Source: a virus. Taken from it: 34,568 nucleotides of DNA. This document shows positions 1 to 34,568 of this stretch, piece after piece. Each line of letters starts with the position of its first letter. Position 1 is the first letter of the stretch. The notes beneath the pieces are model-generated. The model worked only from the letters and a program-made list of their open reading frames with translations, had not been told where the DNA came from and searched no databases. The DNA lies in IMG/VR virus record IMGVR_UViG_3300025649_000009, positions 1 to 34,568 of that record; one strand, given 5' to 3'. The translations under genes and the position numbers were made by a program.

Positions 1-33
1 TGAATCACACTCTGTAAATGCTTGCTCACTCAT
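1..33 (-). CDS. 5' end of an unknown gene, cut by the window edge
   Basis: Eleven codons are visible, reading MSEQAFTECDS before the sequence ends. The ATG overlaps the stop of the 14-residue reading frame upstream in an ATGA arrangement, and a purine-rich GGGGGCGGGGGA run lies just before it as a ribosome binding site. This continues the chain of coupled small genes. Nothing can be said about function from so short a piece. Confidence 0.5.
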   Translation of the reverse strand, partial: MSEQAFTECDS

Positions 34-74
34 TCCCCCGCCCCCTTATCTTCCAATGCCATAGGATTGTTCAT
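30..74 (-). CDS. 14-residue coupled peptide, sequence MNNPMALEDKGAGE
   Basis: A minimal reading frame whose ATG overlaps the stop of the preceding low-complexity frame (TTATGA) and whose stop overlaps the next ATG (AATGAG). The core MALE followed by D/T, K and a Gly/Glu-rich end resembles the C-terminus of the 29-residue protein at 543-632 (MALETKKEDGR), and the DNA around both shares CTATGGCATTGGAA. I infer that this is the surviving tail of a duplicated copy of that gene, separated from its front by the hexanucleotide repeat. It may be translated only as a relay between neighbours. Confidence 0.35.
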   Translation of the reverse strand: MNNPMALEDKGAGE

Positions 75-295
75 AACGACCTGCTCCAGCTCCTGCTCCA
101 GCTCCTGCTCCCGCTCCTGCTCCAGCTCCCGCTCCTGCTCCTGCTCCTGCTCCAGCTCCTGCTCCAGCTCCCGCTCCAGCTCCTGCTCCCGCTCCAGCTC
201 CAGCTCCTGCTCCAGCTCCTGCTCCAGCTCCCGCTCCAGCTCCCGCTCCCGCTCCTGCTCCTGCTCCTGCGTTTCTTGTTCATCGGCATTAGCAT
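71..295 (-). CDS. low-complexity Arg/Ser/Gly/Trp protein encoded by the hexanucleotide repeat
   Basis: Starting at 295 or 289 (the stop of the upstream gene and the ATG at 289 overlap as TAATG), this frame reads MLMPMNKKRR and then alternating RS, GS and WS dipeptides to a stop at 71. The stop overlaps the next ATG, so this frame fits the coupling pattern of the neighbours at both ends, which is the main reason for preferring it. The repeat has no stop codon in any frame. A Glu/Leu/Gln frame is also open, but it would have to start inside the gene at 289-546. No domain is recognisable and the frame may be non-functional. Confidence 0.35.
   Translation of the reverse strand: MLMPMNKKRRSRSRSGSGSWSGSWSRSWSRSWSWSGSRSWSGSWSRSWSRSRSRSGSWSRSGSRSWSRSWSRSL
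81..270. repeat. hexanucleotide microsatellite, unit CNGCTC
   Basis: About 31 tandem six-base units occur, where the second base varies among T, A and C (CTGCTC, CAGCTC, CCGCTC). No other part of the window has such a simple repeat. It is open in all six frames and contains repeated GGAG on the minus strand, which resembles ribosome binding sites. Length variation by polymerase slippage is likely. Confidence 0.9.
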
Positions 296-546
296 TTCGC
301 TGGCCCCCATGATTCGATCCCCGCAAGCATAATACGCCATGGACTCGGCAACGCCTGTGCGTCTTTCCATAATCCACTCGTAAGTTCGCCTGTTTCGTAA
401 ACCAGCTTCGGCTCATCGAGTTCGATGTGGTTTGCGTTAACACCAGTCAGCTTGCCCGTGTAGATATATACGCCGCAAAACACTGTTACCTTTTCGCCCA
501 ACATCGCATCCATTCCGCCATCGCCTGTCTCTACTGCTCGCTTCAT
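289..546 (-). CDS. 85-residue conserved phage hypothetical protein
   Basis: The start at 546 is set by a near-perfect AAGGAGG seven bases upstream, and its ATG overlaps the previous stop in ATGA form. The protein MKRAVETGDGGMDAML... has a short beta-rich core with the segments VTVFCGVYIYTGKL, HIELDEPKLVYETG and WKDAQALPSPW. From memory, this resembles a small family of about 70-90 residues seen in phages and metagenomes, without known function. The KVTVFC...YTGKL...GVN pattern suggests a small SH3-like or Sm-like barrel, but this is a guess. It sits in a run of tiny coupled genes after the MoxR/VWA pair. Confidence 0.75.
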   Translation of the reverse strand: MKRAVETGDGGMDAMLGEKVTVFCGVYIYTGKLTGVNANHIELDEPKLVYETGELTSGLWKDAQALPSPWRIMLAGIESWGPAKC

Positions 547-632
547 CTTCCATCCTCCTTTTTCGTTTCCAATGCCATAGCCCACTTGATCACACACGCC
601 TTTGAACAGAAATGCAGTTCCTCAATGCTCAC
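543..632 (-). CDS. 29-residue Cys-containing miniprotein
   Basis: A GTG start overlaps the preceding stop as GTGA and the stop overlaps the next ATG as ATGA. The peptide has an HFCSKACVIKWAM segment, a single CxxxC knuckle like those in short zinc-binding phage proteins (pattern FCSxxCxxxW). With only two Cys and one His in the segment, metal binding would need another ligand or a partner. Its C-terminal MALE segment recurs at 30-74. There is no clear separate ribosome binding site, so translation probably depends on coupling. Confidence 0.5.
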   Translation of the reverse strand: MSIEELHFCSKACVIKWAMALETKKEDGR

Positions 633-742
633 TTCTGCTTGTATAAGACGACACGCTCGAGGACGAGCCGCTCTTGCGCCGTCATCGAATCGAAGTCGTC
701 CTTTGCGTTGTTCAATCTCTTGTCTGTCATTCCTGTCGTCAT
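629..742 (-). CDS. 37-residue unknown protein
   Basis: It begins MTTGMTDKRLNN and ends VVLYKQK, with a GGGGGAAGAAG ribosome binding site directly before the ATG. The sequence is a plausible short amphipathic helix with charged ends. It follows the DUF2201/VWA gene by about 30 bases and overlaps the next gene by four bases (GTGA). I do not recognise a family. Confidence 0.6.
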   Translation of the reverse strand: MTTGMTDKRLNNAKDDFDSMTAQERLVLERVVLYKQK

Positions 743-772
743 CTTCTTCCCCCGTTTCTTTCTTGTCGCTGT

Positions 773-2260
773 TTACTTCTTCGTGTCCATCTTGAGAGCC
801 TTGCCGAACGGAACCTCGACCTCTCTGAAATCGTTGTCGATCAGCCAGAGTGTCGGACGTGCGGACTTCTTCGGGAACGGTCCCATCCCGTCGGTCAAAT
901 AGATCACGCATTGCACGTCGCTCAACTTGCGGTCCTTCTTCAGTTCCTCGAACGGCGGGATGAAACTTGTTCCGCCACGTCCGGACCATGTCCAGCCGTC
1001 AGCCGTCTTCGGCTTCATCGGAAGATCGGTCGACTTGAAGGTCTCGTTGTATGTGATCCGAGTGTCGCATTGCATGATCGTCACCTTGCAGTTCGGGAAG
1101 GACTTGACGATCCCGTTGATCTCGGTGATCGAGCGGTCCATCTGTTCACGTCTCATCGAGCATGACGTGTCGATGACGAACATGATATGACCGACACCCT
1201 TCGAGCGGCGACTCGGGAGAATGACCTTGCTCCGTGTCGTCGAGCGGCGATGAGGTCTCTTCCATGAGTACCCGTTGCGGATCGTCTGAACTGCGAACTG
1301 ACGGAGTTCACGTTTCCAGTTGATGCGGGGAGCCGAGAGGACCGTGTGTCCGAGTTCCTTGATCCATGCCGGACAGTCACCGTGACGTTCGGATTCCATG
1401 ACGGCGGCGGCGACGTCCTCTTTCCATTCCTGAGTGAGTTCCTCGATCGTCTCGCCGTCCTCGAGCGGGATGTCCTCGACCTCTCCGACGATGGAGTCCT
1501 TCAGAGTCTCCGCCATGCGCTCGGCGGCTTCCTCTTCCGGTGTCGTTCCTGATGCCTGAGATGACGCCCGAGAGTCGCTCTCCCCGTCACTCGACTCTTC
1601 ACCCGACTCGGAGCCGTCAGCCCCGTCAGCGTCGTCTGAGGCGTCGTCACCCTCACCTTCGCCCTGATCGCCGTCCTCAGACCCCTCAGAATCGCTCTCG
1701 TCGCCCGAGCCGTCCTCGGCTGACTCATCATCCCCGTCTTCGGATTCGGAGCCTTCTCCGTCGTCTGAGGCGTCGTCCTGATCCTGTTCGTCTGTATCGT
1801 CGGAGTCAGAAGGTTCGTCGTCCTGATCCTGATTCCGCTTCACGATCTCGTCGAAGTACCACTCCGCCGACTTGCCTTCAGGATACTCGACGAACTCGCC
1901 ACGTCCGGCGAAGAGGAACTTGTCGAGATCGACGCCGTCTTCATTCCGGATGATGTGATTGATCGAGAGATCGCAAGCGACGTTCCAGAGCATCGGGTTC
2001 CGGTTCGCACGGCGCATCGTGTGTTTGTTCGTGATGTGAAGAACCTCGTGACGCTCGACCCATCCGACGGTCGACTCGGGGATGCTGAGAACGAAGTCGG
2101 GATTGAACTTGATGACCTTACCGTTCGTCGACATCGTCTTCACGTCCGTCGTCTCGATGTGCGCCCTCTTCGATGCGATGCTGTAAAAATACGGAGCCGT
2201 GCGAAGCATTGAAATCATCGCCCGTTTCACTAGGTCTTTCGCTGTCATCTTGATTGTCAT
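773..2260 (-). CDS. DUF2201-type metallopeptidase with acidic linker and VWA domain
   Basis: The start at 2260 is chosen because AAGGGA lies six bases upstream; more upstream in-frame starts lack this. Residues 1-140 hold a zincin-like region with HEVLHITNKH at 71-80 (HExxH plus a third His). Residues about 143-233 are an Asp/Glu/Ser-rich linker. Residues about 358-495 form a von Willebrand A domain with all three MIDAS elements visible: DTSCS near 364, GGT near 430 and TDG near 457. This matches the DUF2201 family, usually encoded beside a MoxR-type ATPase, and that ATPase is the next gene upstream. Family members are thought to act with the ATPase as a metal-dependent chaperone or remodelling pair; the target is unknown. 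It has its own promoter at 2301-2329 and follows a terminator, so it is expressed separately from the ATPase. Confidence 0.88.
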   Translation of the reverse strand: MTIKMTAKDLVKRAMISMLRTAPYFYSIASKRAHIETTDVKTMSTNGKVIKFNPDFVLSIPESTVGWVERHEVLHITNKHTMRRANRNPMLWNVACDLSINHIIRNEDGVDLDKFLFAGRGEFVEYPEGKSAEWYFDEIVKRNQDQDDEPSDSDDTDEQDQDDASDDGEGSESEDGDDESAEDGSGDESDSEGSEDGDQGEGEGDDASDDADGADGSESGEESSDGESDSRASSQASGTTPEEEAAERMAETLKDSIVGEVEDIPLEDGETIEELTQEWKEDVAAAVMESERHGDCPAWIKELGHTVLSAPRINWKRELRQFAVQTIRNGYSWKRPHRRSTTRSKVILPSRRSKGVGHIMFVIDTSCSMRREQMDRSITEINGIVKSFPNCKVTIMQCDTRITYNETFKSTDLPMKPKTADGWTWSGRGGTSFIPPFEELKKDRKLSDVQCVIYLTDGMGPFPKKSARPTLWLIDNDFREVEVPFGKALKMDTKK

Positions 2261-2300
2261 CGTCGTCCCTTCGTTGTTATTAAACTTGATCATGAGAGAG

Positions 2301-2329
2301 ATTCTCGCATCTCTGATCTTGAGAGTCAA
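2301..2329 (-). promoter_or_regulatory. promoter for the VWA gene
   Basis: On the minus strand TTGACT (2324-2329) is followed after 17 bases by GAGAAT (2301-2306), with TGC immediately before it as an extended -10. It lies 40 bases upstream of the VWA start and directly after the terminator of the upstream gene. Confidence 0.6.
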
Positions 2330-2379
2330 GAGCATATGAGAAGATTTCTCACTTTATTTTCGGGGGTCCAGAACAGCAA

Positions 2380-2406
2380 AAGGGACGGGGTTTCCCCCGT
2401 CCCTGT
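2380..2406 (-). terminator. Rho-independent terminator after the MoxR gene
   Basis: On the minus strand a nine-base GGGACGGGG/CCCCGTCCC stem with a four-base loop is followed by TTTTGC. It lies about 20 bases after the stop of the ATPase gene and before the VWA promoter. Confidence 0.85.
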
Positions 2407-2426
2407 CGCTCTCGCTGTCCTTTCTG

Positions 2427-3509
2427 CTATTGGGCGATGTTCTTGTGAGCGTTCATCCACTCGCTTACGATCGGCATTGCGGCGATCGCCGGATGAGTTT
2501 CCTGTCCCTTCAGGATCACGAACATCGTGATCTCTTCCGGAAGCCTGACGGCGTACCTGATGATCGACTCGTTGCGAGCCTTGTCGTCGTTGAACAGTTC
2601 GCCGAGTGAGGCGGCGATCGCAACGAGGACGTCAGGATCATCCGGAACCGTGACGGGCTCGGGGTCCGTGAAGATCGCCGTGAGATCGGGCATCCGGTCG
2701 AAGGCTCGGCGGAATGACAGGAACACGGGAGCGTCAGCCTGTCCGACACATCCGGCGATCAGAGCCGGAAGGATGTCGGCTGTCTTGAACTCAGCTTCGT
2801 CACAAGCGATTGCGATCCGGTCGGCGTTGTCCCATGAGCGGCGAGTCTTGATTGCGTAGTCTTCGAACTCCGGTGCTTCCGGACTCCACACATCATGACG
2901 GAACCGAGCGAAGGAACGCATCGCCTGAGAGATGCCATTGTCAGCCGCCCACTTTTCCCACGACTGAAGTCCGCCTTCGTCATTCTGATTGATGTATATG
3001 TGACAGATTCTCGAGCGTTGTGCGACAGTCATCTCGATCGTCCCGTCGTCAAGCGATCCGTTTCCGGCGCATACGACTCGGACGTTCTTCCCGAGCTTGT
3101 GTCCGTTCATCTCACGATCGAGAAGCAACTGAAGGGAGACGTTCCGCATCGAGGGAGCATCAGGACGATCGATCTCGTCGAGGAAGAGAAGACCCTTTTC
3201 TTCGACATCGCCGTTCCGGTTCTCGAGGACTTTCTCGAACGGGATGATCTCGCTGATGTAGTACTCGAGAAGTCCGGTGTCAGGATTCGGATGAGGCGCA
3301 CCGAAATCGCAAGGCTCTTTGTCAGAGACTCGGACGTCGTACAGATTCCACGAAAGACGAGCGGCGATCTGTTTCATGATCGAGGACTTGCCGTCTCCGC
3401 ACATTCCCCACATCATCACGGGGACGTCGGCGAGCAAGCAAGCGACGACCGCTCGTGATGCTTCCTCGAGGTTCATTGTCAGGACTGAGTTCATGTTGTC
3501 GTTGTTCAT
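2427..3509 (-). CDS. MoxR-type AAA+ ATPase
   Basis: The start at 3509 (MNNDNMNSVL) has AAGGGAAG just upstream. The 360-residue protein carries a Walker A GMCGDGKSS at 35-43, a Walker B LLFLDEID at 107-114 and an arginine-containing segment (VAQRSR) in the expected sensor/finger region. This is the layout of a MoxR-like ATPase, which uses ATP hydrolysis to remodel protein partners, usually working with a VWA-domain protein. The VWA/metallopeptidase partner is the next gene downstream. In phage genomes such pairs are accessory rather than structural. A separate terminator and promoter between the two genes would allow different expression levels. Confidence 0.88.
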   Translation of the reverse strand: MNNDNMNSVLTMNLEEASRAVVACLLADVPVMMWGMCGDGKSSIMKQIAARLSWNLYDVRVSDKEPCDFGAPHPNPDTGLLEYYISEIIPFEKVLENRNGDVEEKGLLFLDEIDRPDAPSMRNVSLQLLLDREMNGHKLGKNVRVVCAGNGSLDDGTIEMTVAQRSRICHIYINQNDEGGLQSWEKWAADNGISQAMRSFARFRHDVWSPEAPEFEDYAIKTRRSWDNADRIAIACDEAEFKTADILPALIAGCVGQADAPVFLSFRRAFDRMPDLTAIFTDPEPVTVPDDPDVLVAIAASLGELFNDDKARNESIIRYAVRLPEEITMFVILKGQETHPAIAAMPIVSEWMNAHKNIAQ

Positions 3510-3524
3510 TGTCTTCCCTTTCAT

Positions 3525-3546
3525 GGGGGAGCGTTATTGCTCCCCC
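3525..3546 (-). promoter_or_regulatory. strong stem-loop just before the MoxR ribosome binding site
   Basis: A perfect eight-base GGGGGAGC/GCTCCCCC stem with a six-base loop (AATAAC on the minus strand) lies between the 71-residue gene and the ATPase gene. No T-run follows on the minus strand, so it is unlikely to be a simple terminator. It sits within 16 bases of the ATPase start and could be a transcript-processing or stabilising element. Confidence 0.6.
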
Positions 3547-3557
3547 GAGTTTCGTTG

Positions 3558-3773
3558 TTATGCGTAAGTACCTTTGACCGACCATGTCTCGACGCCGTCG
3601 CAAAGAAGGCGAGCCATGAAAGTATTCTCCCACATGATCTCTTCCTCGATGTGACGCTCGGCGGCTGTTGCCGAGGCCCACGTCCGACGCTCCGTCGGTG
3701 TGTCGTCCCTGAACATGACCTCCGTCTCTATTTTCTGTTCCGGTGCCGTCAGGATCGTCGTTGCGTTATTCAT
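3558..3773 (-). CDS. 71-residue unknown protein
   Basis: The start at 3773 (MNNATTIL) has GGAGAA seven bases upstream; an in-frame ATG at 3818 lacks such a site. The protein is rich in Glu and Thr with a central helix (ASATAAERHIEEEIM) and an aromatic C-terminus. No signal, membrane segment or Cys cluster is visible. It is first behind the promoter at 3826-3854 and leads the ATPase gene, so it may belong to the same transcription unit. I do not recognise a family. Confidence 0.6.
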   Translation of the reverse strand: MNNATTILTAPEQKIETEVMFRDDTPTERRTWASATAAERHIEEEIMWENTFMARLLCDGVETWSVKGTYA

Positions 3774-3825
3774 GTTCTTTTTCTCCGTCGTTGCTGTTGT
3801 TGTTTCCGCCTTGTTCATGGTTCAA

Positions 3826-3854
3826 AATCTACACTACACGGCAAGAGGTGTCAA
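3826..3854 (-). promoter_or_regulatory. promoter leading the MoxR unit
   Basis: A consensus TTGACA (3849-3854) is followed after 17 bases by TAGATT (3826-3831) on the minus strand. The spacing to the start at 3773 leaves a leader of roughly 45 bases. Confidence 0.7.
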
Positions 3855-3928
3855 GGGGACGTGGGGACACCTAATAGAAGGGACACGCCTCGCCCCTGCA
3901 AACATTGACCCATCTCGAGGCAAAATAA

Positions 3929-4099
3929 ATGAAGAAAGTTTTGACGAGCAAGGTGATCGAGGTCCGTTTTTCACACGATCATGATTTCATGACTCTCCCG
4001 AATCACGAGAACGGACGTCAGGCAAAGAGGTTTTTGAACCATCGCTTGACCGTGTGGAAATGGAAAGCGATCCATCCGAAGCGGACGACTTGTCGGTGA
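3929..4099 (+). CDS. possible 56-residue plus-strand gene
   Basis: This is the only plus-strand frame that looks at all like a gene: ATG after GAGG at an eight-base spacing, reading MKKVLTSKVIEVRFSHDHDF and ending HPKRTTCR. The first half lies in the otherwise empty stretch 3855-4017; the second half runs antisense to the end of the DUF1353 gene. No convincing plus-strand promoter is visible. It would be convergent with the DUF1353 gene. It may be chance; I place it below even odds. Confidence 0.3.
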   Translation: MKKVLTSKVIEVRFSHDHDFMTLPNHENGRQAKRFLNHRLTVWKWKAIHPKRTTCR

Positions 4100-4428
4100 T
4101 AAAGCCGAGCGACTTTTCGAGTGAACGGATCGGAACTATTCGTCATCAGGAAGAGAAGAAGATCGTCGGCTTCCTCGAGTGTGATCTCTGATCCGTCATC
4201 CCATTTGCGATCGGAGCCTTCGAGGTCAAGAGCGTAGTCGTGAGCGATCGCCGGAACGGGGTCAGGCGTGTTCGGAGCGAACGTGTATTCGTCATGTTCG
4301 TAATCGACCGGAATCGTCAGTTGCTTCCCGTGTCTTGACTGAACAACGATCGTCTCTGTGACGGTCCACGTCTTCCCCCGCTCCGACGGGAGCAACTCAA
4401 TCTTTGATCCGGTTCGCCTCGATGTCAT
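4018..4428 (-). CDS. DUF1353-like phage protein
   Basis: The 136-residue protein has the pattern of DUF1353: a beta-rich front with ITIP-like TIPVDYEHDEYTF, an AHDYALDL segment (the family's conserved HDY motif), a helix with EADDLLLFLM, and a late VVRFGWIAFH segment. DUF1353 proteins occur in tailed phages, often near tail or lysis genes, without firm function. The start overlaps the end of the transglutaminase-like gene by 32 bases; a GAGG lies about nine bases upstream of the ATG. It is the last gene of the long structural transcription unit. Confidence 0.75.
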   Translation of the reverse strand: MTSRRTGSKIELLPSERGKTWTVTETIVVQSRHGKQLTIPVDYEHDEYTFAPNTPDPVPAIAHDYALDLEGSDRKWDDGSEITLEEADDLLLFLMTNSSDPFTRKVARLYHRQVVRFGWIAFHFHTVKRWFKNLFA

Positions 4429-5050
4429 CTTTCACTCGCCTCTTCAATTCGAATTGAACGTGACTCCATGCGTGACGATGATTGAACGAGAACCAGACGT
4501 CCCGATATTCCGGACGATCCTTGACGAGCGTCTTCTCTGCGACCGGAGTGTCGGCGTCTTCGAGGTAACACCAATCGAGAGCGATCCATTCGTTGTCGGA
4601 GCATCGGCAGTAAACGCAGTAAGCGTGTCCCCCCTCGGCGGCTCCGGCTCCGGCGTCGACCCATCCCGCCGCAACTCGGACTCTCCATTGATGCTCGTCA
4701 GGGAGAGCGTTGAGAAGAAGAGAGGCGATCAGGATCGCACCGTCTTCACAATCACCCTTCTTCATCGCACACGTCTCGGCGGGGAACATCCAATATTCGG
4801 GGACGCCGAGAGTCGAGTCGCTGACATACGACAGCATCTTCGTCACGAATTGCTGACAGCGATGAGCGGTCTCGTCGTTCGACTGAGTCCTGAGATTGTT
4901 GCATCCGATCAGACGAAGAAGTTCGATGTCGTCTTCCCAAACGAATTGACGGACGTCCATGTCGTAAGCATTCCCATTCGGGAGCGGTCGTCCGGAATAG
5001 AGTTGCGGCGTGAGAGGATGCTTGTTGTGCCAATAATCGGGAGTCTTCAC
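4397..5050 (-). CDS. transglutaminase-like cysteine peptidase-fold protein
   Basis: I choose the GTG at 5050, which overlaps the upstream stop as GTGA, giving 217 residues. The catalytic triad of the transglutaminase-like fold is visible: Cys about 101 in KKGDCEDGA, His about 142 in EGGHAYCVY and Asp about 159 in IALDWCY. Members can be peptidases, transferases or amidases; the substrate cannot be read here. No signal peptide is present. Its position after the exported proteins and beside DUF1353 would fit a role in cell-wall processing or virion maturation, but this is inference. No other lysin-like gene is visible in the window. Confidence 0.8.
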   Translation of the reverse strand: MKTPDYWHNKHPLTPQLYSGRPLPNGNAYDMDVRQFVWEDDIELLRLIGCNNLRTQSNDETAHRCQQFVTKMLSYVSDSTLGVPEYWMFPAETCAMKKGDCEDGAILIASLLLNALPDEHQWRVRVAAGWVDAGAGAAEGGHAYCVYCRCSDNEWIALDWCYLEDADTPVAEKTLVKDRPEYRDVWFSFNHRHAWSHVQFELKRRVKDDIEANRIKD

Positions 5051-5637
5051 AAGTATGAGTCCCACGGATACGGATTGAAGAGGGTGAGATGCCAGTCCCC
5101 TTCGATGGTCTCCGTCGTTGTGTCTGTCATCTTGAAATAGATTGTCCGATTCTGCCCGTCGTTGAAGATGTCCGGCTCGAAAACATTCCCGTTGTTATCA
5201 GTCATCGTCGGAACAACATTCCAACTGATGAACGGCGGATCGAATTGCCAGTATGACACAACAAGATAATGCGCCTTCACGCCCCCGATTGTTCTGACTT
5301 GCAAGTCCTGTTGATCGAAGTCTAGGTCGAACCATTGCTCGGGAAGCCACGGTCTGTCACCGTCTTCATAGGCGATGCCATTCGTCGGAAGGTTATCCAC
5401 ACCGAAGGCGTCTTGACAATCCATGTTCGCAAGTACGTCGTCGACCTCGATCCCTTCGATGAGATTCGGGCAGTCATAGAGAACCTGTTGGCTCTCCCGA
5501 TACCAATCCCCATCCGGACCCCGAATCGGTCCGGTGACTGTCCGTCCCTGTTCCATCGCTTCGGCGACGAGGAACGCACCGACAAAGAGGCTGATGATCA
5601 CGAGATGTGTGAGGAAGAAGTTGCGACCGTGAAGCAT
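5047..5637 (-). CDS. exported unknown protein, paralogue of the next gene upstream
   Basis: The protein of 196 residues starts MLHGRNFFLTHL with a hydrophobic stretch to about residue 26 and a likely cleavage after AEA, so it is probably exported or membrane-anchored. It shares with the gene at 5650-6225 the motif NLPxNGIxxxDGD in the middle and a GxWxLTLxxP ending, so the two are tandem paralogues. Calcium-style DNNGN and DGDW motifs suggest beta-sandwich folds. GGGGGTC precedes the ATG. Function unknown; placed in the fibre/adhesin region. Confidence 0.75.
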   Translation of the reverse strand: MLHGRNFFLTHLVIISLFVGAFLVAEAMEQGRTVTGPIRGPDGDWYRESQQVLYDCPNLIEGIEVDDVLANMDCQDAFGVDNLPTNGIAYEDGDRPWLPEQWFDLDFDQQDLQVRTIGGVKAHYLVVSYWQFDPPFISWNVVPTMTDNNGNVFEPDIFNDGQNRTIYFKMTDTTTETIEGDWHLTLFNPYPWDSYL

Positions 5638-5649
5638 GATGACCCCCTG

Positions 5650-6225
5650 TTATTGATGAGCCGTTGACGATGCCGGACCGAGAAGCGTCAGTTGCCATGT
5701 CCCAGAGATCGGGACAAAACTCGACACGTTCAGAACGAGCGACGTCGTGTTGAGAGAAATGATGTCGTCGGGCCATACCCCGTCCCCGTCCGAAGTGAAC
5801 ACTCGCCAAATCGGGGCGACGTTCCCGAGGTGATGATCGACGATCATGACGCCGCTTGTCAGATCGCCGTTCTCGAACCCCACCGAGAAATAACTATTGC
5901 TCCCCGTCATGACCTTGTCGCCGTCGGCGAACTGTATCCCGTTCGGCGGAAGGTTCGTCAATGCGAACTCGCCTTGCATATCGAGAGTCGAGAAGACCTT
6001 GATCGAGTCGTTCGTGTCGACCTCTCCGTTCCCGTTCGAGTCAGCCCACAAGCCGCCGGACAACTCGACCGCATGAACAATGTTTGTCCGGAAGGTCTTC
6101 GGCTTGCCGATGAGCGTTCCTCGGATCGTCACTTGTCCTCGATGAATCGCCGGAGCAATCAGACCGAACCCGAGGATCGAGATCGTGACGCATATCATGA
6201 CGACAAAGAATGTGCTTCGTTTCAT
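5650..6225 (-). CDS. exported unknown protein with EF-hand/dockerin-like DSNGNGEVD segment
   Basis: The start at 6225 (MKRSTFFVVM) has AGGGAG eight bases upstream; the open frame extends further up but inside the beta-helix gene. A hydrophobic segment at residues 6-26 is a signal peptide or anchor. The loop ADSNGNGEVDTNDS at about 61-74 resembles a dockerin or EF-hand calcium loop. The NLPPNGIQFADGD and GTWQLTLLGP segments match the paralogue at 5047-5637. 191 residues. Role unknown, probably surface or tail associated. Confidence 0.75.
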   Translation of the reverse strand: MKRSTFFVVMICVTISILGFGLIAPAIHRGQVTIRGTLIGKPKTFRTNIVHAVELSGGLWADSNGNGEVDTNDSIKVFSTLDMQGEFALTNLPPNGIQFADGDKVMTGSNSYFSVGFENGDLTSGVMIVDHHLGNVAPIWRVFTSDGDGVWPDDIISLNTTSLVLNVSSFVPISGTWQLTLLGPASSTAHQ

Positions 6226-6230
6226 TTCAT

Positions 6231-8075
6231 TTACTCCCTGATGAAGATCGGATGTCCGCCGATCCTGATGATTCTTTCGTCGACCCTGAGAAAGCCTTCT
6301 TCGAATGGCGGGATGACGAAAGAGAATGCGCCTTGTGAGAAGTTCCCGCCCTGAGGTCGACCGTTGCCGTCGATGTCTTCTTCGATCCCGATGTCGATCG
6401 CCGCTCCGACGCAAGGTGATCCGGACAAGATCGAGAAGTCGGAAGCGAAGAGAGGATCGGCGTCGATGTTCCCCGCTCCGGAATAGCCGCCTTCGATGTC
6501 GGAGTATGAGACGACAGCCGCTCCGAAGATTGCGTTGCTCGTTCCGGCGGCGTTGCCGTACACGATCGAGTTCGTGATCACGACCGTCACGCCTACGTCG
6601 GCGAAGATCGCTCCGCCTTTGTCGTTGCAAGTGTTTGTCGAGAATGTGCAATAAAGGAACCGAGCGTCGGCGGCTGATGTGATCTTGTCGAGGTACACCG
6701 CACCCCCGTCGCCGCTTGCGTTGACGTTCGCCATGTTGCCGGAGAAGAGAGAGTTCTCGACCGTCAAGACCGTCGCTCCGTTCTGAACGAACATCGCACC
6801 CCCGAGGAAGCCGCCGTCGTTCTCGATGAAACGACACCGCTTCACGGTACTCGTCACACCCCCCGCAATACCCGTCGACCAAAACAACATTGCTCCGCCT
6901 TTTTGGACCGAGAGATTTGCGATCGAGTTGCTGATGAATGTACAGTCCTCGAAGTCAAACGTGTCAGTTGCGTTCCCCTTGACAATCACCGCTCCGCCGA
7001 GAGAGTATGTCGCCCTGTTGCCGACGAACGTCGAGTTCAGAACTGAGACTGTGTTCCCCTGAAGGTTCAACGCTCCGCCGTTCCGAGCCGTGTTCCTCGT
7101 GAAGTCACAATCGACGATCGTCACGTTGTCCCCCGTAAGAGACATGATTGCGGATTCTGAGTTGAGAGTGAACTGACAGTTCGTGAAGAGATACCGAGTG
7201 TCCGTGAGAACGCTTCCAAGAAGAAAAAAGATGCCTTGAGACGTTCCGGTTGTATGATTGAGCCGGACGTCGCAGTCATCGAACTCCATTTGAGTCCCGT
7301 GTCCGGCGATATACATTGCCGCACCGCTGTACCCTGATGAGTTCGTGGAAAACGTGCATCGGTCGAACCGTCCCGACGAGACGAGAGGAACGTACATCAC
7401 GCCGCCGAACGTCCCCGCCGCATTATTCGTGAAGACCGTGTCGGCGACCCTGAGTTCGTCAAGTCCGTAGTTGTAAATCGAGCCGCCCTGAATCGCTGAG
7501 TTTGCGAGGAACGTGCAATTCGAGAGAGTGACAAGTTCGCCCGACGATGGCGGGTTGTAAAAGTACAATGCTCCGCCCTGAATCGATGCGGCGTTGTTGT
7601 CGAAGACGCAATTCCTGATCTCAACTGAATCAGCCGAGTTGACGCAACGCATCACGCCGCCGCCGGTCGAACTGTTGCCGTCTTTACAGAAGAACCCGTC
7701 GAGGACAATGTTGCCCGAGAACGGCAGAGACGTTCCGATCTGTTGGAAGACCGGACGAGAACCCGCACCCGAGAGGATCGATTGATCAGTCATCCATTGC
7801 CGCTCGGCAAGGCTCGTCATCCCGTTCGTGAATCCGCCGAAGAGACCGATGTCGATCATCGGGGGGAACGGACTGTTCGTGTATTGTCCGGCGGCGATCC
7901 AGAGATTCGTGCCCGCCTGTGAAGATGTGATTGCATTCGAGAGGTCCGTGTATGCGTCAGCCCACGACGAACCGTCGTTCGCTCCCGTAGCATTGATGTC
8001 GACATACTCCGTGACAGCGACAGCGACAGACGAGATCGAGAGCAATGCGATCATGATCAGGATGATTCGTTTCAT
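6231..8075 (-). CDS. exported right-handed beta-helix protein with POMP-like repeats
   Basis: A clear signal peptide (MKRIILIMIALLSISSVAVA) is followed by YVDINATGANDGSSWADAY, a hallmark front of bacterial parallel beta-helix proteins. Through about residue 530 there are recurrent GGA/GGAM...F...N..A segments (for example GGALYF, GGAVIV, GGAMLF, GGAMFV, GGAVYL), the pattern of Chlamydia polymorphic outer-membrane proteins. Near 545-590 a DADPLF...LSGSPCVGAA cap resembles the end of secreted beta-helix proteins in PVC-group and related bacteria. 614 residues; starts by ATGA overlap with the lipoprotein gene. In phages such folds serve as tailspikes or polysaccharide-binding fibres; the signal peptide makes a surface-displayed adhesin possible too. 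Confidence 0.85.
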   Translation of the reverse strand: MKRIILIMIALLSISSVAVAVTEYVDINATGANDGSSWADAYTDLSNAITSSQAGTNLWIAAGQYTNSPFPPMIDIGLFGGFTNGMTSLAERQWMTDQSILSGAGSRPVFQQIGTSLPFSGNIVLDGFFCKDGNSSTGGGVMRCVNSADSVEIRNCVFDNNAASIQGGALYFYNPPSSGELVTLSNCTFLANSAIQGGSIYNYGLDELRVADTVFTNNAAGTFGGVMYVPLVSSGRFDRCTFSTNSSGYSGAAMYIAGHGTQMEFDDCDVRLNHTTGTSQGIFFLLGSVLTDTRYLFTNCQFTLNSESAIMSLTGDNVTIVDCDFTRNTARNGGALNLQGNTVSVLNSTFVGNRATYSLGGAVIVKGNATDTFDFEDCTFISNSIANLSVQKGGAMLFWSTGIAGGVTSTVKRCRFIENDGGFLGGAMFVQNGATVLTVENSLFSGNMANVNASGDGGAVYLDKITSAADARFLYCTFSTNTCNDKGGAIFADVGVTVVITNSIVYGNAAGTSNAIFGAAVVSYSDIEGGYSGAGNIDADPLFASDFSILSGSPCVGAAIDIGIEEDIDGNGRPQGGNFSQGAFSFVIPPFEEGFLRVDERIIRIGGHPIFIRE

Positions 8076-8482
8076 GGATTGAGTTCCTCGAGTTCTTCGG
8101 TGTATCGCTTCCGGTGAAAGGCGAGTTGACGTCGCCGCATCTCGGCGAAATATGCGAGGTTCGTCTCAATCCCGTAAATCATGCGCTCGACGTCGTTCGT
8201 CTCCGAGTCGGTTCGGTAGTCCTCGGGGAGTGACGCTTCCGCTTTTGCGATCCATCCGGCGGCGTACACATCGACATGATTCGTCAGGACGAACATCTCC
8301 GCATCGAGCCGAGTGACGATGTCCTCGATCATCGAGCGTCGGGCATCCTCGAGGGATTGCACTCCGGTCGACGTCGCAGTCGTGAACGATCGAGTCTCCG
8401 GCTCGATCGGATCGACCGTCGCCTTCTTCGCACACGAACAAAAGAGTCCGGCGAATAGAATGATGGTGATCAGTTGCTTCAT
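8072..8482 (-). CDS. small lipoprotein
   Basis: The N-terminus MKQLITIILFAGLFCSCAKK has a short charged head, a hydrophobic core and a lipobox-like LFCSC, so residue 15 or 17 should be lipidated after export. The rest of the 136-residue protein is mostly helical with many Glu and Arg and ends in a helix EELEEL. AAGGGGAAACG precedes the ATG and the stop overlaps the beta-helix start by ATGA. It may be an outer-membrane anchor or superinfection-exclusion lipoprotein; a second o-spanin is another option. Confidence 0.75.
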   Translation of the reverse strand: MKQLITIILFAGLFCSCAKKATVDPIEPETRSFTTATSTGVQSLEDARRSMIEDIVTRLDAEMFVLTNHVDVYAAGWIAKAEASLPEDYRTDSETNDVERMIYGIETNLAYFAEMRRRQLAFHRKRYTEELEELNP

Positions 8483-8491
8483 CGTTTCCCC

Positions 8492-9520
8492 TTAGTTGAA
8501 CGGGACCGTTGACTTCCGGACCCATGATCCGGACTGACGAGCTTCGACGACATACGAGTTCGTGATGATACCCGTCCGACAAGAACCGTTCTGATTCGTC
8601 GGTCCGTAGTGAACGAGATGAGCATTCGTCGCAACGACAAAGTCACGTTCCCATTCGTTATTTTGCAGATCAATGACTTCGGCATTATCCGAGGACGAGT
8701 GAATTGCGAAGTTGTTTTCCGAGAAGTTGATCAGAGTGCTTCCGCTGTTCGGCTCGTCAATAGAAAAGTTGACAAGGTCGAATGCCGCATCGCTCGTCGT
8801 GTTCCACAATAGCCTTGCGTTGCCGCTTCCAATATCTAGCACCTTGTTCCCCACCGGATCATAAATAGCTTCCCGACCACCTATAAGATCGAACACCATC
8901 GCATCACTTGCCGACCGGATCATCGGGGTTGCGGCTGTAAAGTCGAACAGGACGACCGCTCCGGCGTCATCATAGAAGTGACCGTTCGCCAAATCTATAA
9001 TCGATGCACTTCCCTGAGACGCCCAAATCGTGTTGATCAGAAGTTGATTGTTTGCCCGATCGAGAAAGGGGAAGCCGAACGCACTATCGTAAATATCAAC
9101 GGCGGCTCGACTGTTTTCGGAATCAGTCAGCCGAGTCGTGAAGGCGTGATCGTACAAGTCCATCGTGAGCCAACCGTTTTCTTTGTCTGTCCATTGCGAA
9201 GCATAACCGGAGTCATACAGATCGAGACTCATGTCGGCGTTCGCCTCGTCGATGATTGTCGCTCCGGCGTTGTCGGTGATGTATCCCGTCACCTTGATAC
9301 CGCTCGGAGTTTCGACCGCTCCGCTCCCGCCGTTGCCGACAATACCTGCCGGACAATTGAAGGGAGTTCCGTTCGTTCCGGTGATACCGCCGTCAGAGAC
9401 TTCGACCGGAGTTCCGTTTGTCCCCTCGATCGTGCCTCGTACCGTGAGATCGCCGACCTGAATCCCGAGAGCCGAGCCGGAGAACGAGAGAGCGATTGTG
9501 ATCAACATCCATTTCTTCAT
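8492..9520 (-). CDS. fibre-like protein with signal peptide
   Basis: The start at 9520 (MKKWMLITIALSF) has AAAGGAAC upstream; the hydrophobic stretch ends at SALG, a probable cleavage site. Residues about 60-340 are built from short repeats of the type VDIYDSAF, LDLYDSGY, FDLIGG, INFSENNF, separated by Asn/Asp/Gly-rich turns, as in trimeric fibre shafts. Residues about 215-300 match residues of the large fibre at 11323-13596 closely (shared LVNFSxxEPNxGxTLxN, NFAxHSSxDN, IDLQNN). 342 residues. Probably a tail-associated fibre or an exported relative of one. Confidence 0.75.
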   Translation of the reverse strand: MKKWMLITIALSFSGSALGIQVGDLTVRGTIEGTNGTPVEVSDGGITGTNGTPFNCPAGIVGNGGSGAVETPSGIKVTGYITDNAGATIIDEANADMSLDLYDSGYASQWTDKENGWLTMDLYDHAFTTRLTDSENSRAAVDIYDSAFGFPFLDRANNQLLINTIWASQGSASIIDLANGHFYDDAGAVVLFDFTAATPMIRSASDAMVFDLIGGREAIYDPVGNKVLDIGSGNARLLWNTTSDAAFDLVNFSIDEPNSGSTLINFSENNFAIHSSSDNAEVIDLQNNEWERDFVVATNAHLVHYGPTNQNGSCRTGIITNSYVVEARQSGSWVRKSTVPFN

Positions 9521-9537
9521 TGCTGAGTTCCTTTGTG

Positions 9538-10608
9538 TTATCTGCGACCGGACACATTCCATGTCTGATTGCTCATGTAATCGAGAAGACTGTCGAGATG
9601 AATCTTGCAGTTCGTCGCCGACTCGGCTTCGATGTTGTCGGGGATGATCCAGTTGTCAAACTGATCATAAACGAAGACGGAGAGGTATTGCTCCCCGAGA
9701 TCGTGAACGAGATTGAAGTTCGTCGTCGTTGCGTCGACCGTCATGTCGCCGACTGCGAACGATGCCGAAGCTGAGAGCGCACGGAAGACGAGTTGTGTGT
9801 CGGTGTCGGAATAGAGATACCCCTCGGAAGCCGTCACGTCGATCGCTTCGTTCGTCGTCATGACCTGAGTCCGATCGCCGACGCTCGTGACGTAGAACAT
9901 GAAGTCCCCGTCGACGCTGATCGATGAGCCGTCGGTGAACGTGAGAGAGTTCGTTGCGATCCCGACGATGCTGTTGCTGTTCATGTTGAGGTCCGTGTGC
10001 ATCTTGTTCAGGTTCCATTCATAGACTGGATTTGCGGCTGAATCGTTCAGCGTTCGCCCGTCCCAATCGAGGGACACGTTTGCGCCGTCACCGATTAGCT
10101 GATTCTGTTGCCAATCAAGAACGGTGATTCCTGTCCAATCGTGCAACTCTCCATCACCGAAGTTCACGGCGATTCCGTTGTTGACGTCGTACAAAATGAG
10201 AGACGTGATGTGCATCGCTCGTTCGTTTGCGGTCTCATCCTTCCAGATCACGCCGTTTGCGAGATCGATCTTCGTCTCGCCGGAGTAGAGTTTATTTGCC
10301 CCCATGTCAATATTGTTTGTCACCGCTCGAGCGTCGACCGGACTCCCACCCCCGCCGGACGGATTGGACACGACGACTCTCACCGCAACATTCATCTCGT
10401 CGTCGTATGTGTAGGACAGACGCTGACGATCGTTGAGATGAAGAGGGAGTCGGTTCGTGATGCTTCCGGCGTCGGTGACGTATCCACGGGCAGCGACGTT
10501 CGTGCTGTCGTCCCATGTGAACGACTGATATTCGAGGTCATTGAGATTCTGTCCGACGACTGTCGAAGCGATCATTCCGATCGCACACGCAATGAGAAAC
10601 CTTTTCAT
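9538..10608 (-). CDS. fibre-like protein with signal peptide
   Basis: MKRFLIACAIGMIASTVVGQN is a typical signal peptide ending at VVG or VGQ. The body contains fibre-like short repeats (MGANKLYSG, IDLANGVIWKD, LDWQQNQLIG, SLDWDGRTLND) and a DGSSISVDGDFMF turn, then a domain of about 100 residues near the C-terminus with VFVYDQFDNWIIP. The 356-residue protein starts by ATGA overlap with the lipoprotein gene and has AAGGAAGG upstream. It is likely a shaft-and-tip adhesin related to its two neighbours. Confidence 0.75.
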   Translation of the reverse strand: MKRFLIACAIGMIASTVVGQNLNDLEYQSFTWDDSTNVAARGYVTDAGSITNRLPLHLNDRQRLSYTYDDEMNVAVRVVVSNPSGGGGSPVDARAVTNNIDMGANKLYSGETKIDLANGVIWKDETANERAMHITSLILYDVNNGIAVNFGDGELHDWTGITVLDWQQNQLIGDGANVSLDWDGRTLNDSAANPVYEWNLNKMHTDLNMNSNSIVGIATNSLTFTDGSSISVDGDFMFYVTSVGDRTQVMTTNEAIDVTASEGYLYSDTDTQLVFRALSASASFAVGDMTVDATTTNFNLVHDLGEQYLSVFVYDQFDNWIIPDNIEAESATNCKIHLDSLLDYMSNQTWNVSGRR

Positions 10609-10913
10609 GATTTGCCTTCCTTGTTTTCAATATTCCACGAGAACCAAAAGAGACGGAACCGACCATCGATGCTTGCGAGTTCTTTCAAGACGCCGCCGAT
10701 CGCATTCAGAAGATCGGTGACGATCGGGATCGGGACCGACACTCCGGTCCTGAGTTCGGTCGGGTAATTTGCCGGACGATCGCTCATCGCCTTGATCTGT
10801 TCGGGACTCCGGAGATCGATCTCACCGAGACCGATTTCGCCTCGGCTCGTCACGCATCCGGCAACGACCGACAGGATCACGACACACGACAGGATTCGAG
10901 CGAATAGTTTCAC
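10605..10913 (-). CDS. lipoprotein, candidate o-spanin
   Basis: A GTG start overlaps the previous stop as GTGA. MKLFARILSCVVILSVVAGC is a signal with a lipobox VVAGC, placing Cys20 as the lipidated residue; no Asp follows it, which suits outer-membrane sorting. The remaining 80 residues have a Pro-containing middle and an aromatic end (FRLFWFSWNIE). It directly follows a membrane-anchored coiled-coil protein, the arrangement of two-component spanins that fuse inner and outer membranes in lysis. Assignment rests on topology and context only. Confidence 0.65.
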   Translation of the reverse strand: MKLFARILSCVVILSVVAGCVTSRGEIGLGEIDLRSPEQIKAMSDRPANYPTELRTGVSVPIPIVTDLLNAIGGVLKELASIDGRFRLFWFSWNIENKEGKS

Positions 10914-11314
10914 GGCGATTTGATCTCCCTGATCTCGTCCTTGATGTCGCTCCGGAACTGACGTTGATCGACTCTCATCTGTTCGAGGATGCTGATCACG
11001 GCTGAATGACGCTCTTGCGCTCGAGCCTTGATCGCCTCGATCTCGTTCTTGTTCTCGTCCGCCTTTGAACTGTTGAGCCTGACGTCCTTCTTCACTTCGG
11101 CGATCTTCGTATTCGAGCCGGACTGAACATCGGCGATCGAACTCTTGATCGTCTCGTGTTCATTCGTATTCCCTGCCCACACCGACCGGACAAGAATGAA
11201 CAAGAGCGGGACAACGACGCCCGTTGCGACGATACCGATGACCTTGAGAATCTTCTGATTCACTTTCCCCTCGATCCGTCCGTTCAGTTCTGACGTTGTG
11301 TCTCTGTCGCCCAT
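10910..11314 (-). CDS. membrane-anchored coiled-coil protein, candidate i-spanin
   Basis: The 134-residue protein has a charged N-terminus, a single membrane segment at about residues 22-46 (ILKVIGIVATGVVVPLLFIL) and a long helical region from about 55 to the end with Lys/Glu-rich heptad-like spacing. This is the topology of an inner-membrane spanin, and a lipoprotein gene follows with a four-base overlap. A holin-like or tail-anchoring membrane protein is the alternative. AGGGGGCAAC lies directly before the ATG. Confidence 0.6.
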   Translation of the reverse strand: MGDRDTTSELNGRIEGKVNQKILKVIGIVATGVVVPLLFILVRSVWAGNTNEHETIKSSIADVQSGSNTKIAEVKKDVRLNSSKADENKNEIEAIKARAQERHSAVISILEQMRVDQRQFRSDIKDEIREIKSP

Positions 11315-11322
11315 GTTGCCCC

Positions 11323-13596
11323 CTAATCGCTGATCTTAATCATCGAGAAGTTGTTATGCGATGCCGTGAGTGTCTTCCCGCCAGAAGTTTCATTCGCCAG
11401 ATACAACGCAACATATTGTGAGTTCGTCATGTACGCTGTGCCTAGGAGAACAAGCTGATAAAACTCATTCTTGTTCTTCAAGAACACTTCCGTACCAAGT
11501 GACGCCATGATCTCATTCGTCACACCATTGTTTCCCCTGAAGATGTGACCATGAATGTCTTGACTATCCGAACCATTGGATATGTTAATCTGCCCTGCGA
11601 AGAGGTACCACCCGTCTGCATCGTCAGAAGCAAGTTGAACTCCGCTGTTTGTGAAAACAATGTTTGCCGACTGTCCGCCCACGGTCCACATATCCCAAAC
11701 GTAGAATCTATCCACTTCAGCTTGAACAAGCGTTCCTTGATTTGTCCAACCGTTCACAAAGTCCATCATTATCGGCAGATTTGTAAGACCAGCACCATCT
11801 CCGGAATACGCCATGTTCGTGATGTAGTTATTCTGCAAATCAATCCGCTTGACGTTGTCAGCACTCGAATGAAGAGCGAAGTTGTCTTCTGTCCAATTGA
11901 CAAGTGTGCCTCCGCCGTTTGGTTCCTCAGTCGAGAAGTTCACTAAGTCCAGCGCATCGTCATCGACGCCATTCCACACGATCCGTGCATCGCCGCCGCC
12001 GATGATCATCACATTATTGCCACTCGTATCTTTGATGACTTCATTCCCACTAGAGAGATCAAACACAACCACGTCGCTGTCACTCCGAAGAGCGGGGCTT
12101 GCTCCCGCCTCGAGAATCACATTGCCCGAATCAGCGATGAGTTGACGATTCGTGTTGAGTATCACGCTGTCATCATGATCTTCGAGATTGCCACGGAAGC
12201 CGACAGCTTCCAGATCGGGACCGTACAGGAGATCGAGTTTGCCTGTCGCCATAGCATCGTGTGTCACGAATCTGATGACGGTATCAATCGCAGACTCAGC
12301 TTGCATGATGAAATATTCTGCGCCGTCGAAAAAGCGAAAGCCATTCAAGTATGAGTTCGTCGGATCAACGTCGAGCATATAAACATCTGCATAATTCCAA
12401 ACGTGGACGTTGTTGACAGCATTTGTCCAGAGAGGGTCAACCTCGGTCATCGTCACGTCGAACAACTGAGAGCCGTCAAGAACCCCGAGTTGTCCGGCGG
12501 AGTTCATGAGAGTCTTGCTCCCGAACTGAAGTGTGTTCTCTGTCGTGTTCTCACCCTGCCCGAGTTGAATCGTGTTCGTGAGTCCGAGTTGAACTTGCGC
12601 CTGAAAGCCGAGAGCCGCCGATCCTATCCCGTCGGCTTTCGTTCCGTACCCGACGACCGTCGCTCGGTTGCTTGCGATCGCAGTCTCGCCGACTGAGACA
12701 CTTTGGAAATATGAGTCGGAGAACCGACCGACCGAGACGGAGTTGTTCGACGAGAACGATCCGCCGCCGAGAGCGACAGCCGACACGGAGAACGCCTCGT
12801 CTCCGATCGAGATCGAGTTTGCGTTTGCTTCCGCCAAATATCCCCACACGAACGACGCATTGAGAGCGGTCGACGCTTCCCCCGCCGCAAACGACGCACC
12901 GTCAGCCGTCGCATTCTCTCCGATCTCGACATCGTTGTATGATCCATAGGGTGCCGAGTCGAAGATGCGGAAGAACTTCGTTCCCGCCTCGTCGAAGAGA
13001 AGGACTTCATGATTCGGGACGTCGCTCGTTGCGAACAGTCGAGACGGTCCGAGGACTTTCCAATAGTTCGAGACGGTCCCGTCGACCCACGGGACGTCGG
13101 GTTCGGGGATCGTCGTCGGGAACAGAGTCGAGAAGTTGCCGGAGTTCCAATCGTTCGTCGCACGATCAATGAAGTTCGTGACGGCTCCGCTGACGGCGAT
13201 CCAGTTCGTGAAGTTCGCACCGTCCTCACTCCGCTCGATGACGAACGATCTGACCCCATCGTAAGGGGTCCATGAGATCGAGACGGCGTTCGTGAGAGCG
13301 AAGGCGTTCGTCAATGCAGGATTCGCATTGAACGTCACAGAGTTCGACGGCGATGTCGGAAGACGTCCGGCTCGGTTCGTTCCGTTGATCCGGTAGTATC
13401 GAGTGAACGTCCCGTTCAGGTATCCGCCCGCCGCATGATTCGTCGGACTCATTGAGGGAGCATCCGTCGACGTCCAGAGTCCGACGCTCACATCACGGTA
13501 AAAGATTGTCGGTGAGTATATGCCGCCGCCCGTTCCGCCGAGAACTGTTCCGGCGAAGCCGACGATCGCAATCACAAGAGCAAGAAGTTTCTTCAT
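11323..13596 (-). CDS. large modular fibre/adhesin: signal peptide, FN3, YadA-like head repeats, C1q-like tip
   Basis: The 757-residue protein starts with a signal peptide (MKKLLALVIAIVGFAGTVLG). Residues about 60-145 look like a fibronectin type III domain (VSISWTPYDGVRSFVIERS). Residues about 225-345 are YadA/Hep_Hag-like head repeats (VEIGENATADG, SISIGDEAFS, SVSVGETAIA, SAALGFQAQ), followed by a fibre shaft with NTIQLGQGEN. Residues about 500-590 match the fibre at 8492-9520. The last 110 residues (GWYLFAGQINISNG...MIKISD) resemble a C1q/TNF-like trimeric jelly roll. Such trimeric modules bind hosts. AAAGGAAACCG precedes the ATG. A signal peptide on a would-be tail fibre is unusual. Confidence 0.85.
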   Translation of the reverse strand: MKKLLALVIAIVGFAGTVLGGTGGGIYSPTIFYRDVSVGLWTSTDAPSMSPTNHAAGGYLNGTFTRYYRINGTNRAGRLPTSPSNSVTFNANPALTNAFALTNAVSISWTPYDGVRSFVIERSEDGANFTNWIAVSGAVTNFIDRATNDWNSGNFSTLFPTTIPEPDVPWVDGTVSNYWKVLGPSRLFATSDVPNHEVLLFDEAGTKFFRIFDSAPYGSYNDVEIGENATADGASFAAGEASTALNASFVWGYLAEANANSISIGDEAFSVSAVALGGGSFSSNNSVSVGRFSDSYFQSVSVGETAIASNRATVVGYGTKADGIGSAALGFQAQVQLGLTNTIQLGQGENTTENTLQFGSKTLMNSAGQLGVLDGSQLFDVTMTEVDPLWTNAVNNVHVWNYADVYMLDVDPTNSYLNGFRFFDGAEYFIMQAESAIDTVIRFVTHDAMATGKLDLLYGPDLEAVGFRGNLEDHDDSVILNTNRQLIADSGNVILEAGASPALRSDSDVVVFDLSSGNEVIKDTSGNNVMIIGGGDARIVWNGVDDDALDLVNFSTEEPNGGGTLVNWTEDNFALHSSADNVKRIDLQNNYITNMAYSGDGAGLTNLPIMMDFVNGWTNQGTLVQAEVDRFYVWDMWTVGGQSANIVFTNSGVQLASDDADGWYLFAGQINISNGSDSQDIHGHIFRGNNGVTNEIMASLGTEVFLKNKNEFYQLVLLGTAYMTNSQYVALYLANETSGGKTLTASHNNFSMIKISD

Positions 13597-13605
13597 CGGT
13601 TTCCT

Positions 13606-14187
13606 TTATGGTGTGTATCGGTGAGCGACTGTTCCGTCAGGCAAATAAATGACCGTATCTTCTCCGTCGAAACCGATCAGCGATGTCAGGGAGTACACGA
13701 GCGACGACGTCGCACCGATGTCGCTCACGATGTTCTTCATCACGATCGGCATTTGAACGAGAAGGACGGGATCGCCTGTCGGCGGAGTCATCCAGAGTTC
13801 CCCCGCCATATTGATTTGAGCGTTGTCCCCGAGAAGCGTTTGCAGTTGCGTCGACGTCGTGTTGACTCGGAAACAAATCTTCCCGTTGTCGACAGCGAGT
13901 TCATCCCAATCGGCGGCGATGTTGAACTGAGCGTTGTCGCTTGCGACGGGGTCTTCATGCGTCGGATCGTAAACGGAATCCATGTTGAAGTTCCATGTCG
14001 AACCCGTCTCCGGTCGAAACGGCGTGACGTTGTCGGCGAGAAGAAGGTGACACCGGAACAACGTCTGAGACTTCCGGAACATACTCAACGAACCGATCTT
14101 CGTGTTGAATCCGTTTTGACTGACACGGTCTCCGGACTCCGTGTTCACAAAGATTTCGATCGTCCGTCTGTTGTCAACTATCGGCAT
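13606..14187 (-). CDS. tail-tip or baseplate-associated protein, unknown
   Basis: The 193-residue protein has no signal peptide. Its front, MPIVDNRRTIEIFVNT, followed by alternating strands (CHLLLADNVTPF, GKICFRVNTTSTQ, GELWMTPPTGDPVLLVQMPI), resembles the N-terminal attachment domain of baseplate upper proteins in siphoviruses. It ends with DGTVAHRYTP. GGAAAGGTGATGAA precedes the ATG. Its position between the tip proteins and the large fibre fits an adaptor that joins fibre to tail, but no family is certain. Confidence 0.6.
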   Translation of the reverse strand: MPIVDNRRTIEIFVNTESGDRVSQNGFNTKIGSLSMFRKSQTLFRCHLLLADNVTPFRPETGSTWNFNMDSVYDPTHEDPVASDNAQFNIAADWDELAVDNGKICFRVNTTSTQLQTLLGDNAQINMAGELWMTPPTGDPVLLVQMPIVMKNIVSDIGATSSLVYSLTSLIGFDGEDTVIYLPDGTVAHRYTP

Positions 14188-14214
14188 TTCATCACCTTTC
14201 CCAAATCAGCCCCG

Positions 14215-14220
14215 ATTATA
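14215..14220 (-). promoter_or_regulatory. possible internal promoter -10 (TATAAT)
   Basis: The minus strand carries a perfect TATAAT with a preceding TG, 28 bases before the ATG at 14187. The -35 region is poor (TTCGAA at 17 bases). The same bases lie in a small CCCCTGAT/ATCGGGG hairpin overlapping the stop of the upstream gene. It could start the adhesin cassette separately. Confidence 0.3.
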
Positions 14221-14225
14221 CATTA

Positions 14226-15941
14226 TCAGGGGACATATTCGAAGTCGTATTTCCGGACCCAATCTGCCCGATCGTGGGACCATCCCATCTGTCCCGTCTG
14301 TTCAGTCGTCAGAACGGTCGGCTTCGTGATCGATCCGTATGATGCGGAACTCGTCCACGCATTACCCGTCACGTTCTCGTCGCTTCCTTCGTGCAAGAAA
14401 AATCCGTGAAACGGTTCGCCCTGTTCATCCCATCGGCCTTGAGCCTTCGCCTTCATGTAAAAGTCGATCGTGTAAGGGACTTGACCCTTCAGATCGAAGG
14501 CGGCGGGGGATGCTTCCCGAGTCCGTCCCCTGACGAACCATGCTGTCGGACTCAACTCGACGATCTCCGTGTACCGGAACGGAGCGGCATCCTCACTCGC
14601 CGAGATGACGAATGCTCCGCCGCTGTAATTGGCGATCGCATTCGCCCGAGTGTATCCCGTCGCAGAATAACTGTAAGCGTTATCAACTCCGGTCATGTTT
14701 CGCCATGACTCCGGCTCGACGAAGAACGATTGTTGATTGCGCCGACTCCATCTCATCGTTCGATTGAATAGTTCATAACCGATGTCGATCTGTTCCTTCC
14801 AAAGTCTTTCCGTGTTGTCCGAGTTCCTCGAGTAAACCGTTCCGCCTTGCCGCCAGTTCACTGCGACCGTATCTCCAAAGTTCACGCCTTCGCCGACAAT
14901 CTCCGCACTCTTGATTTCATACCACGGAAGAGTCAGTTGTGCGCTCGTCAATAGGTTCACGACTTCGACGGCTGGAACGACTTGTTGATTGAACTGCCCG
15001 ATCTCGAAGTTGACGGGGATCAGATACTTGTTCCCTCTCAACGTCACGACCAAAGGATCGACGAGTCCTTGCGGTCCGCCTTCCCTGAACTCGATCCACG
15101 GCAACTCAGCGTTCGGGAAGAACCAGTTGCTCGGAGCGTGTCCGATATAATTGAATCGCCACATCTCGGCGGCTGTCCAATACGACTCCGACAAAGTCGA
15201 GAACCAATTTGTGAGGACGTCAGGAACGGCGATCAGTTCGGCTTGTGCGTTCGTGACAAGACCGAACGGACTCGTGAGCGTGTCTTCAACCTTCGCAAGA
15301 TTCATGTCGGCGAGTCCGGAATAGTAGAGATGAGCGGGGAACGTAATTGAGGCGGGAAGCCACTTAGGCCAATTTGTTCCCGTGCCGTCATCGGTCCCGA
15401 GATAATCCTCGAAGTCTCCATCGGTCTCGAGATTTGTGACAGCCCAAAACGAGAGGGAGTCCCCAAAAGGAATGAACGATCGGAAGATGTATTCATACGG
15501 AAGATTCACTTCGCCGAAGACGCCGAAGAACGGAGACGACACGACCAAAGGGAACGCCGTCGACGTATTAGTGACGCCGCCTTGATCAACGTACTTGTAT
15601 GCCGCCGGAGCGATGAAGTTCGTGAATTGAACGGCGACGTCCTTTTGGACCGTCTGAGTGTAAATCGTTCCGGCGATGTCGACGGTCGAGGTCCATACTC
15701 CGGCATAACACCGGATGAGTTCGACCGGATACTCGTCCCACATCCGATTCGTCCCGACTCTTGTAAGGTTGCGCTCGGTGAATGCTCCCGAGAGTTTTTG
15801 ATACGGCTCCGCATCCTTGATGATCGTGTACCATGAGATCGGTCCGGCGTACTTGTTCGAGAGCGGAAGTTCTCCATCCCATCCTTGCCCGAACGATCGA
15901 GATGCGATGAGCATGAATAGAATGACGATTGCTCTCTTCAT
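14226..15941 (-). CDS. large exported tail-region protein, unknown
   Basis: The start at 15941 gives 571 residues beginning MKRAIVILFMLIASRSFGQ, a convincing signal peptide with cleavage near SFG. The mature part is rich in Trp, Tyr and Phe, with many Thr/Asn-rich strands, no Cys cluster and no repeats; segments such as AVNWRQGGTVYSRN and WFVRGRTREASPA suggest beta-rich domains. It begins just after the stop of the preceding gene, with no strong ribosome binding site. Position after two cytoplasmic-looking tail-tip genes suggests a tip or receptor-binding component; the signal peptide contradicts simple cytoplasmic assembly. Confidence 0.7.
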   Translation of the reverse strand: MKRAIVILFMLIASRSFGQGWDGELPLSNKYAGPISWYTIIKDAEPYQKLSGAFTERNLTRVGTNRMWDEYPVELIRCYAGVWTSTVDIAGTIYTQTVQKDVAVQFTNFIAPAAYKYVDQGGVTNTSTAFPLVVSSPFFGVFGEVNLPYEYIFRSFIPFGDSLSFWAVTNLETDGDFEDYLGTDDGTGTNWPKWLPASITFPAHLYYSGLADMNLAKVEDTLTSPFGLVTNAQAELIAVPDVLTNWFSTLSESYWTAAEMWRFNYIGHAPSNWFFPNAELPWIEFREGGPQGLVDPLVVTLRGNKYLIPVNFEIGQFNQQVVPAVEVVNLLTSAQLTLPWYEIKSAEIVGEGVNFGDTVAVNWRQGGTVYSRNSDNTERLWKEQIDIGYELFNRTMRWSRRNQQSFFVEPESWRNMTGVDNAYSYSATGYTRANAIANYSGGAFVISASEDAAPFRYTEIVELSPTAWFVRGRTREASPAAFDLKGQVPYTIDFYMKAKAQGRWDEQGEPFHGFFLHEGSDENVTGNAWTSSASYGSITKPTVLTTEQTGQMGWSHDRADWVRKYDFEYVP

Positions 15942-15943
15942 GA

Positions 15944-16471
15944 TCAACTGTGACTCCGTCCTACAATGTCGAAATGGAAGTCGCCGCCCATGTGAAAAAT
16001 CTCCGGCTCTCCGTAAATGCCGCCCTCGGCTTCGAACTTGTAAAGAGCGAGCCGGACATACGGGGTCTGACTGACGGGAAGTTCACTCATGATCTCGAAC
16101 GTGCCGAACGGCGCACCCCCCCGCTGATACTGAATGAGGACAAAGCAAGGATTCCCGTCGAGGACGAGAGGCTCGTCGTCCTCGGTTGCGTCGATGTGAT
16201 ATTCGACGTCCTCGATATAGAAAACATATCCTTCGTTCAGATTGATCGACGTTCCCTTCTCGTGCCATTCCCACCAGAAATGAAGGTTTCCGAGACTGAA
16301 GGCGGGGGAATCTTGCAACGTGACGAACGTCCCTGTCGGATCGTTTGTCGTGTCGAAGACTTGAGGATCGAAGAACAGATTGCCCGACGCTCGAGCGGCT
16401 CTCGCCATTGCATTATAGGACGAGGTGTCAATGTGCTTGTCGCCGACCGTCTGTTCTTTGATTAGGCTCAT
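15944..16471 (-). CDS. tail-tip region protein, unknown
   Basis: The 175-residue protein MSLIKEQTVGDKHIDTSSYN... has no signal peptide and starts by ATGA overlap with the upstream gene. A long beta-rich stretch (FVTLQDSPAFSL, LHFWWEWHEKG, EGYVFYIEDVEYHI) is followed by IMSELPVSQTPYVRLALYKF. The N-terminal 45 residues look like a helical attachment segment. It is probably a virion tail-tip or attachment protein by position; I do not recognise a family. Confidence 0.65.
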   Translation of the reverse strand: MSLIKEQTVGDKHIDTSSYNAMARAARASGNLFFDPQVFDTTNDPTGTFVTLQDSPAFSLGNLHFWWEWHEKGTSINLNEGYVFYIEDVEYHIDATEDDEPLVLDGNPCFVLIQYQRGGAPFGTFEIMSELPVSQTPYVRLALYKFEAEGGIYGEPEIFHMGGDFHFDIVGRSHS

Positions 16472-17316
16472 TCAAGCGCACCGTCACCGTCGACGGAACC
16501 CCCGTCGAGTGTGTCTCCGATTTCTCCGCCGAGTTCCCCGTTCGATCCTGACTCGTCCTCGAGCAAGACATTAAGATCGGCAAACTCATAAACGCCGTTG
16601 CCTAGTCCTGACGGAGAGTCGTTCACTCGATCCCATATCATACGATCGTTCCGGAAGATGAACTCGAAGCCGTCCTTCTGTGACGTGTTGATTCCGGTGA
16701 CGGTCCTGAATGCGAAGTGGTAAGTGACCTTCCATCGCTTGTCGCCGTCAGCGTTCCTGAACTCTTCGGCGGGAGCGGCGATAAACATCCATTGACCTTT
16801 TGCTCTCGGCGTGACGCCGTCGAAGTTCGACGGGAACGGAGCCTCATTCAGCTTGCCCGAATAGTCGATGATCTGATCGAGGTTCAACGTCGCAACGATC
16901 TTCGTCACTTTCAGAACTCCGGTGACGACACGGCGGAAGACGGGTTGATTTGCGTGAACGCTTTGTCCCTCTCCGTCGCCGTCGACCCAATACCATTTTG
17001 ACGGGTCTTTGATTGTGTAGAACTCTCCGCCGATGTCGAGCGATCGGGGAAGGTCTTGCGGCTCGGGATTCGTTTCGCTTCCGTCAGCGAGAGTGTCCGG
17101 ACCATAATTGACCGTCATCTTCCTGATCTGAGGACTTCCGCCGTAATAGTCCGTGTGTTTCTCAAGGACGATCAATCCGTCTTCGTCCGGATGCTCTGCG
17201 AACCATGCCGGAATCCGATCGGTTCCGTCCGACGTCTCAACGAAAACTCGTTGTGCGCTTGACTGTTGCCACGTCTTGTCGACCTTGTGACCTTCGACGA
17301 GTTCTGTCCATCCCAT
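16468..17316 (-). CDS. tail protein following the tape measure, unknown
   Basis: This 282-residue protein follows the tape measure by nine bases, the place where distal tail proteins are usually encoded. AAGGTGTAATT precedes the ATG. Strand-rich segments (QIRKMTVNYG, RSLDIGGEFYTIKD, WKVTYHFAFRTVTG) and a late acidic Gly-rich tail (DESGSNGELGGEIGD) are visible. The GINTSQKDGFEF and GKWxxxxxP-like pattern gives no sure family. A Dit-like or tail-hub role is inferred from order only. Confidence 0.65.
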   Translation of the reverse strand: MGWTELVEGHKVDKTWQQSSAQRVFVETSDGTDRIPAWFAEHPDEDGLIVLEKHTDYYGGSPQIRKMTVNYGPDTLADGSETNPEPQDLPRSLDIGGEFYTIKDPSKWYWVDGDGEGQSVHANQPVFRRVVTGVLKVTKIVATLNLDQIIDYSGKLNEAPFPSNFDGVTPRAKGQWMFIAAPAEEFRNADGDKRWKVTYHFAFRTVTGINTSQKDGFEFIFRNDRMIWDRVNDSPSGLGNGVYEFADLNVLLEDESGSNGELGGEIGDTLDGGSVDGDGALE

Positions 17317-17325
17317 AATTACACC

Positions 17326-19236
17326 TTATGCGAAGACGGCGGATCGCTTCGTGAGATCGACGATCTCTCCGAGTGATTCAATCATCGCTTTCCTTTGTTG
17401 TTCCGCTGTTCCTGAATCCTTTGTCAGAGCCGACACCGAGTCGGACGAAATCTTGACCTCTCCCGCATTCGTCGATCCGCCCGTTGCGGTTCCGGCGGCG
17501 ACGGATTTCGCTGATGCCGCAAATCCTTCCGAGGCGAACCGTTGCGCTGACTTGACAGCGTCGGCGAATCCAGTGAACGATCCTTTCGCTTTGTCGTTTG
17601 CCTTCTTCACCTTCTTCGCATTCGTCGTTTGTGCGTCGGTTGCCTGATTGGATGCGGCTTCGACGACGGCGGATGTCTCTTCGGCGACGGTTTGACTCTT
17701 CTCTTCCGACGCCCATCGTTCTTCAAACATCATTTGCGACGTCTTGTTCATGATCCCGATCTCTTTCTCCCACGCTTTTGAGAGCGACTTGAACTTCGGG
17801 ATTTGCCCCTTCGTGATGAAGTCGAACGCCGCCTTCGTGTTCGCAGAGAAGGTTTGAATGACGGCTCCCGCCGCTGTCATGCGTCCCATGATCTCATTGA
17901 CAACGACCATCACTCCGAACTTGAGGTCTTCCCAGTATTTGACGAGAGCGACGACAGCCGCTCCGACGCCGATAATGATCGGGATGATCGGGAGAAGCGT
18001 CGAGAATGCGGCGACTCCCGCCGCAATCAACGGAACGATCAAGCCGAGGATCAGGAGCAAGGGACCGATCGCCGCAACGATCGCCGCAATGATGACGACC
18101 GTCTTCTTCCCGCCGTCGCTGAGATTGTCGAACCATGTCGTGACGAAGGCGATCCCGTCGGCGAGTTTCCGGACAGCCGGAGCAAGAGCCTTCCCGATCT
18201 GAAGTCCCATGACAGAGAGAGCCGCCTTCGCCCGATCAAGAGCGAACCCGAGTCCCTTCATCTGTTCAGCGAGAGCGTCAGCCGTAGCACCCGCACGACC
18301 TTCCCTCGTTGCGATGACTGCAAGATCGCCCGCAAAGTCCGCTCCGCCATTTCTCGCAAGACCGAACGCCGCCTTCAATGCTCGGATGTTGATCCCGAGT
18401 TCGGTGAAACCGGAAGCCGCTCCGCCCGTCTTGTCGATCAAGAATTGCATCGCTCCGCCGAGACCTCGAGACTGAATGATATTCGCTCCGGTCCCCTCGG
18501 CAGTCGAGGCGAAGAGCGTCTCGAGTTCTTTCGTCGGCTTGATGAACGTCAACATGAGTCGATTGAGTGACGTGAATGCTTCCGTCGTCTTGATGCCGCC
18601 TCGAGTCAGCGTTGCCGCCGCCGCCGCAATCTCGTCGAAGTTGACCTTCGCCGCCGCACCCGTAGCCGTTGCCGCTCCCATGTTCTCGGCGAGTTCTCCA
18701 AACGTGAGGACACCTTTCTCGACCGTCTTGAACAGAACGTCGGAGACGTCTCCCGCTTCCGAGGCTTCGAGACCATACGCATTGAGAATGTTCGTGATCG
18801 CCTTCGCCGACGTTGCCGTGTCCGTGACTCCGGCTCGTCCGGCTTCCGTCGCCGCCCGAAGAACGTCGAGTCCGTCGGCTCCGACAATACTTGCGGAGTT
18901 GATATTGTAGAGAGCCTCGGCGAGATCGGTCGGCGGCTTTCCCATCTCTTTCGAGAGAGACATCACCGTCGACGACATTGCGGCGAGTTCCTTCTCGCTG
19001 ACTTTGGCGATGACGTTCACGTTCCTCATCGCATCGTCGAACTTCGCAAACGATCGGACGGACACAACACCGATCGCCGCAATCGGAGCCGTGAGTCCAA
19101 TGCTCATCCGTCGACCGACTTGCTTCATCTTCTTCGAGGCGGACTGAAGACGAGATTGAACGGTCGACATCTTCTTGTTGAAGTCGGCGATGTTCGCCGT
19201 GACTTGAACAAAGGCGTCAGCGATTTTCGTTGCCAT
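17326..19236 (-). CDS. tail tape measure protein, TP901-like
   Basis: The 636-residue protein has the typical N-terminal helical segment (ADFNKKMSTVQSRLQSASKKM), then the conserved PhageMin_Tail core (SFAKFDDAMRNVNVIAKVSEKE, LAEALYNINSASI, AITNILNAYG, TTEAFTSLNRLM), a glycine-rich ALNAL-like stretch, and hydrophobic segments at about 375-430 (VVIIAAIVAAIGPLLLILG). It sets tail length and is ejected with DNA; it is short, so the tail should be short for a siphovirus, on the order of 100 nm by the usual length rule. GAGGGTGTAAC precedes the ATG, two bases after the chaperone extension stop. Confidence 0.93.
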   Translation of the reverse strand: MATKIADAFVQVTANIADFNKKMSTVQSRLQSASKKMKQVGRRMSIGLTAPIAAIGVVSVRSFAKFDDAMRNVNVIAKVSEKELAAMSSTVMSLSKEMGKPPTDLAEALYNINSASIVGADGLDVLRAATEAGRAGVTDTATSAKAITNILNAYGLEASEAGDVSDVLFKTVEKGVLTFGELAENMGAATATGAAAKVNFDEIAAAAATLTRGGIKTTEAFTSLNRLMLTFIKPTKELETLFASTAEGTGANIIQSRGLGGAMQFLIDKTGGAASGFTELGINIRALKAAFGLARNGGADFAGDLAVIATREGRAGATADALAEQMKGLGFALDRAKAALSVMGLQIGKALAPAVRKLADGIAFVTTWFDNLSDGGKKTVVIIAAIVAAIGPLLLILGLIVPLIAAGVAAFSTLLPIIPIIIGVGAAVVALVKYWEDLKFGVMVVVNEIMGRMTAAGAVIQTFSANTKAAFDFITKGQIPKFKSLSKAWEKEIGIMNKTSQMMFEERWASEEKSQTVAEETSAVVEAASNQATDAQTTNAKKVKKANDKAKGSFTGFADAVKSAQRFASEGFAASAKSVAAGTATGGSTNAGEVKISSDSVSALTKDSGTAEQQRKAMIESLGEIVDLTKRSAVFA

Positions 19237-19237
19237 G

Positions 19238-19932
19238 TTACACCCTCAACTCGTCCAGTTTGAACTTGTCTCGTCCGGTTCTCTTCTGTGCGGTTCGCAA
19301 TGCTTGAGCGAGCTTGTCATTGTCATTCGTTCCCCTCGGCTCCGTTGACAGTTCGTCCAAATAGCAAAGCACTTGCGGGATCGTCAGCTTCGACACTCGA
19401 TCCGGACCCCATCCGAAGGCGATCGCAAAATTCGAATACACCTTCGCCCAATCGATCGAGATCAAGTCTTGACGTGAGTCACCCGCTCCGCTTTTTTTTC
19501 GGACGGTTCCTCGTCTTCCCCGATCGGCTCGTCGCTGATGCCGCAAAGAAACGAGATCATCGCCGAGAACTTCTCGAGGTTCTCGACGTCGATGAGATCG
19601 GTGATCTCTTCCGGAGTCACGTCCGGCTGATCCTTCTTCGCCGCCTCGAAGACGATGTGTCTGATCCCTGCGATCGTCGACATCTTCGACTGACTGAGTT
19701 CCTGAAGTTCCGCACCCGTCGGGAGATCAGACGTCGTCTTTCGAAGATAGTCGATCCGCTCCGGACCCGAGAGACCTTCGGCAACCTTGTGCATCTGCCC
19801 GACCTTGTCCGAGATGACAAGAGACTCCATTGCCGCAAAGAGCGACTCGAGTCCGAGACGCCGGAGCTTCAATGTCCGAGAGCCGACCTCAACTTCGATC
19901 GGAGTGTTTGCGAGTTCGTTCGCATTCGTCAT
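19238..19932 (-). CDS. tail assembly chaperone G-T fusion made by -1 frameshift
   Basis: Slipping back one base at the eight adenines at 19492-19499 joins the first 147 residues of the chaperone to an 84-residue extension starting SGAGDSRQDLISIDWAKVYS and ending DELRV, total 231. The extension has no good start of its own, is clearly protein-like (FAIAFGWGPDRVSKLT), and ends two bases before the tape measure. This is the standard arrangement of the gpG/gpGT chaperones, where the T part recruits tail tube subunits to the tape measure. Confidence 0.85.
19462..19932 (-). CDS. tail assembly chaperone, unshifted form
   Basis: The 156-residue protein has a beta-rich start (TPIEVEVGSRTLKLRRLG) and an all-helical rest, and terminates shortly after the slippery A-run with KKAERVTHVKT. 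It lies between the tail tube and tape measure genes, and its frame-shifted product is annotated separately. It should coat the tape measure during tail assembly and be absent from the mature virion. Confidence 0.88.
   Translation of the reverse strand: MTNANELANTPIEVEVGSRTLKLRRLGLESLFAAMESLVISDKVGQMHKVAEGLSGPERIDYLRKTTSDLPTGAELQELSQSKMSTIAGIRHIVFEAAKKDQPDVTPEEITDLIDVENLEKFSAMISFLCGISDEPIGEDEEPSEKKAERVTHVKT
19492..19499 (-). promoter_or_regulatory. -1 frameshift slippery site (A-run)
   Basis: The minus strand reads GAA AAA AAA GCG in the chaperone frame. Eight consecutive adenines give A-AAA-AAA, which allows both tRNAs to re-pair after a one-base slip. The unshifted frame stops 30 bases further on. 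Confidence 0.85.
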
Positions 19933-19936
19933 ATTT

Positions 19937-20308
19937 TTAGCTTACCACTCCCGTCGTGATTTCCCCCGTGAAATTAAAGTCTGCCGTGAACTCAACGAGA
20001 TCATCGACAGGGACAGCGACACCGACCGAGACGAGGATTCCGTCCCCGCTGATCTGAGGCGCACCCGCTCCGCCGCAATCCAGTTCGAGCGATACTTCTT
20101 CGCCCTGTACCGGAATAGTTTTGCCCTTTGCCGTGAGCGATCCGGTCCCGCTCTTGAGACCGATGATGAACTCTCTCCATCCGTCCGAAGCAAACGATGT
20201 CGCATCCAGAGGATCGGCGACGAGGGTTGCATTCCACTCACTTACTTCGGTGACACCCGTGACACCTGTCACGGCTCCGTTTTTTCCTGCAAGACTCAGC
20301 GTTGCCAT
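19937..20308 (-). CDS. major tail tube protein
   Basis: The 123-residue protein MATLSLAGKNGAVTG... is small, beta-rich and neutral, with the segments VSEWNATLVADPLDATSFASDGW and FTADFNFTGEITTG typical of the short family of siphovirus tail tube subunits. It lies between the tail terminator and the chaperone, where this gene is expected. GAAGGGAG precedes the ATG. It forms the inner tube around the tape measure. Confidence 0.8.
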   Translation of the reverse strand: MATLSLAGKNGAVTGVTGVTEVSEWNATLVADPLDATSFASDGWREFIIGLKSGTGSLTAKGKTIPVQGEEVSLELDCGGAGAPQISGDGILVSVGVAVPVDDLVEFTADFNFTGEITTGVVS

Positions 20309-20332
20309 TGTCTCGACTCCCTTCTTTTGTGT

Positions 20333-20749
20333 TTACATCTTGACCATGTATTCGATTCGATCGACATGACCGTTCGTTTCTTCATCTCGATCCGGAATGA
20401 CATTCACCCTCTCGAAGAGGATGACGTTGATTCCGGTGACTGTCAACTTGACATCGTCAAAGTATTTAGTGATCAGCCTCGTCAGATTGGCGACGACCTC
20501 GATCGACGTGCTTCCGCTCCATGCGTCGAACTGAATCCGAAGAGTCTCGATCGTCGGATCACCCCCGAGCGAATAGTTCGGGATGTTGTCGATGATCATG
20601 TACGTCGCTCGGGGAAGTCCCGCATCGTGCGGAGCGATGCGATTCCAGAGTCCGCCTGAGAACGCCGTTCGCAGTTCAAGCGTTGCGGGAGTGACATTCC
20701 AATACTTGACGATCGCAAGCCTCAACTCTGTCAAGTTCAATTCGCTCAT
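20333..20749 (-). CDS. tail terminator protein
   Basis: Starting at 20749 (MSELNLTELRLAIVKYW) with ATGA overlap, the 138-residue protein has an N-terminal helix, a beta core (ATYMIIDNIPNYSLGG, TLRIQFDAWSGS), a helix VANLTRLITKYFDDV and a final strand set. This fits the DUF3168/tail-terminator group, which caps the tail tube and links it to the head. The open frame continues upstream but inside two other genes, so the shorter start is preferred. Confidence 0.75.
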   Translation of the reverse strand: MSELNLTELRLAIVKYWNVTPATLELRTAFSGGLWNRIAPHDAGLPRATYMIIDNIPNYSLGGDPTIETLRIQFDAWSGSTSIEVVANLTRLITKYFDDVKLTVTGINVILFERVNVIPDRDEETNGHVDRIEYMVKM

Positions 20750-21147
20750 AATGCTCCGCCCCTGAGTCCTGTGATGAGAACCGCAATCGTCTCGTCGTAT
20801 GAGATGCGGAGATATGGTCTCGCCTTGTGTTGTGATGTCCCGAGTTCCAAATACCACGGATACGAATGCGCCTGATCCGATCTCGGAGCGATCGAGCTTC
20901 CGACTTTCTGCCGGATGTATGATCTCGAGAGTCGCTCTTGTTCCGTCGAGATGCTTTGCCGAAGACGTCCGGTCTGGACTGACGGATATGTTCCGGCGAA
21001 CACATACGGACCGGAGATGTGACGCTTGATCACGCCTTCGCAAGTCAGTCCCCAAACCATGAGAGAGGCGGAGACGTGACGAGCGATCTTCTCTTTGAAG
21101 GCTTCCCCGTACCATTGGAAGCGCATTCCTGTTTTTAGATTTGGCAT
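20746..21147 (-). CDS. HK97 gp10-like neck protein
   Basis: The 133-residue protein shows GVIKRHISGPYVF, TGRLRQSIST and the late YLELGTSQHKARPYLRISYDE, the GTSxxxARPFL motif of the HK97 gp10/tail-completion family. It joins head and tail at the neck. It follows the head closure gene with a gap of three bases. Confidence 0.88.
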   Translation of the reverse strand: MPNLKTGMRFQWYGEAFKEKIARHVSASLMVWGLTCEGVIKRHISGPYVFAGTYPSVQTGRLRQSISTEQERLSRSYIRQKVGSSIAPRSDQAHSYPWYLELGTSQHKARPYLRISYDETIAVLITGLRGGAL

Positions 21148-21150
21148 CCG

Positions 21151-21492
21151 TCAAGTCCTCAACGTGACATCGATCTGAAGAAAGTCGCCGACTTCGTGAG
21201 GATCGTTCGGGAACGTGATGTCGAACTCCCGTGATCCAATCTTGATAAAGTTCTTTTGCGAGACGAGAACGATCGGGGTTCCGCCGTGCGTCGTTTGGCA
21301 ATAGATTCGGTGAGTCGTTTCCTCTCCCTGTTTCCCGAGAATGTTTCGTTCGTATCCCGTCTTCGCCCTGATCCGACAAGGGACGTCCGAGAAGACGGTC
21401 GTCTCTGTCTGAGTCCACGACGCCGACGTGTCAGCCGCATTGACATACGCAAGGATCGTCATCGTCGTGTTGTACCAGTTCGAAATATCCAT
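21151..21492 (-). CDS. head closure / head-tail joining protein
   Basis: The 113-residue protein is beta-rich with a DVPCRIRAKTGYER segment and HRIYCQTTHGGTPIVL and a KIGSREFDITFPND...VGDFLQIDV end, which is the pattern of the SPP1 gp16-like head-tail joining family. It overlaps the previous connector stop by one base (TGATG). Confidence 0.82.
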   Translation of the reverse strand: MDISNWYNTTMTILAYVNAADTSASWTQTETTVFSDVPCRIRAKTGYERNILGKQGEETTHRIYCQTTHGGTPIVLVSQKNFIKIGSREFDITFPNDPHEVGDFLQIDVTLRT

Positions 21493-22106
21493 CAGAACAC
21501 ATACAGCTTTCGTCTTCGATACTTGTTGAGGACCGCTTCCGTCTGAGGTGGAACGGCGACACCCGAGCCGACCGACGATCCGATGACGGCGTCGGAGTAT
21601 GTCTTCGCCGCATCAGCGAGACGTTCAGACTTGAGCGCACCCGATCCCGATTCACGAGCGACGAACTTGAAGGCGACGAGGTCGATGCAAGCCTGAGAGA
21701 GATCGGCGGGAATGTTTCCGGATTCGTACCCCGCACGGTATTCGATCTTAATCGACTTGAGTCCTTCGGAGAATGTCGACCCATCCAGTTTGACGAGTCC
21801 CTCTCGATCGTAGAACACGAAGTCAGCCGAGGCGACTTCCGTCCCTGAACCGAACGCACGTTCCGGATCGTCGTACAAAGACGTCACGGAGATGATCGGA
21901 TATTGATTGAGCAAGAGAACGCCGTTGTTGTACTTGACGCCGTCGTATTGCTCGGCGTAGTCCGTAGCCTCGAACACCCTGTCGCAATAGCCTTCGATGA
22001 ACGACGACATCCGATTGATCAGATTTGTCAAGAGAGCGTCGTGTGTCGTGTCAGCCGTCGGGATGCCGAGAAACTCTTTCACGTCTGCGAGTGTTGTCAA
22101 CGCCAT
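21492..22106 (-). CDS. head-tail connector, gp6-like
   Basis: The N-terminus TTLADVKEFLGIPTADTTHDALLTNLINRMSSFIEGYCDR is the classical front of the gp6/gp15-like connector family, followed by a beta-rich middle (PIISVTSLYDD) and a helical end. 204 residues. It forms the ring below the portal. Its gene lies directly after the 86-residue gene and before the head closure gene. Confidence 0.87.
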   Translation of the reverse strand: MALTTLADVKEFLGIPTADTTHDALLTNLINRMSSFIEGYCDRVFEATDYAEQYDGVKYNNGVLLLNQYPIISVTSLYDDPERAFGSGTEVASADFVFYDREGLVKLDGSTFSEGLKSIKIEYRAGYESGNIPADLSQACIDLVAFKFVARESGSGALKSERLADAAKTYSDAVIGSSVGSGVAVPPQTEAVLNKYRRRKLYVF

Positions 22107-22115
22107 GATTCACAC

Positions 22116-22376
22116 TCACTTTCCGGATGATTTCTTCTTCGACTTCTTCTCCGGCTTCGGTTCCTCTTTCGGCTCTTCGACCGGAGTCTCTTCCGGAGTC
22201 TCGACCGTCGGCTCTTCGACCGGAGCGACGACGACTTCGAATCCCCTCGAGATCAACGCATCACGAGTCGACTCAAATCGACATTCGACTTCACCGTTTT
22301 TGACGACGACGACTTCACGATATGTCGGAAGCGTGAAGGAATGTTTCTTTCCGCCCTGTTGTATCAGCTTGATCAT
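22116..22376 (-). CDS. small head-region protein with Pro/Glu/Lys-rich tail
   Basis: Residues 1-50 form a short beta-rich domain (HSFTLPTYREVVVVKNGEVECRF); residues 50-86 are a disordered run of PVEEP-type repeats ending in KKSKKKSSGK. GGGAGACAGGCAAG precedes the ATG. Placed between capsid and connector genes, it may be a minor head or DNA-contacting protein. I do not recognise a family. Confidence 0.65.
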   Translation of the reverse strand: MIKLIQQGGKKHSFTLPTYREVVVVKNGEVECRFESTRDALISRGFEVVVAPVEEPTVETPEETPVEEPKEEPKPEKKSKKKSSGK

Positions 22377-22406
22377 CTTGCCTGTCTCCCGCTGTAATTT
22401 CGAGAA

Positions 22407-22435
22407 GGGGGACGGGACTTGTGATCCCGCCCCCC
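22407..22435 (-). terminator. strong hairpin after the major capsid gene
   Basis: On the minus strand an 11-base stem GGGGGGCGGGA/TCCCGTCCCCC (one G-T pair) with a seven-base loop is followed by TTCTCG, a weak T-run. It lies 20 bases after the capsid stop. It is probably a partial terminator or transcript stabiliser, lowering expression of later genes relative to capsid. Confidence 0.7.
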
Positions 22436-22454
22436 GTGACTGTCTCGTTCGTGT

Positions 22455-23372
22455 TTACGCCGGAGGGATGATCCCTTCGATCCGAGAGCAATACTTCTCA
22501 TTCGCCAGAACGGGGACGATGTCCTCGTACACGTCGAACGAATCGAACTGCGAAGAAGTCTTTGCCAGATCGAGAAGCGTGAGTTCCGACAGGACACCCG
22601 TCCAGAACTTCGTCGTGTCCACGACGAACAGATCGGAAGCGTTCGAGGACGTTCCTTCGACCTGAATGTCGCTGATGTGCTGACTCCAGAAGATCGGAAT
22701 GTCGTTGTATGAGATCAGCTTGAATCCGCCGTTCACTTCGGTCCGGTCAACGAAACGCTGACTTGACTGAAGAAGCGCATTCAACTGACGCCGTGAACGC
22801 TTCGAGGCGATGATCATGTTCGGCTGTCCGTAGCAAGCATCGATCGCTTCGTCCATTGCCTCGAGCGTGAGAGCCGCACCATTGCCCGTGCCGAGTGTGA
22901 GAACCTGTCCGACGGGGATCAGATTCCTCAGTCCGTCCGGTTGCTTCGGATCGCCCGAGTTGTCGCCGTTGAACAATGCCCATTCTTCACCGTCACGGAT
23001 GACGTCGAGGCAAGCGTTCGTCTCTTCGGCCTTGATGTCGGCATACGTCCGACCCGTCGCCTGAAGTTTGCGAGTCACCTTTCCACGAGACACGACCGTC
23101 CGATAAATGAACGGGGTCTGTGTGTAAGTTGAGTTCGAATCACCCGGCTCTTCGGTGTCGTTCACCCATGAAGAATCAGGAGCGACCGTCCGCTTGTTGA
23201 TGAGAGCCTCTTTGCCGCCACCCGTCTTGCGAGGGATGTTGTTGCGAAGAGGGTTGTTGACGAGAATCAAGGACTGAATGACCTTGTCGACTTCCGGTTG
23301 CATGAGAATATCACCCGCTCCGGCGATGTCCAATGCTTTGACGAGTTCCTCGAGATTGCGATCGACTTTCAT
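22455..23372 (-). CDS. major capsid protein, HK97 fold
   Basis: The 305-residue protein has an N-terminal helical arm (LVKALDIAGAGDILMQPEVDK), an E-loop-like region (TVVSRGKVTRKLQATGR), the spine-helix segment ADIKAEETNACLDVIRDGEEWALFNGD, and late P-domain/A-domain strands (NMIIASKRSRRQLNALLQ, ISYNDIPIFWSQ, DLFVVDTTKFW). It matches phage capsids of the HK97 fold. GAAGGAG lies before the ATG. The protein is shorter than many because no long N-terminal delta domain is present; scaffolding is likely supplied by the preceding protease gene. Confidence 0.9.
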   Translation of the reverse strand: MKVDRNLEELVKALDIAGAGDILMQPEVDKVIQSLILVNNPLRNNIPRKTGGGKEALINKRTVAPDSSWVNDTEEPGDSNSTYTQTPFIYRTVVSRGKVTRKLQATGRTYADIKAEETNACLDVIRDGEEWALFNGDNSGDPKQPDGLRNLIPVGQVLTLGTGNGAALTLEAMDEAIDACYGQPNMIIASKRSRRQLNALLQSSQRFVDRTEVNGGFKLISYNDIPIFWSQHISDIQVEGTSSNASDLFVVDTTKFWTGVLSELTLLDLAKTSSQFDSFDVYEDIVPVLANEKYCSRIEGIIPPA

Positions 23373-23391
23373 GACGTACTCCTTCGTTCGA

Positions 23392-23397
23392 ATTATA
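23392..23397 (-). promoter_or_regulatory. possible promoter -10 upstream of the capsid gene
   Basis: A perfect TATAAT in an AT-rich run GAATATATAAT lies 19 bases before the capsid ATG. No good -35 element is visible at 16-18 bases. An unusually strong supply of capsid transcript would make sense here, but the short leader makes this uncertain. Confidence 0.35.
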
Positions 23398-23458
23398 TAT
23401 TCAACACTCGGCAGTCATCACCTTAAACGTGTCCCCTTGTCGGAGGGAATCGGAATCT

Positions 23459-24025
23459 TTAACGGGTTGCCGTAGCCTGAACGCTTCCGTTCGTGCTGGA
23501 ATCGACAACGATGCGAACCGGAGAATCCGTCGCCGAGACGAAGAGATAGTCACCCTGTTCGGACATTGCTGTCGTCCCGAGGCTGATCTCGCCGCCCTGA
23601 GTCAGTTCGTAAATCTGATTTGCGAGAGTACCCGCAACGCTGATCCCTGAACTGAGAGTCACGTTCGACGCTGTCGCACCGCTGATCGCCCGATAGTCAA
23701 CAGCGTCAGCCGCCGGATGAAAATAGATTACTTCATCGCCGTTCGTGAGAGCGTAATCGGTGTTCACGCACTCGATGACAGTTGCCGCAAGAGCCGGAGC
23801 GACCGTCGGTGTCACTCTGTCGCCGCTCTTGACGTAGAACTTCACCGTTGCCGTTGCGCTGTCGCTTGATGCGAACAGGCTCTTGACGACGACCGGACCC
23901 CACGCATTCGGACCGAAGTCGATTGCGGCGGAGTTCGTTGTCGTGTCATATTTGGATTCACCCGCACCGACAGCGATCGAAGCGATCGCCATAATGCACA
24001 CCATGAGACCGAGAGTCTCCTTCAT
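23459..24025 (-). CDS. putative capsid decoration protein carrying a signal peptide
   Basis: The start at 24025 (MKETLGLMVCIMAIASIAVGA) has GGGGAGAAAC upstream. Hydrophobic residues 4-20 ending at AVGA are a clear export signal. The mature 165-170 residues are small beta-rich (AAIDFGPNAWGPVVVKSLFA, ATVKFYVKSGDRV, YLFVSATDSPVRIVVDSS), like many head decoration proteins. It lies between prohead protease and major capsid, where decoration proteins are usual. A signal peptide in this position is odd, since heads assemble in the cytoplasm. Confidence 0.7.
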   Translation of the reverse strand: MKETLGLMVCIMAIASIAVGAGESKYDTTTNSAAIDFGPNAWGPVVVKSLFASSDSATATVKFYVKSGDRVTPTVAPALAATVIECVNTDYALTNGDEVIYFHPAADAVDYRAISGATASNVTLSSGISVAGTLANQIYELTQGGEISLGTTAMSEQGDYLFVSATDSPVRIVVDSSTNGSVQATATR

Positions 24026-24081
24026 GTTTCTCCCCTTCAATTTTCGTTCAAGCACTTGTGATCGATTCAGCCTCGAGACTG

Positions 24082-24963
24082 TTACCGACCCGCATTCTGT
24101 ACAGCGTACAGAGTTTTCAACTGTTCGTCCGGAGTCTGTCCCTCGAGTTTCTTCTGAAGTTTCTCTGCCGCTGACAGAGTTGCTTCCGTCTCTTTGGGAT
24201 CACGCCCTTTTCGGATGACCTCTTTCTGAGAATCTTTCAACACGACCGAACCCGATGACGGGAACGGACAAGGTGATTCGCTCTTCCGCATTTCCTCGGC
24301 AGTCTTGCGAAGAGTCTTCCCGACCTCGAGAGCGGTCTCGTCCGCACTCTTCTCGAGAGCCGTCGCCTGTTCGAACAGACCGTCGCTCGCCGCCTTGCCC
24401 ATCGGATACGGATACGGGAACCCGACCGGAAGTTCGGACGTTTTGCAGAACACTTGCCATGCTTCGTCAACCTTCGTCTGATCGGTTTCGAATGTGATAC
24501 CGACGGTCTTCGAGAACTTTACCCATTCCTCGGAGAGAACCTCGGGAGCGGGGAAGCCTTTCTTCTCGATGACGGCAACGACGAGCTTCTTTTGTACAGG
24601 CTCGGGGTCCGGCTTCGGATCAGCGTCGGGAGCCGGATCAGCATCCGGAGCCGGAGCGGGGTCCGCATCGGGCTTCGGGTCTGCATCAGGAGCGGGATCG
24701 GCATCCGGTTTCGGATCGCCGTCAGGCTTCGGGTCCGCATCGGGAGCCGGAGCCGGATCAGCGTCAGGCTTCGGGTCTTCGTCCGGCTTGGGATCGGCAT
24801 CGGGCTTCGGGTCTGCATCAGGAGCGGGATCGTCGGATTTCTTGAACTCGATTGCGAGTCCCTTCGAGATCATGTCGGCGGCTTCAATCGGACTGAGGTC
24901 GGCAACCTGTCCGGCTTCATACTGTCCGATCGCTTCGCTGAACTTTACTGTGATAGGTTTCAT
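24082..24963 (-). CDS. possible internal-start scaffold product of the protease gene
   Basis: At 24963 an in-frame ATG (residue 258) is preceded by AGGAAGGGA at a nine-base spacing, a real-looking ribosome binding site inside a gene. The product would begin MKPITVKFSEAIGQYEAGQV, a front often seen at the true start of small phage head proteins, and keep the whole repeat and helical C-terminal part (293 residues). This is the same layout as lambda C/Nu3, where the internal product is the scaffold. Inference from sequence only. Confidence 0.55.
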   Translation of the reverse strand: MKPITVKFSEAIGQYEAGQVADLSPIEAADMISKGLAIEFKKSDDPAPDADPKPDADPKPDEDPKPDADPAPAPDADPKPDGDPKPDADPAPDADPKPDADPAPAPDADPAPDADPKPDPEPVQKKLVVAVIEKKGFPAPEVLSEEWVKFSKTVGITFETDQTKVDEAWQVFCKTSELPVGFPYPYPMGKAASDGLFEQATALEKSADETALEVGKTLRKTAEEMRKSESPCPFPSSGSVVLKDSQKEVIRKGRDPKETEATLSAAEKLQKKLEGQTPDEQLKTLYAVQNAGR

Positions 24964-25734
24964 GAGTGACGGTCCCTTCCTGTTTTCAATTAGTGCTTTT
25001 GATACATACCATGTCAACGCCTTCGCCTCGGGATTCGCCGGAACTGAGACAAGGGATGCTTCTGCAAGTAGCATCCTCTTGATCACCCGAACGGCATATC
25101 CGAGAGACTCAACGAACTCTTCGGCGGCGTCAAGTATTTGACCCCGTATCGAAAACTTGTTGAGAATCCCTTGCTTGATGAGATCAACGACCTTCGCTCC
25201 GGTCCTCGGGATCACGGACGACTTGTCGATGACTGCATCGATCAACATTCCTGACGGCGTGAGTTCTTGTTTCACGACTCGACCGATTGGAGCGTCGTCA
25301 TCGTGATTGAACAAAAGTGTCGAGTTCGTCATGAGGTCTTCTTCGGAGTTCTTCAAAGCATCCGGTGAGATCATGTCGCCTTGCATATCGAGATCAGACG
25401 TCGTCGCATATCCGACGAGATGGAAGTCGCCCTTGCTGTCCTTGTACGTCTTCTGAATCTGAAGTCGTGCGTTGAACCCGATCTCCGAGTTCGCCTTCTC
25501 TCCGGAAGCGGGTTCGAACTCGATCGCTGAGAACTCGTGATCCGCCAACCATGAACGAGTCTCGGCGACAGAGTATTTCGAGACGTCGAATCGGATCGCC
25601 TGAATCTCGGACGCTCCGTTCTTGATGCCGAAGATCACGTCGATCCCTTCGCCGAAGAAGTCGTCTGATCTGCTGAATGAAGAGTATTGCTCGGGGTCTG
25701 TAATCCGTGCGGCGTGTTCGTTCGGAAACGGCAT
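24082..25734 (-). CDS. prohead protease fused to a scaffold-like region
   Basis: The 550-residue protein begins with MPFPNEHAARITDPEQY, common in XkdF/S78-type prohead proteases. The protease domain spans about 85-245: catalytic His144 in LLFNHDDDAPIG, Ser195 in NKFSIRGQI and the LLAEASLVSVPANPEA closing motif. Residues about 258-300 are an insertion-like module (see the internal start), residues about 301-379 are Asp-Pro-Ala-Lys repeats, and the rest is helical and charged, as in a scaffold. It cleaves capsid and scaffold during head maturation. GGGG precedes the ATG, and a promoter at 25776-25805 drives it. Confidence 0.88.
   Translation of the reverse strand: MPFPNEHAARITDPEQYSSFSRSDDFFGEGIDVIFGIKNGASEIQAIRFDVSKYSVAETRSWLADHEFSAIEFEPASGEKANSEIGFNARLQIQKTYKDSKGDFHLVGYATTSDLDMQGDMISPDALKNSEEDLMTNSTLLFNHDDDAPIGRVVKQELTPSGMLIDAVIDKSSVIPRTGAKVVDLIKQGILNKFSIRGQILDAAEEFVESLGYAVRVIKRMLLAEASLVSVPANPEAKALTWYVSKALIENRKGPSLMKPITVKFSEAIGQYEAGQVADLSPIEAADMISKGLAIEFKKSDDPAPDADPKPDADPKPDEDPKPDADPAPAPDADPKPDGDPKPDADPAPDADPKPDADPAPAPDADPAPDADPKPDPEPVQKKLVVAVIEKKGFPAPEVLSEEWVKFSKTVGITFETDQTKVDEAWQVFCKTSELPVGFPYPYPMGKAASDGLFEQATALEKSADETALEVGKTLRKTAEEMRKSESPCPFPSSGSVVLKDSQKEVIRKGRDPKETEATLSAAEKLQKKLEGQTPDEQLKTLYAVQNAGR
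24597..24834 (-). repeat. tandem repeat coding for Asp/Pro/Ala/Lys
   Basis: DNA repeats of the type GGATCxGCxTCxGG on the plus strand encode variants of DADPKP and DADPAP over residues about 301-379 of the protease/scaffold protein. It is a flexible acidic linker and a likely site for length variation. Confidence 0.85.
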
Positions 25735-25775
25735 TCTCGATCCCCATGTTTGACAGTTATCTCATGACGGGGGGA

Positions 25776-25805
25776 AGTATAGCACACTCTGAAAACAATT
25801 TGCAA
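25776..25805 (-). promoter_or_regulatory. promoter of the capsid operon
   Basis: TTGCAA (25800-25805) is followed after 18 bases by TATACT (25776-25781) on the minus strand, with GTGTGC before it as extended -10. It lies in a roughly 200-base gap between portal and protease genes, with a leader of about 34 bases. Confidence 0.8.
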
Positions 25806-25826
25806 CCCCCTCAACGATACAAAAGA

Positions 25827-25926
25827 GGACTCGTCGACCGTTCGTCATATGCCGAATGTCATCGATGCTTGTTCGTTTTGATATGCTTGCCCGTGACAAA
25901 TCAACGACTCACGAATCGACGAGTCC
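25827..25926 (-). repeat. 11-base inverted repeat in the portal-protease gap
   Basis: GGACTCGTCGA at 25827-25837 and its perfect reverse complement at 25916-25926 flank a 78-base interval. Within the right arm is a second small GACTC/GAGTC hairpin. The whole lies between the portal stop and the capsid promoter. It may be a structured 3' end of the packaging transcript. Confidence 0.6.
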
Positions 25927-25932
25927 CAAAGT

Positions 25933-28116
25933 TTAGCCGCTCACGATCGGAATCCATGTGCATCGGCAGTTGGGATGAATCGGAAGGATACCCCCCGCAT
26001 CGCCGAGGACGTACACGTTCCCGTCGAACGGCGTACACTCCGGACAGGCTGTCTCGGCAAGAAGAAACTCGACTTGCTGAACCTTCCCCGTTTGAGCGTA
26101 TGAGTCGAGCGCACCTTGATTCATGAACCGACTTGTCTCCGTCCGTGCGACGAGCCTTGCACGTTCCTCGATCGTGATGACCCTCGTGTGTGCTTCCCTT
26201 ACGAACCCCGCACGGATCACCTTCCCGTCAGCCGCAACGACCGGAGCGACTGTCGACTCGGCGACCGGAACAACGACCGGAGCATCGAGAGCGGTCTCGA
26301 CCCGACCGATCAGAGCCGGAGTCTCTTCGCCGAGTTGAATCCCCTCGAGCAATGTCGCCTTCACTTCGTCCGAGATCGAACTCGCAAAGTATCCCGAGAG
26401 TTCTGCCGTGTACTCTCTCAGATCGGCGAGAACTTCCTTCGTCGGAATATAGAGCGCACCGAGTTCCGGCAACTGAGACTTGAGCCGGACTTGCGCCGTC
26501 TGTCCGCCTTGCTGAGTGATCGGAATGAGATGACCGTCCATGATCTCGGCGATCTCGGCGGCGGAGATCACATCGAGCGCACCGTCGAAGTCCGAGATTC
26601 CCTTCATCGAGACGGGGAACTTCCTCGAGCGGAACGAGTATCCCGTGAACTTGAACGCCGTGAAGCGATGTTCGAACGGACTCGAGAGGGACGATTGAAT
26701 CTTCTCACGCTTCAGAGTCTTCACACGATCGAGAACACGCTTCTTCAAATCACGGAAGTAATCAGAGAGAGCGTCGGCGAATGCGTTCTCCATGTCGAAG
26801 ATCGCCGGAGTCGCACCGATATTCGTCTCCGTCCTTGTGATCGGCTCGTCCGCTTTCTTGAGAGACTTCGCCGCAACGGGAGCGACCGTCGTCGTGTTGA
26901 TCGGCGTCGGGATGTCGTCACGAGGCTCGAGTCCGAGAGAATTGCGGCGGACCTCTTCCGGATGAAGAACGTGATTCGACAAATAAATCTGATCGGCTTC
27001 CGCTTGATCTTTCCGGTTGATCACCCGTCTCTTGAACTGGAACTTCCATGCGGTGATTCCGAAACCGTCACGGACGATTTGCTTGTTGAACCGAGCTTCA
27101 ATCTTGTTCTGAAGAGGAAGGACCGTCTCTTCGTAGAACGTCAAGTCCTGAGACTCACCGGAGCCGCCGCCGATGTTCCCTGTCTCGATCAATGCGATCT
27201 TTGCCGGAGGTACGTCGAAGACTGCGAGAATCTCGTCACGATGGAACGTCCGAAGTTTGTGGAACTCCATGTCATAGAGGTCCGACCCCATCTTGACATA
27301 ATTCATTTTCCCTTCCATCAGAATATCGCCCTTCGCCTGTTCGGGCTTCTTTGCGATCTCTTGAAGATATGCACGGTTCCGATCGACTTGATCCGGCGTT
27401 GCTCCCTCGATCGAGATCGCACCCCGCACCTTCGCACCCCGTTCGAAGAATGCTTTGTTGTATGCCGCCGCCTGTTTGTCGGCCGTGACGGTTTCGATCA
27501 GCGAAGCGATCTTCGAGAGACCGTCGACACTCCGACCCTTCTTCCCCTGACGGAAGAACAGAATCTCGGACGGCTTGAACTCGACCTTCGTCGTCCCCTG
27601 AATCTTCTGTTGATGCTTCTCGATCCGACCCCTGTCGTCCGTGATCGTTCCCATCGTCGCCGGATCAAGACCCCAGAGTTCGGCGGGGACTCCGCCTTCA
27701 CCCGCAACGATCTCCGTCCAGTTGCGACCCGCAATCAAGATGTCACGACCGATGTCTTCGACGATGTCCTCGAACAAGTCTTGAGGATTCGGGTCCGTGA
27801 AGAACGTCTCGAGTTTCGCCTTCTCGTCGTCCTTGCCTCGTTTCGATTCGACGGTCGGGATGATCTCCCATCCTCGAGCAACGATCGACTTCGTCGTGAC
27901 GTCGGTGACTGCCCTGATCCATGAGCAATGCTCGTATGTCGCATAGTAAATCTGAGTCGCACTCATCGCCGAGTTCTGATCTGACGCCTGAGTTCCGGGA
28001 AGGACGGAGATGAATCCCCGAAGTGACTTCCGGATGTCAGCGACTTCCGCACTCGCAACCCGCTTCGCTTCGTCTCGTATGACTCCGCCGAATATCTTGT
28101 TCATGAACTTGTTCAT
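25933..28116 (-). CDS. portal protein fused to a MuF-like minor head domain
   Basis: The 727-residue protein has an HK97-type portal at about residues 45-420 (ATYEHCSWIRAVTDVTTKSI, WTEIVAGEGGVPAELWGLDP, DILAVFDVPPAKIALIE, DLTFYEETVLPLQNKIEARF) and then a region of about 300 residues. This ends with a MuF motif: ARLVARTETSRFMNQGALDSY, ETACPECTPFDG and HPNCRCTWIP at the C-terminus. MuF-type proteins are usually separate; here they are fused to the portal. The ring forms the DNA gate of the head, and MuF is thought to be injected or placed inside. Starts by ATGA overlap with the terminase gene. Confidence 0.93.
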   Translation of the reverse strand: MNKFMNKIFGGVIRDEAKRVASAEVADIRKSLRGFISVLPGTQASDQNSAMSATQIYYATYEHCSWIRAVTDVTTKSIVARGWEIIPTVESKRGKDDEKAKLETFFTDPNPQDLFEDIVEDIGRDILIAGRNWTEIVAGEGGVPAELWGLDPATMGTITDDRGRIEKHQQKIQGTTKVEFKPSEILFFRQGKKGRSVDGLSKIASLIETVTADKQAAAYNKAFFERGAKVRGAISIEGATPDQVDRNRAYLQEIAKKPEQAKGDILMEGKMNYVKMGSDLYDMEFHKLRTFHRDEILAVFDVPPAKIALIETGNIGGGSGESQDLTFYEETVLPLQNKIEARFNKQIVRDGFGITAWKFQFKRRVINRKDQAEADQIYLSNHVLHPEEVRRNSLGLEPRDDIPTPINTTTVAPVAAKSLKKADEPITRTETNIGATPAIFDMENAFADALSDYFRDLKKRVLDRVKTLKREKIQSSLSSPFEHRFTAFKFTGYSFRSRKFPVSMKGISDFDGALDVISAAEIAEIMDGHLIPITQQGGQTAQVRLKSQLPELGALYIPTKEVLADLREYTAELSGYFASSISDEVKATLLEGIQLGEETPALIGRVETALDAPVVVPVAESTVAPVVAADGKVIRAGFVREAHTRVITIEERARLVARTETSRFMNQGALDSYAQTGKVQQVEFLLAETACPECTPFDGNVYVLGDAGGILPIHPNCRCTWIPIVSG

Positions 28117-29528
28117 AGGTTGATCTCCGTGATCGTCGGTTGTGTTGAAAAGCCTCGAGACGCCTCGAGAGCATTGAAGAGAGCGTCGAGAACATCGAAG
28201 GTCGAACCCTTCGGGAACGTGAGATATTCGTCGATGAGGACGTGCATCTCTTCCTTGATCCTGAAAGTTCCCTCAGAGAAGAGGACCGAGAGCGATGCGA
28301 GTTTCCCGATCTTGTCAGAGTGAGCGGGGAACGGATGGATCGAGAGACGCTTCGCTTCCGGATCGGCTCTCATCCATTGCGGCATTGCGTCTTGATATGC
28401 GTTGTTCTCGATCCCGATCATAACCGGATGGAACTTCCGAGCCTTCGCCTTGATCAATTTGCATTGCTCCGGAAACGAGAGACGCTCCCGATGGATGTCC
28501 AGAACGTAAATGTCACCCTCGGACGGAACGCCGATCGTCACGAGAGCGAAGAAGGCGGCGTCATCGTTCTTCGAGATCGCAAGATCGATCCCCTGATACA
28601 CGTTCATCTCGGCGGGGGGAGTCTGGTAGAACTGAAGCCAATCGAAATCAAACGACTGTCCCTCGGTTCCTGACGGATCGTTCCTGAACTGTGCGTTGAA
28701 GAAGACCTTCCCCATCGTCTTTCGTTTCGCCTCGAGTACCTCTCTCGAGTACCGTTCAGGGAAGAGGACGTTGTCGAGGTTCTCGTCACACGCCTCGTAT
28801 GTCACCTTCCGGAAATCGTCATACTGTCCGTCATTATCCCGCAAGATGTTCGAGTACAGATCGCCGTTGTGCCAACGAGTACCCGTGATGATCAACTGTC
28901 CATCCGGAACGAGGACGGGGAGAACCGTTTGCAAGAACCATTCCCTGATCTTTTCACGCTGTCCGAGTGTCCTCGAGTTCGTGTTGCTCACCGGATCGTC
29001 GATGATCAGAAGGTCGACGTGCTTCGACGTGATCGTCCCGAGCGTTCCGGAGACGGCGATCGTCGGGTCTTTCCGCATCCTGTCACTCTTCAGAGCAATT
29101 TGTTTCTCTGTCCACTTCCTCGACCCCGCATTCAGGGAGCCGAAGTTCTCGATGAACTGATCGTTCGATTCGATGTGCGTCTTGATCTCGGAGAGGAAGT
29201 CTTTTGCGTTGTCGAGAATCTCGTTGATGATCATGACCCGAACGGTCCGGTCCCGAAGGATTCGGTAAAGGGGATAAACGATCGAGAGACACGTCGTCTT
29301 GAAATGATCTCGAGGCGCAAGGAACAGAAGTTTCGGACTCGTCAGAACCTCACGGAACCATTCGACATGGAGCTTCGTGAGATCGGTGTATCCGAGAACG
29401 TCTCGAGCAAGGTACATCATGAAGGCGAGTTCCTCATCGAGAGAGAAGGTCATGTCCCTCGTCTTCGCCGGAACCTCTTCACCGAGGACCGCACACCCCG
29501 TCCCGTTTTCGAACAACGTGTCAGTCAT
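28113..29528 (-). CDS. terminase large subunit
   Basis: The 471-residue protein carries a variant Walker A APRDHFKTT (71-79), Walker B DLLIIDD (171-177), a coupling motif TGTRWHNGD (about 205-212), and the RNase H-like nuclease acids Asp304 (GIDLAIS), Glu363 (GIENNAYQ) and Asp437 (DVLDALF). It pumps and cuts DNA into the prohead. It overlaps the upstream stop by eight bases and the portal start by four. Confidence 0.95.
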   Translation of the reverse strand: MTDTLFENGTGCAVLGEEVPAKTRDMTFSLDEELAFMMYLARDVLGYTDLTKLHVEWFREVLTSPKLLFLAPRDHFKTTCLSIVYPLYRILRDRTVRVMIINEILDNAKDFLSEIKTHIESNDQFIENFGSLNAGSRKWTEKQIALKSDRMRKDPTIAVSGTLGTITSKHVDLLIIDDPVSNTNSRTLGQREKIREWFLQTVLPVLVPDGQLIITGTRWHNGDLYSNILRDNDGQYDDFRKVTYEACDENLDNVLFPERYSREVLEAKRKTMGKVFFNAQFRNDPSGTEGQSFDFDWLQFYQTPPAEMNVYQGIDLAISKNDDAAFFALVTIGVPSEGDIYVLDIHRERLSFPEQCKLIKAKARKFHPVMIGIENNAYQDAMPQWMRADPEAKRLSIHPFPAHSDKIGKLASLSVLFSEGTFRIKEEMHVLIDEYLTFPKGSTFDVLDALFNALEASRGFSTQPTITEINL

Positions 29529-30129
29529 CCGAACCAGCCTTCCCGATCGCCTTCAGTCCGTCGACGTCGATCTTGTCAGCCGTGAATGAGTGTCCGTAGT
29601 ACACGAACCCCTGACGCCGATTATGCACCTTCTTCGCATACGGGATCAGCTTCGCCGGATCAATGGTCCCGTCAGCCTTGTCGAGAGCCTTCCCGAGAGA
29701 CGTGTCGGTCAAGACGATGCAATCAGGACGACAGGGATCACTCGCCTTCAAGGGATGATACTCGAGGAAGTATCCCGCCGGAGCCGTACTCGGACGAGAG
29801 CCTCGGTTCCATGACTTCATTCCCGCCCACATCTCTGCAAGCCAAGAGTCGAACCGTCCCGCACGAGCATCGCATCCCCTGTTTTGTGCATCGAACGATT
29901 CAGAAGTTGCGAGAAGAATGAGACCTTCGGTCCCCCGATCGACGAGGAACGACACGATCTCACGGAACCAATCGCCGTTGAACCTCTTCGAACACACCGT
30001 CGACGGCTTCCCGTGATTCGCCGGGCAGTACGTCCACTTCTCGCACTCGTCCTCTTCCACCGCATGCGGTTTGTAATGGTAGCACTCGGTATACCCGCAT
30101 CTCGCTGCACCGTTACATTCTAGCTTCAT
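29521..30129 (-). CDS. Cys-rich unknown protein upstream of terminase
   Basis: The start at 30129 (MKLECNGAARCGYTECYHY) has GAAAGGGTGGC upstream. Residues 1-45 hold clustered Cys/His (C5, C11, C16, H18 and later CPANHG), a probable zinc site. The rest has a beta-alpha fold-like segment (TEGLILLATSESFD), PAGYFLEYHPLKASDPCRPDCIVL and an end with QGFVYYGHSFTADKI. An ATG further up at 30174 would add 15 residues. I do not recognise a family. It lies between a basic Gly-rich peptide and terminase, and may be a DNA- or RNA-binding factor. Confidence 0.65.
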   Translation of the reverse strand: MKLECNGAARCGYTECYHYKPHAVEEDECEKWTYCPANHGKPSTVCSKRFNGDWFREIVSFLVDRGTEGLILLATSESFDAQNRGCDARAGRFDSWLAEMWAGMKSWNRGSRPSTAPAGYFLEYHPLKASDPCRPDCIVLTDTSLGKALDKADGTIDPAKLIPYAKKVHNRRQGFVYYGHSFTADKIDVDGLKAIGKAGSDD

Positions 30130-30178
30130 GCCACCCTTTCGGTATGCGCCACAGGGCCTGCCCATGGCGCACATCGTT

Positions 30179-30304
30179 CTACTTCTTCTTCGGTTGCCTG
30201 GTTGTCCCACGGTTGCCCTTCCCGCCTCCGCTACCGTCCTTGCGCCGTGTTCCTCCACATGCGCCCCTGCTTCCCCGTCCTGCGTTCCCTCGCTTCGTAG
30301 CCAT
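30179..30304 (-). CDS. 41-residue basic Gly-rich peptide
   Basis: MATKRGNAGRGSRGACGG... ending RQPKKK is dominated by Gly, Arg and Lys. It is preceded by AAAGGAGGCC, the best ribosome binding site in this part of the window. The composition suggests nucleic-acid binding or disordered packaging aid. It starts about 17 bases after the stop of the membrane protein gene. No family is recognised. Confidence 0.7.
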   Translation of the reverse strand: MATKRGNAGRGSRGACGGTRRKDGSGGGKGNRGTTRQPKKK

Positions 30305-30320
30305 GTTGGCCTCCTTTGTG

Positions 30321-30494
30321 TTATTCATTTCCCTTCCCCCTCTTCTCCAGCATCCATCCCACCAGTCCGTATATCATAAACGGCGACCATGCTATCGCCC
30401 ACAGGACAATGAACGGCAAGCCTACTGTCAGGGCCAGTGTGATACCCACCCGTTCCTGCCAAGTCGTTCTGTATTGCCGCTCGCAACCTATCAC
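30321..30494 (-). CDS. 57-residue membrane protein, GTG start
   Basis: GTG at 30494 overlaps the upstream stop as GTGA and follows GGAGAAGAA. MIGCERQYRTTWQERVG is followed by two membrane segments (ITLALTVGLPFIVLWAIAW and PFMIYGLVGWML) and a charged end EKRGKGNE. It resembles the membrane protein encoded just upstream (shared TxWxExV...PFIxLWxIxxxP), so the two are tandem duplicates. Holin or other membrane role is possible. Confidence 0.65.
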   Translation of the reverse strand: MIGCERQYRTTWQERVGITLALTVGLPFIVLWAIAWSPFMIYGLVGWMLEKRGKGNE

Positions 30495-30766
30495 TTCTTC
30501 TCCGCATTGAGCTTCTGGATATGGTCCTTCTTGTTTGCCCTAGCTTTATGCGCCAGTAACAGTAACAACCCGCCCAACATCGGCCATGTGAGTATTCCCC
30601 ACAACAGAATAAATGGCGAACAAACTATCCAGAACAGCCCAGTGGCTACCCACTCGTACCACGGCGTCTTGTACTGTAGCTCCATAATCGGGCCTGTCAC
30701 GTTTGGGCGGGTGCGTCCTATGTCTCTAGCCGCTAGATCATCGTCAGTTATCGGTTCGTTAGCCAT
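30491..30766 (-). CDS. 91-residue membrane protein
   Basis: Residues 1-33 are charged (ITDDDLAARDIGRT); residues about 36-72 contain two membrane segments (WVATGLFWIVCSPFILLWGILTW, PMLGGLLLLLAHKA); the end KKDHIQKLNAEKK is basic. It overlaps the upstream small gene by eight bases. It is a paralogue of the 57-residue membrane protein. Small two-segment membrane proteins like this can be holins or superinfection factors; no family is certain. Confidence 0.7.
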   Translation of the reverse strand: MANEPITDDDLAARDIGRTRPNVTGPIMELQYKTPWYEWVATGLFWIVCSPFILLWGILTWPMLGGLLLLLAHKARANKKDHIQKLNAEKK

Positions 30767-30851
30767 TAGCCAAATACCATCCTAGTATCATAATGATTGA
30801 GAGTCCGACCATGATCCTGAACTCAGTCGCAAAGGTGGGTGCCTTACTCAT
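30759..30851 (-). CDS. 30-residue single-pass membrane peptide
   Basis: Starts at 30851 by ATGA overlap and reads MSKAPTFATEFRIMVGLSII, then MILGWYLANG. The hydrophobic stretch IMVGLSIIMILGWYLA is a single membrane segment. It is the first of three consecutive membrane proteins. A frame upstream is open further but lies within the previous gene. Confidence 0.6.
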   Translation of the reverse strand: MSKAPTFATEFRIMVGLSIIMILGWYLANG

Positions 30852-31456
30852 TCGCTCTTCTCTCCGTACTTTGCAAACCCCATCGCCGAAACTTTGTAAT
30901 GCCCCTTGCCGATCCGCTCGAAGCAATCCGAACCCGCAAGCATGATCCCGCAAAGCCGAGGACCGTATTCGACATCATTCGCTTCCATGAGTCCGTGAAG
31001 GTCGGCGGCGTTCATCGTCTTGTTCCCCGCAAGGATCATCAGTTTCACCGCACTCTCGATCTTGCTGTCCGGCTTCACGAAGTCCTCGAACTTGAACGGC
31101 GACGGGACATCCGGCTTCCCCATGTCGACACCGTCAGCCGGAAGAGGCGCATCGGGATTCTTCTTCGAGCCGTGAGTGTGACCATGCGCCCGACGGGGAG
31201 ACGTCTTCTTGATCTTCTGTTTCGCACGAGTCACACGCCGCTTCTTCGCCTTCTTAAACTTCGACGCACGGGACTTCTTCGGCGGATCAGCCTTGTCCGG
31301 AATCGGGAAGATCGGCAACGCCGCAAGTTTGGCAAGCGAGACGTGGATCACACCGAGAGATTCCTCGAGCGACTCACGCCGCCCGAGCCAATCGACCTCT
31401 TTGTCGCTCAACTCGACAATCGTCTTCCCGTCCTCAGTCTTCCCGATGGCCTTCAT
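30848..31456 (-). CDS. Lys-rich protein with C-terminal winged-helix-like domain
   Basis: The 202-residue protein has an N-terminal alpha-rich part (EESLGVIHVSLAKLAAL), a Lys/Arg-rich disordered middle (FKKAKKRRVTRAKQKIKK), and residues about 125-200 with a winged-helix look (SAVKLMILAGNKTMNAADLHGLM, GIMLAGSDCFERIGKGHYK). The basic middle suggests nucleic-acid contact. It starts by ATGA overlap with GGGAAGGGAAAGAG upstream. It may regulate or join packaging genes; no family certain. Confidence 0.7.
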   Translation of the reverse strand: MKAIGKTEDGKTIVELSDKEVDWLGRRESLEESLGVIHVSLAKLAALPIFPIPDKADPPKKSRASKFKKAKKRRVTRAKQKIKKTSPRRAHGHTHGSKKNPDAPLPADGVDMGKPDVPSPFKFEDFVKPDSKIESAVKLMILAGNKTMNAADLHGLMEANDVEYGPRLCGIMLAGSDCFERIGKGHYKVSAMGFAKYGEKSE

Positions 31457-31599
31457 CTCTTTCCCTTCCCGTCATCCCCCGACTCGATTTCCATCCCGAA
31501 CAACGCATCGAGAACCGCATCCCCGAGATCACAACAGGCTCTCGCCAAAGATCGCCACGCTCCGCCGACTGACACGTCGTCCTCGTGTGGATCGTCCAT
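31453..31599 (-). CDS. 48-residue acidic small protein
   Basis: The start at 31599 (MDDPHEDDVSVGG) has GAGG eight bases upstream. A short helix ARACCDLGDAVLDALF with two adjacent Cys and an acidic end are visible. Its stop overlaps the next start by ATGA. First gene after the empty stretch. Confidence 0.55.
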   Translation of the reverse strand: MDDPHEDDVSVGGAWRSLARACCDLGDAVLDALFGMEIESGDDGKGKR

Positions 31600-32274
31600 G
31601 ATCAATACCTCGGGTCGGGTCTCCGGTTTCGAGCCGCTTGTCGAGCATCCTGAGAGAGTCATTCAATACCGTCCTTCCTGTTCGTTCGAACCACTTGTCG
31701 GTTTGAGATTGTCGGAAAAAATATGACGGAGACGATTGTCGGTTTTGGATATGGGAGAGGCACCCCCCATTTTTGAAGTCTGGACGACCCGCTCGGAGGG
31801 GAGGGGGGTCCGCCGGAGACCCCTGCAATTACGCACCGCACCGCACGGAGAAGGCTCGGGATTTAGTGAGACACTTCTGACGCCGCTCCGACCGTGTTCA
31901 GCCAACGTCCGATAATATGGTTTATGTCTAGTCGCTCGGAGTGTGGTCGCATCCGACCGATTATGTTGGCCGCCCGTGACCATGTGTCTCATGTGTCTCA
32001 TGTGTCTCACTGTCTCATTAAGCGGATCACGACTCACGAGGATGGACGAGGATCGCCGATCTCCCCTGAGATGGATGAGGACAAGGGATGTCGGTCCGGT
32101 GCTTCTCTTCGACTGCCCTGCCCCCTGTCCTGTCTCGCAGAGTGAACAGCGTCCGAACTCCCGAACATTGAGGATACAGCGATCCCCATTGTGCCGGAGC
32201 ATGGTGAGCATCCGGTGAGGACGTGGATCGGTCGAGAGATGTGAGTGTGCGTCAGATTGTTCGAGTGTCATGAT
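31600..32274. other. gene-poor stretch between small terminase and accessory genes
   Basis: About 675 bases with no convincing protein. It contains a three-unit CATGTGTCT repeat, a GGGGTC/GACCCC hairpin near 31806-31824 and several GC-rich runs. A minus-strand frame of 202 codons is open (31663-32271) but reads as an Arg/Ser/His/Thr-rich mixture without domain features. It may hold the packaging start (cos or pac) site or a small RNA; the sequence alone does not decide. Confidence 0.5.
31981..32007. repeat. three tandem nine-base units CATGTGTCT
   Basis: Three exact copies, followed by a partial CACTGTCT and CATT. They lie in the stretch without genes close to terminase and might be binding sites for the small terminase or a regulator. 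Confidence 0.85.
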
Positions 32275-32739
32275 TCATCCGGCTCTTGTCAGTTTGATCA
32301 TCGGTCGAGGTTTGCTTTCGGCTTTCTCTTGCCCTGATCCCTGTTCGTTCGAGTCTGAGAGAACCTTCTTCGTCTCGGCAGAGACGGCGGTTTGTACCTT
32401 GTTCGTCTGAGTGATTGAGGTCGGCTCGGTTGATGCGAGAGCCTGTTTCGAATAGAGCGTGTCAATGATCTTGGCGAGGTCTGAGGCGGAAGCATCAGCG
32501 ATCTTCGACTTCATCTTGTCGAGAGCCTTGAAGATCACTTCCCATGATTTCTTGATGAACTTGTTCTTGTGTGTGGCGAGTACCTTCGAGACGAATGGAG
32601 ATGCTTCGACCCAAAGTCTGAGGGTTCCGTAAGGGACGCCGATCTCTTTCGCTGTCTTGAGGTAGTTGCCCCCGTTCGCCATGAAAGCGGCGAGAGCGTT
32701 TTCCTTGTCGGCGTCGGTGTATTTGCGATGTTTCGCCAT
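32275..32739 (-). CDS. putative small terminase
   Basis: The start at 32739 (MAKHRKYTDADKENA) gives 154 residues; AGGA and GGAAGGG lie upstream. Residues 8-45 form a helix-turn-helix-like region (ALAAFMANGGNYLKTAKEIGVPYGTLRLWVE), residues 55-105 are helical, and the end is a disordered Gln/Ser/Lys-rich tail. This fits small terminases that recognise the packaging site. It is followed by the empty stretch and lies about 2.7 kb before the large subunit. Other DNA-binding proteins with a similar motif are possible. Confidence 0.72.
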   Translation of the reverse strand: MAKHRKYTDADKENALAAFMANGGNYLKTAKEIGVPYGTLRLWVEASPFVSKVLATHKNKFIKKSWEVIFKALDKMKSKIADASASDLAKIIDTLYSKQALASTEPTSITQTNKVQTAVSAETKKVLSDSNEQGSGQEKAESKPRPMIKLTRAG

Positions 32740-32772
32740 GAGTCCTGATCCCTTCCTCATTCAACGGCGGGA

Positions 32773-32802
32773 ATGATAGCACGGAGAGACGAGAGAGATC
32801 AA
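32773..32802 (-). promoter_or_regulatory. promoter of the small terminase
   Basis: TTGATC (32797-32802) is followed after 18 bases by TATCAT (32773-32778) on the minus strand with CCGTGC before it as extended -10. Leader about 27 bases. Confidence 0.75.
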
Positions 32803-33248
32803 GTCTCTGTTCTCTCTCCCCCTGTCGAGGGGACTTCGTCCCCACACGCACGAGCGCAAGCGGTCAACGAATGGAAGAACGTGACCATCTGAGAGGGAGA
32901 GAGGCGGAGTTCCTCGAGTACCCTATCCAATGTGAACAGAAGAAGAGCGTGTTCCTGTATCGATGGATTGTAGTCCTTCCAGTTGCGGAAGTGTCCGACT
33001 GTCCAGTGATGGAGCCTACAGAGAGTTATGAGATTGAGAGGGTCATTTGCGATTTCCGGAGCAAGGTGTTCGGGTTGTATATGGTGAACATCGTTGTTGC
33101 GACTGAAGAATGAGGATGTGACCCCGCACACCGCACACTCGGGATGAATCTTCCGGTGACGTCGCTTTGCTGTTGAGGATGAGATTGAGATCAGGGGATG
33201 AGTGATCGCCCGTGTGATTCGGTCGAGTGTGTAGGATGTGCGCTTCAT
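32799..33248 (-). CDS. HNH endonuclease
   Basis: Starting at 33248 (MKRTSYTLDRITRAI), the 149-residue protein holds a CAVCG pair (38-42), VHHIQPEHLAPEIANDPLNLITLCRLHHWTVGH with the HNH/N pattern (His55-56, Asn72, Cys77, His80-81). Such nucleases beside terminase often assist DNA cutting at packaging. No Shine-Dalgarno is seen and the predicted transcript start falls at the ATG, so translation may be leaderless. A homing nuclease is the alternative. Confidence 0.85.
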   Translation of the reverse strand: MKRTSYTLDRITRAITHPLISISSSTAKRRHRKIHPECAVCGVTSSFFSRNNDVHHIQPEHLAPEIANDPLNLITLCRLHHWTVGHFRNWKDYNPSIQEHALLLFTLDRVLEELRLSPSQMVTFFHSLTACARACGDEVPSTGGERTET

Positions 33249-33255
33249 GGTCGGG

Positions 33256-33285
33256 ATAGTATCACGGTCCTTGTGGATCGGTCGA
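33256..33285 (-). promoter_or_regulatory. promoter of the HNH gene
   Basis: TCGACC (33280-33285) and TACTAT (33256-33261) are 18 bases apart on the minus strand; TGA precedes the -10 as an extended element. The -10 ends eight bases before the HNH ATG. Confidence 0.6.
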
Positions 33286-33286
33286 G

Positions 33287-33325
33287 TCAGCCGACGATCT
33301 CTTCTCCGCATCCATCACACTTCAT
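33287..33325 (-). CDS. 12-residue Cys-motif peptide
   Basis: MKCDGCGEEIVG starts by ATGA overlap with the upstream gene. CDGCGEE is a zinc-ribbon half (CxxCG). It is a real coupled frame but very short, and could be a degenerate remnant of a zinc-ribbon protein. Confidence 0.35.
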   Translation of the reverse strand: MKCDGCGEEIVG

Positions 33326-33495
33326 GACTCCCTCCCGATCCTGTTCGCCGCTGTCCAGAACGTCCAGCCCTCGAGCCGCCTGACTGCGATCTTCTCCCCG
33401 TCCGGAGTCTCGACAGCCTTCGCAATGAAGCCGCCTTGAAACCCGAGGCTCTCCGTCACTCTGTACTTCTTCCCGTCGATCTCAATCTTCTTCAT
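33322..33495 (-). CDS. 57-residue unknown protein
   Basis: The start at 33495 (MKKIEIDGKKYRVTE) overlaps the upstream stop as ATGA. The sequence is a short beta-rich fold (IDGKKYRVTESLGFQGGF, GEKIAVRRLEGWTFW). It fits a small phage auxiliary protein; family not recognised. Confidence 0.65.
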   Translation of the reverse strand: MKKIEIDGKKYRVTESLGFQGGFIAKAVETPDGEKIAVRRLEGWTFWTAANRIGRES

Positions 33496-33758
33496 GTCAT
33501 CCCCTCGAGCGACATGATTACAAACTCTCTCAAGAGTCCGCCTTCGGGAAACTCGTCGCCCCCGAGGATATGAGTCACTCGAACTTTGTGTCGTCGTCCG
33601 GTGTAAGTCTCCGTGAACAGATTCCATTCCCTTAGATCAAGAACGTCGCCGACTTGGAAGTCCCGATCGTTCCGTCTGAGTTCAAACTTCTTCGTCCCGT
33701 CTGCGACTTCGTCGAAGTACACAGGCCATGTCTTGAGTTCGTGAGTCTTCATCTTCAT
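33492..33758 (-). CDS. DUF3850-like small protein
   Basis: The start at 33758 (MKMKTHELKTWPVYFDE) overlaps the upstream stop by ATGA; GGAAG lies upstream. The pattern HELKxxPxYFDxVxxGxKxFELRxNDRDFxVGD followed by LREW, YTGR and FVIMSLE matches the DUF3850/ASCH-like family, which is common in phages and is thought to bind RNA or nucleotides. 88 residues. Confidence is high for the family and low for the role. Confidence 0.88.
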   Translation of the reverse strand: MKMKTHELKTWPVYFDEVADGTKKFELRRNDRDFQVGDVLDLREWNLFTETYTGRRHKVRVTHILGGDEFPEGGLLREFVIMSLEGMT

Positions 33759-33967
33759 GATAATTCTTCTTCCGTTTCTCTCTCGACACATTCAGCGCAC
33801 TCCCGCCCGATCATCTCATCCGGATCGAGTTCGGCATCCCGACACATCTGCCGTGCGTTCGTGCTTCCAACGCTGAACAGATCGGCGACGTGACTCCATC
33901 GAACCCCACGATGACGAACTATTCGTCCGAGTCCGTTCATCGCATCCTTGACCGTTGCTCGCCTCAT
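33755..33967 (-). CDS. 70-residue probable DNA-binding protein
   Basis: ATGA overlaps at both ends. A helix-turn-helix-like middle (WSHVADLFSVGSTNARQMCRDAEL) is followed by an end with Cys-x2-Cys-like ECAECVERE. It resembles small phage regulators. No family is certain. Confidence 0.6.
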   Translation of the reverse strand: MRRATVKDAMNGLGRIVRHRGVRWSHVADLFSVGSTNARQMCRDAELDPDEMIGRECAECVERETEEELS

Positions 33968-34554
33968 CCCATTCCCCCTTGTCTGTATCGTCTGATTATT
34001 TCATCCCGACTCGGCGGACCTTCCCATCCTTGACCGGAGAGAAACTCGTTCACGTCCTGTCCGTCCTCGATATAGTCTCCGACTGAGAGAGACAGCGTTG
34101 CGATCCGCAAGGACTCCGTCTTCATCTCTTCCGTCCCGAACCTCTTGATCGGTTCGTTGCACTTGATGAACCATTGTCCGCCGCCGATCGCTGTCCATCC
34201 ATCGAACGGGAACCATGTCCCCGCCTGTCCTGAGTTCTTCCCGCTCGATTCATAGAACGGTTGAAGCGATCCGTCCGGCATCGTCCAGAGAATGACCCGT
34301 CGTCCCCTGAACACTCCGACCTCGATCGAGAGTTCCTTCCGTATCCACACCGCTTCGATCTTGAGACACCTTCGACAGATTCCATCGGAGAACTGTCCGG
34401 AGAACAACCATCGATGACCGCAAAGAGTGTGGAGGTCGAAGAGATGACTCTGAAGATGCCCGATGCCGCCGAGCGTGACGATCGTTCGTTCGTGATCATG
34501 GAACGCAAGGATCGTCCGATTCAGTTCTCGGATCATGTCGTCTTGTCGGGTCAT
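33964..34554 (-). CDS. unknown protein with Cys/His cluster
   Basis: The 196-residue protein starts near the window edge (an earlier start outside the window is possible). Residues about 45-64 hold a CGHRW...CRRC pair typical of a zinc site. The rest alternates strands (RRVILWTMPDGSLQPFYE, GTWFPFDGWTAIGGGQWFIK) and ends in a helical region with RDEIIRRYRQ. Function unknown. It leads the coupled chain to the DUF3850-like gene. Confidence 0.65.
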   Translation of the reverse strand: MTRQDDMIRELNRTILAFHDHERTIVTLGGIGHLQSHLFDLHTLCGHRWLFSGQFSDGICRRCLKIEAVWIRKELSIEVGVFRGRRVILWTMPDGSLQPFYESSGKNSGQAGTWFPFDGWTAIGGGQWFIKCNEPIKRFGTEEMKTESLRIATLSLSVGDYIEDGQDVNEFLSGQGWEGPPSRDEIIRRYRQGGMG

Positions 34555-34568
34555 GACTCATCCTCAAC

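Follow-up and report, generated by a model that had tools for sequence, protein, structure and literature searches.

What would a phage do with a MoxR-type ATPase and a partner that carries both a metallopeptidase and a VWA domain? The question is raised by two adjacent genes in IMG/VR record IMGVR_UViG_3300025649_000009, of which we analysed positions 1 to 34,568 (hereafter, the window), a linear sequence in which no end repeats were found across its 34,568 bases. We report that the pair is of a known kind, the gp24/gp25 type of phage N4 (phrog_1297/phrog_1314), and not a new system, and that it almost certainly represents an ATP-driven chaperone/peptidase pair of this kind.

Genomic context of the pair

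All of the genes identified in the window lie on the minus strand, on which the tail-region genes are followed first by an 86-aa ORF, then by the MoxR gene and finally by that of the VWA protein (Table 1). The 86-aa ORF had no match in Pfam, PHROG or PADLOC. The original prediction, which was made from the sequence alone, placed the pair in a structural region; structural genes are indeed present, but the pair is situated past the last tail-region gene and outside the tail module. The GC3 of the pair (0.70-0.74) is close to that of the structural genes (0.68-0.71), and there is no sign of a recent horizontal insertion.

Table 1. Coordinates of the pair, its regulatory candidates and other genes of the window
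Feature	Position	Strand	Basis or remark
Terminase large subunit (TerL)	28113-29528	-	PHROGs
Portal	25933-28116	-	PHROGs
Head maturation protease	24082-25734	-	PHROGs
Major head protein	22455-23372	-	PHROGs
Head-tail adaptor	21492-22106	-	PHROGs
Tape measure	17326-19236	-	PHROGs
Beta-helix protein, tail region	6231-8075	-	Pfam scan
Transglutaminase-like / CEP76-peptidase-like protein	4397-5065	-	weak Pfam matches below cut-off; among last tail-region genes
'Tail assembly chaperone'	4018-4428	-	weak PHROG match
Promoter-like TTGACT-17-GAGAAT, before VWA start 2260	2301-2329	-	sigma70-like, 9/12
Promoter-like TTGACA-17-TAGATT, before 86-aa ORF upstream of MoxR	3826-3854	-	sigma70-like, 10/12; best in first 12 kb
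86-aa ORF, between tail genes and MoxR gene	3558-3818	-	family unassigned
Hairpin GGGGGAGC/GCTCCCCC just before MoxR	3524-3547	-	-18.7 kcal/mol; no T tract on minus strand
MoxR-type AAA+ ATPase, 360 aa	2427-3509	-	phrog_1297 E 1e-59; PF00004 E 4e-5
Intrinsic-terminator-like hairpin between MoxR and VWA genes	2381-2404	-	10-bp stem, GAAA loop, T tract, -22 kcal/mol
DUF2201 protein, 495 aa: N-terminal HExxH metallopeptidase domain, acidic linker, C-terminal VWA domain	773-2260	-	PF13203 2e-32; PF09967 2e-18; phrog_1314 2e-79
HEVLH zinc motif	2036-2050	-	protein residues 71-75
Acidic, low-complexity linker	1541-1840 (approximate)	-	composition; pLDDT
MIDAS DTSCS	1157-1171	-	protein residues 364-368

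The MoxR ATPase and the DUF2201 protein carry intact motifs

Both of the predicted genes are present, and matches to Pfam and PHROG families agree with the identities that had been proposed for their products. The best start of the MoxR gene is at 3509, with the ribosome site AAAGGGA, and a longer ORF begins at 3524. The match of MoxR to PF00004 (Pfam AAA) is above the family cut-off, and the Walker A (GMCGDGKS) and Walker B (LLFLDE) motifs, the sensor-1 N and Arg172 are intact. Among relatives, the Walker A K, the Walker B D and the sensor N are invariant, and the Walker B E is replaced by D in nine proteins. The AlphaFold (AF2) model, which has a pLDDT of 90.6, is similar to dynein AAA (Z 15.6), CbbQ (Z 14.2), NorQ (Z 13.9) and Mdn1 (Z 13.4), with RavA absent among the top rows of the comparison, a result compatible with a RavA-like fold, and a search with the family profile returned midasin first (E 5e-32). 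Dynein AAA, CbbQ, NorQ and Mdn1/midasin are members of one clade of AAA+ proteins, that with the helix-2 insert. The score against TIGR01650, the equivalog for CobS of the cobaltochelatase CobS/CobT, was 20.9 bits, far below the cut-off of 558.55.

The matches of the VWA protein to PF13203 and PF09967 span nearly its whole length from the best start at 2260 (ribosome site GAAGGGA; a longer ORF begins at 2335). Its zinc motif with the following histidine (HEVLH-x4-H) and its MIDAS (DTSCS...T...D) are both intact, as had been predicted. The linker between the two domains contains 28 D and 16 E per 100 residues, and its description as extreme is well founded, given that its best 60-residue stretch (55% D/E) ranks first of 60 relatives, of which the median is 25%. 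It is predicted to be disordered, with an AF2 pLDDT below 50 at residues 170-221. The VWA region of the model matches integrin I domains (Z 13.6) and VWF A domains (Z ~13) in a fold comparison in which VWA domains filled the match list. The N-terminal part of the family profile (positions 35-88) finds the archaeal small protein MJ1213 (E 0.0014), which we take to be a metallopeptidase.

The description of phrog_1314 is 'HNH endonuclease', and many phage records carry the same product name (e.g. NC_049469 and NC_021772). If this label were correct, then the VWA protein would be a nuclease. We give this reading virtually no credence, because the window protein has no HNH Pfam domain, the Pfam scan yields only DUF2201_N, DUF2201 and VWA models, with strong matches to PF13203 and PF09967, and the AF2 model shows a VWA fold. 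The domain scan thus contradicts the label, which obscures the metallopeptidase-VWA protein in annotations.

MoxR and the VWA protein form a fixed couple in phages

Relatives of the VWA protein are found on at least 506 IMG/VR contigs, and 535 phage records match. The loci compared here were obtained by IMG/VR scans with small alignments, which provided the best 80 of at least 506 loci via the VWA protein and 80 loci via MoxR; a single-protein scan with the window MoxR gave no match. The original prediction held the two proteins to be an established functional couple, and the survey of other phages bears this out: the partner gene is present in each of the 124 loci with 4 kb or more of flanking DNA on its side (66/66 in the VWA-recruited and 58/58 in the MoxR-recruited scan). 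Loss of co-occurrence, which would count against a couple, was not seen, as all 14 loci in which the partner was missed lie close to a contig end. When the loci were reduced to a non-redundant set of 68 (MoxR below 60% identity), MoxR was followed by VWA on one strand in 63 of them, as it is in the window, where the spacer is 166 nt. The distances of MoxR and VWA proteins are correlated in a mirror-tree comparison (r 0.71, against a permutation maximum of 0.29), a correlation that shared descent alone could give. Judged by these sequence comparisons, the two proteins form a fixed couple.

In 30 of the 68 non-redundant loci, a profile detects a DUF3150-like gene of about 300 aa between or beside the MoxR and VWA genes (for example, L016:7060-7962, L017:6887-7765, L004:5288-6160 and L097:3357-4385); one of four tested members matches PF11348 (DUF3150) at 4e-7. 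A profile search of the window did not find this gene, and DUF3150 is not named in the literature searched. It is possible that the DUF3150-like protein is a third component of the pair.

In the 68 relatives, most genes directly next to the pair have no assigned family. Those that could be named are mostly replication and nucleotide genes (including dCTP deaminase, helicase, RNR, RecE and ligase), with few virion genes among them; in S-TIM54 and AH12 the pair adjoins virion genes. The distance to portal and terminase was too patchy for use, given that among 50 IMG/VR records a portal was detected in 6 and a terminase in 20, mostly weakly.

HExxH and MIDAS residues are invariant in relatives recruited via MoxR

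Motifs that tolerate mutation in relatives would argue against a working machine. We relied on 20 non-redundant VWA proteins that had been recruited via MoxR alone and hence were unselected for VWA motifs. All 20 carry HExxH, the H and R that follow it, NxAxDxxxN and the five MIDAS residues; the last of these (D, S, S, T and D) are invariant in 67/67 non-redundant relatives. The VWA-recruited set agrees, although it is partly selected on the same motifs. At 11 annotated-phage loci, the MIDAS is kept in every protein, and one to three of the proteins deviate, or are misaligned, in the metallopeptidase domain. As far as alignments can tell, the motifs do not tolerate change. Together with the complete co-occurrence, this invariance points to strong selection on an enzymatic function.

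The intergenic region contains a terminator-like hairpin

The terminator that had been predicted between the two genes is present in the form of a hairpin with a T tract, which reads AGGGACGGGG-GAAA-CCCCGTCCCT-TTT from 2404 to 2381; the fold of the 91-nt spacer has a z of -4.2. Where an additional hairpin had been placed between the genes, there is only a small GAGAA/TTCTC repeat that adjoins the terminator; the strongest hairpin besides the terminator (3547-3524) precedes MoxR.

Separate promoters had also been predicted. Sigma70-like sites do exist before the VWA start and before the 86-aa ORF (9/12 and 10/12), but the first 12 kb contain 5 sites of this kind, as many as expected by chance (5.1 in shuffled sequence). 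Both sites fall in gene-free gaps, for which the post-hoc P is ~0.003, and separate promoters for the two genes are therefore suggestive only.

A terminator follows MoxR in 16 of the 68 loci (24%), and other genes have one at a rate of 12.8% (P 0.024 without correction, in one of two tests). Such terminators recur in Thermus phiFa, in Salmonella Munch (where it is annotated), in Staphylococcus AH12, in Pseudaeromonas KLEP7 and, as read from the sequence, in slurp01. With 16/68 loci, the terminator is recurrent and not general, and we rejected it as a family-wide rule. The strong hairpins directly 3' of MoxR are those of loci L003, L006, L008, L009 and L175 (slurp01) and of the window (2381-2404), which come from unrelated phages.

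Relation to known MoxR-VWA systems

The original prediction overlooked the identity of the pair with N4 gp24/gp25 and with a jumbo-phage MoxR/MPTase-vWA pair. N4 gp24/gp25, the core pair of the Schitoviridae, shares with the window the same two families, gene order and motifs. In N4, as in the window, the VWA gene comes after MoxR with no gene between (the N4 spacer is 167 nt by annotation), and the proteins of the two phages are 24-26% identical. The N4 pair is located in a middle-gene region, among nucleotide-metabolism genes and near dCTP deaminase and RNAP2, and has no long acidic linker, whereas the window pair comes after the tail module and has a strong terminator-like hairpin between its genes. 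N4 gp24 and gp25 are middle-expressed, have no assigned function and are among the 14 core genes shared by 25 N4-like phages (PMC4193335), which makes it doubtful that the pair is accessory, as had been proposed. The pair is thus a very widespread phage gene couple, part also of the N4 core genome, for which we found no tested function: the literature searched contains no mutant phenotype for the pair and does not demonstrate metallopeptidase or ATPase-remodelling activity for its tailed-phage members. The question of function is testable in a model phage, since N4 can be propagated on E. coli K-12.

An identical architecture, MoxR beside a vWA protein whose N-terminal domain is a metallopeptidase, was described in jumbo phages by Iyer et al. 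(2021), who proposed a role in virion assembly with peptide processing (PMC7824862). The window differs from those phages in being a fragment of 34.6 kb that has a tail module of the tape-measure type and shows no sign of a jumbo genome. In Acidianus two-tailed virus (ATV), a viral MoxR, p618, and its VWA partner, p892, interact physically and are tied to tail development. The p618 protein is a major virion component that strongly binds p892 and three virion proteins, and its ATPase activity is raised by p892 (PMC4124505). The likeness of the ATV system to the window lies in the AAA and VWA folds; according to Iyer et al., it has no metallopeptidase domain (PMC7824862). RavA-ViaA, NorQ-NorD and CbbQ-CbbO likewise consist of a MoxR ring and a VWA partner, and the similarity of the window MoxR model to NorQ and CbbQ was described above, but the bacterial clients differ. 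RavA has a LARA domain and ViaA is without a metallopeptidase domain; the window partner carries PF13203. To our knowledge, none of the partners in these three systems is a DUF2201 metallopeptidase.

Discussion

We lean somewhat towards a full explanation in which the pair is an N4 gp24/gp25-type machine that acts on a virion protein. By comparison with its family, MoxR would form an ATP-driven AAA+ ring, of which the DUF2201 protein would be the dedicated partner. The metal site of the MIDAS may allow the C-terminal VWA domain to bind both the ring and the client, as NorQ-NorD, midasin and RavA-ViaA suggest, and the N-terminal zinc HExxH domain would cleave or clamp the client, with the acidic linker possibly serving as a flexible tether. 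Such a machine might assist, or proteolytically mature, tail or head parts. A terminator between the genes could result in more ring subunit than partner, which would suit a six-membered ring served by few partner molecules. Among the roles suggested in the original prediction, activation of a phage protein agrees best with these findings, in the form of a virion-assembly chaperone with a client that is only putative.

With regard to the client, the evidence for a virion protein is about evenly balanced. A virion protein is the most likely candidate because in the window the pair comes straight after the tail genes, because a MoxR was detected in phAPEC6 virions and because ATV p618/p892 provides a precedent. 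The assignment stays tentative, since N4 expresses the pair in the middle phase and relatives seldom have virion genes next to it. In phAPEC6, an 'ATPase', gp265c, was detected in virions by 6 peptides with 19% coverage (PMC7247149). We assign gp265c as MoxR through the related Asteriusvirus slurp01 (L175, 3914-5239): its MoxR has a mass of 49.51 kDa, compared with 49.52 kDa in the paper (PMC7247149), and the gene order to thyA is the same, with neighbours of 25.03 kDa (25.02 in the paper) and, for thyA, 35.48 kDa (35.51 in the paper). One MoxR peptide was found in DC4 virions, whose authors warn that chaperones can co-purify with virions (PMC10638138). The VWA partner is not in the DC4 virion table, nor among the phAPEC6 virion proteins given in the portion of that report examined. 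In RPP1, a 'second structural module' is described beside the gp24/25 homologues (PMC4193335).

The same machine might have another client and remodel or mature a host or phage enzyme complex in the early or middle phase, an explanation that we regard as a serious contender with a less than even prospect. It would then act in the manner of NorQ-NorD, CbbQ-CbbO or CoxD-CoxE, on a complex for replication, transcription, nucleotide metabolism or the insertion of metal cofactors, and the position after the tail genes would be incidental because a new transcription unit would start at about 3826, as the promoter-like site before the 86-aa ORF and MoxR suggests. The middle-gene setting of N4 gp24/25 near dCTP deaminase and RNAP2, the replication and nucleotide genes among the named neighbours of relatives, a non-structural location in Bacillus phage 0305phi8-36 that has been noted by others, and the similarity of the MoxR model to CbbQ and NorQ all agree with this explanation, and against it stand the MoxR found in DC4 and phAPEC6 virions, the ATV precedent and the adjacency of the window pair to tail genes. 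A role in conflict with host defence, either as counter-defence or in host takeover, had been suggested as well. MoxR-vWA modules do occur in bacterial conflict systems (PMC7159879), and phage-wide conservation of the pair is compatible with such a role, but the described systems have other third components, neither protein matched a PADLOC 2.0.0 family at E <= 0.01, no defence gene is among the identified neighbours in relatives, the motifs are invariant, and a core pair across N4-like phages is unlike typical fast-changing counter-defence genes. We found no evidence for this role and consider it quite improbable.

Returning to the N4 gp24/gp25-type machine, one could envision a more elaborate version, in which a widespread and strictly linked assembly of MoxR ring and zinc-peptidase VWA adaptor, often including DUF3150, would proteolytically mature a virion or replication complex, and in which the lineage of the window would do without DUF3150, have the extreme acidic linker and use the terminator to set the ring-to-adaptor stoichiometry. 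We put this version forward as an unlikely one.

Other features of the window

The window also contains sequence repeats. About 32 copies of the 6-base repeat CCTGCT lie at 80-270, where a 137-aa ORF on the minus strand (30-443) contains a long repeat rich in Glu, Leu, Gln and Arg, and nested 18/36/96-base tandem repeats are found at 24608-24832, within the head-maturation-protease ORF. Upstream of the terminase, a weak terminase-small-subunit/HTH protein is located beside an HNH endonuclease (32275-32760 and 32799-33311), an arrangement that presumably resembles that of many cos-packaging phages. A scan of IMG/VR with TerL returned a sole contig, 3300005919_000017 (L014, 21.9 kb), which is from the same phage, being 99.99% identical over 16.4 kb, and the end of this contig almost coincides with the right end of the window.

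Follow-up and report, generated by a model that had tools for sequence, protein, structure and literature searches.

We found that the window, the whole 34,568-nucleotide stretch of viral DNA analysed here, carries behind the tail genes of a tailed phage a cassette in which most genes encode proteins with an N-terminal export signal. The products would be accessory receptor-binding or adhesive proteins (fibres and a beta-helix, with lectin-like domains in relatives), and we give a probability of about 0.5 to the reading that the fibres are exported, fold once outside the cytoplasm and become attached to virions as accessory adhesins when the cell lyses or afterwards. From the comparison of loci, the signal-bearing fibre cassette recurs in several unrelated tailed viruses and is not a local oddity.

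The initial annotation had placed a Sec signal or lipobox on nine of the twelve cassette genes (minus-strand starts at 15941, 13596, 10913, 10608, 9520, 8482, 8075, 6225 and 5637), and reading the translations by hand gave the same count and the same nine N-termini. In all nine, an n-region with lysine or arginine is followed by a hydrophobic core free of charged residues and then by an A-x-A-type site or a lipobox; the lipoboxes are those of 10913 (VAG/C) and 8482 (FCSC). With their long cores, the N-termini of 6225 and 5637 may be uncleaved anchors rather than cleaved signals. The list was also incomplete, a signal-like gene at about 23459-24025 having been overlooked. A Shine-Dalgarno-like sequence lies directly 5′ of most starts (13596, AAAGGAAAC; 10608, AAGGAAGG; 9520, AAAGGAAC; 5637, AGGGGG) and is weak before 10913, 8075 and 6225.

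Signals were called with a rule-based scorer, not SignalP. The scorer was positive for 12 of 12 known exported proteins and for 0.85% of shuffled window N-termini. None of 18 HK97 structural genes scored as signal-bearing, and the one positive among 20 lambda genes was lom, which encodes a known exported protein. For the auto-called genes of the window, 8/9 in the cassette were positive compared with 2/21 elsewhere (Fisher p = 6e-5), and one of these two was an internal start in the tape measure gene.

Table 1. Features of the window; a slash marks the predicted cleavage site.
Feature	Coordinates	Strand	Basis or remark
Signal-bearing protein, MKETLGLMVCIMAIASIAVGA/GESKYD; tenth signal gene	about 23459-24025	-	just upstream of capsid gene
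HK97-fold major capsid protein, no signal	22455..23372	-	PF05065 4.7e-11; PHROG 212 6.6e-23
Tape measure protein	17326..19236	-	PF10145 1e-22; PHROG 991 4e-66
Two tail-tip-position genes, no signals	16468-17316, 15944-16471	-	directly upstream of cassette
571-aa protein, Sec signal MKRAIVILFMLIASRSFGQG	14226..15941	-	no Pfam/PHROG family
193-aa protein, no signal	13606..14187	-	no signal in translation
757-aa fibre-like protein, Sec signal MKKLLALVIAIVGFAGTVLG	11323..13596	-	repeats and signal scorer
134-aa protein, inner-spanin-like or holin-like	10910..11314	-	one transmembrane segment and coiled coil
102-aa lipoprotein (VAG/C), GTG start	10605..10913	-	possible outer-spanin partner
356-aa fibre-like protein, Sec signal MKRFLIACAIGMIASTVVG/QN	9538..10608	-	signal scorer
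342-aa fibre-like protein, Sec signal MKKWMLITIALSFSGSALG	8492..9520	-	signal scorer; C-terminal half paralogous with 11323..13596
136-aa lipoprotein	8072..8482	-	FCSC lipobox
614-aa right-handed beta-helix, Sec signal	6231..8075	-	PF13229 4.5e-16; PF02415 8.9e-11
191-aa protein, N-terminal signal or anchor	5650..6225	-	paralogue of 5047..5637
196-aa protein, N-terminal signal or anchor	5047..5637	-	paralogue of 5650..6225
Transglutaminase/peptidase-like protein, no signal, GTG start	4397..5050	-	PF24656 5e-5, below cut-off

The window phage is of the HK97-type tailed kind, with a capsid protein, portal, prohead protease and tape measure (PF05065, PF04860, PF04586 and PF10145, respectively). 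The cassette genes are tightly packed behind the tail genes, with gaps of −4 to +38 nt, the first of them beginning 2 nt past the end of the preceding tail gene. Promoter-like sites in the cassette were not in excess. Given this packing and the lack of a promoter-like excess, the cassette is probably read with the virion genes. Comparison of the window's DNA with phage records gave no match, and the tape measure, terminase and tail protein, searched one at a time, matched only a near-identical contig.

Among the cassette proteins, the beta-helix that had been proposed for the 6231..8075 product was borne out by its Pfam matches, in which PF02415, a family of Chlamydia-PMP-type repeats, was above its own cut-off; the protein also has 13 cysteines. 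The 11323..13596 protein has trimeric-head-like repeats, a GDGAGLTN motif and a beta-rich C-terminus, and shares its C-terminal half with the 8492..9520 protein (phmmer 2.5e-31). Residues 227-338 of the 9538..10608 protein show a weak similarity (E = 3e-4) to PHROG 16122, 'virion structural protein', and tblastn with this protein against all phages gave no match. AF2 models of the C-terminal 225 residues of the 11323..13596 protein (pLDDT 37) and of the protein at about 23459-24025 (pLDDT 32) were uninformative. The description of 13596, 10608 and 9520 as trimeric-fibre-like comes from repeat patterns judged by eye, as neither Pfam nor PHROGs placed any of the three in a fibre family.

Relatives were gathered by a capsid protein search, with the capsid gene as the anchor for comparing loci. 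Phages with 49-63% identical capsid proteins have three to five signal-bearing genes beside the capsid gene, encoding LamG lectin domains, beta-helices and fibre repeats. Across 79 loci, 60/433 genes lying downstream of the capsid gene carried a signal, compared with 13/436 of those upstream (p = 3e-9). In three loci (G002, G004 and G008) the block adjoins the capsid gene and does not lie behind the tape measure gene; an exact end-repeat test for G008 as a terminally redundant complete genome was negative, and that assignment was rejected. The initial annotation had proposed checking related genomes for conserved signals. In locus L007 the homologues of the proteins starting at about 24025 and at 10913 retain theirs, the former at the same place (45% identity, 9.1e-37), and neither starts downstream of the hydrophobic segment. 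The lipobox of 10605..10913 is kept in L007/L062, which also have a homologue of the 4397..5050 protein (1.9e-66).

Wider searches returned little. A genome scan with a four-row capsid alignment found nothing; a second scan by capsid yielded one further genome besides Elusimicrobia prophages. Searching with a LamG protein gave back nothing beyond its two source contigs, and tblastn with the prophage protein L036:5857 and with L115:12256 gave no match. The C-terminal knob of a signal-bearing fibre (L014:12099) is 36% identical to a signal-less protein of a 595-kb phage.

A similar block occurs in cultured marine phages. Cellulophaga phages phi10:1 (Assiduviridae), phi18:3, phi19:3 and phi13:2 (Pachyviridae) and Ingeline_1 (Duneviridae) also have a signal-bearing fibre/spike block, and the likeness to the window lies in several fibre-, lectin- or beta-helix-like genes in a row within the tail/fibre region, of which nearly all have Sec signals, and in variable C-terminal parts. 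All seven proteins phi10:1 gp091-094 and phi18:3 gp085-087 have clear Sec signals, and the records annotate all seven as virion components by MS/MS, although secreted proteins might have co-purified. The Cellulophaga phage proteomics paper is reportedly that of Holmfeldt et al. from 2013. The earlier remark that no well-described phage is known to attach exported fibres to its virions is thus not right as regards presence in particle preparations of phi10:1 and phi18:3. In contrast to these MS/MS-annotated components, the window cassette is known from sequence alone. No cassette protein matched the ORFs of the Cellulophaga loci in phmmer searches; the window block is thus likened to the Cellulophaga block in how it would work and is not counted as a member of it. 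Signals on Cellulophaga phage lyases have been mentioned in passing, with no mechanism given (PMC8776804).

The main rival reading, which we hold to be somewhat less likely, is that the proteins are exported without being virion parts and act on the surface of the infected cell, in the periplasm or on post-lysis debris, for instance as receptor blockers or decoys (giving superinfection exclusion or keeping progeny off debris) or as binders of neighbouring cells or of matrix. Co-purification would then account for their occurrence in Cellulophaga particle preparations. The signals, the export signature described below and the lectin/adhesin domains all fit such a role. The same signal and N-domain are present in Cellulophaga phages of different, unrelated families, and this sharing fits a self-contained secreted module just as it fits one used for docking. 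Lambda Lom already shows that a tail-gene region can encode an exported protein that is not part of the virion (PMC12309495). The window resembles Lom in that the proteins are encoded in the tail-fibre region; however, Lom is a single beta-barrel expressed in lysogens, whereas the window has many soluble fibre-like proteins in a virion operon, none of them, nor any other cassette protein, matching a Pfam outer-membrane barrel family. A purely secreted role also sits poorly with the position of the genes within the head-tail assembly block (between the capsid and connector genes in L006, L008 and L014), with the annotation of such proteins as structural, from MS/MS, in two phages, with the signal-less proteins at the same position in the Elusimicrobia prophages and with the scarcity of proteins having any anchor to hold them on the cell. 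On this last point, the cassette proteins showed no clear membrane anchor and neither a YadA anchor nor an autotransporter barrel. The PMP-type repeats of 6231-8075 recall Chlamydia PMP, but Pfam found no autotransporter barrel in this protein; the head-like repeats of 11323-13596 recall trimeric autotransporter adhesins, and Pfam gave no match to the YadA C-terminal membrane anchor in 11323-13596, 9538-10608 or 8492-9520.

It is improbable that the hydrophobic N-termini are docking or oligomerisation helices of fibres assembled in the cytoplasm. Cytoplasmic assembly is what is expected of tail proteins, and hydrophobic N-termini alone are no proof of export, but here K/R n-regions, A-x-A sites and lipoboxes occur together. 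Further evidence comes from a distant virus clade that also has signal-bearing genes of this kind beside its capsid gene. Their products contain 972 N-x-S/T sequons versus 477 reversed motifs, with an excess in 36 of 37 proteins, compared with 514 versus 552 in the other proteins of the same viruses; the twofold enrichment is therefore limited to signal-bearing proteins. Mean identity in this clade jumps right after the predicted cleavage site, from 19% in the signal, which is divergent yet hydrophobic, to 41% over the first 25 mature residues, and is 13% over the next 28. Together, the enrichment and the conserved mature N-termini strongly indicate that export is real, and a conserved segment at this place is what one would look for if cleavage uncovered a docking segment. 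The 'archaeal' host of this clade is suggested by the sequons only, since an MCM helicase, sought as a sign of such a host, was not found there. N-glycosylation in the window's own lineage was rejected, as sequons are not in excess.

Of the two options first proposed, display on the host or attachment of exported fibres to virions, export, common to both, is supported by the sequons limited to signal-bearing proteins of the distant clade. The virion option gains from the Cellulophaga phages and surface display remains a rival.

Two cassette genes may have another role. The 10910..11314 protein has N-in transmembrane topology and a weak PHROG match to an Rz-like spanin (E = 0.018), and its gene is overlapped by 4 nt by 10605..10913. 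The lipobox reported for 10913 is real, and the lipoprotein may be an ordinary spanin paired with 10910..11314; one or both are probably part of the lysis machinery. Very improbably, the whole cassette is a chance mixture of a lysis module (this weakly spanin-like pair and the second lipoprotein, lipoproteins being usual in such modules) and surface genes by which a temperate phage converts its lysogens, given five or more genes, none for a lipoprotein, that show fibre or beta-helix features and are not lysis genes, no integrase in the scanned part of the genome and no promoter-like excess.

We return to fibres that are exported and then added to virions. Filamentous phages assemble in the membrane and are then extruded, and their pIII and pVIII are virion proteins made as Sec precursors, as the window proteins would be. 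The window phage, by contrast, is tailed, with a terminase, portal and HK97-type capsid, and its particle has to be put together in the cytoplasm. With conventional fibres and spikes (lambda Stf/J; the phi17:2 and phi14:2 spikes) the window proteins share modular receptor-binding domains and variable C-terminal parts, but the conventional proteins lack signal peptides; the phi17:2 and phi14:2 spike domains are homologous to signal-bearing ones. Signal absence has even been used to support the phage origin of DGR target proteins (PMC6199706).

The cassette proteins would be made late, alongside the tail proteins, and exported through the host Sec pathway. In diderm hosts they would fold and form trimers in the periplasm, in the distant clade outside the membrane; the virions would assemble in the cytoplasm without these fibres. 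Lysis would mix virions with mature fibres, and the fibres would attach to the particle, probably by way of a short conserved stretch that lies at or close to the mature N-terminus and is uncovered by signal peptidase. We infer cleavage in the host of the window phage, extracytoplasmic folding, and docking at or after lysis. In the literature covered, which included few subscription journals, we found no description of exported fibres joining virions or of attachment after lysis. We tentatively propose a recurrent and undescribed route, in which Sec-exported fibres are processed outside the cytoplasm (N-glycosylated in one clade) and, at or after lysis, use a docking segment uncovered by signal peptidase to join particles assembled in the cytoplasm.

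Exported fibres would break the assumption that receptor-binding proteins of tailed phages assemble in the cytoplasm, and could gain disulphides or glycans and stay hidden from the assembly line. The cultured Cellulophaga phages with MS/MS-based annotation make the question directly testable. If the proposal is true, annotation pipelines throw out real virion proteins as host contamination. The virion would finish maturing outside the cytoplasm, and the particles and cells of a lysate could share fibres, such mixing between particles giving a phenotypic host range.

Nine of the twelve genes of the minus-strand cassette had been listed in the initial annotation as carrying N-terminal Sec signal peptides or lipoboxes, and inspection of the translations bore this out for all nine. 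Signals were called with a rule-based scorer rather than SignalP; the scorer tends to set cleavage early. It was positive on 12 of 12 known exported proteins and on 0.85% of shuffled window N-termini. For automatically called window genes, 8/9 in the cassette were positive versus 2/21 elsewhere (p = 6e-5). On control phages it picked out 0/18 HK97 structural genes and 1/20 in lambda, the one being lom, which is truly exported. Two of the N-termini, those of 6225 and 5637, could be anchors that stay uncleaved, and 11314 together with 10913 resembles a spanin pair.

The 34.6 kb IMG/VR record had no match to annotated phages at the DNA level. Its minus-strand genes run from terminase through portal-MuF (PF04860, PF04233), prohead protease (PF04586), a signal-bearing gene, HK97-type capsid gene, connector (PF05135), tape measure and two genes in the tail-tip position to the cassette, which is continuous with the tail genes. 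Ribosome-binding sequences lie directly 5′ of most cassette gene starts, neighbouring genes are spaced by −4 to +38 nt, with ATGA-type overlaps at several junctions, and no excess of promoter-like sites was found in the cassette. No integrase was found among the window proteins scanned; the record is possibly incomplete.

Relatives were retrieved via the capsid protein. In those nearest the window (loci or genomes L006/G002, L007, L008/G004, L014/G008 and L055), signal-bearing genes flank the capsid gene, the L006/G002 capsid protein being 63% identical to that of the window. Domains identified in these relatives are Laminin-G lectins (E to 1e-23) and a weakly matching beta-helix; a TNF-like end is only suggestive. 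Judged by eye, the mature part of one such protein each in G002, G004, G008 and L055 opens with an R/K-rich motif (KRDANRN, IPRKNNS, APRDDNRV and IKRDSNS), and ALKDGNRNP, the start of a signal-less Elusimicrobia prophage protein, resembles it. Elusimicrobia prophages have fibre-like proteins without signals immediately after the capsid gene, and the post-capsid position thus does not require them. Across 79 non-duplicate loci, signals were found on 60/433 genes downstream of the capsid gene versus 13/436 upstream (p = 3e-9, which is optimistic because the loci are related). The signal label was clustered on the capsid tree (6 changes versus 11.7 in shuffles), where well-supported branches force at least four gains or losses. 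One Elusimicrobiota genome (G186; L037, L045, L047–L051) gave seven capsid-gene matches, six strong and one weak, suggesting that it carries many related prophages.

In a distant clade, whose capsid proteins share 23–28% identity with the query, large proteins with signals are encoded 4–9 genes past the capsid gene. In 39 of these proteins (L064–L125), N-x-S/T occurred 972 times versus 477 for the reversed S/T-x-N, and 36 of 37 informative proteins leaned forward (p = 3e-10). From those viruses, 187 proteins without signals gave 514 versus 552, adjacent pairs taken as a control were balanced (N[ST] 454, [ST]N 448), and composition-preserving shuffles concurred (486 N-x-S/T). This signature would be expected if only the signal-bearing proteins underwent N-glycosylation outside the cytoplasm, suggesting N-glycosylated viral fibres that are exported; export is well supported here, and the host may well be archaeal. 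Directly after the cleavage site, 17 of the proteins share a segment, WTPxSDIDxRxYY...NxTNI; mean pairwise identity was 41% over mature residues 1 to 25, against 19% for the signal and 13% for the 28 residues that follow. Such a segment, starting at the predicted signal peptidase cut, is what one would expect if modular fibres docked through it. No sequon excess was seen in the window or in its close relatives, so that for these it is the signals by themselves that point to export, which is likely for the cassette proteins.

Cultured precedent comes from Cellulophaga phages, for which virion presence was taken from MS/MS annotation in the sequence records. Four phi10:1 proteins are so annotated as structural, with the N-termini MKKILLLLLFISASLS-A (gp091), MRKLLLISLFLTSVLSFG-Q (gp092), MKKTIYILSILLLTISGVSA-Q (gp093) and MKHTISIVLFFILSLGLNA-Q (gp094), as are the signal-bearing gp085, gp086 and gp087 of phi18:3. 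The same signal-bearing block is present in phi19:3, phi13:2 and Ingeline_1. The gp093 spike domain recurs at 44–49% identity in phi17:2 and phi14:2 proteins that have no signal, the phi14:2 one also being MS/MS-supported.

Coordinates of features in the window and in other virus loci
Locus	Position	Feature
Window	1-450	Low-complexity stretch; plus-strand ORF 18-332 nearly all Leu/Gln/Pro
Window	773-3524	DUF2201 metallopeptidase/VWA protein beside AAA ATPase (MoxR-like pair)
Window; L007	4397-5050; 573-1244	Transglutaminase/peptidase-like protein, possibly a lysis or tail-tip enzyme; conserved close to homologous lipoprotein gene (L007 phage otherwise rearranged)
Window	5047-15941	Cassette
Window	23459-24025	Signal-bearing gene before capsid gene
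Window	24082-25734	Prohead protease gene with long acidic repeat tail (PDADPKPD...)
L136 (phi10:1)	41847-47391	Signal peptide and conserved N-domain (QTVEGTVGSDGSLIPYNVS) common to Cellulophaga phages of different families; C-terminal parts variable
L143 (phi18:3)	7348-13040	As L136
L139, L142, L144		As L136
L055	198-2456; 11008-12621	Signal-bearing proteins with long TPT-type repeats
L008	13696-15150	As L055; same gene in G004
L013; L016; L017	6848-9253; 15580-17907; 10191-12563	Long ORFs in virion-gene region, starts glycosyltransferase-like (SIIMPVFNQLEYTVQAINSV); phages without signal-bearing cassettes
L112	13312-14850	Distant-clade signal-bearing protein, one of the 39

For virion association, the support is MS/MS annotation in the two cultured phages phi10:1 and phi18:3 and, in the other viruses, the position of the genes. 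The inferred link between export and virion association is that exported fibres dock on virions when the cell lyses or afterwards. In the leading alternative, the proteins are secreted as adhesins, decoys or matrix binders and are carried along when particles are purified. Structure prediction was uninformative. Simple surface display is argued against by the rarity of clear C-terminal anchors among the signal-bearing proteins.

Taken singly, the domains are of kinds usual in phages or adhesins. Their combination, a block of several exported fibre genes within a tailed-phage assembly operon, recurs in at least three virus groups, and no description of it was found in the literature searched. 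Signals have been mentioned for the Ingeline and Nekkels lyases, with no mechanism given (PMC8776804), and the prevailing expectation is the opposite of exported phage fibres (PMC6199706). Extracytoplasmic fibre addition, if shown, would be a new assembly route.
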